Below, one piece after another: positions 1-64,000 of a stretch of DNA of 64,000 nt. The position numbers were made by a program, and so were the translations under genes. The DNA is taken from contig JAWWNJ010000008.1 of assembly GCA_037176885.1 (NCBI GenBank), positions 124,001-188,000 of the forward strand, read 5' to 3'. Below the pieces are notes generated by a model. The model had not been told where the DNA came from, did not search any database, and saw only the letters and a list, made by a program, of their open reading frames with translations. This stretch comes from Favolaschia claudopus (taxonomy: Eukaryota; Basidiomycota; Agaricomycetes; Agaricales; Mycenaceae). How positions within the stretch are numbered: the first letter of the stretch is position 1; each line of letters opens with the position of its first letter.

Positions 1-937
1 AGGAATTAGAAGTACCTATGCGACTGGGCATGAAGATAACTTAGATATCTTGTACGGTGGAAAGCAGACAGAAGAACCAGATCATCGTATGCGACAAAAT
101 TTCAGCCGCGCGACGAAACTTGATATCTATAAGAAAATAAATGAGTGAGTTGCGTCGCACACAATACACGACTTCACTGACGACATTCTCCGCTATTCTT
201 ACCTTCTCGCCCCGGCTTCCCATGGCACGCATGTAAAGTCCCTATGCCGCGCTCTCGGGGTGGTGTCAGCAGGTGGGAGTGTGAGAGACCAACCCCAACT
301 CGTATTAGTGTGGTAGAAACTCCGCTCGTGCGAGTTTGAGTTGGGTTGCCCGTGGCACGGAGAGACTCACAGTGTCACTGTGAGCCGCTTCGTGGCACTG
401 TGGCGCGCTGTCATCAACTTGAGGGGCATTAGAAGGACGCGGCTGCCTGGGGACCGGGGTTTGATATTTTGTTTTTTTTTTCTGCCGGTTTCGAGATTAC
501 ATACCTGATGGCGGAATTTCGCATGGGCGAGTAATCACAAATAAATAAGAAATAGGCTGTGAAGCCTTAGGAAGATTCGGATTCGTCCAAGTCCGACACG
601 GTCAAGTTGGGGTCGGGAGTACTGTTCCGAGTACTTTGTCTGGTTTGTTAGGTGGCGGCGATGGGAATGGGGTTGGCGGCGATTTACACATCGTCCCATC
701 AAAGCAAGGTTTTGAGAAGAAGTTAGTTTTTCGATTCGAGTTTCCGGCGAATCGCTTCATTTTCGAAAGCAGATCCAGCCTGAGCTCGAGTTCAGTAAAT
801 TGCGATGTTACTTAAAAGCCAAGAAAACCAGTCAAGGACGGGAGCCAGAACGATGGGCTTCAAACGAGCTTCGTGTCGGGTGGAGGAGATTTTCAGAGGC
901 GCCAGGATAGCAGTATGATCAACACGCTGATGAAAGT
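1..937. other. No supported gene
   Basis: Only short open frames without family resemblance. Part of it (about 240-420) is rich in short GTGGCAC/CACTGTG words. I see no gene, RNA or clear repeat unit here. Confidence 0.5.
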
Positions 938-1650
938 CACACCGCAAAATTGGAAGTTTCTGTTTAACCGGTAAACTTTGCAGTAAACATTACTTACATT
1001 TGTAACAGAAAGCTTACCGGTAAATTAAGAATACAGTCTGTGCAGTATATGGAACAGAAAACAAAGCTTTCGGCACAACAGAAAGCGATGCCGAAAGTAA
1101 TGATTTCGGCAATACAGTAAATGATCCCGAAAGCAAAGCTTTCTGGAGCACTTTCTGGGGCGCAGAAAGCGAACCAGAAACAATAGCTTTCTGCGCCCGC
1201 AGAAAGTACTGGCTACTGTTTGACAGAAACCAATCCAGGAAACAATAGTTACCTGAAAATCAGAAACAATAAGATTCTGATCCGGTTACAGTTGCACAGA
1301 AGCCGAACCAGAAAGCTATTGTTTCTGAATTTTAGGTAAGTATTGCTTACCGGATCGGTTTCCGTGTGACAGAAATCGGTGCCTTCTGTGCGCGCAGAAA
1401 GCTATTGTTTCTGGCTCGCTTTCTGGGCCCCAGAAAGTGCTCCAGAAAGCAATGCTTTCCGGATCATTTACTGCCTTGCCGAAAGCTTTACTTTCGGCAT
1501 CACTTTCTGTCGTGCCGAAAGCTTTGTTTTCTGTTCCATATACTGCACAGACTGTATTCTTAATTTACTGGTAAGCTTTCTGTTACAAATGTAAGTAATA
1601 TTTACTGCAAAGTTTACCGGTCGAACAGAAACTTCCAATTTTGCGGTGTG
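938..1650. repeat. Foldback (giant palindrome) element
   Basis: The two halves are near-complete reverse complements: the left end CACACCGCAAAATTGG is matched by the right end CCAATTTTGCGGTGTG, and the arms stay complementary for about 350 bp each to a centre near 1295. The arms are built from short motifs (CAGAAAGC, CCGAAAGC, CCAGAAAC and complements), so small palindromes sit inside the large one. It is flanked by AGT on both sides (935-937 and 1651-1653), which could be a 3-bp target duplication, although the palindrome can also be read one base longer as TCACACC..GGTGTGA. No coding capacity is seen; the short frames inside are products of the repeat. It resembles a MITE or foldback transposon of unknown superfamily. 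Confidence 0.85.
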
Positions 1651-1884
1651 AGTTGAGAGCAAGAAGGAATTGTATGCGCTTGTTGATTGATGGCGTTGCT
1701 GGCTTCCCTTCTGCCGTCATCAACTTAGCGAACTCTACCCAACTCTGTCAGCTGGCGAAGTCTCTCTCGCTCTCTGGCTCCTGTGTCTTCGCCGTAAACA
1801 TTAGCCTCTGATACTGGCTACTTCTGCGTCTTTCTCCCGTCGAAAATGCTTTAGAAATCGCGTTTGCAAGTCGGGGGCGAAATA

Positions 1885-2537
1885 GTGATGTCAAGGTTCG
1901 GTCCAGAAATCGGTTCGAACCTGAACCGAACTGGACCGAACGCTGCGTTCAGGTTCAGGGTTCAGAATTTCCCCGAACCGAACGCAAAATTGAGGTTCAG
2001 GTTCGGGCGATGAGCACTGCGTTCAGAACGCGTTCGAACGCCGAACGCGAAAGCCCATCAATATTGCATCAAATCCTCAATTTGACCCGAAATTCTCGCC
2101 TCACAGCGTTGATCCGAAGGAGACATACCTTGCAACGGAGATGTTGGCAACTGTTGGCAATCAGTTTCACCTTCGACGGCGTTGTGGGTCAAATGCAAGT
2201 CCATTGATGGCGCATCAGTGAGGTCTCAGTATTCGGCCGATGTTTCCCTCGCACATATTTGGGCTGTTTGTTGTCATGAAAGGGCAGGCAGTGAGGGACT
2301 AAGCTTCGGGACATACCAGGAGTGAGAGGGAAGCCCCAGATATGTTTCTGGGGCATAATTTTTCGACCCCGGAAGTTGCCGACTGGGGAAAGGTTCGAAC
2401 GCGTTCGAACGCCGAACCGAACCTGAACGCGCGTTCAGGTTCAGAGTTCGGTGAATTGCTGAACCGAACGCGACGTTCAGGTTCGGGGTTCGCAGAAAAG
2501 AGCCCCGAACCTGAACTGAACCGAACCTTGACATCAC
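1885..2537. mobile_element. MITE with TA target duplication
   Basis: Perfect 17-bp terminal inverted repeats, GTGATGTCAAGGTTCGG on the left and its complement on the right, are flanked by TA on each side (1883-1884 and 2538-2539). TA duplication is typical of Tc1/mariner-like elements. The subterminal 100-150 bp at each end are dense in GGTTCAGG/GAACCTGAAC and GAACGCGTTCG words in both orientations. No transposase is encoded, so it would be non-autonomous. The open frames in it are shadows of these repeats. Confidence 0.75.
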
Positions 2538-2684
2538 TAGGCGAAAGCTTTACAGTAAGGCTGACGCACGCCTCCCCCCGCAATGACTTACCATAAAAGG
2601 CATATCTAATCAGCACGTGCTGTAAATACATGTAAATTATGGGAACGGCGCATCAACAAACCTACTTTCCGCATCTGAGCGCTC

Positions 2685-5600
2685 ATGGATGACTTCGATG
2701 CCGACACCCCCATGCCCCCGAGCTCCCCAACAGCCACACAAAAATGCTGCAAGACATGGTGTAAAAGAATGGTCCCTATTGGCGAAACAAGCTGCGAGAC
2801 ATGCAAAGAAAATAACAGGAAGGCCCAGCAACGCCGCAGAGCAGCCCAAGCAAAAACCAGCGGCACCACATCCCGCAAGCGCAAAGACTTCGATGGAGAA
2901 GCCAGCACAAGACCCGCAGCTCGTCCACGCAGAAGTTCTGGAAGCGAGGACGAGGAGACTCCTGTCCGAGGATGTCGTGAGTCGGAAGACGAAGACTCTG
3001 ATGATGAATGCATGTATGGGAACCCAGATGAGAATCAGGTGAGGACGCTGTGAGAACAGGGCTCACCGCTGTTCTTCTTAACACCTCTTTAGGTCCTTCA
3101 GGCGTTTGAGGATGCCGAAACCTTCTGTGATGCTTTGAAGGCAGAAATGAAGCCCGGCAAAGCTGTGAACTTCAATGGAACGTACCCTATGCTTGTGGAT
3201 CCACTGGTATCCCCACGCACCCGTGTTCAGATGGTCGCAAAGGAAGTTTGGACACTCACAGGCTATCGATTTACGTGAGTACGATTCCTGAAATAGTTGA
3301 GCAATACTCACGCAACCACAGAGTCAAAGACCATCGGAAAACCAAGAGCGGGCACACGACCCGCTTCTGGTGTAGTCAGGACGAAGCACGAAAGAAAAAA
3401 TCAAAATCTTCTGTTAACCCCGACATCCGTAATCGGGACACACTCGGCATGAAGAGGTTCCCCTGCAACAGCAAACTGTTGATCAGTTGTAGGGTTAAAA
3501 AGGATGATGAGACGGTGCTCAACGTTGTCGTTCGGATGAGGCATGCGCGGTCGCATGTCAATTATGTCGATGTATCAATGCCAGCGGCAGCGCTTGACAT
3601 GATTCGCGAGAACGTCGAGTGGCTGACACCTGTGGCGATGGTCAGTAAGGTTCAGGCGGCGTTCCCAAAGGTTACTGCCCAGCAGATACATCGGGCGTGG
3701 ATGGAGATGAGCGCATCGTTTTGGCGGCACGACGATGACCAGCTGGCATCAGTACGGAAATTATTGAGGGAACACCAAGATGTTGTGGATGTCTTTGAGC
3801 CAGTGGGGGTCCCAGACGGTGTCGAGATAGTGTGCTGGGGCATGAAAGAAATTGCGACGCGTCTGGACGGAAAGATCATCGAAATCGGTGTCGACGCGAC
3901 TTGTAAGTGGTGATGGATCTAAAAGGGAAATCCACTGAATGCCGACCGTAGACGATACCAACTCGAAGCACCTTGAATTATACAGCTTGATGGGAGAGCA
4001 CGAGGGAGCCGGCTTCCCATTGTCGTACCTTCTGTTGTCGACGGCATCATCAATAGAGCAGGGGAAGCGGACCATGGCACTCACCGCTTGGGCTAAATGT
4101 GTGCGGGACAAATATGGGGTCAGGCCAACGTTTTCGCATGTCGACAAGGATATGGCAGAGATCAGCACATTGAAGAAGGTCTGGGATACGAAGATCAGCC
4201 TCTGTTGGTGGCATCTACGTCGCGCTATACGTACCCGGCTCGCAAATGGAAAGCTCAATACCACGCCATATGACGCAGCCCGGGCCTACGCAGAATTCTC
4301 CTTCATCGACATCACATTTGTTTCAGAGTCAAGCAGACGGGGAAGAATATGAAGGGGGCATACCTGACACCATAACCGTCGTACCTGTTGCCCTGCCGGC
4401 TTCCACCTCCACACAGCCTTGCACCAGGACGATGTCGAATGGCCTTCGCATAACGCTTCCGGCCCGTCATCCCCTCGGAACTGTTGATCACAATGCATCG
4501 ATAGCACAACCAAGCTTGTCCGCTGAGAGCTCGACTGCAATTCCCTCGAAGACCATTATCAGTACACCGAATGCTGCGGAGACGAGCTTACCTCCTGCGC
4601 CTTCTGCTCGCCGCATCTTGATCACGACCGAAACGACTACAGGCAAAGAAAATCAGACAGACAGTCGAGGGGCAGAGACGGCAGATACTGCGCTCACTCG
4701 TACCCGTCATGGACGCGTCGTGCGGCCTACACAAAACTCTGCCGATGCCGCAGATCCGCAGGTTCTCGCCCAGGCAATGAGGGCACGCGTCAGCGCTAGG
4801 GTGGACCCGAAACCCTCGCAGACGCGAGAGACACCTGACGAAAGAACATCAAACAGTCAGGAAGGGACGGAAGAGAGTCGCAGTACGCGGCGTACCTTCT
4901 GTCCGTCTGATTACCGCGAACCCATTCTAAAGATGATTGAGAAGCACTATTGTGCGCACCCGTTACTCCCTGGATATGCGCATCCAAGCCCTGAGGCCAT
5001 CAAGCGATGGGCTGTCTCACAGATGTATAAGTTTTGTGTCAAACACGACCTACGGGAGGTCTGGGCGTACCTATGGGAGAACTGGTATCGAAAGTCGCGG
5101 TGGGAGCTGTGGGCGCGTTCCGTCCATGCTGAAATACCGGTCTTGAAGACCACAATGATCCTGGAAAGCCAGTGAGTACAATAAATCTCATTACAAGAGC
5201 CTCGACTCACATCAATCTAGTTGGCGGCGCATCAAGAAGGATTTCCTTCACCATTTCCACATGCCGCGCTGCGACCTTCTTGCTTGGATTCTAATCGTCA
5301 AGTTAGCGCCAAATTATTACCGAAAGCTCGATCACTTGCTTGCAGACACGGGTCGTTATCGCGAGCTGCCCTCTTGGCGCAAATCCTTCAAGCGGGAGTG
5401 GCGGAAACTCGAGAAAGTTCCTATTACCCTGCCAGTCAATCCAGCGTACAAAACCGATAACAAAAAGGGACTCTGTACCTGTCCTTCCCTAGCAGTATCG
5501 CGCTTCCTCATCTGCAAACACGTCGTCCAAGGATATGAACACGTCCCCCCGGTCTTCTTCCTCGAGGCCAAGCGTCGCCGTACGGCACCATTTTGGGTGC

Positions 5601-6020
5601 ATCCAGCGCTAAAAGCTGCCGCAGACGACAATGAGCAAAGTACTCAGGCTGGGGGCGATGAGGTTGAGCACGCACCAGAGTGATGACGCCGAGGATGGAG
5701 ATGGGGAGGAAGATGAGGAGGAAGACTTTGTTGACACCATGAGACCGGAGGACGATGAATCGCGGAGTTTCGAGAAGATTTTGGAGGAAGAGATTGAGAT
5801 AATCACGGAATTTGCAAAGGGATTGAAATTCCAGGGCCAATTCCGTGATCAGCGTATGTTGCAAGCCGTCCAACGCGAAGGCGCTTCGTTCTTGCGGTTG
5901 GCGAGGGCGTGTCTTGGGAAGGAGAAGAGGTTGAGGTCGACACGAGGCACGGCGCCTTCTACGTGGGACAGATCACATCAGGAAAACCCCAATCTGGTAA
6001 TTACTGACAATCCGTGCTAA
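2685..6020 (+). pseudogene. MULE transposase with SWIM zinc finger, probably frameshifted near its 3' end
   Basis: Mutator-like transposase in several exons. The N-terminal exon (from 2685) has a C-x3-C..C-x2-C cluster and a basic/acidic linker. Exons from about 3093 to 3902 lead to IEIGVDAT, the first catalytic aspartate region. The exon from 3951 carries the core DDE stretch, including FSHVDKD and the CWWHLRRAIR helix. A long Ser/Thr-rich insert follows (4320-4880), and then the C-terminal part with CTCPSLAVSRFLICKH (5474-5521), a SWIM C-x-C..C-x-H finger. The frame closes with a stop at 5681-5683. The conserved acidic tail of this family (from about 5688, EEDFVDTM..TWDRS) continues in another frame to 6020, and no plausible intron fixes this, so I infer a frameshift between about 5640 and 5690. 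It may be a dead copy or a sequence error. It lies outside the nested KDZ elements. Terminal repeats were not identified. Confidence 0.8.
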
Positions 6021-6400
6021 TTACTGCTAATTAGCAGATTATCGAAAATTATCAAATTCGAAAGGTCCTATAATTTTAGCAATAATGACCGTAGGCCCGC
6101 TAGCGCGGCAAAGCCCACTAACGGCACTAGCACCGAACATCGACAGCAACAGTACTAGCTCTGAACTTTGAGTCAGGATCAAAAGCTAGTTGACCCGGTC
6201 ATCCAAGGCATAGTAATGCCGCACTGCCGGATTGATGCATGTCGTAATTGGTCCTGAGCCCGCACCAAGACATGCGGATAGCCATAAGTACAGAGGGCAG
6301 AAGATGGGCCCGAATTTTCGGCACCATTTGACTGCGACCACATTATACGCTGTCCAAAACAATGAATGCCATAGATTTATCTGAGATGCTACTAGTACTT
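6021..6400. other. No supported gene
   Basis: Spacer between the MULE gene and the stop codon of the split exonuclease. It has short AT-rich words (CTAATTA repeats around 6017-6035) and no open frame with family resemblance. Confidence 0.5.
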
Positions 6401-7154
6401 CTAGAGACAGTTCAAAGATACACAAAAACTCGGTCGGACGTCCCAATAGCCCCAATAGCCGGAGAACTTGCCATTCTTGTACCATGGACACAAGGTGTAA
6501 GTCCAACCGACCTCAAGCCCGTCCACGTCGCGCTGCATCCGCACAGCCCTGCCGTTGATGAAATCGAATGTGAACCAGTCAAAAGGCAGTTCACGTCCAA
6601 GGTGACCCTCCTTTGCGACGAATCTTGCGAATATTGGGTCGTACAGGTCGTACGACGCGCGGGCGTCGAGCGCCGCGTCTGCATAGTGTTTGTTATATAT
6701 TCAGTTAGAGTCCGTCGATAACTCGTGGCCACTTACACTTTAACATATCCTCGTACGACTCGTTCGTCGGTGAAGGCAGGCCATGGCGCCAATCGTGCTC
6801 GTTCCTCTCCGTCTTATCGAGGTATAGTCCCAAACATTCCGCAGCGCAATCCTGCAAAGAAACGTTGCCCGAAAGCTTCGCATACTTCTCCGGCTCCCCA
6901 ATGCGGAGCATGAAGCCGAGGTCGCATAATGCTCTGGGTTGCAGACGGAGGTCTTCCCACACATACTTACCGTCGCACAAGAGCCCGCTTCCACATTTTA
7001 AAATGGCGCTGTCCTCCAATATTCGTTTCAATTGGACGGGGATGGCTAGCTCCTCCTTCAGATCCGCATCCTGTACGAATTTGGTTGCTCACCTCGAATT
7101 TTTTTCATGTCTAGGAAAACAACGTCGTACGCCGTTGCAATTTGAATTAGACTG
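6401..7154 (-). pseudogene. 3'-5' exonuclease (DEDDy, WRN/RNase D type), 3' part, split by element A
   Basis: Downstream part of a gene whose 5' part lies 40 kb away at 47354-47602. Reading on the minus strand from the insertion point it gives CSLIQIATAYDVVFLDMKK, a short intron, then LKEELAIPVQLKRILED and KCGSGLLCDGKYVWEDL (third acidic residue). The next exon reads DMLK and splices to YAALDARASYDLYD, which supplies the Tyr and last Asp of the DEDDy site. The C-terminal tail FDWFTFDF..TLCPWYKNGKFSGYW follows, with the stop at 6401-6403. The same tail and the same intron position (after the first base of the YAALDA tyrosine codon) occur in the intact paralogue at 50779-51803. The role is presumably nucleic acid 3' end processing; the substrate is unknown. 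Broken by insertion, so probably non-functional. Confidence 0.9.
7148..7154. repeat. Left target-site duplication of element A (TAGACTG)
   Basis: Seven bases identical to 47354-47360, abutting both outer ends of element A. Merging the two copies joins the exonuclease exons in frame across the SLIQI motif. Confidence 0.92.
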
Positions 7155-7228
7155 CACCTCATAAGCCCAACATAATGCGTTATAACCTGGGGAGACCCCG
7201 CAGATCAAACGCGTTATGTTGGGGCAGA
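7155..7228 (+). repeat. Left terminal inverted repeat of element A
   Basis: Begins CACCTCATAAGCC and contains ATAATGCGTTATAACCTGGGG-type sequence followed by CGCGTTATGTTGGGG. It pairs with the complement of 47280-47353: the outer 38 bp at 79% identity, then further matches (CGCGTTAT, GGGG) with small gaps. A TGACAGCTGTCA-type motif further in (7432-7464) may be a subterminal transposase site. Confidence 0.88.
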
Positions 7229-7500
7229 CCATATATGGAAACCACGGAACAACCCGGATAGCGCCGGAACCTCTCGAAATTGTTTTTTAAATGCTTGCCG
7301 GTTCCTCGGCACCTACACCACCCTCGGCATGACAGTCGAGCTTCGGTTTCATTGCCGTACGGCGAGAAAAGGTCAAAAAAACGCATTAAAAAGACTGATA
7401 TAATCCCACTGGTCAATCCTTCCACACAGCCTCTGACAGCTGTCAAGATTGACACAAGCTGTCAATACGTATTGTAAATCGGAAACTACCGAAACGCCCA

Positions 7501-10500
7501 TCAATCATCGTCAACCTCCCCTCCCATTAAAAGCTCCTCGTCACTCTCAATATCTCCACGTTCAGCATCCTCCTCATCCTCAGATCCAGCACTGCCGGCC
7601 TCCTCCTCCCCGTCCTCTTCTCCCACGTCATCCATCGTAATAACCGGGTCCCAGCTCGCTTGCCACGTTGCACGTTTCTTCCCCCGAGCCAGCTTCACTT
7701 CTGTTCGGGTCGTCTCGGCGCGTTCAGCCAATGCGCGGTACAACTGGGCCTGTTTAGTTGCGTACGCAATCATGCCCTCCGCCTCTGCGGCTGGGATTTC
7801 CGACGTCGGCACAGCGACAGCGCGAGCGATCCACGTTTTCTCGCGGTGCGCGTACGAAATCGGCAGCCGGCGCCACTCCTCCTCCAACAGCCGCACTTCC
7901 TCCGTCCACCGTCTTGTCCGCGCCCAGGCCTTAGACCACTCGATTCGCAATGCTAAACATTGAGCAGTCGTTAGAAATTACAATTGTATACAGCGCAAGT
8001 GAATAAAAGACTTACCATCCTCCAGTTCCTCCTCGGTGCCCGCCGTTTCCGCCATGGTCCATATCCACGAGATTTCTCGCATATTTTCGCCGCCCCGTGT
8101 CACCATCTCGTCATCGTCATCGTCGTAAGACAGCGGGGGCAACAGTCCATCCTCTCGCATCTCATTCTCCCGGTCCACCCGCCTCTGTGTCGCTCGCCGA
8201 CGCTTCTCAGCGTTGCGAGAGACCTGTTCCGCATCCTGCATACACCGAATATCTTCCTTCATCAGCTGCCGCCATCCCACCCTTGACGCATCTCCGTCCG
8301 CCAGCCGTAAGAGGGCGTGCCAAGCCATCTGATACTTTTCCGAATGAAGTCGGATTTTACTTTCATTGCGCGCCACAATCGTTCTTGAACGGGTATTCAT
8401 CCCTTGATGCCGAGCGTTGTTTTTCTTGTAAAGCAGAAGGCGAGATTTAATGTGCAATTGATTTCTCAGGCGCGGGAGCGCTGTGCGGGCTTGAGCTTCA
8501 CGGAGGGACTTCTCCACCTCTACGACACCTCGGAGACATCCGGCCTCACGCTCTGCGGCCGCCAGACTCGAAGGCATCATGAGAGGCACATCCTCCGCCA
8601 ATTCGTCGGAGGATGATGAGCGCCGAGCGAGCGCCTGAATAGCTGCTGGCGTGTACGTTGCTTGCAGCTTCCGAAAGCGATTTATTCCGCGGTTGAGCTT
8701 TGCCCGCATTGCCTTCATGTTGATTTGCTGGGCTGTCGTCCCGGCCTTCTTCAACTCCGCCTGGACACGGACCCGTCGTCTAGACCCTCGGTTAACTGTT
8801 GCCAGTGATTGAAAAAGACAAGACCTACTGTTGATCTTCGAGTTCCAAGCCTGCAGCCACAAACCCGCTCGGCGACACTTCATGTAATGAAGTCCCGCCT
8901 TTCTTCGCCTCCTCTTCCTCCTCTTTAGCGAACTGCAATCGCACCTCCAACTCAGTCATACCTGTTGATAAGGGAGCACCACCAAACTGTCAGATCATCA
9001 TACGAAACTTGGCAACACATGACAAACCTGTGATCTTGATCTCATAAGGATTTTTCTTGCTCGAATCCGCCTCGAAATCCTGTACCATCTGCTTCCAAGC
9101 AGGAACGCGCTCTGCCTGCTGCACGGTGAATGCCTCAAATGCTTCCCGCTGCGACCTTGCTTCCTTCCGCGCTGCGTCGAGACGCCGTCGTAGAATAGTC
9201 GCTGTCAAAATCCGTATCATTTCTCCGGTTGTTTCTATGCAAACGCAGGCACTCACGTAAACCAATGAACTTCAGCCAATTCCAAAAGCCCCAGTGGTCA
9301 TCTAGAGCGTCGTGGCGGGCGCCTGGACCGCTGACCCGCGTGCTGCTCGCAATAGCGCCGATATTCGCCCACGGGCGCTCAATGCCCTCTCCATCAGTTT
9401 GCCCGCTCCCCGGCACCAGATTTAGGGAGAACTTGACCTGACAGTCAAGTGTGTGTGCATGGATATGCATTTTCGGAATCACGAAGCGAAAAAGCTCGAG
9501 GATGAGCGTGATACGGACAAGTGGAGGAAGATTTTTCATTCGCTCCATCAGATACTTCCACCACTGACATACAATGTCGTAGGAAACTATCTTCCGGAGC
9601 CGTGCGTTGAGGTGGCGTAGTATAGAACCAAATACATAGTCCATGTTAGCAAATCTAAAGCAATACAATGTCAATGACACGGACAATCAGTAAGATATCA
9701 CCCTTACCTCTCCCCCTTCTGCAAGTCTCCCACCCCATTGCGCTGCACAAACTCGTGCCTCGCGCATACACCCATACCCACCCCCGTCGTACTGTACCCC
9801 CGCGAGAACTTTGTGTTGGCGTAATCCAATGCGGCTAACCCGCTACACGTACTCATCTAACCCAATCAGTCTCAGAATATCTCTCGACGATGATAATTTA
9901 CATACCTCTTTTTGATCCGTTACAGTCAAGAGGTAGTGGCGGTAAGGAGCATTCTCCATCACGTACGCCCAACCCGTGCCGAGCCCAGGGTCCTTGAACT
10001 CACTGGAGATCATGCGGCGCTTCAGTCGGAAGCAGGCGTCCAACGCGATGAACATGATGTACAAGAAACTACACGAATCAGCGAATTGAGATCACAATAG
10101 TTAGTCATAACTCACCGATCCTCTGCCGGGGCATTCTCCCAACCTTCTGGCAGATTGACGCTGGGGTCGGGACATACTGGGCAGACTACCGCTAGCTCGC
10201 CAGATGCTGTCCCCCACACCCCCGACGGATCATGTCCCCGCCCCGCCCGCTTCAGCATGAGCAGGTGGCGGTACTGACGCGCTACCCGCAAAAACACCTG
10301 ATAGCGGTCGGGAGGCTTGATGCCGGTGTTGTCCGTCAGCCGCTCGAGTACCGTATAAAAATTGTACGCCGTGATCTTCGCCTGCAGTGTGAGGAGGTGA
10401 AATCGATCTAGCGCAATGAAAGTCACAGCGGTCTGGGGCCGCTCGTCGGTTGATGGATACCACCCAGCATGAAGAAGCTGGATGTAGGGCTCAGCCCGTG

Positions 10501-11388
10501 TAGCGCAATCACATCCACAGAAGTCGACATCCACGACGTGGATCCCGTTGTCGTGGACCACGACGAAATCCTTATGACCGTGCTGAGGGCGGCCGCAAGT
10601 TTCTCCGGGGGGATGGCCCAGCTGTAGACGGAAGCCAATCTTCTTCAGAAAAGTCGTTGCGAAAAAGATGCCGTTCCACTCCTGTTATATCTTAGCTTCG
10701 TTTTCGTTTGCAAAGAGAAACTGATCTTCACGCACCTCTATTACATGCAAAGGGTGTTCCGCGTGCGCGTCCTTGCAGCATGCACCGCAAAGTAACAACC
10801 CCCCTGCACACTCTCGGCAGCGAAATTGCGGCTGCCTTCCCGGAATACTACAGCGAGGGCAATCGCTTGAGCTTGCGTCTGCGCAGCCATCCCGACGTAG
10901 CAACTGCACCAGATAGATGTCTCGTAGGAGATGCATCCATCTATTCATCGACTTATCCTACTAACATTCAGTTGAAACGTTGATTCGATAAGGGATATAC
11001 TCACCGCTGGCTCAAAACGCTTAGGGTTTGGCAATCGAGGCAGGGGCAAAATTGGCGGCTCGCCGTCGTCGTCGGAAGGCAACATATGGTACCGACTTTC
11101 ATCCGCGGTGTCTGCGTCGATGATAGGTGGCGTCGAGACGGATGCACTCGGATGAGCGAGCCGGGCTGTCTTCAGCGGCGAAGGAGGCTGCACAGGAACG
11201 GACTCCCGCTGCATAGTACGTCCATCGCTCGAGACGCGGTCCACGAAGCTCGAGATGGGGGTTGCCTCGGGTGGAGTAATGAGGTCGGCGACACCAAAAA
11301 CGAGTGTGGAAGACGAGGCTGCCGAGGTGGATGCTGCCTCAGTTCTTCTTCGCTTTGCACGGAATGACTGAGAGGGTTTTCTTGACAT
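7501..11388 (-). CDS. KDZ transposase of element A (CxC2 type)
   Basis: Multi-exon gene. Start MSRKPSQSFR at 11388. The N-terminal exon is Ser/Pro-rich. Then comes a treble-clef-like cysteine cluster CPRCSIPG..CRECAGGLLLCGACCKDAHAEHP (about 10740-10890) and the CxC2 cluster with DVDFCGCDC (about 10510). Catalytic-core landmarks follow: LDACFRLKR (about 10035), SYDIVCQWWKYL (about 9560), PKMHIHAH, and GSGQTDGEGIERPWA (about 9370-9415), the KDZ signature. Charged coiled-coil exons end with SWIWTM (about 8065) and the terminal exon ALRIEWSKAW..GEVDDD (stop 7501). It would catalyse cut-and-paste movement of A. It is the leftmost gene and is read outward toward the left end, as in B and C. No break was found by eye, so A may still make transposase. 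Exon borders are approximate. Confidence 0.9.
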
Positions 11389-11685
11389 GAATAAATAGGC
11401 GTGAAGGAGAGATTCAATAAATAAGAGAGAAGGACGAAAAGGAGGTGAGAAGAGAAAGGTGATGGCTGTGCCGACCACCCAGCGCCAGTCAGGACTGACA
11501 GTCTCATTTAAGCGCCGAGCGTTATTTTCCTTTCAAAAAATCCGTTTAAGCGGCGCGCGTGGTTTCAAGCGGTAGAACAAAGTTCATACAATGCAATTCG
11601 AACAGTTAACACGAATTTACAGATGGCGCAATGAAAATATTCTTGAAAATCCGGGCCCTTTGACGCCAATCCTCGACCTAAGTAA

Positions 11686-12432
11686 TCACCACTGCTCGGC
11701 GTAGCTCTCAAAGCCCACGGATTGCTTGGAACGAATCTCAGCGGCTTGCATAACAAGAGCGGCCTCCGCCCTGGCTTGATCTTGAGCAGCACGCGTATGA
11801 TATGCTTCCGCACCATACTTGGCAATGTACGCCCTGGGACGTACATTGTTCTGTCAGCCAGAATATTATTGAGATAGATATCCATGTGCTTACTCTTGTC
11901 TTCTTAGACGCTGCTTGAAAGCCAGATATTTCCTTTGCCTACGCATTCCGTTGGATATTGAAATGCGCGCAACATCAAAAATATCACTCACTTATTTCTA
12001 TAGGTCTCATGAGCTTTCTTGACGCCTTCGGCATACGCTTCCGACACGCCAGTCGAGTCCTTCATGGCCTGTCGACGTCTACATTGAAGAAAATAAGTGT
12101 TTATCACCATATTAATGTGGGGCATACGCTGCCATACGAGTTCTTGCTTTTTCACGCAGTATTTCCTCGTTCCTACGAGATGTCATGAAGAAACATTGAA
12201 GAAACGTGATTCGTGCAATCCATACCACTTACTTCCAACGGTATTTGCGCGAAGCGTCAAGTCGAGCGGCCTTAGCAGCCGGAGTGAGCTGCCGGCTAGT
12301 TTGGGATTTTTCGGCTTGTTTTGTACCACTGCGAGCCAGAACCAAGTTATAGAGAAGCCCAGGTGACAATTTGCATGTTGACTTGTCTGTCTGTAGTGAT
12401 TTTGAGTTGATTGAGGGAGTTTGAGATTTCAT
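11686..12432 (-). CDS. Small basic protein R1 of element A
   Basis: Three or more short exons. Start MKSQTPSINSKS at 12432. The first exon ends in AARLDASRKYRWK, a middle exon gives RQAMKDSTGVSEAYAEG and KKAHETYRNK, and the last exon gives AYIAKYGAEAYHTRAAQD..SYAEQW with stop at 11686-11688. The pattern of Arg/Lys/Glu helices with repeated Ala-x-x-Tyr-Arg spacing recurs in R2 (39232-39694) and R3 (24473-25108), and I recognise it as a common small mushroom family of unknown function. The basic helices suggest nucleic-acid binding, which is inference only. One copy in each of the three KDZ elements. Confidence 0.6.
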
Positions 12433-12695
12433 GGTAGTCGTCGAGAATCAAAAAGTGTGAATGATCACTTATGGAATCGGCTCTCACTCGAGCGACAAAC
12501 TCATGAAACCATATATCTTCCTAAATTACCAAAGAAAATGCAGTAGATAGCCAAGGATGTATTCTATTGAATGGCTAATTAATTTTGTAGAAAAATGTTG
12601 TGTGTACGAAATGAGAGAATTTCTCGTCCAGGAGATTGGCCGTAGCGAGTTCGCCATCAGGGCGTAACGAGTTCGCCATCACTTCCTCTCTCGTC

Positions 12696-13598
12696 ATGTC
12701 TCAAACCTATCGTGCCTGCGCTGCACCCTTCCGCCCCAGCGCTGGCCACGAAGACGCCCATCGTCACTCCTCTTTAGCTGGGCAAAGCTTTTATGTTGTT
12801 GGGGTTGGGTTTTCACCCGGTATTTACACCGAAGAGTACGTTTTAATGCGCACTTGCCTCGAATATTCCCCTGATACTTTCTCTCAGGCATACCGCCAGA
12901 AAACAGGTCGATGGCTTCTCTCGTGGGCAGTGGAAGAAGGCGTCAACGTACGATGCCGCTGTCACCGAATGGAACCGGCAATGTCGACTCTACCACAATC
13001 ATGCCGACGATGCCCTCGATTCCGAGTCTGAGCTTCTCTCCTCCAGTCTCGACTCACCGCCCTCTTCCTTCCTATCTCAGCTCACTATCTCGGAAGCGTC
13101 TCCTGCATCGCCGCCCCTCTCTCCGTCCGCGCAAGCACCCCTCGCGCCGGCAACGCCGTCGACTCCTCGTTCCCATCGACCCACTCATGATCATGTCCCT
13201 CGGACTCCAGCTTCTTCCTCCTACAGTCGAGCTTCTCCCGCCCACGCTCCATCAGCGGTATCACCCCGCCCCGTGTCAGTTCGTGTGCCGCTATCTCAGC
13301 GCTACGCCGCGGTGGAAACCGTCTCATCGTCTCGATCGCCCGGTCAGTGGAGGGACGGGGATGTGTTGTGGGGTATTGAAGGCACGCTGGCGCTGTTCGA
13401 GGATCGGTGTGCTCCTATATTCCCTTCGCATAACCGTGTCGCTGATGAGGAAACAGATACGACCTTATTGATCATGTCTACAAGAACAGGTTGTCGCCGG
13501 TACGGGTCATGGAGAGTCAGAGCCGCGAGGAGTTGGAGGCTTTCGTAGCGCAAAGGCCGTACTTTGGCGGCTCCTTGACTGGTAGGGACAAAGTATGA
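12696..13598 (+). CDS. Viroplasmin/RNase H1-N-like protein V1 of element A
   Basis: Three exons. Exon 1 (from ATG 12696) gives QSFYVVGVGFSPGIYTEE. After an intron to about 12890 it continues HTARKQVDGFSRGQWKKAST and AAVTEWNR. The order YVV-x-G-x3-PGIY .. QVxGFS .. KxxxT .. A..W is that of the small caulimovirus-viroplasmin/RNase H1 N-terminal fold, known in other proteins for binding RNA:DNA hybrids. A Ser/Pro-rich linker (about 12990-13270) is followed by a second conserved block, GDVLWGIEGTLALFEDR, then an intron and YDLIDHVYKNRLSPV.. to the stop at 13596-13598. The second block matches the end of V4 in element B. No RNase H catalytic domain is present. Its role in the transposon is unknown. 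Confidence 0.75.
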
Positions 13599-13731
13599 TG
13601 TATTGCTGCGACGTTTTGTGTTATCAATATTATTATTACGATTGCGGAATTCGAGTGGGAAAGCAAGCAAAACGGAAAGCAAGAAGAACAGCATTGAGAT
13701 TATAGAGCGTACAAAGACAAATCTACGAGAA

Positions 13732-14389
13732 TCAGTTCCATCCACCCCAACCTTTACCACCTCCCGAATCTCCCCAACCTTTACTGCGGCTTCGACCTTT
13801 GCTACTTCCCCAACCGTCTCCCCAGACTACTGAGCTTGCCCTCCAAGGTGGGGAGCCCAGGTCTTCACTCACAACGGGCAGGGGTTTGGGCCGTGAGGGA
13901 GGGGAAATTTCGTCGTCTTCTTCGGTGAGTTCTTCGACCGGCTTGTCCGTCGACTCAGAATGAGAAACACCCTCGCGCCATAAGTGATAAGACGGGTGCT
14001 CGGGAAACTCGGGGTGGGTGAAGAGAGGATGTTCTTGCTCGTACTGGTACTTGAGGCGGAGGTATCGCCTCAGACGGGAGCGATGGAATTTTGCCAAACG
14101 AGGGTAATGGTAGTGGTAAAGGGCTGGGGAAGGGGAGATGGATGAGTAGTGATATGAACACAATGAAGAGAGACATACCATTCGTGGCGGCGAGACGCAG
14201 CAGTGCCTTAGTGATCAACTCTTCAAACGGGTCTTTGCCTTCAGTACGGATGCGGTCGAGTTGGAGCCGCTGAATCCGGATAAGTTCTTCATTGGCCTCA
14301 ATTACATATTCGTGGGCTCGGAGAGCTGAAGTGAAAAGTGCGCGCAGTGTGTCTTCGCTCTGAACGGGTTGAGACAATAGGCTGCTCAT
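13732..14389 (-). CDS. Hypothetical protein H1 of element A
   Basis: Two exons. Start MSSLLSQPVQ at 14389. Exon 1 is a helical segment with LRALFTSALRAHEYVIEANEELIRIQR and ends LLRLAATN near 14182. After an intron the second exon gives KFHRSRLRRYLRLKYQYEQEHPLF, then an acidic Ser/Pro stretch and a Gly/Trp/Ser-rich tail (GWGDSGGGKGWGGWN, stop near 13732). I do not recognise the family. It lies between V1 and X1, which converge on it or diverge from it. The Gly/Trp tail is low complexity. Confidence 0.5.
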
Positions 14390-14482
14390 GATGGTTTGGT
14401 GGCAGGTGACGAGGAGACGTTACGCTGAAAGTCACACTACCCATTCTACATCTGGCGCAATATCTCAGAAAAAAACCTTAGC

Positions 14483-15663
14483 ATGGCAACAGTGAAGAAG
14501 AAAACAGGGAAACCGAGCGACTTTCAAGGGAAGCGCTTGGAATTCCTTCTGGCCTTCCATCCCACATATGCCGACGCGTCGCTGCGCGGTAAGACGCGTG
14601 GAATATGGGCGGATTTTTTTGCGAAATATTGGAGCAATTTTCCGTGGCGTCTGCCGCTGAGTCAAGACCCGGATGAGAGCGACCCTACCGATTATGCTAT
14701 GCTGCCCCAGGACGCCGCTGAGAAGGAACTGCACAAGACGACAATAACCACGGTGGAGCAGGTATGTGTATTATTGCATTTCCCGTTAAGACGACGAGGC
14801 TGAGCTGTGAAAAGAAAATTAAATTGTGGTTAGGCCGCCAGAACAAAGCCTCCAACATGAAAGATAACCCTTGGGCGGACTGGCTGACGCGCTTTCGCAC
14901 TCCGACAACCTCCGCCCCCAAAAAACTTGCCGACTACCAGTACTACATGCAGCAGAAGGTCTACAAACGCAAGGTCACCACTGAATACGATAAGAGGAAG
15001 GAGAGTGTACCAAAAGACGACCGCATGAAGCTTCGCACGATCATCGCGCGTGAATTGCTTGCGGCCGAGACACAGGAAATTCGTGACGCGATGAAGCAGG
15101 GGGCGGAGGCTGAGCATGCCGCACTCCTTGAAAAGCATGAGGATGCGCTTGCCGGCCTGCCTGCGCTTGACGAGGAGGGATTGATTGAGTAAGTTCCAAA
15201 GAGAAAGAAATAGAGCGATGTCCTGAATCTTTACTTACAGAGCGCGAGCGCGCTTCTCGGCTTTGGTTCAGCCTCTACTGGATGGTCTGGCGGCACACAC
15301 GGGCTATGAGATTTCGATCTTGGCCGGACGTGTTAAGAGCGGTAATTTGGATATTGAGTGCGTTAGGTGGGGTTAAGCTTATACCAAACTATATGGACGA
15401 GCTCTGACGACGAAAATGTAGCTTGCATGCAGGAGTGACGGCGGCGACTCCAGCAGAACTCGACTTCTCGAAGGCTGAGCCGCCGGTTTACCAGGATGTA
15501 GTCAGAAAATATAGCAAATTCGTTTGGAATGCGCGTAAGGATGCTTCTATTAGCATGGGAGTGTACTGAGAAGCAAGCTTCTTTTAGATGAATACCGGGA
15601 GGGACGAGGACCTGCATCCGCTGAAACTCAGACTGCGGGAACAGAGCCCTCAGCCCCAGCGAC
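14483..15663 (+). pseudogene. X1 gene of element A, 5' part, split by element B
   Basis: First half of the X-family gene of A; its second half is 45390-46969. Exons: MATVKKKTG..LEFLLAFHPTYADAS and FFAKYWSNFPWRLPL (14483-14762), then WADWLTRFRTP..QYYMQQKV..IIARELLAAET (to about 15190), then RARFSALVQPLLDGLAAHTGYEISILAG, LHAGVTAATPAEL, and HEYREGRGPASAETQ..TEPSAPAT up to the insertion point. The order (FH..Y..F..Y...FPW helix, basic middle, VQPLLDxxxxxTG, xHAGVT block) is shared with X2 and X3 and with a large mushroom family I know only as hypothetical proteins. Function unknown. The next codon after the break would be completed by base 45399. Confidence 0.85.
15655..15663. repeat. Left target-site duplication of element B (CCCAGCGAC)
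   Basis: Nine bases identical to 45390-45398. If KDZ makes 8-bp duplications, one base may match by chance. Merging the copies makes the X1 frame run from SAPA through T-A-Q-N-S without a shift. Confidence 0.9.
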
Positions 15664-15790
15664 ACCTATAGTTGTATGTATAATGCAATGTACCCACCCG
15701 TGGCAGGGGGGAACATTGCATTAAAGGCACACCTGGTGTGGGCAGCCAAGGTGTACCTTAATGCAATGTACCCTCGGCTACCCAATTAGG
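15664..15790 (+). repeat. Left terminal inverted repeat of element B
   Basis: Pairs with the complement of 45263-45389 without gaps. It contains the word TAATGCAATGTACC twice forward and ACATTGCATTA once inverted, spaced about 40 bp apart, which looks like a set of transposase binding sites. A related word (ATAATGCAATATAACC) sits about 18 bp inside the ends of element A. Confidence 0.92.
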
Positions 15791-15992
15791 TTAATATAAC
15801 CACAAAACCCTCAGAAAACCTTTTATCTCACCGCTCTCGGGCAATTCCGAGCTGTACCCAGTATATAATACTATATAAAATGCTGCCCTTCAAGAAAACG
15901 ACGAATATTATCGCAATCACTCGCTGCCGATCGTCGGCAGCGGCATTGTGTTTACATCTATTGTATTTAGACGCTCCCGCCCCGCCACTCAC

Positions 15993-16464
15993 TCAATCCT
16001 CCCCTTCCAGGCGCGCCTCCTCCTCCTCCGGCTCCACCTCGTCTTCAATATCCACCTCCACTGTGATCTCATCACCCGCCGCCGTCCCCTCCTTCAAATA
16101 GGCGTCCGCCTTCCGCAACATCGGCCGCCAGCGCTTCTCCAAATCAATGCACCTGGCCCGCTCGGTCGCTGCATGCTCGGCAGCATACGCCCTCCGCCCT
16201 TCCGCCAGCTCTGGAGATGACCCCTCCAACTCCACCTCTGCAAGTCCTCTCCACTCCCTCTCCGCCGACTCGCCGTAAGCAATCGTCCGTCGCATTTCCT
16301 CACGTAAAAGCCGTACCTCCTCGTTATAGCGCCGGGTGCGTGCAAATGCCTTGCACCATTCGACGCGCAGAGCTAGGGATAGAAATATAGCATCAATATG
16401 TGTAGAATGAAAGCAATAAAATGGAAAATACCTTGTTCAAAGCGTTCGTCTCCCTCCTCCTCTC
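15993..16464 (-). pseudogene. KDZ transposase of element B, 3' part, split by element C
   Basis: C-terminal end of the transposase whose main part is at 33361-36719. From the insertion point (16464) it reads GDERFEQ, a short intron, and the terminal exon ALRVEWCKAFARTRRYNEEV..EEEEARLEGED with stop at 15993. The terminal exon aligns with those of the other two KDZ genes (ALRIEWSKAW.. in A, VRVEWAAAKA.. in C). Taken alone it looks like a stray relic; joined to 33372 it completes the B gene in frame. Confidence 0.9.
16454..16464. repeat. Left target-site duplication of element C (CTCCTCCTCTC)
   Basis: Eleven bases identical to 33361-33371. The sequence is a simple pyrimidine run, so the true duplication may be shorter (8 bp would fit KDZ). 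It encodes the Glu run (G-E-E-E-G) of the transposase. Confidence 0.88.
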
Positions 16465-16553
16465 ACCAGTAGTTGTAACTAAAAGCCTCCCACCCTGCTA
16501 GCAGCCAGGTTGGACTGTTGTCTATTGTCCCCTACCTAGGCACCCCATGGCTG
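16465..16553 (+). repeat. Left terminal inverted repeat of element C
   Basis: Pairs with 33273-33360. Just inside it (about 16605-16635) are ACAGCTGTC palindromes resembling the subterminal motif of element A at 7432-7464. Confidence 0.88.
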
Positions 16554-16755
16554 GCCTCTTTTTTGCACTCACTTTACCCTATATTACCACATTCCGGCGC
16601 CGGCAGCTGTCACCGGAGGCCATGACAGCTGTCCAACGCTCCGGCGACACTAGATAAGAGATAACATTTTTTGTACGTTATTACTGCCTAATTCGATCCA
16701 CTCCGCCATGCAACCCGAAAAGGCAATTTTTTTTATTGCAATTGAGGGCTACATT

Positions 16756-19700
16756 CTACATCGTTGCAAATAATGCTGTATCCCCAGCTAATCTCTCCAA
16801 ATCCTCCGCCAGTGCAGTCCGAACGGCAATGGAAATCGAGGCCCCCCAGCTTGATTTGAATTTCCGCGCTATTTGTCGCAAAATAGCCGCCTGTTGCGCC
16901 GCGAATGCTTGTAGTCCATCCTTCACCTCAGGCATCACCGCTTGGGTAACCGTACGCCTATCCTCCCACCACAGTGCCCGCCACTTCAAAAACCGTAATA
17001 CTCTTCTCATCTCTTCACGCAGCAATTCTACTTCCTCAGTCCACCTTTCCTTTCGAGCCTTTGCGGCAGCCCACTCCACCCGTACAGCTGCATACACTCG
17101 TCAATAGCCGCCTTTCAGTCAAAGAGATAGTGCTTACCGTCCACAAGTTCCTGCTCATCTGCATCAGGACCACCGCCCTGCGTCCAAATCCAGGACATTT
17201 TCTTCTGCTTGGACGAAATTGCCGTCATTATGCCCCGCGTTGATTTCCGGCTGCTCGAACCCACACCTCCCAAACGCTCGCGAGCCAACGCGTCTGCCTC
17301 GCGCTCCTGGTCCAGCCGTATGTCGGCGTCTTCCAATGGCTTCCAGGCTTCGCACGCGGCCTCGCCCCTCAATGCAAGTAGTGCCTTGCGCGCCCTCCGA
17401 TATCGCCCCACTGCCAGCTGTATGTTCTCCGTTATCTGTTCCATCAGCACCGCTGCTCGCGTCCCACCACGCTGTCCCACCAAGTGATCATTGCGATATT
17501 GAAGTAAGTGCCGCTTTGCATGCAGCCTGCTCCGCAATCGTCGGATATTGTCATGTAGTTGTCCTTCCCGCAAACGCGCCTCCTTCTCCGCGAGCCCTTC
17601 GAGATCTGCTCGGTGTGTTACTCCCTGCATCCCCGACGGTAGGAAAAGCTTCACAGCTTCCGCTTCGTGTGGTGGTAGGTCTGCGTCCCGATTCTCATCT
17701 TCCTCCTTCACCTCCTCAATCGCCGTTGGCGCATACACCGCTTGCAATGCCCGAAACTTGCGTAGCTTCACAAAAAACCCGCGACGAAGCTCGGCGACGC
17801 GTTGGCTTTGCTCCCCCGCTAGTACTGATCGTCCCTTGAGCTCATTTCTGATCTTGTCCCTGTGAGAGAAGATAAAGCTCTGAAATAGTCAAAGGCGAGT
17901 CACTTACTGTGAATTTTCCAATTGGAGACCCATGACCAAGAACGACGTCAGGCTTGAGCCATGCAGCGTCGCCTTGCCATTCGCCGCTTCATCCAGCTCT
18001 TCCTTCGCTAACTCCAGTCGAATCGACGACTCACTCACAGCTGCGCCATTTATAATATAAGCTTGAAGATCAAAATGAGACAGCGACGGCTTACGATTCT
18101 TTCCCTCATCCAGTTCATACGGATTCGGCTTTGCTCTGTCTGCATTCCAGTCGTCAATCATCGCTTGCCACTCTTGACGCAACTCGGGGTTCAGTGTACG
18201 GTCGACCTCCTCGAAACTGGCAACTTGGCGATCGCGCTCCTCAATCGCGATTATCAGTTTACGGGGTAGAGTGGACCCTGTTTTGCCTCAGCGCCTCGTT
18301 CCTCCACTATGAGAGTATGCTTACCTTGCTTCAGATTCTTCTCCGTGTTATGAAAGTCCACCTTGTCTTCTATAGCGTCCTCCCGAGCCCCGAAATTCAT
18401 CTCCTTCGTGGCTGTAGCCAGTTCATTGAAATCCGACCATACCCTCTCCGTTCCCTCTCCATCTGTTCTACCCACCCCCTCCTGGTAGGTAAGCGAGTTT
18501 TGTACTTGACACTTGCGCTCGTGGGCCATCGCATGCCACACCGGCAAGCCGAATACAACCGTTGTCTTATCCAGGTCTAACTGCATATGCGCCGGCATCG
18601 CCGCCATCCGTTGCTTGAATCGAATCTTCCATTGGCATACAATGTCGTAGCAGAAGGCGAGGTAGAGAAGTGTGACGCCCCAGACGGCGGCAAGCACGAT
18701 ATAATCCATGTTCATATACCTGGCGGAAATCAGTATACTATGTTTCTACAGTGAAGAGACCGCTTACCGCTCCCCTTTCTGTAAATCTCCCATCCCCTGA
18801 GGGCGTTTTAGCTCGTGACGAGCGCAAACGACTGCTCCAACGCCCGATGACCGTAGACCGGTCGTTAGTCGCGTGTCCTTCTGTGAAAGCGCAGCAAACG
18901 CAACGCAGGTACTTATCTACAGTAGTATTAGTCCTGGAAGTCAGCATTTGAAAGAGAAGACGCACATCCTTCTCCGGTACCGCATTCCTGAGATGCGCCT
19001 TATACCCCTTCTCCTCCTGCATGTATCCCCAACCTGAGGCGAGAGGTGGATCGTCGTGAGCGTTGGCGCGAAGCCGATTTCGCATCCGGAAATTGGCGTC
19101 AATTGCAAGTATCAACATGAACAGAAACCTAGCCATCATATAAATGGGAGATGTCGCCAAACGAACGTACAACACTCACTGAAACTGCGGCTCCACGTCT
19201 CGCCAACCATCCGGTAAGTTCATCCCCTCCTGTGGACACGCCCAGCAAAGCACAGCGCACTCCCCTCTCGCCGTCGCCCCCACCCCTTGAGCGTCATGCG
19301 CTCGCCCAGCTCGCTTGAGGCGCCCCAAGAAGGCGAATTGGCGGCTCATCCGACCAAACGCCTTATAGCGATCCTAGAGGGATTGATTCAGATAACAAAT
19401 GACACTAAATTAGAAGGAATCAACTCACCGGAACCGTCTCCACGCCCCACGGGTCGGTCGACTTTTCCATAGTCCGAACGAAGTCGTGGACATTCAGTCC
19501 ACCCACCACAGTAGTCAAACGAAAAATCTCCAGCGTCGCGAAAGTAGCACATGTCGCAGGATCCACCGTAGTTGCGGGATACCAATCGTTGCGAAGAAGT
19601 TGTTCCAAGTTATTTGCACGGTCAGATAGGTCGCAGGCACAGTACCGATAATTGATGTCGTGGATGTGGGGAAAGTCGAGCACTATCATAGTGCGCACAG

Positions 19701-20419
19701 ATGGCGCTGGATGGGGGCATTGGTGACCACCGTGGCCGATCTGGTAGACGAAATCTAAGGATTGCAGGGTGACGCGCGTCCAATAGGATCCTATCCATTC
19801 CTATAAACGATTCAGAGACGTTTTGCGAAGCCTTTCTTGAATTTACTTACCTGCGGAGTGTGTAGAGGCGTGAGCTGGTGTCTTTCCAAGAGGCATTCCT
19901 TGCACTGGATAAAGATTCCACATTGTCGGCACCGAAAGCGTCTACAGCCAGCGGTAAACGTCTTCTGGCAACAAGAACACGATTCCGCCTGGTCGCCCAA
20001 ACCTTCCCTCCTTAGCAGCTCGTCTAGAAAGAATTGAAGCATAGGTCGCCAGCTCTTCATAGGATCGTCCTCACAATAAATTAGTCAAACTAACCAGAAT
20101 GTACATATCGCGAAACAAAACTCACCGAGCTCTCATACCTTCTGCGTTTCTCCCCCGTCTCTGCTGTTTCTTCTCCTGCCGCTGCGTCGTTGTCCGGCAT
20201 TGGGGTCCAATTTGCCAAATCGTCGAGCTCCGAGGGGAGCAATTTGCGTTTTCTTGGGCTAACATTGACGGACTTGCGTACCCCTCGACGGCCGTCTTGC
20301 GAAGAAAAGAAATCCATATCTTCCGTAGTATCCCCTGCTTTCACTTCATAGTCGACATAGGAATTGACGCGCTGAGGACGATTGGCGGCTCGCGCCTGGG
20401 AGTGCGTCAGAAAAGACAT
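16756..20419 (-). CDS. KDZ transposase of element C (CxC2 type), uninterrupted
   Basis: Multi-exon gene. Start MSFLTHSQARAANRPQ at 20419. Cysteine cluster CSCCQKTFTAGCRRFRCRQCGIFIQCKECLLERH (about 19880-19980). CxC2 part with INYRYCACDLSDRA (about 19640). Core landmarks are LAIDANFRMRNR (about 19080-19115), CARHELKRPQGMGDLQKGER (about 18770-18830), CYDIVCQWKIRF (about 18640), ECKVQN-like KCQVQNSLTY, and GVGRTDGEGTERVW (about 18440-18480). Coiled-coil exons end in MSWIWTQGG (about 17200) and the last exon VRVEWAAAKARKERWTEEVEL..LFATM stops at 16756. It has the KDZ signature D-G-E-G-x-E-R-x-W. Read outward to the left end of C. I found no frameshift, so this is the best candidate for an active transposase here. 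Exon borders are approximate. Confidence 0.9.
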
Positions 20420-20665
20420 TGGAGGAGAATGATTTGATTGTTTCTGACCGGTATAGTAGCCGCCAGTGCCACCACCGGCACGAGCCAAGTAGTTCAGAGC
20501 CAGATGAGACGCGAGGAAAGGAGAAGGATGTTTGTTGACGTCAGACGGTATTGACGAGCAAGTAAAATAATCCCATTTTGGGAAGAACACAATTGGCTAG
20601 ACATAAGTATTGTAGACATAAGAACTTGTGAACTACATCCTATACTACGCTGACGACGTTCACTC

Positions 20666-22210
20666 CATGGGCAAGACACTAGTTCTAGCCCGCTTGATCA
20701 CCACCGCCCCGTCAAACCCATGGAACGCGTAAGCCTCGCGACGCTCATGCTCGCGATGCCTACCGTCAGTGCAGCGACAGAAAACATGTTTCGCCCCGTA
20801 CATACTCAACATCTACAGTCGGTCAACTTATCAGCGATACATCATCACAGTGAACTCAGTGCATACCTTGATGACATGGAATGGTTTATCACCAGCCGCC
20901 CGCGCCGCCGCCGCCGCCGCCTCGACCGTATCATCTTCCGCAGTCTCCTGCTCCATATCATCCACAGTCTCAGTCTCGGTGAAGGGGCGCGGGAAGAATG
21001 AGTTGAATCCGAGTCTGGGCAGAACGTTAAGCAGCGAGTAAAAACCGAAACAAGAAGAACGTACCGAGACCAAACACGCAGAAGATAGCTGGAAGCCGAG
21101 GGTGCAGAACGCGACGGTCCGGTGGGCATTGAAGCCTCGCTCGCCGAATTACCAGACGCAGCCGCGGAGAAAGCTTCGAAATACAAGTCATTGTCGTCGT
21201 CGTCGTCGTCGTCGTCCCACCCAGCTGCGTCGAGGGGCCCGATGTACTCGTCGGGGAGAGAGAAGACGCGGGGCGGGATGAGAGGCGGTACCTCGTCGTC
21301 CGAGTCCCTGAGACAAAGTAGGAGTTAATATCATAAAGTAGAGATCATTAAGAGAAATAAGATCTTACACCTCATTGCCAGCTCGTTGATGTTGACCGGG
21401 AGCGACTCCTTCGGCAGTCCCTTGAGCTTGCTGGGCAGCTTGCTGGGCAGCTTGCTGGGCGGCGAGCATAGCAGCCTCAGCGTGGTCGGCAGCTTGTTGT
21501 GCGGCTTGTTCTGCGGCTGCGGCGACCGCTGCCGCCGCTATGGTTGCTTGGGCGGTGGCGAGAACTTGAGCATTGTACAGGTCTTCAAAGTATTGCGTCG
21601 CAACATCGTAAGACATGAGGATACGAGCATTGCGCTCTTCACGGTGAGTGCGGGGGCGAGGTTTCGTGCGGAACTGCTGATGAGAGCGAGCAGCGTAACG
21701 CTCGCGGAATCGCCGCACGAGATGGAGTTTCTGGGCTCTAGAGTTATATCAGCAAGTGTTGTAGCCAGAGAATGACGGGTTGAACGTACGTGGGGAGACC
21801 AAAGATCGAGTTGGTCGTGAGCGTCTCGTAACAGAGAGCCTTGCAAACTAAAAGATAAATCGAAACGATGATCAGTTGCAAAGACGTTTGTGAAAGAGTA
21901 TTCACGAACCGACGGGTGGCGCAGCACCGTCTGGGGCGGGCGCAGTATTGGTGTTAGCTTGGGGCGCATCCTCAGGCTGTGGCAGCGAGTCGCGGTCGAC
22001 AAGAGAAGGATCGCCAGGAGAACGCGCAGGAGAGGTTGGAAGGGATGGGGTGCTGGGAAACGCCTCAGCGCGACGGGTTTGGGTGGGTGAAGTGGACATG
22101 GAAGAGGGGGGGAAAGTGTCGAGGTGTGTCGCCTCTTCCAGGGCCTCTTTTAGTTCGGAGTCGTACCAAAATGGGACGTCGATAGGCGAGTTGAGCTGGT
22201 TCGTCATCAT
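20666..22210 (-). CDS. Hypothetical Ala/Gln-rich protein H2 of element C
   Basis: Several exons from MMTNQLNSPIDVPFWYDSEL (22210). A Pro/Ser-rich segment is followed by GSLLRDAHDQLDLWSPH and KLHLVRRFRERYAARSHQQ, then YDVATQYFEDLYNAQVL with a long Ala/Gln helix (AAQQAAQQAAQQ, about 21420-21545). An acidic exon with an eight-residue Asp run from a GTC microsatellite (21193-21220) and FNSFFPRPFTETETVDD come next. The last exon near 20666-20820 appears to end HREHERREAYAFHGFDGAVV. I do not recognise a domain. It is divergent from the TET/JBP-like gene, with 274 bp between the starts, so the two may share a promoter. Exons are tentative. Confidence 0.5.
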
Positions 22211-22409
22211 TAACCAGATAATGATGCCGAACGACTTCAGATCTGGATCTTCAAATCTTTAGAAAGTTCGAAACAAATGGTTTACGGAGATACTTACCGT
22301 TTCCCGGTAACGCGCGCCACGCCAACATCAAGTCCCTCCAATTCAAAGTCTCGGAAGAGACTCGCGACAATAAAACACCCGGTCATCCCTCCTCGTCCTC
22401 CCCCATTCC

Positions 22410-22484
22410 CTCTCCACTCATTCCTGCTCTCCACTCGTTCCTCCTCTCCACTCGTTCCTCCTCTCCACTCGTTCCTCCTCTCCC
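22410..22484 (+). repeat. 17-bp tandem repeat in a pyrimidine-rich leader
   Basis: The unit ACTCGTTCCTCCTCTCC is repeated about four times and ends directly before the ATG of the TET/JBP-like gene. Pyrimidine-rich stretches before fungal start codons often belong to core promoters; here the repetition is unusual. Confidence 0.75.
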
Positions 22485-24221
22485 ATGCGCCGGATCATCA
22501 ACCCCGACCGCGTTTTTCCCCGCCCACCTCGCAAGGATGGGGCTCGAATTCCACCATTCGAAGTGCAAGGCCTGGACAGATCACTGGACTTGGAACCTCA
22601 CCTTGATTTCGACTTGAAGGAACGACTTCAGCATGCGCTTGCGCGCGGCGACCCTTCTCTCCCCTACCCTGGCTATCCTCTGCCTGAAGAGCGTGCCCCA
22701 CCGCCTCGAGCAGGATACGCGGATGCACAGGTGCAAACGGAATCCACCGTCACTCGCGTCGTCACTCAACATGCACTGCAGCGCACGAAGGCCGTTCTCG
22801 CTGCTGAACGTGCCTAACGACACCGCATCTTGTGGTCCTCTGCAATGACTGTGAGGTATGGCGACGTCATCCGCCCCTTCAACCCACGCTCTCTGATTCG
22901 CGTGATGGACGGCGAGGCGTTCGACCCGAGTCTCATCGAAGACCGTGACTACGCTCTCAGCGAGGTGACGGGGAGTAACTCCATTTTCCGCTTCCGCCTG
23001 ATTCCCTGGACCGGCGGGTAAGTCAAACCACTCTGTTTTAAGCCTTTATACACAACATCTTACCGTTCCAATAGAAAATCGAGGGTTGTGGTCTCTCAGC
23101 GCCGAGTTGTTCTTGTCCTCGGTGGCCGCCCAGTCAATCGCGAATGGGATCGCGATGTGGTCAATCCGACGGTGAAGGATTGTACTCAAGTCGCCCAAGA
23201 TTATCGAGGCCGACACCCAGAAGCTGGCTACCCTGTTTTGTCGGGGGGTGTTGGTGAGCATTTCAATCGTTCGCCAGAGCCGGTGTGTATTCTGCTTTTG
23301 AAGACAATGCAAACAGCGCTGATAGAGTATTTCTAGCCCGCAGGACCGCAACCGGGTCGTGTTCTTGATTGTCTTGCGTTGTTCGCGCTGCTTGGAACGG
23401 TCGCCATGTGCGAGCTGCTGGGCTTTGCGAATGGTGAGTTGTGGCTGTGCTAATCGGATCATCGGATTAATCGGCTTTACCTTTCAGGCATGTTTCGACT
23501 TTATTGCAGAGTGGCCTACACCGCCATAGAATATCAAAAATCTTCCTTCACCTTCGTCAAATCCGACGCACAGTATCCCTGCCCTGCCAGCATCTTCTCC
23601 GCCGTCACCGTCGAACTCGGCGGCCCACATTGTCGTACAGATTGGCGTGGAGACGTGCCACCATACCAACCTGACAGCTGGGCGATCCTCACGGCCATTG
23701 GCGACTATAGGTATACTCGAGGCGGACATGCCATCTTCTGGGAGTTCGGTATAGTCGTGCAGTTCCCTCCTGGAGCGTGCATTCTGCTCCCCCCCGGTCT
23801 CGTTCATTATTCATTTGTCGAAGTCCCCGACCACCATCATCGATACTCGGTCCTTCAGTGGGCCGGCTCTGGGATAGATCGTTTTTTGCACAACCGCGAC
23901 GCGACCGACACCGACTTCGCAAAGACTGCGACGGAGGCTGACCATGACGAACGCGAGGCGCGTCGGTGCCGTGACCATCGTACTGCCATCGACTTCTTCC
24001 CTCGTCCAGACCAACTTGCGGAAGATTGGCAGCGGTTTTCGTATCTGGTTGGTCCTAACCCACCCCCAGGGCCCGCGCTGCAGCTTCCCATTCCCAACGC
24101 GACGCCCACTGCCGCTGCCGCTGCTCCCGTTCCCACTCTCTCTGCCGATATAACTGCCTCGCCCGCCTCGCCCGCTCCACCGCCAAACGAGTCCGGTGCG
24201 GCAAACGAGTCCGCTGCATAG
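22485..24221 (+). CDS. TET/JBP-type double-stranded beta-helix protein of element C, HxD apparently lost
   Basis: Multi-exon. MRRIINPDRVFPRPP start at 22485; exon with YGDVIRPFNPRSLIRVMDGE (from about 22857); exon KSRVVVSQRRVVLVLGGRP (from about 23076); last long exon GMFRLYCRVAYTAIEYQ (from 23489) to 24221. The last exon holds a cupin-like core: WAILTAIGDY..GGHAIFWEFGIVVQFPPG, ILLPPGLVHYSF and HRYSVLQWAGSGIDRF. This is the signature of a very large mushroom family that I place with the 2-oxoglutarate/Fe(II) TET/JBP-like enzymes linked to KDZ elements (reported for basidiomycetes by Iyer and colleagues, 2014). Relatives have H-x-D just before W-x-x-I-T-A-L-G; here the stretch is CRTDWRGD with no histidine. 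The distal His (VHYS) and the Arg (HRYS) remain. Likely non-catalytic, or a divergent enzyme. Internal introns are not fully resolved. Confidence 0.7.
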
Positions 24222-24472
24222 ATGCCGTCTCTTTTATCATTCATTCCTCCCTTGCGCTACGTACCTACGGCCATTCTCTTACAACGCGTCACTTAATACT
24301 TATCGTCTTCGTACTTACGGTCATTTTCCTATTTCTTACAACGTGCTTTTTTGTACCCTTCGAGTACCGACAGGGTTTTTTATACGGTGTTCAGAAGAAA
24401 ATACAATCGTTTGACTCCTACTATTTGCGTGCAATGATACAATTGATAAGAAGAATCCAAGAATCCAACAAG

Positions 24473-25108
24473 TCAGCGAATGAATGAGAAATTGCCGGGG
24501 CGGTAATATTCAGCTCGAGTGTGTATATCCCTTTCCTCTGAATCATCCCGACACCCTGGACGTTGTGTGGCATCATCTTCCTCCCATTCCTCCCAACTAG
24601 CGTCTTCATCGGGAGATCTTGGGCGTCGGCGCGGAGCACAAGGTGGGGCTCGGTTGGAGGGCAAGGGGTGAAGAGATTTGGATTTAGCAAAAGATTTGAG
24701 AGCGGCGGCCGTGACAGCTCGCCGCGTACGTCTTAAAGTGGAGAGTTCGTTGAGACTCAATTTCGAGAACTTGATGACAATTATCCACTCACTCGACGTA
24801 ATTGCGGCGGTATTGTGCCGCCTTGACTGCGTGCTCTAATTGGACGTCTGCGGGGGCGCGGCGGAGCTTTTCCCGCCTCCTAATGGGTGGCGCATTAGCA
24901 GAAGAGGATAAAGGTAAAAGTACTTACGCGCGCATGCGAGCTCTAGCCTTCTCGTTAACAGCTGCCCTATGTCTTTCCCGTTCGACGTTGGTAAGTCTGA
25001 AAACATACCTCAAGTAATACCTATTCACCTCTGTCTATATTCCCAAGCTGCCTGCGCCCGTCTTTCGAGAATCTGTTCCTTCGTTAGTTTGGATTTGGGG
25101 CGTGCCAT
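24473..25108 (-). CDS. Small basic protein R3 of element C
   Basis: Several tiny exons. Start MARPKSKLTKEQILERRAQ at 25108, then ERERHRAAVNEKARARMR (about 24950), REKLRRAPADVQLEHAVKAA (about 24830-24870), and the C-terminal exon SLNELSTLRRTRRAVTAAAL..YYRPGNFSFIR with stop near 24473. The Arg/Lys/Glu helices match the style of R1 and R2. The C-terminal exon has a Pro/Arg stretch and an acidic W-E-E-W-E-E segment. Function unknown; a small DNA-binding partner of the transposition genes is a guess. Confidence 0.55.
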
Positions 25109-25919
25109 GGTGGCAGGTGGAGGTTTAGCGAGTGGCGGTGCCTCTTACGGACAATGGGACTTGTACGTCGTAGAGAGCGAACAACTGGGAGAAAGCGACA
25201 CGAACTAGTCTGTATTATGTTAGAGATTGGTATTGAATAGAGGATTGTGAAATGCTCACCGTGAAGAGGAGGGCGACAGACGAGAAGATCGTTTTTATGT
25301 CGACTTTTTCATGGCGATGAGAAGCAATGCCAGTACTTGAGGTTTTGTAGGAAAGGAAGCGAGAGATAATGTTGGAGAGGATATAGAAGTTATGTTGTAT
25401 GTATTTCGACGCATTTGAAAGTTGGTTGGCATTATCGGAATGGACGAAGTGGAAGATAATGAAGTCGGTACTTGTTACCACACTCTCGCACTAGGATAAT
25501 TAGTGTAAGTTCTGAGTTCGTCATCGTTTACGCCGTTGAGGTCTTACAGAGTGTTTGAAGAGCTGATTCTTGTTCATGTCGTTAGATATCGATCCCCATA
25601 CCTATTCAGCGCTGTTGTTGGCCGCCTAGAGTTATTGAGGAGGTCGAGAGGTCGTCGTCGTTCGTTGTGTGACTGGTGTGATTAAGTGACATGAAGCCGG
25701 TCTTGCCGCTACGGCCGTACCGCAACAACTCGGCGTCTGTTCCGTTCGGAGTTTTTCAGTGAACGGCCAGCGAACGGCTGATGACAGGCGACACGGAACA
25801 GAGTTCTCTAATTCACCACTCAATGCAATTGTCTTCAAAGAATCCCGCGCAGGTACATTGAAGAACAGTAGTAGTCCAGACAAGAAGAATATTCATTTGT
25901 AGTTCAAATAAAACAAAGA
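25109..25919. other. No supported gene
   Basis: Spacer between R3 and V2. Open frames are short and lack family resemblance. Nothing else seen. Confidence 0.45.
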
Positions 25920-27094
25920 TTACAGGGCGCGGGAACGAGGAATACGACGAATGAAGTCAGTGTTTTGTCCGTGCTCGTAAGCGGCGTTGGCAGCCTCAAG
26001 AGTATCAAATGAGGCGTACAGACCGCCCGGAACAGCGGTCACATTAAGACTGCACTCCAAGTGGGAGCGATATACCCCGGGGTTAACACCCCGGCAGACG
26101 ACATACCAACGATCCTGTGCGCCGAAGGCGAGGGGGCTGTTTTCCAGCGAGGCCGGTGGAATTTCGGCAGCCCCAGCGGGCGGTGTGCTGTCGGCAGTCC
26201 AGCCCTTGGATCTGGCGTACTCGAGGGCGGCATGGGCGGAGTCGACGGTAGGAAACCCGCAATGTATTGCCACGCCGTGGCCTTTGATGAGGGGCTCGAC
26301 TTCACTCCACTGCGTGAAAACTCCCACCTCCCCACCGAAGAAGATGACATAGGCTGCTCGCTTCTGTCTGCGGCGGGGTGTACCCGCGATGTTTCGCGCT
26401 CTGGCGCCGGGAGTGTTCATAGTTAAAGCCCCGGCCCTGAACCAGGAGATGACAACGCCGTTGAATTCGGGAGAACGCACTTCATAAGCGCGAGCGGGAG
26501 TTGGGCACGGAGGTGTGACTGGGCGGGGATTGGCCGGGAGCGCGGGAGACGGGGGAGGCGACGGTGATGCTGGAGGCGAGGGAGACGCTGGAGGCGAGGG
26601 AGACGCTGGAGGGGAGGGAGACGCTGGAGGCGAGGCGTCGGTGTCAGAAATTTCCAGATCTAATAAATAAGTGAATGATTAGTGCGCAGGTCAACGATCG
26701 ATGGCGATAGCGGCTTACCTGAAATATTGTAAACTGAGACGTCCTCCCCGGTCTCGGTATCAGAATCCGACTCAGATGATGAAGAGTCCGTGAGGGAGGA
26801 CTCGGTAGAGAGATCAGTAGATTCAGAGGGCGGCGGGGCTTCGACTTCAGCGGGCGGCGGGGCTTCAACTTCAGTGGGCGGCGGCGCCAGCGCCTCAAAT
26901 TCAGAGGGAGTCGTCATGAGCCGCTCCATTAGCTTGAGCAGCATAGGGGGAAGTTGGGCGGTGAGAGAACGAAATCCGAGTCGATTAATGAGTTCATCGA
27001 TTTGCCTATCATTTAGACCTTCGGTGAGACGATCCAGCTCGCCAAAACTGAGGGCGCGCGGGAGGTTGGCAGAGGTGGATGGAGGGAAAGACAT
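25920..27094 (-). CDS. Protein V2 of element C with two viroplasmin-like domains
   Basis: Start MSFPPSTSANLPRALSFGEL at 27094. The N-terminal helical part includes LTEGLNDRQIDELINRLGF. A Pro/Glu/Ser linker follows, then one intron near 26660-26730 and a perfect-looking SPPASP repeat (26545-26640, 18-bp units). The second exon holds two tandem viroplasmin/RNase H1-N-like modules: AAYVIFFGGEVGVFTQWSEV..KGHGVAIHCGF (about 26240-26370) and RWYVVCRGVNPGVYRSHLEC..VPGGLYASFDTLEAAN (about 25950-26130). The stop is at 25920-25922. The second module keeps the G-x-x-PGVY core best. In RNase H1 this module binds RNA:DNA hybrid; the function here is not known. Confidence 0.75.
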
Positions 27095-27289
27095 GCTAGA
27101 GAAGTGCGGCGGGAGAATGAGTTGAGGGAGGAGGGAAACTGACGGGAGGACGACAAGATAGTGGCTTGGTGCTGGGAAACGAACCAAATCAGAAGCCGGT
27201 TCGCTTTGGTTCGACGGCGCCGGGCGTTCGTATTCGGGTTTTCCGGCAGAGCAAAGAAAAACGAGGCATAATCATGAGACGATCGTTGG

Positions 27290-27860
27290 ACGATCGACAA
27301 CTGCAGACGACGGGCCGGACCATGTTGCATGGCAATGCCTTGTTGCATTCAGAGTCGCTTCTGAGTTCATCTGTCAATACACAGTTCGTGGTCAGAAACC
27401 GTCGCGGAAGAATGTCCAAATGAGGGTTTTCGTTTGTTGTGGAGGGTAAGGCGTGCTTCCCGACGGTGTTGGAGGTGGATTCGAGAACCCTCAAGGACGG
27501 CGTCGGAGTTCATGTGTCAATACACAGTTCGTGGCCGGAAAAAACATTTCCGGAAGGATGAGTACGTATAGGCACGGATAGGTACGGATCCAGAAAGGTG
27601 GTGATGGAAGCACCCTACGCGACGGCGTTTTCGGTGGATTGAGGACCGTTTAGGCAAGCAAATACAGCTATGGAGAAGTTGTGGAGACATTGTTCTGTCA
27701 CAATGTCCGCCGAAAGGGTGATATTGCAGCAAGCGAAGGTTCTAGGGCAGTCGAGGCCATTCCCAGCAGATTGGCGACCAGTGTTGAGGGCGAGGTGCTT
27801 ATCCGAGTTCATGTGCTGATATACAGTTCGTGGTACGAAACCGTCGGGGAAAAAGCTTGG
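27290..27860. repeat. Degenerate repeat cluster around ACAGTTCGTGG
   Basis: Three copies of a block reading roughly GAGTTCATGTGTCAATACACAGTTCGTGG, followed by C/GGAAACCGTC-like sequence, begin near 27365, 27507 and 27808. They are accompanied by two copies of CGACGG(T/C)GTT..GGTGGATT (about 27458 and 27620). No gene is supported across 27190-28600; this cluster is the only structure I see there. Confidence 0.6.
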
Positions 27861-28641
27861 CAAATGAAAAGAGTAGCAAAAAGTCGGCCCGTTGGCCATG
27901 AGTGCCAGGCAGAATGAGTTGAAGCTGTCTTGCGAGGTCAGACGACTTGACGAAAGGTGGAGGAAACATATAATCGTACCAATAAAGCTCCGTTCCAGTT
28001 CCATGGAACTTGGAAGGATCGACGAGCAGATTGATAGATCGGAGTGGCACAGCCAGCGTGATAGAAGTGTGACGGAAGCAAGCGGAAGCACCCTGATAAT
28101 TTGCTTGGACACGCGGGGATGCGCTTCCGTGTTTCTGCGACAGTGCGATTTGCATGAATAAATGAACACGCTGGCGGCTTCAATTGTCAAGCAGAATGTT
28201 GGGAATTGGTCTTGTTAAGGAAAAGGAAAGCGCTGAACGCGCTCATGAGAGCTCGAGCCGCTAAGTTTCCTCCGCAGAATCCCGGTCCGCGAATATTGAT
28301 GCGAGATACGCATCGTGCTTGAAAGGAAGGCCGTGTAAGAACCTAAACGGGGTTGGATTTGTCGTCATGGGAAAGTGGGAATTGAATCCGAGAGCCGCGA
28401 GCCCGACAGTATCGCAGGAAATCGCCGAAGAGATTTTTGGGGAGGGAAAGAGTTTTGCGGGGTGGGTAATTGACCATTCAAGCAGAAAAAAAGGGAGGCG
28501 GGGGGCACAAGAGTCATTGTTTCGTGTACGGAGCAAAGAGTAACTAAGTAATTTTAATCCACCGCCAAAGAGATGAAGGCGCTGCGTCAAGGGAGTATTA
28601 GTATCGGCGGGAGACAGAGAAAAAAAGAAACGGACCTGGAT

Positions 28642-29257
28642 TTACACGACTTGGACGATACCCCACTGGAGGGCGGAGTTGAAGGCTTCCAGGGCGAGGT
28701 CTTGAGAATTGTAGACCTTGCGCACTCCTGCGACGCCGCTGATGGCAACGTCCGAGAGGGCACTGATGAAGGGAGGTTAGAAATATGACAATACGAAGAA
28801 CAAAAAAACCTACTACTGGTCGACAACGCCGACAAACCGTCCACGGGTGATCACATACCACTCAGGAACAGGAGTGGTCTCCGGAACAGGGCCAAGGGAC
28901 TGGGTGGGGACGGTGATGAATATCTCGTTGGCGGTGTACGGGCCCTCCGTGCGGAGGTGCTGAATCAGAGCGGCTGGGAGGCCGGCACCGGGTCGAGGCG
29001 TTTCCTTCTCCTTGGGGGCGGGAGGCTCCTTGTGTTCCTTGGCCTTGGGAGCAGCGGCGGGGGGCAGCGGCAGGGGCGGGAGCAACGGCGGGAGCAGCGA
29101 CGACCGGAACGTACATGACGACTGAAATCGATGAGTTTGGGAGGGCAAGTAATGGGTAATGAGACTACGTACCGACGCTGGGGAGCGCGACGACGGGCAT
29201 GGCGACCATAGGAAGCATGGAGGACACTGCTGGGAAGGCGGGGAGCTGGTAGGACAT
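28642..29257 (-). CDS. Viroplasmin-like protein V3 of element C
   Basis: Start MSYQLPAFPAVSSMLPMVAM at 29257, intron near 29120-29175, Ala/Pro-rich linker, then GLPAALIQHLRTEGPYTANE. The domain itself reads PEWYVITRGRFVGVVDQ, an intron near 28770-28815, and ALSDVAISGVAGVRKVYNSQ..AFNSALQWGIVQVV with stop 28642-28644. The domain matches the second module of V2 (WYVV-x-RG.. / ..S..ALxAFxxA). It is a single module here. Same orientation as V2 and divergent from X2. Confidence 0.65.
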
Positions 29258-29548
29258 GGTGGGAGTTGGAAAGAGGCGACGAGTCTTTTGAGTTGTTTGG
29301 TTGAGGGGATTTATGCAGAATCGGAGATCATCAAAAGCTGAATTGGGCCTGATTTGGAGGAGAGGCCGTAGCGCAGGCGGGGATATTCAAAGGCGGCGCT
29401 GACTTGTCACATTCGCACTCGTCGTGAAAGAGTACTTCAGCAAAAAATCGCTTAAATTTGCGCCTCAAGCTAAAACAAACCAGTAAGATTTCAAGTGCTC
29501 AAGCACAGCGGCTCGTATCTTACCACCGAGTCGTTTACACAGGCAGAC

Positions 29549-32525
29549 ATGGCAAAAAACGGACGAGTCGTCTCCAAACGCAAGCGCACTTCGAAACGCG
29601 TCGCAAAAAAAGACAGGCGTAATCTCAAATTGTGGGCCGAAGGAGCGCGTGAGGAAATTCTAGCACCACATATCGCCGCGTATACCGACGCTTTGGAGCG
29701 CGGCTGGCGCGCGGAACGAGACTATCTAGCGGAAGTCTGCAAGGAATTTCACGCCCGTATTTCTTGGCGCCTGACGGACGTGGAAGAGCCCGATTTGCCG
29801 CTGCCAGAGTTCGATCGACTTGCGATCCCAGAAGTGGAAGAGCTGGACGAAGAAGAAAAAGCGTTGAAGCGCCTGCGCGTTGAGACTTTGAATGCGGTAG
29901 GTGTTTTGAAGATCGTGACGAGTGACGTTACTCATTGAATCTATTTTTGCCTTGTCCTGTGCCTATTTATCGCCCTCTGTGTTTTCTGCTCTCTTACTGC
30001 TTAACTCTGCTCTCTCTTGCCTTGAATCTCAGAGGATCGGTCGATGGCTGAAGTATCGGGCTCGCCGCCTTCGCAAGAACACCTCTGGCAATCCGCTTAA
30101 AGACCCCTGGGCTCTCTATCTGGCTAAGCTGTCTGGGATTCTGACCGCTCGCAAAGCTCGTCAAGGCTATCAACAATACATGCACGAATCGTACTCTACA
30201 GATATCGATCCTGTCGTCCAAGCCCGCTGGAAAGCAAAGTTCACTGACGAAGATGCGCCGCCCACAACTAAAGGCATCGACGCCAACTTCCGCGCTACCG
30301 TCGCTCGCGAGCTGTTCAAAGAATTGCCGGAGGAGGAGCAGGAGGCGATTCGTCAGCGCGCGCGGGACGAGGCACAGAAGGAGAAAGAGGAGTATATCAA
30401 AAAGATGAAGGACGGACCATCGAAAGCTCCAGCGGACCGGCAAGTGTAATTATGTTTCTTTCATTTGAGGCAAGTACGATGTTTTAACAAAATTGTATCA
30501 GGTGCATCGACAATCTGGGCGTTTTCATGACGAATGTTCATCGCGGCGTTCATGAACGCACTGGTCTGGTCGGCTTTAGCGTCTTCGGTGGACCGATGCC
30601 TGCATCTGGTGGCGAATTGAGAACATTGACGTGCGTAAGAGATTTTTCATTGAAGACAAGATATGCTTACGCCTCCTTTCAGCATTTCGCATGGTATGAA
30701 TCGTGAAGTCCCCCCGTGTCACTTTCCACAGTGGTCCAAGGCGCGATTCGGGCGCGAAGTCTTGGACTTCATGAAAGAGTGGCTGAAAACTGCGTATAGT
30801 AAGTTCCCTGTTTTCAAGTCGATCTTACCTCGTCTTCTGACACTTACTCCAGCTGCGGAGGATTGTCGAGAGGCAGCGTTGCCCTCAAACGATGCCGAGG
30901 GCGACGCAGACCCGTTGGCTGGAGCTAAATACAAGATTGACGACAACGAAGACCTTGGTTGGGGCAGCGACGACGACAGCGATGCATCTTCGACGTCGGC
31001 CAGCGACTCCGAAGATGACGACAGCGAGGTGGACAGTGAGGTCGAGCGCGATGTACGCGGGAAGAGAAAAGCTGAGACGAAGAGACGTCAGGGGAAAACG
31101 GGGGGGAAGAAGAAAGAGACTCGGGAGGACTCTGACGAAGACGAGTCGTCTAAGACGAAGAGTAAGAGAGCGGAGAAAGAGAAATCGCGGAAGAAGGAGG
31201 AGAGAGAGAAGGGGGACGAGAAGGAGAAGGAGAAGTCGCGGAAGAGGAAGGAGAAGGAGAAGGAGGGGGAGGGGGAGAAGGACAAGGCGGAGAATCGAAA
31301 AGGCAAGGAGAAGGAGGGCGAGAAGGAGAAGAAGTCGCGGAAGAGGAACGAGAAGGAGAAGGGGGGGGGAGAAGGACAAAACGGAGAATCGCAAGGGCAA
31401 GGAGAAGGAGGGGGAGAAGCAGAAGGAGAAGTCGAGCAAGAGGAAGGAGAAGGAGGGGGAGAAGGAGAAGTCGGACAAGGCGGAGAATCGAAAGGGTAAG
31501 GAGAAGGAGGGGGAGAAGGAGAAGTCGAGGAATAGGAAGGAGAAGGAGGCGTCGCAGCATGGGAAGGATAAAGCGTCTACTTCTGGCGTAAAGCGCAAGA
31601 CAACGGATACGGCGGCAACTGGTGATGATGATGCCCAGCTCGAGGCAGCTCGCAAGAAGCGCAAAGGGGACGAAGAGGAACAGCGTGGGGGGAAGAAGAG
31701 GAAGGCAGATGATGGTGGGGACGAACAACGAAAGAAAGCCCGGGGGGAACGTCGAGCAGACCAGGCGACTCCTGCAGACGACGACAAGGAACCATCGGGT
31801 TCAGGCGCTGACGGTAAGAGATTGCTTTTGATGACCGACTAGCCGTTTTTTAAAATCGAGATTTAGGCGGAAGCATACATGCACCATCAGTTGCTGGCAC
31901 CCCCCCACCTTCATCACCTTCCCGCTCCAGGTCACCTCCGCTGCGTGCCCCACAACCCAACATACCTGAATGCCCCGCGGACGCTGCGCAGTGGTTCAGG
32001 GAGGTTTACAAGGAGGTGACCGCAACAAAATTGGGCGACAACTTCAACGCCCTTCTGGTGGCGATGATTGAGCTGGAGCGAGCGTACGAATGGGAAAAAA
32101 CGCAGGTAGGGCTCAAAACCACGAACCGACCGTCCCCAGTCTCGTCGTGGATCAGGGCCGGACGCGGTACGCGTGGTGGTATAATGTCCGGCGGCTTTGG
32201 TCCTTCGATTGGAAACATTGTCAAGTACGAGGAAGGATGGTGGGACTGGTGGCGGGCGCTTCAGCCGGCGTGGCGCGTGAAAGACGCTGCGAATCGCTTT
32301 GAACGAGGGGAATATCCACAGCCTACCGCAGAAAATTGGCTTACGCTGCGGGCTCCGGGTCCCAATGGCTCCTTAAGCCTCGTAGCATCGTTGTATTGGT
32401 GGGGTCAGAGGTTGGAGAAGGTTGTGGACAGCGAGGAGAAGCGCACCTGGGTTGAGGCCGTTACAGACGTCAAGTGGATGCTTCGCGGATTGTGTGCCGC
32501 GCAGGGTAAAGTCAGCCCAGCTTAG
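29549..32525 (+). CDS. X2 gene of element C, with a +1 frame change at a G9 tract
   Basis: Several exons. MAKNGRVVSKRKR (29549; an upstream in-frame Met exists at 29495), helical part EEILAPHIAAYTDAL, then RIGRWLKYRARRLRKNTSG..DPWALYLAKL (30034 on), NFRATVARELFKELPEEEQ, CIDNLGVFMTNVHRGV (about 30502), SVFGGPMPASGG, ISHGMNREVPPCHF (30682), and TAEDCREAALP. A long Lys/Glu/Arg low-complexity region spans 31020-31560. The final exon (31867-32525) has GWWDWWRALQPAWR and NGSLSLVASLYWWGQ, the W-rich motif shared with X1 and X3. Within the Lys/Glu region the coding frame moves by one base at nine Gs (31361-31369); reading on without the shift gives an early stop at about 31499. The gene is read toward the right end of C. 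Function unknown. Confidence 0.75.
31020..31560 (+). repeat. Purine-rich Lys/Glu-coding low-complexity tract
   Basis: Irregular repeats of AAGGAGAAGGAG / AAGTCGCGGAAG with almost no pyrimidines on the plus strand, coding K-E-K-E-K and S-R-K-R-K in X2. Long open frames on the opposite strand here are by-products of the purine bias. Confidence 0.8.
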
Positions 32526-33272
32526 CGCTTCCGAGCTTGCTCGCAAAGTTGCCGGACTTGGTGTTTTTATTTAACCTTACTTCGTATCTCTATTTATGTC
32601 CTCATTCTTTTATTCAGCCTCATTCTCAGTACAGTAACCTTGATTTACCAGCGATAGTTATTCCTCAAAACATTCATAATACAAATTTTAGTCGATTTTT
32701 CTATTTGGGTGTGACATTGAGTATACCCGTTCGACTTGTAGATTTTTTCAAAGAGATGGATTACATAATATAAGGACTTCATACATGACGACCGGAGGCG
32801 GCTCGCCAAATATCCACTGAAGGAAAACTCGACGGCGTGTCTGTTTCACGCGTTGCATGGAGAACACTTCAGCGTGAACCTCTGGCTCACCTTAACTGAA
32901 AATCATCTTTTCCCAGTCTCCAATGCCGGTAAGCAAACTGCAAAGAGAGACTAACTGTAAGTACTATACTATAACCCAATCTATAAGCACCTAAAATTAT
33001 AATGTCTTGGTTGGTGGGTTGTATGCCTGTTTGGCACCTGAGATATTGCGTCGTCCCTGCATCTGACCGTCGAAGGGGAACCAAAGGGAGAGCGTGGGAA
33101 GGAGATAGCGGGAGATCTCACCTGTCAAGCTGATAATCTGGACAGCCCGGTATCAGGAAGCATGGTCCGTGATGGACAGCGGAGGTGGCCGAAAAGGGTA
33201 ATTGACCGGCCGGAACAGCCCACCTAAAAGAGTGCCTAGCCAGGCGAGCAAAAACCCTTTAATACGTGTCTT
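32526..33272. other. No supported gene (right subterminal region of C)
   Basis: AT-rich stretch after X2, then sequence with GGACAGC/CTGTC words (33140-33180) near the right end. I see no coding sequence. Confidence 0.5.
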
Positions 33273-33360
33273 CAGCCATGGGGTGGCTAGGTAGGGGACA
33301 GAAGACAACAGTTCGCCCTGGCTATGTTCATGTCCTTTAGTATATATATTACAACATGGG
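33273..33360 (-). repeat. Right terminal inverted repeat of element C
   Basis: Complement begins CCCATGTTGTAATATATA and then AGCCAGGGCGAACTGTTGTC. It matches 16465-16553, with the core 51 bp at 88% identity. Confidence 0.88.
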
Positions 33361-33371
33361 CTCCTCCTCTC
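33361..33371. repeat. Right target-site duplication of element C
   Basis: Same 11 bases as 16454-16464 (CTCCTCCTCTC), directly after the right end of C. Confidence 0.88.
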
Positions 33372-36300
33372 CCGTCCCGACATCGTACCAGATCCAGGAA
33401 AGTGTATGGGACCCCTCACCGGCCGCCACACCCGCCGCTCGAGCCACTCCGCCCTCGATGATGGCGCCGCCCAGCTCCGCCCAGTGTTCGTTCTCAGCCT
33501 TCTCCTCGTTCGTCAGCGCCCGTTCATTGAGGGCGCGGACGTCATCATCCCTCAGGACTCGCAGCTTCTCTTCCCAGGCTCCATGCCCACGCAGCGCGAG
33601 CAACGCCGCTCGAGCGTAACGATAACGAAGTTTGGCAATGTGAATCCGGATGTTAATGAGACGTAACATCCCCTGGCCCCTCGTCAGCAGGAATTGCCCC
33701 GTGAAATTGCGGATTTTGAAACGATTTGTCATCGTTCTCGTCCGCAACCCCTTCCGCACACCTTCCAGCGCCTCACCAGCCTCCCCCTCGCGCATCCGAG
33801 CCTCCACCTCAGCCAAACCCGCTGCGCACACCCGGTCCCTCACCTCCGCCTCCTCGATCTCCGAGGGTAGGAAAAGGCGAGTCTGCTCAGGCAGCTCCTC
33901 GCCGTGCCCGTCGTACACGGCTTTTTGAGCGACTGACAGGGCGGTGCGCACAGCCGGCATATACACGCGCTGTAACTGACGGAATCGGCGAATCTGCCTC
34001 AGCAACGTCGTTCGCCGCTTCGTGAATCCCAAGCTCTGAGTTGCTGTCGGCTCCTTCAACGCGCGGACATCCACGGTGAGTTTACGTCTGACGAATTTCA
34101 GCTGTGCTGACAGTCCCAGCGAACGCAAGACCTACTGTGTTTGCTCGATTTCCAAACCCAAGCTAAGGAACGCACCGGGGGTGTGCTCAGGCTCTACCTC
34201 GGCCCCTCCACCCGTGCAAACAAACTCTTCCGACGCTATTTCCAGCTGGATCTCCCGTAACGATTTCTCTGCACGACAGTAAGCGTCGTTCTCTGTCGCC
34301 GGACGGACAGGCGCTCACCTTTCCCCTCATCTTCGACCTCGAAAGGCGAATCATCCGCCGTCGTATGCTGCGTGGATTCCCACCGCTCTACCCACGCTCG
34401 CCATTCCCTCACCTCCTCCGGCCGCTCTGCCTCCAGCCCCTCCGTAAACGCCTCAAACGACGTCGCGTGTGCAGTGCCGTCTTTGATAGCGACCGCTAAC
34501 CGATGTAACAGCACACGATCTACATGCAATATCATCGTCAGTCCAACTTAAATCATAAAGCAGGAAGGAAAGAACACTTACGCATCGCCAAAAGTCGATC
34601 GTAATTATGAAACCCGAATATATCTTCCAGAGTTATGGCGCGATTCGCCTGCGACATCAGTCGCGTCGAACCCGCCGCGCCGTTCGTCATATCCCAATTC
34701 TGCTCTATCCCCTCCCCGTGCGATCTCCCTGCCCCGGGCATCCAATGGAAAGAATAAGGTGAGTGACATTTTCTCTTGTGGGCGGGGAGATGGAAATTGG
34801 GCACTTTCCACCACACGTTCGCAGGGCGAACGGTGGGGCGAATCGAAGAAGGCAGCGATGACATGCGTGCCCAGAAATGCAGAGCATACTGGCACGCAAT
34901 GTCATATGAGATGATCAGGTACAGTAAAGTGATCTGGAAGATGCTGGATATGAGCACGAAGTCGACGTTGCATTGTCTGAACGCAAACTCGTTAGCCAGC
35001 ACCAATAAAAGCGAAGCCTCGTCCTCACCTTTCCCCGACCTGCAAGTCGCCGATTCCGTTCGCCCGCCACATGTTATGTCTCCCACAAGTGACCCCCACA
35101 ACACCCGTCGCCCGCAATCCCTTGGTCCGTTTTGAGTTCGCCAGGAACATAGCTTGAAATCCGGAGCAGTTCGACAACTCCTCCTCGTTTGCGTGCTTCG
35201 CGACATGTTCGTTGTATCCGTCTGACCCGTAGCGCTGACAAAAATACCCCCACCCGTCCCCAAGGACTGGATCCAAGGCCTCCGAGGAGACCTGTCGATT
35301 GGAGAGCCGAAAATTTGCGTCGACCGCAAGGAAGATAAAGTAAAGGAATCTATCGCATCATCAATACAACACAATCTCCGCGTATTCCATACTCAATACT
35401 CACTTGTAAACCGGATCGATGTTCTCCCACCCTTCAGGCAAGTTCCACCCGGGCTGGGGACAGGCTCGACATGGCAGCACCAGCTCACCGCGTCCCGTAC
35501 CCATAACGCCGTCCTCAAAATATCCCCGCTTCCCTCGCTTGAAACGCTTTACCTCCCTCCACTGCCGTATGATGTGCATAAAAGGTCGCCGCCGATCCTA
35601 TAAAAAATTCGTCAGCATCCAGCTGTACCCTCCAAATGTATCCGCGTACCGGCGGTGCGTCAAGCCCGTCGTGATTCGTACATTTCTCCAGTCCACGCAC
35701 AAAGTGATATGCGGAGACCTTCCCCATGCAGTTGAGCGTTTGGAACGACTTCAAGACGCGAAAAGTGGCGCAGGTGTTCGGGACGTCAACTGTCGCCGGC
35801 CACCAGCACGCTCGCATCAACTGCACGCGTCGAAGCTCCGCCGGATCCTCCCCCACCTCGCAGCCGCAAAAGTCCACATTGATCTCGTGGACGCCTGTAA
35901 GATCATACAACACGAAATCGTGCGCGGCGGACTCCCTGAAGGGGCAAACGACGCCCGGCGGATGCCCAAGCTGGACCCGCAGTCCCAGAATCTGCAGCCA
36001 CCTGCGATTGCGCACGAAATGGGTTCCCGTCCAACGCTGATCGTCTCACGCCGTCAGCGACATGATGAGCATGACATTGTGAGTCCTCACCTCCACAAAA
36101 TGAGTAGGGTGTTGCCTGTGAACGAGAACGATGCACTCGGAGCAGTACATTACCTCCCCAGCACAGGCCTGATCCGCACAGCGCCACTCAGGCGTCCCAT
36201 CGCACTCCCGCTGCGGGCACTCTCGCCGACGATCAAGACAGCCGGATCCGCCGCATCGAGCGTAGACCTTGGGGGAGCCGCGACCCTCGCGGCGCAGCGC

Positions 36301-36719
36301 TTCTTGCAGATATTCGTCCACTTTTGGCCACCATCGTTTCATAGGCCGGTCCTAGCGGTATACTGATCGGTTTTTGCAGCAGAGTAAGACGCGTACAAAC
36401 TCACCCAAGTCGTGTTGCGTGCTGCTTTCGGAACCACCACAGTAATGCCGTCTTCGCTGGGATCTGCAGGCCGTGATTCGAGAGAGTTGTCGCCAAGCTG
36501 ATAGGAGAAGTCTTCCGCGTTCCGCGCGGCCTGCGTTGCGGGGTCCTCTGCCCAAAAATTCTGCGCAGAGCCGCCCCCCCCGCTCGGGCCCGGATCGAGC
36601 GTTCCGTACCGCGTCCTAACTCGACGCTGATCGCGTGTCGTATGAGAAACCGACGACACCGTCCCGTGAGCGACCATCTGCGGCTTGCTGATGCGCTTCT
36701 TGTGTGACTGGGACGACAT
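33361..36719 (-). pseudogene. KDZ transposase of element B, main part, split by element C
   Basis: Start MSSQSHKKRISKPQ at 36719. Exon 1 has SSVSHTTRDQRRVRTRYG. Cysteine clusters CGGSGCLDRRRECPQRECDG and CADQACAGEVMYCSECIVLVH lie at about 36130-36270. CxC2 with INVDFCGCEVGEDPAE is near 35870. Core landmarks: FLAVDANFRLSNRQ (about 35310), CGRHNMWRANGIGDLQVGER (about 35060), SYDIACQYALHFW (about 34890), PNFHLPAHKRKC (about 34790) and GAGRSHGEGIEQNWD (about 34700), where the usual D-G-E-G is H-G-E-G and E-R is E-Q. Coiled-coil exons run to HTLSWIWYDVGTGEEE at the break. Without excision of C the frame would add PML and stop. The remaining 3' part is 15993-16464. The gene order and outward orientation match the other two elements. 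Confidence 0.9.
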
Positions 36720-36785
36720 GGCGAGAAGGAAAGGGAAAACGGGAAGCTGAGGGCGGGGGACACCGAGCGGGCACCGACTTTACTA

Positions 36786-37262
36786 TGAGAGGAGAAGATG
36801 AGAGGAATGCCGTAATACGGACCGGTGGCCGCATCAAGAAATACACAATCACAAAAGAGTCAAGACCTCTTCACGGCCCTTACCCACCCAATCCAATGCC
36901 TCCCGCCCAACCGCGTACCCGCCGTCGCAGCCCCAATATCCATCCGGTTAAGCTACGCTTTCTCCGATTTCACTGGGACGAGTATCTTTCCGCCAAAGAT
37001 CGCGGACGCGTCCGGGATTTCTACTCAAGGCTCACCGACAAATATTTCCATTACTTTGGACTCACTATGGTTCGAGAAGAGGGGGAGCTCCCACCCACGG
37101 ACGTCCTGACGTTGTCTGAAGAGGAACTGCAGAAGCACATAGCGCTCATGCGCGCCGTGGAAAAGGTAAAGTCAGCACGCTTCCGCCTTTGAGCGTCATT
37201 CACACGTTCTGCAGACTCTTGCAAACTGGTATCGCCAGAGCGATGGCATTTGGATGCCCTAG
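36786..37262 (+). CDS. Solo X-family N-terminal protein in element B
   Basis: Two exons, stop 37260-37262. The body reads NIHPVKLRFLRFHWDEYLSA, RGRVRDFYSRLTDKYFHYFG and LSEEELQKHIALMRAVEK, then after an intron (37167-37214) TLANWYRQSDGIWMP. The FH..Y..(R/K)..FY..L..KY...YG..(W)Y arrangement is that of the first domain of X1-X3, but no later X domains follow. The start is uncertain: Met at 36786 or 36897. It is divergent from the B transposase, with starts under 200 bp apart, so they may share a promoter. It could be a truncated X copy or a real short family member. Confidence 0.55.
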
Positions 37263-37494
37263 CCACACGTACATTTGTATCTCAACTCCCCCCTTCAAAC
37301 AATCCTACCCGTAGCTTCCGTTTCGGTACAATCACATTTTTTAGTATTTTCAAAATAACTCTTTCAATCACATCTTCTGGTATTTTGTCTTCCACTCAAT
37401 CTCAAGCAAGACCGATGCAAGATCATTTTTGAAGGCGGGAACAACAACACGATGAACAACACGATGAAATACATGCAGTAAGGTACGCTCGCAA

Positions 37495-38136
37495 TCAATT
37501 TGGCAACAACCCCTTGCGCGCCGCCACGCGGCGGGCCGTGCGCGCCTTCTCCTCCGCCATGCGAGTCTGGATACGGGCCTTCTCCTCCGCAGAGCGACGA
37601 AGGATCTGAGCCCTCGCGGGGGACTTCTCGATCTGTGCCTGCAACCAGTCTGGGCGAGAAATTGCAGTGTAGGGGAAGAAGTGGCGAACGACGCCCTGAA
37701 GATGAGCATCGACACTTTCGTCGTCAGGGGGGGAGTTTTCACGATCTTGGGCCGAAGTCGCGCGGGAAGGAATCAGATGTTTCAAGTTCTCCGAGATGGC
37801 GTCGCGAAGGACACCGCCGACGTCCGACTCCTTCTGACGAGCGGGGGACTTGACAAGTTGGTCTAGTAACGAAAGTCAGTTCCTCAGCAAATCTGTGTCG
37901 CGCTGTTGAGACTCACCTTGCAACACCAACGCTCCTTCGGCGTCCAAAACCCAAGGATTGGACTCCGACGACCCGCGGAATTGTCGCATCTTAGCGCGAG
38001 CCCAGGCGTCTGAAGCGGCTGCGCGGTTGGAAGTGTCTGGAGAGGCAGGAGTGAGAAGGAGGTGAGTGGGGGAATGAGCATCTCACGCACCAGACAGCGG
38101 TTTCCGTTTTTTCGCCGTCTTCTTGTTGGTATTCAT
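37495..38136 (-). CDS. Hypothetical protein H3 of element B
   Basis: Three exons. MNTNKKTAKKRKPLSGA start at 38136, then SNRAAASDAWARAKMRQFRG and NPWVLDAEGALVLQ (about 37915-38040), then LRDAISENLKHLIPSRAT and VVRHFFPYTAISRPDWLQAQ, ending in an Arg/Lys/Glu/Ala helix (EEKARIQTRMAEEKARTARR) with stop 37495-37497. No domain recognised. The basic C-terminal helix suggests coiled coil or nucleic-acid contact, by inference only. Confidence 0.5.
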
Positions 38137-39082
38137 GGTGGTGAGAAGCAGAAAACCGAAGGCGATGCGCCAAGCGCTGATCGACGATCACAGTAGTTCC
38201 GCCAACAATTTCCCCGATCCGGCGATGGACGCCCCAAGATTCACCAACTTCATTTGGTTTCGGAGCCTATACAGTGGACCACGAGAGAGTTGCGGCGACC
38301 TACGGAACCACATTGTATAGGTAACAAATGCCGACTCACTGGAGGTCCAAACCCAATACAAAACACTTCGCCCAAAATTTAAGTTGCATTATAGTCATAG
38401 TGGTTGTGAGCTTCAATTGCACGCAAACGTCCTGAGATGCAAGAGACAGTGGCTCCCCCGCCGTTACTCCCCTTCGTCAGTTCTGCCTCAACGAGTCTTG
38501 CCGACAGGGCTTATTTTGAGTTGGTTATTATGACTTTGTGCCAAAATAGCCCATCGACCGATCTGAGGGAGATTTTGTGTTAGCTGAGGGTTGTAAAGGG
38601 GTAGAAATCGTATGGAGCGATTCTTCAACACTACAAGATTGTAAGGTCCTTAATTCGAGACGGCCGACGCACGGCAGGTGAAGATATAATGCGAGAAAGA
38701 TAGAGTCGCGCACTCACAGGTCAGTTTGTCAAAAAAGGATTGCAAAATGCAAGGCCACCAGTGCCGCTGGAGTGTTGAGAGTGCTATAGGAGAGTGTTGG
38801 GGAACGTATGGTTGTAATCGACCAAGAAAAACCGCGAGTATAGATGGGCGACGTGAGTGTTGGGAGCGGCGATTGGATTCCAGTGTCAGACTAAGGCGAC
38901 TGAAGCAGCGAAAATATGTTCCCAAAATAAAATTTGTAAATGTTGTATAAAACGATTCAGAGAGGTGGGAGGATGATATCGAGACCCACACGAAGGTCAT
39001 TGGGGCGTCCAGAAGCGAAGGGAGAAGAGAAAAGAGGAAGTCAAGGGCTTGACGTCACCTCATTATGCTCAATAAGGCTAAT
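38137..39082. other. No supported gene
   Basis: Spacer in element B between H3 and a short tandem repeat. Only short frames without resemblance. Confidence 0.45.
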
Positions 39083-39167
39083 CTACATCAAGCGCCCGCA
39101 GCGATAATGACAAGCGCTGGTTGATTACATCAAGCGCCCGGAGTGATAAGGACAAGCGCTGGCAGAT
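39083..39167 (+). repeat. Two tandem copies of a 43-bp unit
   Basis: Unit ACATCAAGCGCCCGCAGCGA..GACAAGCGCTGG..GATT at 39083 and 39126, with a few differences. Each unit contains AAGCGC / GCGCTT-like inverted words. It lies upstream of R2. Confidence 0.7.
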
Positions 39168-39231
39168 TACCCATTTCGGGGTGTTTGCCCGGCCAAAGTG
39201 TCCGATCACAGCTTGTCTCCTCATCCATCCC

Positions 39232-39694
39232 ATGCCTTGCTCCGCTCTTGAGCGATGCGTCGACGAGGAACACCGACACATGCGCCGCTTGGCCTCGTAC
39301 CGCAAGTATCGTCGCTCGTGGGTGAGCCTCTTCTCATTCCTCAGTCGGATACTAATAACCAGACGCGTAGTCATTTGGAGGTGTCGCGGCAGAAAGGGCG
39401 GGAAAGAATGGCTAGGCTCCGCGCAAAGCAAACGGAGGAACAACGCCAGAAGCACCGGGAAGCTCAGCAACGATACCGAGAGAAGTAAGACTCGTACTAT
39501 GGCTTTGAGGAGAAAGTCGATTGAATACGCATAGATATCGGGAAACTATTGCCCACCGCGCGAGACGCGCTCTTGTCAAGAAGAATGCGGCGGCAGGTAA
39601 AGAGACGAAGTTACGCCCGAAGGCACGCCAGTATTGGTCGGATATCGAGTTAATGACGTCCGAATCGGAGTCGGAGGGCGGCGACGAGTGGTAA
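39232..39694 (+). CDS. Small basic protein R2 of element B
   Basis: Three exons. MPCSALERCVDEEHRHMRRL and SYRKYRRS (39232-39318), intron, HLEVSRQKGRERMARLRAK and QTEEQRQKHREAQQRYREK (to 39487), intron, YRETIAHRARRALVKKNAAA, PKARQYWSD and an acidic end SESESEGGDEW, stop 39692-39694. This is the most typical member of the R family here: alternating basic and acidic residues predicted to form long helices with an acidic tail. I know many mushroom proteins like it, but none with known function. Confidence 0.65.
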
Positions 39695-40504
39695 ATTAGG
39701 AAGTATTATTTGCAGGTATAGAATTTTGTGTACTCTCCGGGCCTAATGACACCCCGATCCCGCCTCTTCCTGCTGTTCCCATTCAGTCCATCTCCTACGC
39801 CGGCCACCCTCGCGGTCTTGGACTGGGGGTTTCTCCCCACGTTCCTCTTCCCCACTCGCCCGAGCCACCCCATTCTGCCGCAGCTCGCGAATCACCCCAA
39901 GCGGGCCCAGGATCACCCCAAGCGGGCCCAGGTGAAGTTGCCTCTCGAGTAGGCGATCCCGAGTCGCTTCCCCAGCCGCCACCACCCCAGCCGTTCGCCC
40001 GCCATTCGTAGTCGCGGGGTTCGTAGGGGGAATTGGCAATCCAAGCTCGGTAGCGCTTGGGCGACGAAGCGGCTGACCGTAAATGCGCAACAGCGCGAGA
40101 ACAGGCTTTATGCAGATTCAGTTTATTTCTTCTTCCTTTCTGAGATTGTCTTTCGTACCTGTGTTAGCCGCGTACCACCCCAGCAGGAACTGGTCCGCTC
40201 GCCCCCCAATCAGATAGCCCGGCTGCTTCCGCAAGCCATCGCGAGAGGTTATGATTCGCGTGCATTCGGCGAAACTCTCGCGTTCTGTGAAAGAGTCAGT
40301 AAATGACGCGGAGGGCAGACGCGTCTCGATGCACCGGCGGCAGATTTTGGGAGGACAAGCGACCAGTTGGTCGACATGACATGCGCTCCGAAGTGTGATT
40401 GGAGGGGTGCAAAATTTGAGGATCCACGTGGCGCACTCACGCTGCATCAAAAACGGATCCAATAGCTTGGCCTTGCCTCTCGTCCCATCTCTTTCTCCTC
40501 CCCC
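39695..40504. other. Uncertain region of element B
   Basis: Includes a 20-bp direct repeat (ATCACCCCAAGCGGGCCCAG, near 39891 and 39911). A minus-strand frame (40118-40462) has two C-x2-C-like pairs (CPPKICRRC) and ESFAECTRIITSRDG, faintly like the end of V proteins. I cannot support a gene firmly. Confidence 0.35.
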
Positions 40505-41772
40505 ATGTCATCCAAGCCCACCCCCACCAACATTGCCGCCGCCGACATCATTCGCGATATTCGTGGGGGCGGGAGGGACCCCAGATATTACTGTCTGCCT
40601 CCAAATCGAGGGAAGGGCAAGGCGCGGCGGAGGCCCTCTGCGAGATACCCCTACTATCTGGTAACTCAAGGCTTCGCGGTCGGGATTTTTGATGAGTGGT
40701 GTGTCCCTTTTTCTATTGGTGCGGGGCGGCACTGATCCGCCGGCAGGCTGGAGGTCAAGGCGAGTATTACGGGCTTCGCCGACAGCAGCTATCGCGGCTG
40801 CGATTCGATCGAAGACGCCATCGAGGCTTGGCAAACGATGTGTCGATGGGGAGTCCACCCGCATGCCGTCGACCCAGCCTACGCCGACGGCGCTGTGATC
40901 GAGCCCGCTGCCCCCGTCGCTGAATCTGCGCCCTCTTCGCCGTCGAATTTATTGTGCCGCCGCCGACATCATTCGCGATATTCGTGGGGGCGGGAGGGAC
41001 CCCAGATATTACTGTCTGCCTCCAAATCGAGGGAAGGGCAAGGCGCGGCGGAGGCCCTCTGCGAGATACCCCTACTATCTGGTAACTCAAGGCTTCGCGG
41101 TCGGGATTTTTGATGAGTGGTGTGTCCCTTTTTCTATTGGTGCGGGGCGGCACTGATCCGCCGGCAGGCTGGAGGTCAAGGCGAGTATTACGGGCTTCGC
41201 CGACAGCAGCTATCGCGGCTGCGATTCGATCGAAGACGCCATCGAGGCTTGGCAAACGATGTGTCGATGGGGAGTCCACCCGCATGCCGTCGACCCAGCC
41301 TACGCCGACGGCGCTGTGATCGAGCCCGCTGCCCCCGTCGCTGAATCTGCGCCCTCTTCGCCGTCGAATTTATTGTGCGTGCGTCCTTTGTGTTCCTAAA
41401 TGCTGTAACTGACATGTCTTGACAGACACATTCCAAACATCGCCTCTCGCTCCCCACCCCCTGTTCCTTCTCGCTGCCCGCCACCCAGTCCCAGTCGTCG
41501 CAAGGCCGCCGCGAGCTCGGGAGGCGGGTTGATGAGCTTCGCTATTCACGGCGAGGGGATCGTGTCGGGAAGCGCGTACGTTGTTTCTTGCGGCTCAGAG
41601 CTTGCATTTTCATTGACATTTTTTATCTAGTTCGCGCACACAGGAGCGGTACCTTGCGATGCTGAGGCGTGGGGAAGAGCCGGAGGTGTTGTTGACCCGG
41701 AGTTTCGCAGCGGCTTCACTGTTTGCGGTTGGAGACGAGGAGGTGGCGCAGGAGGTAGAGGAAGAGGGATAG
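40505..41772 (+). CDS. Viroplasmin-like protein V4 of element B, with an internal 421-bp duplication
   Basis: Start MSSKPTPTNIAAADIIRDI at 40505. Exon 1 ends PYYLVTQGFAVGIFDEW; after a 47-bp-class intron comes LEVKASITGFADSSYRGCDS and IEDAIEAWQTM, completing a viroplasmin/RNase H1-N-like module. A perfect tandem duplication (40534-40957 and 40955-41378) repeats exon 1's end, the intron and exon 2. 421 is not a multiple of three, so reading through both copies breaks the frame. Splicing from the exon 1 donor of copy 1 to the exon 2 acceptor of copy 2 would give a normal product. Downstream exons: HIPNIASRSPPPVPS..FAIHGEGIVSGSA and SRTQERYLAMLRRGEEPEVL..VEEEG, stop near 41770. That last block parallels the end of V1. 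Confidence 0.65.
40534..40957 (+). repeat. Tandem duplication in V4, copy 1
   Basis: Offset of exactly 421 bp to copy 2 (40955-41378), with TGC shared at the junction. I find no difference between the copies by eye, so the event is recent or is an assembly artefact. Confidence 0.9.
40955..41378 (+). repeat. Tandem duplication in V4, copy 2
   Basis: Second copy of the 421-bp unit, continuing into the unique 3' part of V4. Confidence 0.9.
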
Positions 41773-41977
41773 ATAGAGGATTACAATATTTTTCTTTTGC
41801 GAATGTATGCTGCGGTATTCGGGCGGGTGATAGGCCCCACCCCAAATAAAAACTTTGTGGGCCAAAGTGCGACAGATTTCGCCGAATGTGAATGATTTGG
41901 TGATGAGACGCGAGGAGGCGACGCGGTTTCACGTGCTTTTTGTTTGCTCCTCCATCTTTGCTTGACATCTTCGCGCT

Positions 41978-44525
41978 ATGCCTCGCGCCGGTACCGCTGA
42001 AAAAAGACGAAAACGGGCAGGGAAAAAGCCCGCGAAGCCTGGAAAAGTGGGCTGGGTGCATGGCACAAAGCTTGCCTTCTTCGAGGGGATGCGAGAAGAC
42101 TACATTGCAGCCCTCGAGACCAAGCGCCCAGGCAAGTTCTACACCGCGGCGGCGCACGCTTACTTGAAGAAGTATGGTTACAATACCCCCTGGGAGGGAG
42201 ATCTTGAGGAGGACGAAGAGGTTGCTGCCGACGTCGACCCTGATGAAGATGTCGACAGTCTCAGTCCTGAGGAGGGCGAGCTACGGGCAAAGTATCTTGC
42301 TGTGCTTCGCAGCAGGATCGGGGTTTGGTTTAATGGTCGGTATGGGGGGGGGAGTGCGCAAGCCGAAGGAGCCAAGGAGCTTCAAGAGGTTATTTGACAA
42401 GAAGGAGCTTGAGCCGCCCCCGCCAGTCAAGGCGCGCATACTCAATTATTATTCCCACCACTTCTACGCCGAACGCATCAAACCGCGCGTGGTGAGCCGT
42501 TTGGCGGCGCTGTCGCGCATGGATAACCCCCCCGCCGTAATCAAGGTGCGAAACCAGGTCACCAAGGAGGCTTGGCTCGCGGAGACGCCCGAATTTCGCG
42601 CCGAAGTGATGCAGGCGTTGGAGAAGGAGCACGAAGCTTCCAAGCAGGCCTACGAGACGGCTATGAGCGGCGACACGCCGTCTACGCCGGCTGAATACAA
42701 CGTGTGAGTGACTTGATGTATTGTATTGTGGGACATGGACCTTACCTGCATTGACCAGGGCATTGAGCAACGCCGCTTTCTACCTTCAACCGTTCGCAGA
42801 CGCCATCCATGACCGTTTCGGCATGAATGTGGCGATCATGCTTTGTGGACCTATCGCTGACCACGGCGGAAATATAGAAGTGAGAAGGTTAGTTTTTTAT
42901 GAAAAAGGGTCAACGACAAAGCGACTAATAAGTGAGGTTGGGACAGCGTTCACGCAGGGTTCTCAAACGGACTTGTGCCGAGAATTTGGACCGAGTATGA
43001 TCGTGCGGGGTTTGACAGTGCCCAGCGCAGCTTCGTGGCTTTCACGCACCAGTGCTTCAGTAAGATTTCGATGTATTGCGTGTATGGTACGACAATTGAC
43101 GGTTTGTATGCAGCCGAAGAAGAATGCCGGGCTAGAGCGCTCCCCGACGGTGACGGCTCTGGGGCTGGTATTGCGGCCACAGAGGAAGATGAGGACTCGC
43201 CCCCGCCTCAAGTCCTCGAGACCCACGCCGCCGAACCGACCGCGCACACATCACCGGCGAGCCCTAGCCGTGCGGTTACTCCCCCTCCTCCCACAACTAC
43301 TCCTCCTCCACTTCCCCCGAACACTCCTCCTCCGCTGCGTGACGAGCAAGGCCTGCGGATGCTGTCGGAACTCGACTACGTCGACTTCCCTCTGAGACTT
43401 CTAGAGCAGCAAGAGAAGACGGGTTTCGAGGTGGATCCAATGTGGCTTGGAGGCGATGCGTTCGACCCGCCAGTCGGTGTGTGGGAACGACGGGAGGTGG
43501 GGGCGTCATTGGCGGCGGAGATCGCGGCAATGGGACCAGGAGATGCATTGGAATATATGGACCGTTTGGGTCGAATGTCCGACGTATGCTTTGAGATGGA
43601 GAACATGTTGGCGGACACGAGGGGCGCAATAGCAGCGGGTGAGGGGTATGCTATGCCGCCGGTGGTGACGACCGCACCAGGAGGTCCTCCATCAAGCGAC
43701 GACGCGCGAGAGGGAAGACAAGACGAGCGGGGAGCGACGGGAGCGACGGCAAAACGTGATCGACCCGTGCCCAAACCAGCGTGGCGTGGAAGGCAGACCA
43801 CTCCGGAGGGTCCGTCTGCGGCGGATGCAGAGGAAAGAGGTCACGATGAGCCTACGGGCGAGGAAGGTGGTGATATGGAGAAGGGGACGGCCGGTGCGGT
43901 CAAGACGGTCGAGCCGGATGCAGGCGACGATGAGGAGGCGTGGGAGCACGACGACGAAGATAAATGGCCGGCGGAATTGACGAACGCGGTTGAGGCTTTC
44001 AAACGACTTAGAGAGCTAGGGGGAGGAGAGTGGGCGGCGTGCGTGCGTAACCTGGTGACATTGGAGAGAAAGAACGGGTTTGTTAGCAAGGGTGGGGTTG
44101 TCGCGCCGCAAGGGGGGAAGGACTCACGACCGATTGAGGTGCCAGCATGGATGAGTCGTGCACGGAAGTGGGAAAAAGAAGTGACTCTAACTTCCGTGGC
44201 GGGGCCAGCCTCGATCGCCAGCTCGTTTGCGGACCGATGGTGGATTTGGTGGAAACGCGGGCAGCCAGAGGAGCGAATACTGCCCGATGGGTCGCTGGAG
44301 AAAGCAGAAGTCGTATCTCTAGACGGGTGGGAGGATCTGGCGGAGATGACAGGAAAGAACGGCTTTTTGTTGTATGTGGGCGGATTGCTGTGGTGGGGAG
44401 AGGCGGTGAGCAAGAACAAGGAGCCAGCCCTGCTAGAGGACTGGAAGTTGGCGGTGAGGGAGGCTGCGTGTGTGCTGGCACTCGCGGTGAAGGCGAAAAT
44501 GAAGTGCGCACTTCTCCCGTCTTGA
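41978..44525 (+). CDS. X3 gene of element B, with a +1 frame change at a G9 tract
   Basis: Start MPRAGTAEKRRKRAGKKP at 41978. First domain LAFFEGMREDYIAALE, GKFYTAAAHAYLKKYGYNTP, RSRIGVWFNGRYGG. At nine Gs (42344-42352) the coding frame moves by one base; then VRKPKEPRSFKRLF, ARILNYYSHHFYAERIKPRV, TPEFRAEVMQALEKEHEASK, intron near 42705-42757, ALSNAAFYLQPFADAIHDRF, GPIADHGGNIEVR, SVHAGFSNGLVPRIWTEYD, intron, AAEEECRARALPDG. The long last exon (43113 on) has Pro/Thr-rich and acidic stretches, KWPAELTNAVEAFKRL, and RWWIWWKRGQPEERI..NGFLLYVGGLLWWGEAV, with stop at 44523-44525. A splice before this stop could add a basic tail to about 44706. Read toward the right end of B. Confidence 0.75.
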
Positions 44526-44706
44526 CGTGTGAACTGATAGAAGTTGGTATTTTAGCGCCGATGCCAGCAGCGTGCGGGTCGTCAGCAGCGTCGACAAGAG
44601 CAACAACGCGCGGCCCAAACGAACGCGAACGAGTTCGTCCGCCAACAAGGAGAACGTCGAAGGTGAAAGGTATGGCGATCGTTTTGGGAAGTCAATCAAA
44701 TATTGA

Positions 44707-45262
44707 TGTCAGTCTGTATTAGGCAACTGCGCAAACGCGCGAGAGCGGGGAATTGAGACGCGTACGGGCACTTGCGAGGCAAAGGAATGTAGAAGACGGG
44801 GGAGAATGCATTGAAGTTGAGTAGAGTAGGGTGGTTTATGTTTGTTTGGGTAGAGTACAGTGGTTTATGTGTTTGTTTTGGACGAGTGATTTTGCTTGAG
44901 ATTGGTGTGAAGAGACGCGATTTTACGGTGCGAGGGCCCCATTTAATCAAAAGGGAATATACAGGGATACATTGGGACGGGGGAATTGGAGGGAGGGGGG
45001 AGGAATATTGGAGGTCGATATATTGGGGGAGTGAAAGTACGAAGTCAGACGGGAATTGCCGACAACAAGGCGATTCATTGATGGATGGGATCACGGACAC
45101 CAAGCGGCAAGAGCCAAATTGATGGCGTTGGCTATCAGCGCACGTTTTGGGATTTAAAGTGCAATAAACAACAAACTGAAGGAATAATAGGCAATAATAG
45201 GCAATATATGGCTGGGAAAAGCGCCGGAAAAGCCCGAGAATAGCATTTCCCGGGCCTGCTAT
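44707..45262. other. Right subterminal region of element B, no gene
   Basis: Has a loose repeat of TGGTTTATGTTTGTTTGGGTAG near 44828 and 44868 and AATAATAGGC repeats at 45184-45205. Sequence just inside the right inverted repeat (CTCGGGC..TTCCGG..CCCAG..ATAT) resembles the equivalent stretch at the left end (15835-15870), so the end homology is longer than 127 bp but decayed. Confidence 0.55.
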
Positions 45263-45389
45263 CCTAATTGGGTAGCCGAGGGTACATTGCATTAAGGTAC
45301 ACCTTGGCTGCCCACACCAAGTGTGCCTTTAATGCAATGTTCCCCCCTATTATGTGTGGGTACATCGCATTAAAGGTACAGTTACACCT
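45263..45389 (-). repeat. Right terminal inverted repeat of element B
   Basis: Complement of 15664-15790 at about 88% identity, no gaps. Ends directly before the CCCAGCGAC duplication. Confidence 0.92.
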
Positions 45390-45398
45390 CCCAGCGAC
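45390..45398. repeat. Right target-site duplication of element B
   Basis: CCCAGCGAC, identical to 15655-15663. Confidence 0.9.
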
Positions 45399-46969
45399 TG
45401 CACAAAACTCTGCCCCCGTATCGATATCCCCGCCACCACCGCCGGCAACGACTCCCGCGCCGCCGACAACGACTCCCGCGCCGCCGACAACGACCCCCGC
45501 GCCGGACAACTCAATACCCGCACTCACCGGATTCGCCACCCCATCAGACACGTTCACAGAAGCGGAGATTCGAGCACATTTGGGGCTGGATGGGCTTCCG
45601 GTGGATTTGCGTTTGGATGGACTCCCAGCAGATTTCGACGAATTTGACTTCCCTGAGCATCTTATGGCTGGTCTGGCTAAGGACCCGCTTGTCCTCGACG
45701 GAACGTCGTTCCCCACCGCGTTGCCCGCCACCAACTTGAATCAGTTTGCCATTCCCTTGAGCCCTGAGCTGCTGATGCAGCTGGAGGGCATGCCGTCCGA
45801 GGCGCGTGCATCGCGAAAGGAAGAACTCATGAAGATGGATGCCGAGACCTTGGGCCGCGAGAATAACGCTGCGCGTAATCGTTACATGCTGAATGGACTG
45901 GGGCTAGGCGACGCCGCGAAAGAGACGTTGTGGGGCGGGACAAAAGCACCTCCTCCACAAAAACGGAAAGCGGAAGGCAATGGAGGGGGAGGTGGAAAAA
46001 AGAAGCAGCGGAAGCGGAAAGACCCGGTGGTGGAAACGAGCGAGGAGGAAGACAACGAGGAAAGTCAGAGCGAGGAGGAAGAAAGCACGGGAACGAAGAC
46101 GAATCCGACAAAGGCGAAAACGCGAAGGGACGTGCCCGCAGCCGTGCGAGCATCAGAGGAGACAGAGCCAGAGATTCCGCCATGGGCGGAGACGGCACTG
46201 GAGTTCTTAACCCAGCCAGACCTTGGGGACGGATGGAAGGCGATGTTGTCGACGTGGTGGGCGCGAGAGACAAGGGCACGATTCGTGGGCACCGTGAGTA
46301 AAGAATCTTATCGTTGCCGGCAATGGTGACAGCTAAAATGGTGCCTCAGAAACAAGGACACCCCGCGAAGAGACGGCCGAAAGAAATAGGTGAATGGTCC
46401 AAAAGAGCTCGAAACTATACTCCCAAGATCGTCGATGCAGATGCATTTGGGCAAACGTTGTGGATATGGTGGATTGATATCAATCCATCTTGGCGGGGGA
46501 GCGAGCGTCCGCTGAGTCGCGTTGGGGATGTGGATGGTGGATGGGAATGTCTCGACCTGTATGGGGTGAATGGGTTCTTGAATGTACTGATGGGATTGAA
46601 ATGGTGGCGAAACGCGATGAGCGACGCGTCGCCAGATTGGGCAGAGGCTGTGGATGACGTAACGTGGGCGTTGTCATCAATGGAACGGTGAATCCACTTT
46701 GTCTCTTCATTCCTCCTTCCATTAACATCTCAACCAGCGCGGCATTGGGCAGTAATTCATCCTCGCCCCCCACCAGTCTACTACCACCTGGTATCCAACC
46801 CCCGGCCCGTACCAGCGGAAGCAAGCAGCCTAATCCGGAAATATCGAAGAATGGTGAATTCCAGCACGAGGGAGGCAAGGAGAGGAGCGTGGATGGATAT
46901 ACCTTATCACAGGAGGAGCTGGATGAGATGGAAGCAGACGCCGAGGCGGATTTGGATGGGAATGAATAG
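45390..46969 (+). pseudogene. X1 gene of element A, 3' part
   Basis: Second half of the gene interrupted by element B. From the break: ATAQNSAPVSISPPPPP, PTTTPAP repeats, FTEAEIRAHLGLDGLPVDLR, MPSEARASRKEELMKMDAET, ENNAARNRYMLNGLGLG, KKKQRKRKDPVVE (a likely nuclear signal) and an acidic stretch. WAETALEFLTQPDLGDGWKA ends at an intron (46296-46351). Then come KQGHPAKRRPKEIGEWSKR and the W-rich end TLWIWWIDINPSWRGSERPL, GVNGFLNVLMGLKWWRNAM, and a last exon SNSSSPPTSLLPPGIQ..ADLDGNE with stop near 46969. The upstream in-frame Met and residues before 45390 are read from the inverted repeat of B and do not belong to the gene. Confidence 0.85.
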
Positions 46970-47279
46970 TGCGGCGGGGCTAGTTGGTTTCCCATCAAAA
47001 GTGCTGGTAAACTGCCGATTCATGCTGTATACATTTAAAAAAGACGGAATATTGAAATACATAATGCCTCTATGCTATATCCCCCCAAAACCCCCGCAAA
47101 ACGCGCCAAAATGCATCCCAAAATGCATTTTTTTCCCCCGGCCAAACGGAAATTGATGATATTCTCACGCAGGTCAAATTTCAAGGTCCGACGGCGGTGA
47201 TCTAGAGCATCAGACATCAAAAACCGTGATGCCGAAGTCGCCGGGGGACACTGTATGTAAGCAGCTGATGGACTGGACA
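46970..47279. other. Right subterminal region of element A, no gene
   Basis: Contains CAAAATGCATCCCAAAATGCAT (47106-47128), a short direct repeat of AAAATGCAT. No coding sequence seen. Confidence 0.5.
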
Positions 47280-47353
47280 TTCCCCAGAAGATAACGCGTT
47301 GACCCTGTGGGATTACCCCAGGTTATATTGCATTATTATGAGTATATGAGCTG
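47280..47353 (-). repeat. Right terminal inverted repeat of element A
   Basis: Complement begins CAGCTCATATACTCATAA and contains TAATGCAATATAACCTGGGG. It pairs with 7155-7228. Confidence 0.88.
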
Positions 47354-47360
47354 TAGACTG
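47354..47360. repeat. Right target-site duplication of element A
   Basis: TAGACTG, identical to 7148-7154. Confidence 0.92.
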
Positions 47361-47602
47361 ACCCCCACGTCGTCCCATGGGACGACATACCCTTCAAGTC
47401 CAGCCTCCTCCAACTCGGCCCGCTGGATTCCTCTGCGTTCTTCAGAAGTGGCACATGTCATTTCCCTCGCAGACACCTTGCGTTCCCCGCACTCTACATC
47501 AAAGCCTATGAAGTGGCCAGGCAGGATGGTCGCCAAGATGTTGTTTGCCTTGTCGACGCTGTCGACTACTACTGGCGGCGTATTGAGAGGATACGAAGGC
47601 AA
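47354..47602 (-). pseudogene. 3'-5' exonuclease, 5' part, split by element A
   Basis: Minus-strand exons: NTPPVVVDSVDKANNILATI and LPGHFIGFDVECGERK (first Asp and Glu of the DEDD site), an intron, then RAELEEAGLEGYVVPWDDVGVSL up to the insertion. The next codons (IQIATAYD..) are at 7147 downward. The start codon is not clear: a TAG lies in frame just upstream of the codon at 47600-47602, so an upstream exon or a decayed start is likely. The paralogue at 50779 has the matching order IGFDSEF..VCTVQL. Confidence 0.85.
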
Positions 47603-48351
47603 CTAGAGGGAGAAGATTCGGCGTCTGGATACGATGGTCACAGTGAATCTACCTTGCGGGGATTTGGGTCCTTGCGCTCGCGGCCATGCTTGCGGTCCGA
47701 CATGGATATAGCAGTGGAAGTGGTTAAAAGGGAGGGGATGCGTGTTTGCGATTGTGACGACCAATTTGCTGCGGCCGTTATAGCTCAATTAGATTGAATT
47801 GTCGGACGAGCCGCAATGTCCGCGTCTCCAGCCAATCACAGTTAACTCCCGAAATGATTCAATGAGTTCCTTGAAAGCTTCCATCGATCACCGAATGAAA
47901 TGACAGGGCACAATAAGGTTTCGGGATCCAGCATTGCGCCGCCGCACCTACCATCCCTCTACCGCTGCTGATGCTCGCTGCTGCTGCCACAGTTTTGAAT
48001 CCTATAAGCACGTAATTATGGTCCGCGTCAAGCTGTACTCCAGTCTGTGTATAGAGGTCAGCACACAATTATCGTGTTTCGAGGGCAAGTATCTCCCATG
48101 AAGTCGATGCATTTCGGCCCAAGGTGACAAGCTGCCTTAGCGCACTTCACTCGCCCGAATTCCCGGCGTAAGAGAGGGAGTGGAGTATACCGATGGGCAC
48201 CGGACAAAGTGTAGCCAGTATTGTCAAATCTGCTGAGTTTGAATTGAGTCGATTGCATCGATAATAGAAGCACAGCTAACGAACTGGGTGATGACAAAAT
48301 AAAGCCCTCAGAAGCCCAAACAAATAAACAAGTTCCTCATCTTTTCCTACA
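47603..48351. other. No supported gene
   Basis: Spacer between the divergently oriented exonuclease 5' part and the F-box gene. Possibly includes an unseen upstream exon of the exonuclease. No family resemblance in the frames. Confidence 0.45.
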
Positions 48352-49557
48352 ATGCACCAGTCGCTACCCACCGAAATGGTCGAAGCCATCCTCCTCGAAG
48401 CCCTCGACCCCTCGAACCCAAACACGACTTGGGTGGATTTTGTCGACTTGAGGCGAACCTTATGTCTTGTGTGCAAGATATGGAAGACATTGGTCGAAGG
48501 GCACTCCACGCTGTGGTCCACAATCACGATTCAGCGTTTCTCCACGCCCGCCCTTCTAAGACGTTGCATGGACATTTATAAAGGGACCGACGCAGTATTG
48601 ACCATCGACGCTAGAGCTAGGAAAGATACCGTGAAAGACAAGAAACTGCAGAAAGTCGAAAACGTTCATATGGATCGCTTCCTGGCGATGATAGGCGCGG
48701 AGGTGATGCCTTCGGCTTGGAAAGTAGCGAGGGTGACCGTGAAATCCGGAGGAGAAACAGAGATCGAGCAGGTTACAAACCTGCTGGCGCAACACAGCTG
48801 GCCGAGCTTACAGGCACTGGCACTGCAGCCATCGAGCAACATGGGGGCGGCACCAAGAGTGTTCGATCTGCCGCAAACCCACCAGATAACTACTCTTCAC
48901 CTTGACACCGCTTCTCCGCGACACATTCCTCTCTCCGTATTTCCTTCCCTCCACGACCTCGCTCTGCGAAACAGTGATTGCGGGCACTGGAACGGATTCG
49001 AAACCATACTCCACCTTTTGACGCATATACGCCGCCTAACGCTAGACAAAATCAAGATCGCCGGATGGCACTCCGACAGAGTCGTCCAAATGCCGGACAC
49101 ACTTGATACTCTACGTTTCTCCTATGAGAGCGTGGAGGGAGCAGCGGTCCTTGCACGCCTTGAAATTGGTGGACTGGAGACACTGGAAATCCGCGCATAC
49201 GGAGGTCGCGACCTTCGAGACGCAGTCGCCAGCAATCCATCCATATTCGCTAGGAGCCGGAAGATAACCGTCGCTCAGCGGCATGACTCTGAGTTGGAGA
49301 CGCGGGAAGCGACGCTTGCAGTCCTGCACGCAATGCACGACGTCGTTCGACTCGACATGGCATGTTTCGGACCACCGGGCGTGGCGGCGTTGAAGGAATT
49401 CGTGAGTAAAGGCGGCCAGCTGGAGGACTTGGAGGAGGTCAAATGCGGGGGTGTATTTAACGAAGCAGACATGCAGTACATTGCGGGAGGGAAGTTCGGA
49501 CAGAAGTTCGTAATCATGCAGCACGGCGGGGTAGTACGCAGAGGCCACGCGAAGTAA
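48352..49557 (+). CDS. F-box protein
   Basis: Single exon, 401 residues. The N-terminal F-box-like motif is LPTEMVEAILLEALDPSNPN, then VDLRRTLCLVCKIWKTLVEG and HSTLWSTITI (residues 5-65), the form typical of the large basidiomycete F-box family. The rest has leucine-rich-repeat-like periodicity (LHLDTASPRHIPLSVFPSLH, LALRNSDCG, IRRLTLDKIKIAG, LDTLRFSYESVEG, LETLEIRAYGG) that would present a substrate. Expected role: the substrate-recognition subunit of an SCF ubiquitin ligase. The target is unknown. Intact and outside the mobile elements. The ATG at 48352 directly precedes the motif and is a natural start. Confidence 0.85.
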   Translation: MHQSLPTEMVEAILLEALDPSNPNTTWVDFVDLRRTLCLVCKIWKTLVEGHSTLWSTITIQRFSTPALLRRCMDIYKGTDAVLTIDARARKDTVKDKKLQKVENVHMDRFLAMIGAEVMPSAWKVARVTVKSGGETEIEQVTNLLAQHSWPSLQALALQPSSNMGAAPRVFDLPQTHQITTLHLDTASPRHIPLSVFPSLHDLALRNSDCGHWNGFETILHLLTHIRRLTLDKIKIAGWHSDRVVQMPDTLDTLRFSYESVEGAAVLARLEIGGLETLEIRAYGGRDLRDAVASNPSIFARSRKITVAQRHDSELETREATLAVLHAMHDVVRLDMACFGPPGVAALKEFVSKGGQLEDLEEVKCGGVFNEADMQYIAGGKFGQKFVIMQHGGVVRRGHAK

Positions 49558-50778
49558 CAAGAAAGTCTGTAGAGTCGTTCGAAGAAATGTTCAGATCAAC
49601 TAAATCAGCTGGCATTGAGACGGCCACAAAGGCAGTGTATTGTGTAAACCGGCACGAAATGGAAAGAGACCGGCAATCATGGCCGTCACCTTCAGATCAA
49701 TCAAATCAGCTCGCATCGAGACGGCCGTCAAATCAGTAGTTGGTCATCAGGATATTAATCAATCGGATCAGCTCGAAACAGAATTAGAGAGGCCACCAAG
49801 GTCTACAGATTTCGAAGAAGTGTACACTTTGGGCCTCAATAGCGACATAGAGGAAAATGACTACCAGGGAAGAACTGTAGGGCGTTTGAGAGGAAATCGA
49901 TGTCAGAAAAAACGTGCCAGCAGTGCCAATAGAGTTCGAGACGTCCGGCAATTACTTACAGGCCGACAGCCTGCGACCCACACTGTCGAGAAGAAAACGC
50001 ATCGTGAGCTCCGTCTGTATGCTGGGGAGCTGGATGCTGGCCACGTAGCTTCAAAACCACTTTTCAAGTTACAATTATTCACAGCGTGCAATGCTCTTAT
50101 CAAAGAAAGACAAGTTCGGCGAAATGCGGTTGAAATGCGGACTCAATGAATCAAGCCCAATCGGGAAGTCTACAAACCGTCTTTCTGGTCGTCAATCAAA
50201 TTGTACCCTGCAAGGCGCAGAGCTCATCTTGGTTATCGGGACCGCAACCTGCTCAATTATGGTTGAATTATGGCGCTCGTGTTCTGCTTCGATGCTCATT
50301 CTTTATTGACGCTACGGCACGACTCGGAGACAAGCAAAAATTCTAGGGTCGCAGAGTAAGTTCGTGCGCTCAAGAAAAAGCACTATATGAGATGGCTCTT
50401 GGTTAGTTACTCGCAATTCGTGCTGGCATCCTCTCGTTGGCTCGCTCTGCTGGAAAACAAGTGATACACCGCTCGCATTTCAGATATCGACATATACCGA
50501 AGACAACAATGACTCGCTGAAGTGACTTCCTATTGGACGCCTATAACCGCAGGGCGGTCTTCTTTGCCGAGGCGACTGGATATGAATCGAGGTGGCTTCT
50601 ACTGGATCTCCGCTGGATCTCATTCAATCGTGTTTTAAATTTATCCCTAGCAAAAACAAGAGAACACCTCAAATCAAGAGAAGACATAGTGAGGTCAAAT
50701 CCCATATAACTTTTGCAGTTGCAGTTCTCACCACGCTACCACTCTCTTCCATAACTTTCATCCAGCGTCGAAAGAACG
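49558..50778. other. No firmly supported gene
   Basis: A plus-strand frame of 169 residues (49640-50149) has no resemblance I recognise. Two partial copies of AGATCAA(C/T)(T/C)AAATCAGCT..GCAT(T/C)GAGACGGCC (about 49590 and 49694) form a short direct repeat. Otherwise nothing. Confidence 0.4.
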
Positions 50779-51803
50779 ATGAACACACAACCCCAGCGCT
50801 TCGCCCCGGACGACGCAGCAACGAAAATTAAGCTGGGCAATCCGAAGTCCGAAAGCGTGAGCGTGAAGCGCTGGCAGCACACAAATAGTCGCTGAAGTCT
50901 CCCAGCTCAAAGCATACGAACAGCAACAGACTATAATCCTGATTGGCGACGTCGACGAGGCCAACAATCACCTCCGTTCCATTGGCTCAAACTCAGTCAT
51001 CGGCTTCGACAGTGAATTCAAAGTACGCCGAAATATTTGTGAGGTCACAGACACGAACTAACCTTCGATGTAGCAGTCCGTCAAGGACAAGCGCGGCAAG
51101 GTTTGTACCGTGCAATTAACGACCCACGACAACACTTATGTGGTGGATATGACTCGATTCGACGGTGCGAGTAGACAACGGGCCTAGACTTAGCTGACGA
51201 TGCCATAGGTTGCCCCGCCGAGCTGCGCAGAATTCTGGAGGACCCTACAATCGTAAAAGCTGGCACGGGTCTCCATTGTGACGGAAAAATTATCTCCAAA
51301 TGTTTTTCAATCGACGTCAAGAATTGCCAAGATCTGGGCTGCATGATTCGGATAGCGTTCCCAATACACTACCAAGACACGACATCCCCGCTGTCTTTGC
51401 AGCAAATGGTCGCGGATGTCCTACATCGCGACCTCAAAAAAGACAATCGCATGGCGGATTGGGAGCTTGGTTTGAGGGACGATAGGGAAGGACGACCGTT
51501 GGACAGTATGCTGCTGTGTAAGCTCTCACAAAAGCGGCACGTAGCGCATGCTCATTGGGACTGCAAACAGATGCCGCACTCGACGCGCAAGCCGGATTGG
51601 AATTACACTATCAGCTCGTCGCAGCCATAGCAATGACAGCCCAACAGAGGAAAGTCGACATCCCCATTGACTGGTACACCTATGATTGTTACAAAGGAAA
51701 AGCAGCGAGGATGGAAACCGACATTCACAACAAGATAGTAGTCTGGTCATGGGCACTGTGCCCATGGTATGTAGGCGGCAAATTCAGTAACTTTTGGAAA
51801 TAG
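50779..51803 (+). CDS. 3'-5' exonuclease (DEDDy), intact paralogue
   Basis: Exons from MNTQPQRFAPDDAATKIK (50779). QLKAYEQQQTIILIGDVDEA and SNSVIGFDSEFK (Asp and Glu of motif I), intron 51020-51073, KRGKVCTVQLTTHDNTYVVD, intron about 51168-51208, GCPAELRRILEDPTIVKAG, TGLHCDGKIISKCFSIDVKN (motif II Asp), PLSLQQMVADVLHRDLKKDN, SMLL then an intron (51512-51570) to YAALDAQAGLELHYQL (motif III Tyr and Asp). C-terminal family tail: PIDWYTYDCYKGKAARMETD and LCPWYVGGKFSNFWK, stop 51801-51803. All four acidic residues and the Tyr are present. WRN/RNase D-like 3'-5' exonucleases trim nucleic acid 3' ends; the substrate of this fungal branch is not known to me. About 3.2 kb from the fragment of its split paralogue. 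Confidence 0.85.
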
Positions 51804-52051
51804 CTACATCGTAAAAGCTGTCGACGGGGAAATAACAGTAACCGAAAACACTCCTTCGTTGGGCAATACATAGTACAATCATCGATATGACATTCAACAT
51901 AAGACTTGAAGCTTTCACAGGTAGTCGACGATTCGACTGTCAGATTCCTTGTATGGCCTGCGCACTAAATATCATAAACTCTTCCATCCAAGCAGTCATA
52001 CTCTGCAGGAATGGCATGAATTGGAATCGGCCATCAGATTCGCCCGTAAAC

Positions 52052-52900
52052 TTACATGATTCGCTCCCTCAAAACCATCTTGACGTTCCAGGACAACGTT
52101 GGCCTGGATATGTTGCCCGGCCCAGAAGGCCCAAAGATCTCCTTCCCAAAGGGCCATCTTTTCATAATCAACGGTGATCTATCCAGCGAAAAAGTGATTG
52201 CTATGCGCATAACAAAAATTCCTATCATACTACTTGCCTGAATGGTACGCCTTCCGTCAACGACAGGACCAAAAAAACTGTACCCGGAGCACGGGGGGGT
52301 GGCGCAGGCCTGGAGGAAGGAAAAGACGGAGAAGAGGAAAAAATTAATGCCAGGCATTGACAGTAGATTGAGTGAATTCCATTACGTTGTCGCGTGTGCT
52401 ACAATCACAGAAAGATGCGGCTTCCAAAGCGGAAAGCTGTTTGTCAAAGAGCTGTTGTCCAGCTGGGCCAGACGTGGTTGGACACTTGAGGGTGATGATC
52501 CAACAATTTAAATTGTCCTAGAATTGGTTCAAGGCTAACGTCGACAAAAAGACATTGCCAAAACAAGGAATAGGCATACCCGACGAGCAAGAGTGGTAAC
52601 ACGATGGTCGAATATGGCTGCCACCGCGTGTACTTCACCGACGAGCCATCCAAGATACTTTTCAGGCTGTCGTTTCACGACAGCCGCCAAACTACGACGA
52701 AGCGGAGGAGGACTCTGAGTCGTCTTATACGAGAAACAATGAATGGGTCCATGCACCCTGCTGGAAATCGTACGATCCCTGGTTAAGATGTAGTCGACAT
52801 CCTTGCGATCCAGAGCCAAAAGACGGACATTCTCCGAATGGAAGGGAGCACCCGTAGTCAAGCATGCCAGGACACGCCTCAAATCAACGCCATCCATAAG
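52052..52900 (-). CDS. P1, tandem paralogue of an unrecognised family
   Basis: Minus strand. LMDGVDLRRVLACLTTGAPF and SENVRLLALDRKDVDYILTR are followed by DRTISSRVHGPIHCFSYKTT, then VVKRQPEKYLGWLVGEVHAV and AAIFDH. The segment V-D-(Y/F)-I-x-(T/S)-R-D-R-T-I is shared with P2 (GVDFVISRDRTI) and P3 (GVHYIVTRDKTM). Later exons to about 52052 (GIFVMRIAITFSLDRSPL) are tentative. P1 to P4 lie in a row on the same strand. Function unknown. Exon structure is unsure and the copy may be decayed. Confidence 0.45.
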
Positions 52901-52946
52901 ATTATGCGAGGTAAGATGGAAGCAGGTGAGAGTGAAACAAGTATTG

Positions 52947-52950
<4 letters not shown>

Positions 52951-52978
<28 letters not shown>
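52951..52978 (+). repeat. GA microsatellite
   Basis: GAGAGA run of about 26-28 bases. Just upstream of P1 on its strand it reads as a CT run. Confidence 0.95.
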
Positions 52979-53439
52979 TGAAAAATGGGAAAGAGAATAC
53001 GAGAGCAGGACGAGGAAAATGACGACAGTGGATCGCAGAAGCACATCAATTTGTACTCAGACCAATGCCCGATGCAATGATGCCAAACACCGCTTAATAG
53101 AGATCGTCATCTGTCGACTCATGCGACGCCCCAATCCCGGAATACTACGCAGCATCCTATCAAGCAACGGAACGATCTCGAACTTGAAAGACAATGCACA
53201 AAAGAAGAAGACAAAGAAAAACAACATAAGGAGAGATCATGAGAGGACACACAATCGAGAATGCGAGATCCACGCGGTTAATCTAGGACTCGCCAACGAA
53301 GCCCTCAGCGTCCTACGTCAGCATCTGCCAGCGCATGCCATTCGAGAAACCATAGAGAAAAAAACTGAGAATTTCCAATCAGAAAAACACAAACGAGAAG
53401 ATAACGAAAATCTGAAGACATACCTTGTTCGGCTGAGAG

Positions 53440-54126
53440 TCTGCTAAAATCTGTTCATCCTTGCATAGGTTAACTGTAGCCTGGAAAATTTGACCGTCAC
53501 CGAAAGCGATGTGATTGCGTAGCTCTCGACAAGGAATAGCAGCCTTCTCGTTATCAACGACGGTGATAGCAACAAATAGAGAAGCACTCACTAGAATCTC
53601 TATCAGGAGCTCGCCCTCTTTATCATCCACAGTCCAATTTTGACACACGGCGCCGGACTGGAAGCATACCACTCAGCATTTATTACCGCATCAGTCTCGT
53701 CGTTCACGAACCAGCTCGTTCAAATCTGCCGCGACGATGTCTTGTAGATTCTTGGTCTGCATTTTGAAATACTTCACAGTAGCGGCATCGGCGTTAGTAG
53801 GGCATTTGACTAAGAATTGGACACATTCTCCACCCTTTCCCTATAACGAAAAAAAATGATATAATGAGCACCGACTCGGACAAGAAAGCTCACCTCCATA
53901 TTCAAGGGATTTTTTAAATAGACGTGTCGGTGATCGACAACTTCCCCAATGAGGGTTCCTTCGTACATTGGAATCTGTGAGCGATACACAGGGGACACCA
54001 TATGACGAAAGAAGGAGTCTAACGCGCGCGACTTGTAGGTGAAACGATCGAGAGTCTGTACCACAGAGTCGGTGTCGATGGGAGTTCGAATAGTGCGGTC
54101 CCGAGAAATAACAAAGTCGACGCCGT
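53440..54126 (-). pseudogene. P2 gene, downstream part, split by an LTR retrotransposon
   Basis: From the break on the minus strand: GVDFVISRDRTIRTPIDTDS, VQTLDRFTYKSRALDSFFRH, MVSPVYRSQIPMYEGTLIGE, VVDHRHVYLKNPLNME. Further exons carry KCPTNADAATVKYFKMQTKN and LQDIVAADL (about 53720-53800), FQSGAVCQNWTVDDKEGELL and IFQATVNLCKDEQ (about 53450-53670). The order (RDRTI block, GTLIGEVV..(L)KNP, CP..AD-ATV..F..Q..L..I, VNLCKDE) is the same as in P3. The upstream part is 58725-58820. Confidence 0.75.
54122..54126. repeat. Left target-site duplication of the LTR element (GCCGT)
   Basis: Matches 58725-58729 exactly. Merging the copies restores the P2 frame (L-D-E-Y-G-V-D-F). Confidence 0.92.
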
Positions 54127-55052
54127 TGTAAGGGCAACAGCTGCCAGGGCCTGAGGCCCGAGGTACTCAAGAATCCAACAAGCACTGGGCAGAGGGAGAA
54201 TCCTTAGAAGACTAGCTACAACAAGAGGAAGAGTGTCTACTCACCTGGGCAGAGGGAGAATCCTTAGAGAACAGAGTAAGGAGTCTCCATGCCCAGGCGT
54301 CACAGTAAAAGGGCACGTGACGCGTGACTTCTCACGGGGCGTGGGAACTATGTAGTAGCACAGCATCTATGATGTGATATCAATGATCAGATGATCCAAC
54401 AGTAGCAGGGAGCCAGGGATATGCCCAGAAGGGGGAGGATCACAATACTGGTCCAGAGACCGTAGACCGACGAAGGCCCGGAGGTACCCTGTGGTCCGGG
54501 GAGCGTGGGAAACCGGAGCCGGAGTCCGGAGGGCCGGAGCTCGGGGCCCGGAGGGTCGGAGGACCGGAGGAATAGAGCCCAGGGAACCCGGGAAGGACGC
54601 TAGAGCCAGGGCGAGACAGCGGAGCATCGAAGCTTGGGCGACGGAACCGCTGGGGCTTGGCCCAGGTCCGGGGGAGCGTGGGAAGCCGGGCCGGGGTCCG
54701 GGGGACCGGGGCCGGGCCGGAGGTCCGGACGACCAGAGCTCGGGGTACCAGAGCTCTCGGAGGGCTAGAAGTCTGACCGGAAGACCAGTAGGGAACCAGG
54801 TTGCGCTGAGCACTAGCTGTAGGAGCGCAGGGTCGACAGGAGTCTGTTGAGGAGGGGAACGGGGGCATACTGTACATAAGGACAGCATGTGGCATGGGCC
54901 TCTACGGCAGTAGGCCATGCACAGGGAACGGGGGGTCGGAAGGAGGAAGATGTGACGAAGGGGGAAGTCTGGAGGGAGTAGCGTTCCCAAGAAGGCTGGA
55001 GTGATGCAAGGAATAGCGGAGCGGGTCGGGGAAGCGGGGGATTCCCCTGACA
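54127..55052 (+). repeat. 5' LTR
   Basis: 926 bp. It differs from the 3' LTR at two positions that I can find (near 54172 and 54999). It includes many CGGAGG/CCGGGG words, and an internal direct repeat CTGGGCAGAGGGAGAATCCT at about 54186 and 54246. Confidence 0.95.
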
Positions 55053-56439
55053 TCAGCCCCACTTCAGAATGTGGCGACCCGACACATCCAAAGCAGAGTG
55101 CGCAGAGCAAACAGGAAAAAATACACAGCCCCGCTTCACGCTTTGCGACGACCCGGCGCGAAGTGACATAAAAGGGAGGGTGGGGGGGGGGGGAAAAAAA
55201 AGGTCATGCCTCCCTTGCCCATGGGTCTCCATCATGCACTCTTCGACCGTTGGGCTACGGTCGGCGCTTTGCCTTGTACACTGCATCCCAGATGCCCAAG
55301 TCTTCAGCATGACCCTCAAGGAGTAGGCAGACATGTTCTGTCCTGCGACTCCTTGAGATTGTACAGGTCAGTGCCTAGGCTTGTACATCCTCTCAGCTGT
55401 CCAATCCTGCAGCAGTCCACTGACCCGCAGAGTGTGGCCAGTAGTCGCTACGCTCCTACTGTACTCTCTGCGCAGGGGGGGAGAGTAACAGGTATGGAGC
55501 TCCAAATGTCGCTCCTGTAGGAGGAAGCTCCCTCTTGTCGCTTCCTCAGCTCTACCCCTTCCAGCCCACCTTCACAGCGTGGCGCCTCGACACACACATC
55601 CGGTGGGGCCCAACGGCCCCAGCGGAAAAAAAAATTGGATGTGGTCACAGGGTACACTGGGAGGCTGTATGAGGGCTGTAGGTATCCGCCGTGTCGTTTA
55701 GGGTGGCAGAGCATGCTGCACTGCGTGTAGCAGACAGCAGCACCTAGTGGTGCAACGACACGGGGATAGAACCAAACCAACCGCCTTTCTGCTGCTAGCC
55801 AAGGTGTTACAAGCCAATCAACGGGATCGGCCATCACATGGTCAACTCAAGGCCCCAGTTCCCACCGGGGCTCGTAGAGAACGTAGCCAGACGGATATAG
55901 GCCCATGGAAACACAACGTAGGGGGTGGCAGCAGGATGGCGAGGAAGGGTTGGTGGTTCAGGAGAGCACGAGGAATCGACGCCGTGCCCGATGCCTAATA
56001 GAGCGGAGGCCAGAAGACGCTCCTAATGTTGCGGCATCGTGCACAAGGCTACCTTGATAACCATGGCTGCGCTAGGTATTTCAAGACACCGCAGGTCGAG
56101 GACACAAAAGCTAGCTCGACCATCACACATGCACCGTGACTAGAGGTGTGCGGAGGCATAACGTAGGGTAGCAGCGCGAACAACATGGCAGGGCAAGGTA
56201 CCTCGTCGACATGCCATCCAGCCAAATATACCAAGACGCCGCAAGCCGGCTTTTAAAGGCCGGCCATCACGCATGCACCATGACTAGGGGTGTGCGGAGG
56301 CGTAACGTAGGATAGTGGCGTGAGTGGCAGACCGAGTCAACGGAAGGAGGGGGGAGGACAAATGTGGTGGACATAAGAGACCCATTGGTAACCCAACGCA
56401 GAGCGTGGTGGGAGAAGGACTAGGAGCGGCTGGTGGAGG

Positions 56440-56840
56440 GGGGGAGGAACAAGCCCCCCTTCACCGAATTTGAGACGCCGCTCGTAGCGTCTCATGCGCA
56501 AGTCTTCGTAGGTGAAGGGGGCGAGGGACGAGCCCCCCTTCACCAGATTGGAAGACGAAGACAGCCATTGTGAGTAGGGTGAAGGGCGGCTTGAAAGACA
56601 AGCCCCCCTTCACCAGGGAGGTCCTACTAACAAGAGGGCGGAACACTATGCACTGGGTGGACATGGTGGAGGCAGGGGAGAGGGAGCGAGCCCCCCTTCA
56701 CCAGGCAGAGTCCACCTAAAGTGCAGCGGTGCGCATGAGCAGAGGAGCCCCACGGCGAGCATCACAGGGGAGGGGTCAGAATCGACATTCCCCCTTGATA
56801 TCAAGTGACGCGGCGCAAGGAGCCCCCCTTCATGATTGCG
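56440..56840 (+). repeat. Five spaced copies of AGCCCCCCTTCACC inside the LTR element
   Basis: Copies start at 56452, 56531, 56601, 56699 and 56821 (the last reads ..CTTCATG). Spacing is 70-122 bp. A second pair of interior repeats (CATGCACC(G/A)TGACTAG..GTGTGCGGAGGC) lies at about 56129 and 56272. These dominate the interior in place of genes. Confidence 0.85.
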
Positions 56841-57798
56841 ACCACGCAATACGAGACAAAAGTATCAAGACGAATCATGAATCCCCGCCGTCAACGCCAC
56901 GCTGCCGCGGGGACGCTACATTGGACAAACACACAGACGCCAGGACACAGAGTCAAGGGGAGGGATGGGATGGAGAGCGGAAGGGAAGGGTACGAGTCAG
57001 ACACCAGGCTGCAGAGACGGCAGCGGATGGCCCCCAGCAAGCCCAGACGCAAGCTTCCCGCTTTTGCACAAACACAGGAGTACCCAGAGAAAGCAGATGA
57101 AGAGATGTAGTTGACTACAGCCTGCACGATAGGAGAGTCCTTCGAATGAAGGGGGTGGCAACTGTAGCGGCTCGACGAGCTGCCAGCAACAAGTTGCCCC
57201 GCCACCCAATCTCCATGCAGACTGCAGGCGCTCAGAGGTCCCTAGGCACCGGCGGACACCCCTAAGGACGGGGAGGCCGGGGAGATATGGACTTGAGCAA
57301 CCTTGCAACTCTCGACAGTGCTCCCTCCAAGCCACACCCACGAAGGCAAGAGGAAAGGAAGCTCACCGGTCAAGAGGGGGAGTGAGACTCGACGACAGAT
57401 GACACAGCCAGCCAGACGACACAGGAACAGACCCAAGGTCACAGGGGGAGAAGGGAAGGAGTAGTCGAAGTGCCAGTGTGAGCCAGTGACGAGCAGTGGC
57501 ATCTGGCACGAGCCTAAACGGCAGTTGGCCACACACAAGAGGAGGGGAAGTCGACGAGAGGTGGCAAATGCCGAGGAGGGGGTCCATGGGATGCAGGAGG
57601 GAGAGGGAAGAAGACTTTCAGTGGTAGACACACACACCATACTTGTGTTGCAGTCCCAAAACCCAAATCCTACACCAAGCCATGGGGCAGAGGCTACTCA
57701 GCAACCTCCATGCCCAAAGAATGCACCAAGATGGTCTGCTACTCTTGTGAGGACAGAGGAGGAGGGAGTAGGGTCCGCTATTGGTGACTCTGTTCTGC

Positions 57799-58724
57799 TG
57801 TAAGGGCAACAGCTGCCAGGGCCTGAGGCCCGAGGTACTCAAGAGTCCAACAAGCACTGGGCAGAGGGAGAATCCTTAGAAGACTAGCTACAACAAGAGG
57901 AAGAGTGTCTACTCACCTGGGCAGAGGGAGAATCCTTAGAGAACAGAGTAAGGAGTCTCCATGCCCAGGCGTCACAGTAAAAGGGCACGTGACGCGTGAC
58001 TTCTCACGGGGCGTGGGAACTATGTAGTAGCACAGCATCTATGATGTGATATCAATGATCAGATGATCCAACAGTAGCAGGGAGCCAGGGATATGCCCAG
58101 AAGGGGGAGGATCACAATACTGGTCCAGAGACCGTAGACCGACGAAGGCCCGGAGGTACCCTGTGGTCCGGGGAGCGTGGGAAACCGGAGCCGGAGTCCG
58201 GAGGGCCGGAGCTCGGGGCCCGGAGGGTCGGAGGACCGGAGGAATAGAGCCCAGGGAACCCGGGAAGGACGCTAGAGCCAGGGCGAGACAGCGGAGCATC
58301 GAAGCTTGGGCGACGGAACCGCTGGGGCTTGGCCCAGGTCCGGGGGAGCGTGGGAAGCCGGGCCGGGGTCCGGGGGACCGGGGCCGGGCCGGAGGTCCGG
58401 ACGACCAGAGCTCGGGGTACCAGAGCTCTCGGAGGGCTAGAAGTCTGACCGGAAGACCAGTAGGGAACCAGGTTGCGCTGAGCACTAGCTGTAGGAGCGC
58501 AGGGTCGACAGGAGTCTGTTGAGGAGGGGAACGGGGGCATACTGTACATAAGGACAGCATGTGGCATGGGCCTCTACGGCAGTAGGCCATGCACAGGGAA
58601 CGGGGGGTCGGAAGGAGGAAGATGTGACGAAGGGGGAAGTCTGGAGGGAGTAGCGTTCCCAAGAAGGTTGGAGTGATGCAAGGAATAGCGGAGCGGGTCG
58701 GGGAAGCGGGGGATTCCCCTGACA
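57799..58724 (+). repeat. 3' LTR
   Basis: 926 bp, nearly identical to the 5' LTR and directly followed by GCCGT. Confidence 0.95.
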
Positions 58725-58820
58725 GCCGTACTCATCCAGTGCGATCTGGGGCAGAGAGAAAGGTCGAGAATGCACACCCGCTGCAGCATCCATGTAGCGT
58801 TGCGCGAGAGAGAGAGCCAT
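58725..58820 (-). pseudogene. P2 gene, upstream part
   Basis: From ATG 58820 on the minus strand: MALSLAQRYMDAAAGVHSRP, FSLPQIALDEY, then the LTR element. Continues at 54121 downward. The equivalent part of P3 is SSCLMPSRAILLQDAERDPH.. leading to GVHYIVTRDKT. Confidence 0.7.
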
Positions 58821-58904
58821 GCTGCAGAAGCCGAGATTGCATCACTACTTATATATAACTTTATCTAATCTAATCTACATAGTAGATTTCAATCATATTT
58901 TACG

Positions 58905-59899
58905 TCACTGCTTCAAGTGCGCCCAACATCGGCGTCCGACAAATAGTGGTGATTCCGAACCCATAAAGTAAAGCACTGGAGATGGAAGCCAGAAATTAAC
59001 ACAGGTGTCAATAATAGCGAGTATTAACATTACCTTGGCTATATTTCCCGGACATGAACCGTCAGACGCTTCGTCTTTGCACAGATTCACGACTAACTCG
59101 ATGTCGCGACCAACAGGATAATCGAAATGAACACCTCCATCATTAAGAGACGTCCAGACCTGGGACAGAGGAGGGAATCAGCACGAAAAGTGTGCTTGAA
59201 AATCAACGCAAGATGTACCTCAATGGCTTTCGCTCCATCCTTCAAAGTCCGGGTCCATCCAACCAGCACTTTGCCAGGCTTGAAGAGGAGTTAACAGCGC
59301 ACGGGGAGATTGGAGGAAGGGAGGAAAAAAAAGGAGAAGCAACCGGGCAAAGGAAAGCATAGGTACGAAGAGGAGGAGAAGAAGAAACGAGGATTAGCCA
59401 TTACCGATTCCTGGCCATCATACTCGATGATCTCTTCCAAGACGCGAACTTGTTTATCGAACAACTGGACTGTCGCTTCATCAGCGCCCACAGGGCACTT
59501 AAGAATGATATGATTGCAATAACATCCAGATGTCTACGAATTGGTCGTCAAAAGCTGAAAGGACGAAGGAATGCGAAGAAGGACAACCTCAGCCATATGT
59601 GGATTGTCGTGGTATGCAAGTTCAGAGCCTACGACGGTGCCGATGAAGGACGGCCGATAACGTGGAACGCGGATACGATAGGGACTGAGATAACGCTCGT
59701 AGGTTTCGGGGTAAAACAATTCCTTGTACGAATAACGGTCGAGGGAACCGCACACGTCTGTCATGGTTTTATCTCGAGTGACAATATAGTGTACACCGAC
59801 TTGATCGTTGGCCAGTATAGGATGGTGAGGATCCCGTTCAGCGTCCTGCAGCAGAATCGCCCGAGAAGGCATGAGACAAGATGAAATCAACAAGGTCAC
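58905..59899 (-). CDS. P3, tandem paralogue with a C-terminal membrane segment
   Basis: Minus-strand exons: CLMPSRAILLQDAERDPHHP, GVHYIVTRDKTMTDVCGSLD, RYSYKELFYPETYERYLSPY, RPSFIGTVVGSELAYHDNPH, then CPVGADEATVQLFDKQVRVL with EEIIEYDGQESV, an intron of about 120 bp, GKVLVGWTRTLKDGAKAIEV, VWTSLNDGGVHFDYPVGRDI, ELVVNLCKDEASDGSCPGNI, and a hydrophobic end KVMLILAIIDTCVNFWL, stop near 58905. The C-terminal helix suggests a tail anchor. I do not recognise the family. It is the most complete of the four P copies. Confidence 0.6.
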
Positions 59900-60792
59900 A
59901 GCGAAGAAAGCCTGTGATGAATATCGGAAGAAGGTAGAAGGTTACACATGCTGTAAATATTCGACGGCGTGCGATAAATCCCAAGCCCGGTAATCCTGTG
60001 AACAGTGTCACAATGACGATGTATGTTGAGAACATGAATTTCACCTTCGCGAAAATATTCCCACTGGAATCATCTTCGAATCTTGTCAACTTCACCTCCA
60101 GCTCCACAACCTGCCCCACGTCTCGACTCCAATCGGACGATGCCAAGGTCCAAACCTACAACAGATCAGGGAGAATATTGATATCAATTGCAACCACACA
60201 TTGATATCCTCATTCTGATCCAAAAAGGATCTCTCAAGCTTGCCGGGCTGTGCAATGACCGATTAGCCGTAAGACCGCAGGACAGTTAGCGAATCGCGAG
60301 CAACATACCATTGTCTTGTCATCAACGCGAATGATCGAGCGCAGAACCGCAACTTGGTTTTGATAGATTGCGGAAATAGCTTCATTGAGTTCCGGATCTT
60401 TCAGAACGGCGATGTGAAGAGGGCGACCTGTTTCCTAGCAGACCCAAGCAAATATTGTCACAAGAGCTATTGTGGCATGGTGCGCAAGTGGTGCGACATA
60501 CTTCATCGACGCTATCAATAACGGCGACTAGGAGTCCAAACAACCGGACGTGAAGTGGATGCACATCACGCCGTACAAAAGGGGGAAGTGTCGAAATCCT
60601 TTCGACGACGACGGGCAACGGTGGAGATTGTAAATCGATGAACATGAAAGCTTCCCGAAAGAATTCAGTCTTCCTGGTTCGCTCCCTCAGCCAATCAAAA
60701 TCTGTCTTGTAGCGCAAATGAGCTAGAACGCGAGTAGTCCTATTCCGAATCGAAGTGTTCCCCTCGCGAAAGCGTTCGAATAAAGTGGACAT
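59838..60792 (-). CDS. P4, tandem paralogue with C-terminal membrane segments
   Basis: Start MSTLFERFREGNTSIRNRTT at 60792. Then ERTRKTEFFREAFMFIDLQS, FGLLVAVIDSVDE, intron about 60438-60503, ETGRPLHIAVLKDPELNEAI and QVAVLRSIIRVDDKTM, intron, PGKLERSFLDQNEDINVW, intron, TLASSDWSRDVGQVVELEVK, GNIFAKVKFMFSTYIVIVTL and further hydrophobic residues. The C-terminal half parallels P3 (VWTS.., GNIAKV..); the N-terminal half is different, so P4 is a longer or recombined relative. The end may overlap the 5' part of P3 and is uncertain. Confidence 0.5.
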
Positions 60793-60960
60793 GAGGGTTG
60801 TCTTGAAGATCGAAAGTACCAAATAGAACACATTTGATTGGCCAGTAAAACCTTAATTGTCAGATCTACGTCATTGTCGCACTTATAACTTCCGGACCTA
60901 CAGATATCTATCATCTTCTGAGATCTTCTCATTGTCTTCTCATGTGCTCCATCAGTTATC

Positions 60961-61131
60961 CATCAATCTGACTCGGGAACCCTGAGCCGGAGCAATTTGA
61001 ATTCGCTCGAAAAAAAAAACCATCAGCCTGACTCGGGAACCCTGAGCCGGAGCAATTTGAATTCGCTCGAAAAAAAAAACCCATCAGCCTGACTCGGGAA
61101 CCCTGAGCCGGAGCAATTTGAATTCACCTGG
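60961..61131 (+). repeat. 60-bp tandem repeat, almost three copies
   Basis: The unit CATCAGCCTGACTCGGGAACC..GGAGCAATTTGAATTCGCTC plus an A-run and C starts at 60961, 61021 and 61082. The last copy is cut after GAATTC. Copies 1 and 2 differ by two bases. Confidence 0.95.
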
Positions 61132-61499
61132 ACAAACGGAGCACGGAAGGAACTCGAATTCCCCAATCAAAGTATTGTAGCTCAAGCACGCGTGCTTGGA
61201 AGGCATGAACTGTTAGCGAAAGCAGTACACTACACAAGGAGATGGAAGTGGATCACTGAGTGGTTGCGCGGGTCATCGACACCAACAAAAAAAAAAGGAA
61301 AAGTCAGGACTTGGCATTATTGAGCCATGACGACACCACTGACTCACCTGAACGTCCCCGAGAAAGGTACCAACCCAGAAACAAGAGGACTCAGGAAAAT
61401 GGAACTGTTTGGGATGTTACGGATACGGTGTAATGGACAGAGGGAAACTCGGATGTGTAAGAATAGAGATGAATATCGGCAGAACCTCCCAATGACTGG

Positions 61500-62876
61500 T
61501 CACTGGTCGTTATCATCCTCGTCACCATTGAAAGTCAGAATATAATCCATGTCGTCCCAAGGCGTCACTTCTAAGAGATTTACTGGAGGACGAGGCATCT
61601 TGAGAAGAGCGGCAGCAAGCCGTCGAAATATTTGATACTCTGTACGTTTGTAAGGTTAACGCAACGGTAAATTCAAACGCACGTACGATAAGAATAAATG
61701 CTATGGACGGCATTGTCGCGCACAAGTCCAGATTCACAAATGCCGACAGGAGCAAGGGTCCAAGTGAACACCGGTGTAGAGGAGCGTTTGAAGTCGGGGA
61801 TGGTAGAAGGAAGTAAATCTATATGAAGGCAGCCATCATCGTCAATTGTCCGGAGAGTAGCAGGACAGTCAATGTGCACGCCACATTCATGAGGAAGTGG
61901 ATGATCGTACTCAAAAACGAAGCCACGGCCTTGATATTTGTGAAGAATGCGCCACATCTGCACTTGACCTTCGAGAGTGTTCCCTGCCAATCGCATCGAG
62001 GAAGGTGTAGCCAATGCGACGCCCTTGCGAACCCGATTTATCTCGAAATGAGAAAAACGATCCCAAGAGATCGCGCCCCTGGGAGCCGTCGAATGAAAAG
62101 CGAGAATTACATCCAAAGCATAGTCGGAATAGGTCTCCACGATGTTGACCTGCTTCCCCGATGCGTTCCGCAAGGTGAGAACTCGACGAATACCAAAAAC
62201 ATCGTCATAGTCTCGACTTGCTTCGAAGGAAAGATGATAGGCACAAACGTCGCGCATGAAGACCATAGCATCATCGGCGGATCCACGAGGGCAATAGAAG
62301 TCCAAATCATTGGGCACAAAAGTCCCTTGGAGTATAGCAGCAATGACCGAGCCAGAAAGCCGTGTACCGGTCGCAGCGAGCAAAAGCTTGATGTCACCGT
62401 ACGATAGGTGAAACAGGCCCAATGCATGGATAATCATGTACTGAGTCAAAAGTTGGCGTATGTGCAGGTCCGTTCCATCCAAAGCAGAAGTATTATATTG
62501 AATAAGACGTCGAAAGACTGCGGCGACGCTTTTATGCTCGAGGGTGCCATTCGGATTAAAGCCTATATGACAGTCAGTAGTCGAATCAATAAAGAAATCA
62601 GAGTAGTGCACTGAATGCTTACGATGGAGTTTAATGGATTGCATCGCCTGAGGTGCAGCTACTGCTCACGCCATCAACTTCTGAGCGAAACGAGCGAAAG
62701 GAAAACTAACATTCAGAGTCAATGGGAGAGTCTACATATTTCTGCAGAAAGCGATGGACATTGCGACCAGCAATTCTACTGCGCAAGGATGTGGAAAAAA
62801 GCTGCTTCCAGTCCATAAATTTCATGTAGGTTTCGATGCGGACAGTGTACAGAAGCTTCCCGATGGACACCTGCAT
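61500..62876 (-). CDS. N1, protein with a nucleotidyltransferase-like motif
   Basis: Start MQVSIGKLLYTVRIETYMKF at 62876. The first exon ends RSRIAGRNVHRFLQKYVD..; the main exon runs from about 62644: VFRRLIQYNTSALDGTDLHI, LFHLSYGDIKLLLAATGTRL, SGSVIAAILQGTFVPNDLDF, YCPRG, GIRRVLTLRNASGKQVNIVE, FHSTAPRGAISWDRFSHFEI, and GQVQMWRILHKYQGRGFVFE. The last exon has VTPWDDMDYILTFNGDED, stop 61500-61502. The stretch G-S, 13 residues, D-L-D-F fits the nucleotidyltransferase pattern hG[GS]-x9-13-Dh[DE]h. It belongs to a large mushroom family I know as hypothetical. Enzyme activity is inference. Confidence 0.65.
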
Positions 62877-63048
62877 CGCGGAAAGCTTGAAAGCATCAGG
62901 GCCTATAGAACGTGAGCAACGTCCGCAAGGTTTGATACGCAGAACTGACGCTGAAGGAGGTCCGCAGGCTCATGGGTGTCCGACATAATGGGAGAAAGAA
63001 ACAAAGCGAAGGTGCATATAGTCACTCTTATTACATAACGAGAATTTG

Positions 63049-63979
63049 TCAGATACGTAATTCCAATCGCGCGATTCTCAATCGGTAGAAATCTCCTTCT
63101 GAAGGAGCAATGCTACCAAAGAGACGATGAAGGGAATAAATATATATACAGAGAAAGATATGCAACTCACCAGGGCCGGCGATAACAGACCCAGGCACAA
63201 TGTGCAGCGGGTTTTCCGAATTTGACTGCACCAGTCTGACCTCAGACCCTTCAGCATTCTGCAGAACCATTTCACAGCGAATGCCGCTGCCCTCGAACAC
63301 AAACGCAGAGACTTGGTTACAGTATCCACATGCATAGTTCAGGTACTTGGCCACAGAAACGAATTCCCCCCTAGCACAATAAAAGTCGACGCGGTGCGAT
63401 AATGGACGGTGACCGAGCAGACAGTCCACAAATTCGCCGGAGACGACTGCCCCGGTCACTGAGTGGAGCAAGTATAAGTCGCCCATGTATAAACCGAACG
63501 ATTCAAGATTGCAGCTAATGTGATATTGAACCAGAAGACCGCGAAGTCGCTGATCATCTGGCGAAACGATGTAGTCCGAAACAGGAGGCAGCAGCGCGCG
63601 CATCAGATTGTTCATAACCAGCGGGTCCACACCACGATGTCGAGCAGGATTGAGTGCTACAAAACGGCAGTCAATCTCGCATTAGAGGATAAGCCAGAGA
63701 AGACAAGGAATTACGATGTGACATGAAATCATCTTGAATCTCCGGACGAAGTACTATGATAAAGCCGCATGAGCAGACGCGATTTTAGATAGAAAGAGAG
63801 AAAAGTTGCTCACCATCTTGTCGCAAAGTATCATCGAAACGCTTGCCCAACCAGACATGGACGTTACGGCCAGCCATACGAGTTATTGCTGATGTCTGAA
63901 ATAACTCGCTGTCATCCATACATCTTAAGTCTCGCTCCACGGCAGCACTCCAAAGCATCCGCTTAACGGAGTCCTGCAT
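63049..63979 (-). CDS. N2, paralogue of N1 with a degraded motif and short C-terminus
   Basis: Start MQDSVKRMLWSAAVERDLRC at 63979, then FQTSAITRMAGRNVHVWLGK. After an intron (63660-63790) the exon gives NLMRALLPPVSDYIVSPDDQ, LRGLLVQYHISCNLESFGLY, MGDLYLLHSVTGAVVSGEFV, HRVDFYCARGEFVSVAKYLN, GIRCEMVLQNAEGSEVRLVQ and stops near 63049. Compared with N1 the same spacing is kept but G-S is G-E and D-L-D is R-V-D, so the putative catalytic residues are lost. The second half present in N1 (FHSTAPRG..WRILHKY) is missing. Truncated or pseudo-enzyme. Confidence 0.6.
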
Positions 63980-64000
63980 TGCAACTAAAGTTCTGAGGGA

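Follow-up and report, generated by a model that had tools for sequence, protein, structure and literature searches.

The window examined in this study is a stretch of 64,000 nucleotides (contig C8, positions 124001-188000) from the assembly, of 264.6 Mb in 460 contigs, of the wood-rotting mushroom Favolaschia claudopus. Using eight loci of this genome that carry KDZ as tblastn queries, we have identified three KDZ transposase genes in the window, all on the minus strand, with approximate extents of 10.9 to 7.7 kb (element A), 20.4 to 16.9 kb (element C) and 36.0 to 33.4 kb (element B), together with an extra match to a last exon at 16403-16158, to the left of C. The KDZ transposase domain (PF18758), whose name KDZ reportedly goes back to a 2014 paper cited as Iyer et al. 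in PMC8290104, is matched in C (5.6e-53), in B through the deposited protein P0001 (9.3e-55) and in an exon of A (2.7e-36), and the cysteine cluster CxC2 (PF18803) is matched in all three (2.1e-28 for C, 1.5e-34 for B and 3.4e-42 for A).

The three elements lie one within another, and A itself lies within a repeated block, D, so that the order of the nest is D > A > B > C (Table 1). A first-pass annotation of this DNA had described three levels of nesting; the three KDZ elements are confirmed, but the depth is at least four levels, because A is inside D. Without their inserts, and for A and B also without one copy of the duplication, the elements measure 10,464 bp (A), 12,821 bp (B) and 16,900 bp (C). 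The target-site duplication is 7 bp for each of them, all three bear inverted repeats at or near their ends, and each has, on its right side, a further gene that runs on the plus strand and that we refer to as the companion gene. The junctions of the nest were read in the assembled contigs.

Table 1. Features of the nest, with positions counted from the first base of the window
Feature	Position	Strand	Basis
Block D, part left of A	6085..7154		repeat matches
Block D, right-hand part, with the exonuclease-gene exon interrupted by A	47354..54126		repeat matches
LTR retroelement in D; 926-bp LTRs, 5-bp duplication GCCGT	54127..58724		LTRs, duplication
Block D continuation, past window edge	58725..64000		repeat matches
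Element A, KDZ DNA transposon, CACCTCATA...TATGAGCTG	7155..47353		duplication, A-family edges, D empty sites
Target-site duplication of A, TAGACTG	7148-7154 and 47354-47360		7-bp direct repeat
A transposase, open (P0197, 1134 aa)	7501..11388	-	deposited protein
A companion gene, part before the B insertion (start approximate)	14138..15662	+	joined frame
A companion gene, part after the B insertion (end approximate)	45398..46967	+	joined frame
Element B, KDZ DNA transposon, CACCTATAG...ACACCTC	15663..45390		7-bp duplication; relatives at C104, C188
Target-site duplication of B, CCAGCGA	15656-15662 and 45391-45397		7-bp direct repeat
B left near-terminal inverted repeat, 121 nt, 91%	15673..15793	+	repeat comparison
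B right near-terminal inverted repeat, 121 nt, 91%	45260..45380	-	repeat comparison
B transposase, main part (P0001, reads into C, ends PML)	33364..36719	-	deposited protein, frame
B transposase, rest of broken exon	16432-16463	-	joined frame, relatives
B transposase intron	16373-16431	-	joined frame, relatives
B transposase, orphan last exon	15993-16372	-	joined frame, relatives
B companion gene (P0121, 822 aa; end approximate)	41978..44900	+	deposited protein
Element C, KDZ (Kyakuja-like) DNA transposon, 16,900 bp	16464..33363		ends common to 7 other copies
Left target-site duplication of C, CTCCTCT	16457..16463		repeated on right
Right target-site duplication of C, CTCCTCT	33364..33370		repeated on left
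C left subterminal inverted repeat, 51 nt, 88%	16503..16553	+	45/51 identical
C right subterminal inverted repeat, 51 nt, 88%	33273..33323	-	45/51 identical
C transposase, 10-exon model, 1057 aa, open; KDZ and CxC2 domains	16756..20419	-	model
C companion gene, approximate; exon model uncertain, most at 5' end	29919..32525	+	model
C reading frame with RNase H1 N-terminal domain (PF01693), two stretches	25923..26678	-	domain match

Element C within the transposase gene of element B

Searches with the edges of C recover seven other C-family copies that have both ends and lie beyond the window (C37a, C37b, C164, C45a, C45b, C22 and C42). In comparisons that span about 300 bp to either side of both ends, all seven start CACCAGTAG and finish ACATGGGCTC as C does, and they do so in different flanks. 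The first placement of C, at 16465-33360, was therefore right in its location but not in its exact ends. Six of these copies are flanked by 7-bp duplications (GGAAAAG, CTGGGAC, AGGGAGC, AGCGGAA, TCCCGCT and AGGCAAA) and the C164 copy by one of 8 bp, GTATGCTC. An 11-bp duplication had been proposed for C itself, consisting of CTC from its right end, CTCCTCT, and C from its left end. We reject this reading in favor of the 7-bp CTCCTCT, because the other copies share the CTC at the right end and the C at the left; both readings yield an identical joined sequence. By chance, a 7-bp direct repeat is found in 19 of 200,000 draws of fixed random junction pairs in the window, and in 9 of 2000 draws when 5 bp of freedom is allowed on both sides. 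The related, inverted ends of C were also correctly read in their identity, but they are subterminal rather than terminal, as the repeat begins 39 bases inside the left end. The transposase model of C was built by hand, since the automatic model began too late. Further relatives of C at about 65-72% identity occur among the matches listed; the list from the search with the interior of C is incomplete, with the window itself and C37a absent from it. Odd arrangements are seen at C37b and at a near-identical 6.3-kb duplicate on C8.

On the minus strand, the B frame at the right edge of C reads SWIWYDVGTGEEE (GTGEEE), followed by PML and a stop, and the deposited B protein, of 981 aa, finishes GTGEEEPML. 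When the flanks are joined without C, the frame continues as SWIWYDVGTGEEEGDERFEQ (GTGEEE-GDERFEQ), and the joined exon is followed by a 59-bp GT..AG intron and then by an in-frame terminal exon beginning ALRVEWCKAF. C interrupts the penultimate exon of the B transposase, downstream of the KDZ catalytic domain. All six aligned relatives of this transposase (C104, C188, C4, C7, C178 and C107) span the broken exon without gaps, and their introns have GT and AG borders at matching positions. One relative, P0002 (1115 aa; assigned to C188), reads on past the junction as GSGEAEGDELLEEALRVEWCK. The agreement of joined frame, intron and relatives at the C site is far beyond chance. What had been proposed from the letters of the sequence, namely that a KDZ element sits in the B transposase gene, that this gene stops at C and leaves an orphan last exon beyond the other end of C, and that excision of C restores the frame and the correct terminal exon, is thus borne out by domain matches, exact ends, the joined frame and the relatives.

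As a result of the break, the B transposase lacks a C-terminal tail of 133 residues, while its KDZ and CxC2 domains are intact. Of the 1229 relatives found, 120 were listed; among the 119 that remain when P0001 is set aside, 111 cover at least 60% of this tail and six cover less than 30%. The gene models of the C104 and C188 relatives are overextended at the 3' end, and a stop codon was met in the C107 tail comparison. The dN/dS ratio in the tail against B is about 0.06 for C104, 0.11 for C188 and 0.16 for C4, with dS between B and its relatives near saturation and, for one pair, not calculable. These ratios indicate that the tail is under selection, which suggests that B is probably crippled and not self-mobile. 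The earlier statement that B cannot move itself is nevertheless too strong, because the KDZ and CxC2 domains are intact and only the conserved tail is lost.

Relative to C37a and C37b, C has 3 substitutions over 2337 bases at its left side and 0 or 1 over 2865 bases at its right side, in addition to one gap base. With only 3-4 substitutions in about 5.2 kb against two other copies, C is very young. In 605 codons of the transposase (4 of 10 exons), C and the C37 copies show two differences, both synonymous, and the comparison with C164 gives dN 0.040 and dS 0.529 (603 codons, 4 of 10 exons). Near-identical copies at other sites show that C was mobile very recently, which makes it a good candidate for a KDZ element that is still active. 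In the copies at C22 and C42, the aligned transposase exons contain a stop and small gaps, so the C family is not uniformly intact.

Elements B and A and the repeat block D

The 121-nt inverted repeat of B sits 10 bp inside its ends; the possibility that this repeat pair was unrelated sequence was considered and rejected, as it is the near-terminal repeat of B. Whether an intact copy of B exists elsewhere can be answered in part: uninterrupted relatives occur at about 70% DNA identity, but a close second copy of B was not found among the best candidates scored in the genome search, in which the next long matches are 70% identical and one 478-base piece is 75% identical. The genome note on F. 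claudopus (Mycenaceae) gives 265 Mb as the size of the PacBio assembly and reports duplication for 86.8% of BUSCO genes (PMC10905254), which suggests that the assembly contains both nuclei. In that case, the single copy of the B-C stack would mean that the nest is restricted to one nucleus.

Joining the flanks in A without B gives a 346-aa open frame across the site, with EPSAPA directly followed by TAQNSAPV, in an exon rich in Pro and Thr. The gene broken by B is the companion gene of A, not its transposase gene. The proposal that inserted elements broke genes of their hosts holds. The placement of B in A rests on ends, duplication and frame, and uninterrupted relatives were read for the C site rather than for the B site. 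The right end of A reads GAGCTG, and several A-family relatives start or stop within one base of the ends of A. The A transposase is of similar length to those of its three closest listed conspecific relatives (1134 aa versus 1118-1132 aa), and the transposase of C is likewise open, which agrees with the earlier view that C and possibly A retain unbroken transposases.

Evidence for the insertion of A comes from block D. The two sides of A match the same other places, where they are joined with a 7-base overlap. In all seven D copies read (L074-L080), the A site is empty, the sides are continuous through one 7-base overlap, and the exonuclease-like frame VPWDDAGVSLIQIATAYDVV is open across it. 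The joined D gene model matches DNA_pol_A_exo1 (1e-7); an intron predicted near the A site was rejected, as the exon runs through the site. Across different flanks, the left end of D is sharp, at 6082 to within a few bases, and its right end is outside the window; no inverted copy of the left end was found near D copies among the matches listed. The left part of D is 99.2-99.8% identical to six copies and 96.2% identical to a seventh, and the LTRs of the retroelement in D show 2 differences in 926 bp. D copies differ by single bases. Between D of the window and the nearest D copies, 7 bases differ in about 3.3 kb. Barring gene conversion, the arrival of A in D would be younger than this small divergence, and the arrivals of B and C likewise only if they were later than that of A.

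The companion genes

The companion models of the three elements are weakly but significantly similar to one another in pairwise BLASTP (2e-8 for A-B, 7e-6 for A-C and 2e-5 for B-C). No Pfam match was found in the A companion fragment or the B companion model scanned. Among the 7997 best word-sharing candidates scored, companion relatives amount to 76 proteins including P0121, all named Mycena or Favolaschia, and 40 of the 76 are assigned to contigs with one of the 120 listed KDZ matches, a measure of linkage and not of distance. A structure predicted from an alignment of 48 of the 76 is mostly helical and middling in confidence (mean pLDDT 69.8, pTM 0.36) and has no PDB match at E <= 0.001, and the gene does not appear in the passages of the KDZ papers considered here. 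In the nest, A has an open transposase and a broken companion, B keeps its companion and has lost the transposase tail, and C keeps both genes. It is conceivable, and we suggest only tentatively, that in this group the fungal KDZ elements function as two-gene systems composed of a transposase and an opposite-strand companion, and that the nest has knocked out complementary halves of them. If the companion is required, C alone would be self-mobile, and A and B would rely on relatives in trans.

Origin of the nest and its place among KDZ elements

We are highly confident that separate cut-and-paste transpositions of three KDZ (Kyakuja-like) families, each with a 7-bp duplication, built this nest. 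A inserted into a coding exon of the exonuclease gene in a D copy, as shown by the empty sites; B entered an exon of the companion gene of A, as shown by ends, duplication and frame; and C entered the penultimate exon of the B transposase, as shown by ends, duplication, frame and the six uninterrupted relatives. With its protein now finishing PML and devoid of the conserved tail, B would probably no longer be self-mobile. Containment implies that A was already in existence when B came in, and B when C came in, but it is compatible with an entry of A into D either before or after the arrivals of B and C in their hosts.

This last point allows for an alternative in which B and C were already in A when the whole stack moved into D, a scenario that differs only in the timing of A's entry. 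One A duplication in D flanks the entire stack, and nothing examined dates B and C relative to the arrival of A. However, B and C each retain distinct ends and a distinct duplication, formed from A and B sequence respectively, which argues for separate entry into their hosts; moreover, a second copy of the stack was not found among the best candidates scored, and a unit of 40 kb far exceeds the 10-17 kb of the elements measured. We therefore regard a move of the whole stack as unlikely. An assembly chimera, in which pieces of KDZ repeats were mis-joined and the nesting is only apparent, is much less probable still. In its favor, the genome has many KDZ matches, identity among some C copies exceeds 99.8%, which can confuse assemblers, and there are the odd arrangements at C37b and at the C8 duplicate mentioned above. 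Nevertheless, a chimera would need an accidental origin of three 7-bp duplications of host sequence, of exact ends and of restored frames, and PacBio libraries over 10 kb were used for the assembly (PMC10905254). A preference of C for KDZ genes as targets, suggested by its position in a KDZ gene and by the location of all three KDZ elements of the window in coding exons, is rejected as highly improbable, since the flanks of the seven other C copies, taken over 0.6-1.4 kb, give no match to KDZ or companion sequences at E <= 1e-5 (the best, at C22, has E = 0.004), whereas the flanks of C itself, used as a positive control, matched strongly.

Thus, the nest is real, well preserved and the outcome of separate, ordinary transpositions. 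Nesting of transposons is ordinary, and the term exceptional, as first applied to this locus, overstates the case in a genome where at least 202 KDZ domain matches occur (counted exon by exon, so that this is no count of elements; 150 of 699 first-look candidates scored). Taking 150-700 elements of about 12 kb, KDZ elements would make up roughly 1-3% of the genome, and on this rough estimate KDZ-in-KDZ pairs are to be expected, while a triple is uncommon but not startling.

A, B and C fit the KDZ group, and their features suggest that they are probably members of Kyakuja. Their 7-bp duplications, like those of the other C copies (7 bp in six of seven, 8 bp in one), are within the 4-8 bp of KDZ elements, and with the duplication taken as 7 bp the termini are CA..TG in A and CA..TC in B and C. 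Kyakuja-1_LB and Kyakuja-2_LB of Laccaria bicolor are described with 7-bp duplications, CA..TG termini and no terminal inverted repeats (Kojima 2025, PMC12730594). The elements in the window share with them the KDZ transposase, the 7-bp duplication and the left end 5'-CA, but B and C end in TC, and all three have near-terminal or subterminal inverted repeats. Described Kyakuja elements encode TET/JBP (Kojima 2025, PMC12730594); no TET/JBP domain was found in the reading frames of the window that were scanned, a subset of all frames. The active KDZ DNA transposons KDZ1, KDZ2 and KDZ3 of Cryptococcus neoformans measure about 9-11 kb and make duplications of 4-8 bp (PMC12810828). They differ from the present elements in their terminal inverted repeats of 139-241 bp and in having CxC1 instead of CxC2 (PMC12810828), and C is larger at 16.9 kb. 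In the KDZ transposons of Pleurotus ostreatus, a CxC2 cysteine cluster also precedes the KDZ domain, but the passages of that paper considered here contain no KDZ-in-KDZ nesting such as that in the window (PMC7641404).

The deposited KDZ transposases, including P0001, P0197, P0002 and their relatives, are about 48-79% identical among those listed. Such proteins of F. claudopus and Mycena are annotated singly, as CxC2 domain-containing or hypothetical, and their names are silent on the nest. No KDZ-in-KDZ nest is reported in the titles and abstract openings searched, a scope with subscription journals mostly outside it; the terms 'nested insertion' and 'Kyakuja' both occur in PMC9297572 and PMC8226300, where they concern other matters in the passages considered.

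In summary, KDZ elements with 7-bp duplications have already been described, and the nest is a new and unusually legible example of something familiar: its transposon types are known, the stack is clean and young, and it does not amount to a new kind of system. The stack reveals which KDZ family entered which, and it supplies exact ends, duplication length and gene content for KDZ elements that are little characterised in mushrooms. Furthermore, its breaks are natural cases of the loss of a part, a transposase tail in B and a companion gene in A, and they suggest which parts to test for mobility.

Companion genes of the nested KDZ elements

Each of the three nested KDZ transposons (C inside B inside A) carries a related second gene, the companion gene, at its right side, and a protein search finds that relatives of this gene are also present in Mycena. 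A Pfam scan of the A fragment and the B model gave no matches. The RNase H1 N-terminal domain (PF01693) occurs inside C, in two stretches within window 25923-26678, and is also annotated on some of the Mycena relatives. Element B contains an internal tandem duplication of 421 bp (window 40534-41378; 100% matches).

Companion genes (window positions) and pieces of another C copy, on contig C37 (contig positions)
Feature	Coordinates	Strand	Basis
Companion gene of A, two parts	14138-15662 with 45398-46967	+	Related gene in all three KDZ elements
Companion gene of B	41978-44900	+	Related gene in all three KDZ elements
Companion gene of C	29919-32525	+	Related gene in all three KDZ elements
C37 copy of C	406124-409028 + 412230-413066	-	Edge and interior searches of genome
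C37 copy of C	426078-433251 + 434650-436013	+	Edge and interior searches of genome

An apparently rearranged copy of C and other repeats

What looks like an inversion divides this C37 copy, with a breakpoint that corresponds to window 23426-23433, an 8-base overlap; the copy's outer CTGGGAC duplications lie in mutually inverted orientation. Elsewhere, window 57700-64000 has a second, near-identical copy about 17.4 kb downstream on the same contig (C8:199062-205362), and a long palindrome at 934-1654 (359-nt arms, 88% complementary) has many genomic copies.

Block D around the A insertion

Because three other genomic places match only about 50 bases of the left end of D, the repeat block holding A (window 6074-6132; 96-98% identity), these sequences hint at an element family with a common end. 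Across 3297 aligned bases, the window differs from all seven D copies compared at 7117, 7139, 47367, 47683, 47812 and 47872; all six substitutions fall between -38 and +511 relative to the A insertion, and three are CpG-type transitions. This clustering, noted post hoc and at few sites, could reflect insertion-associated mutation or methylation spread.
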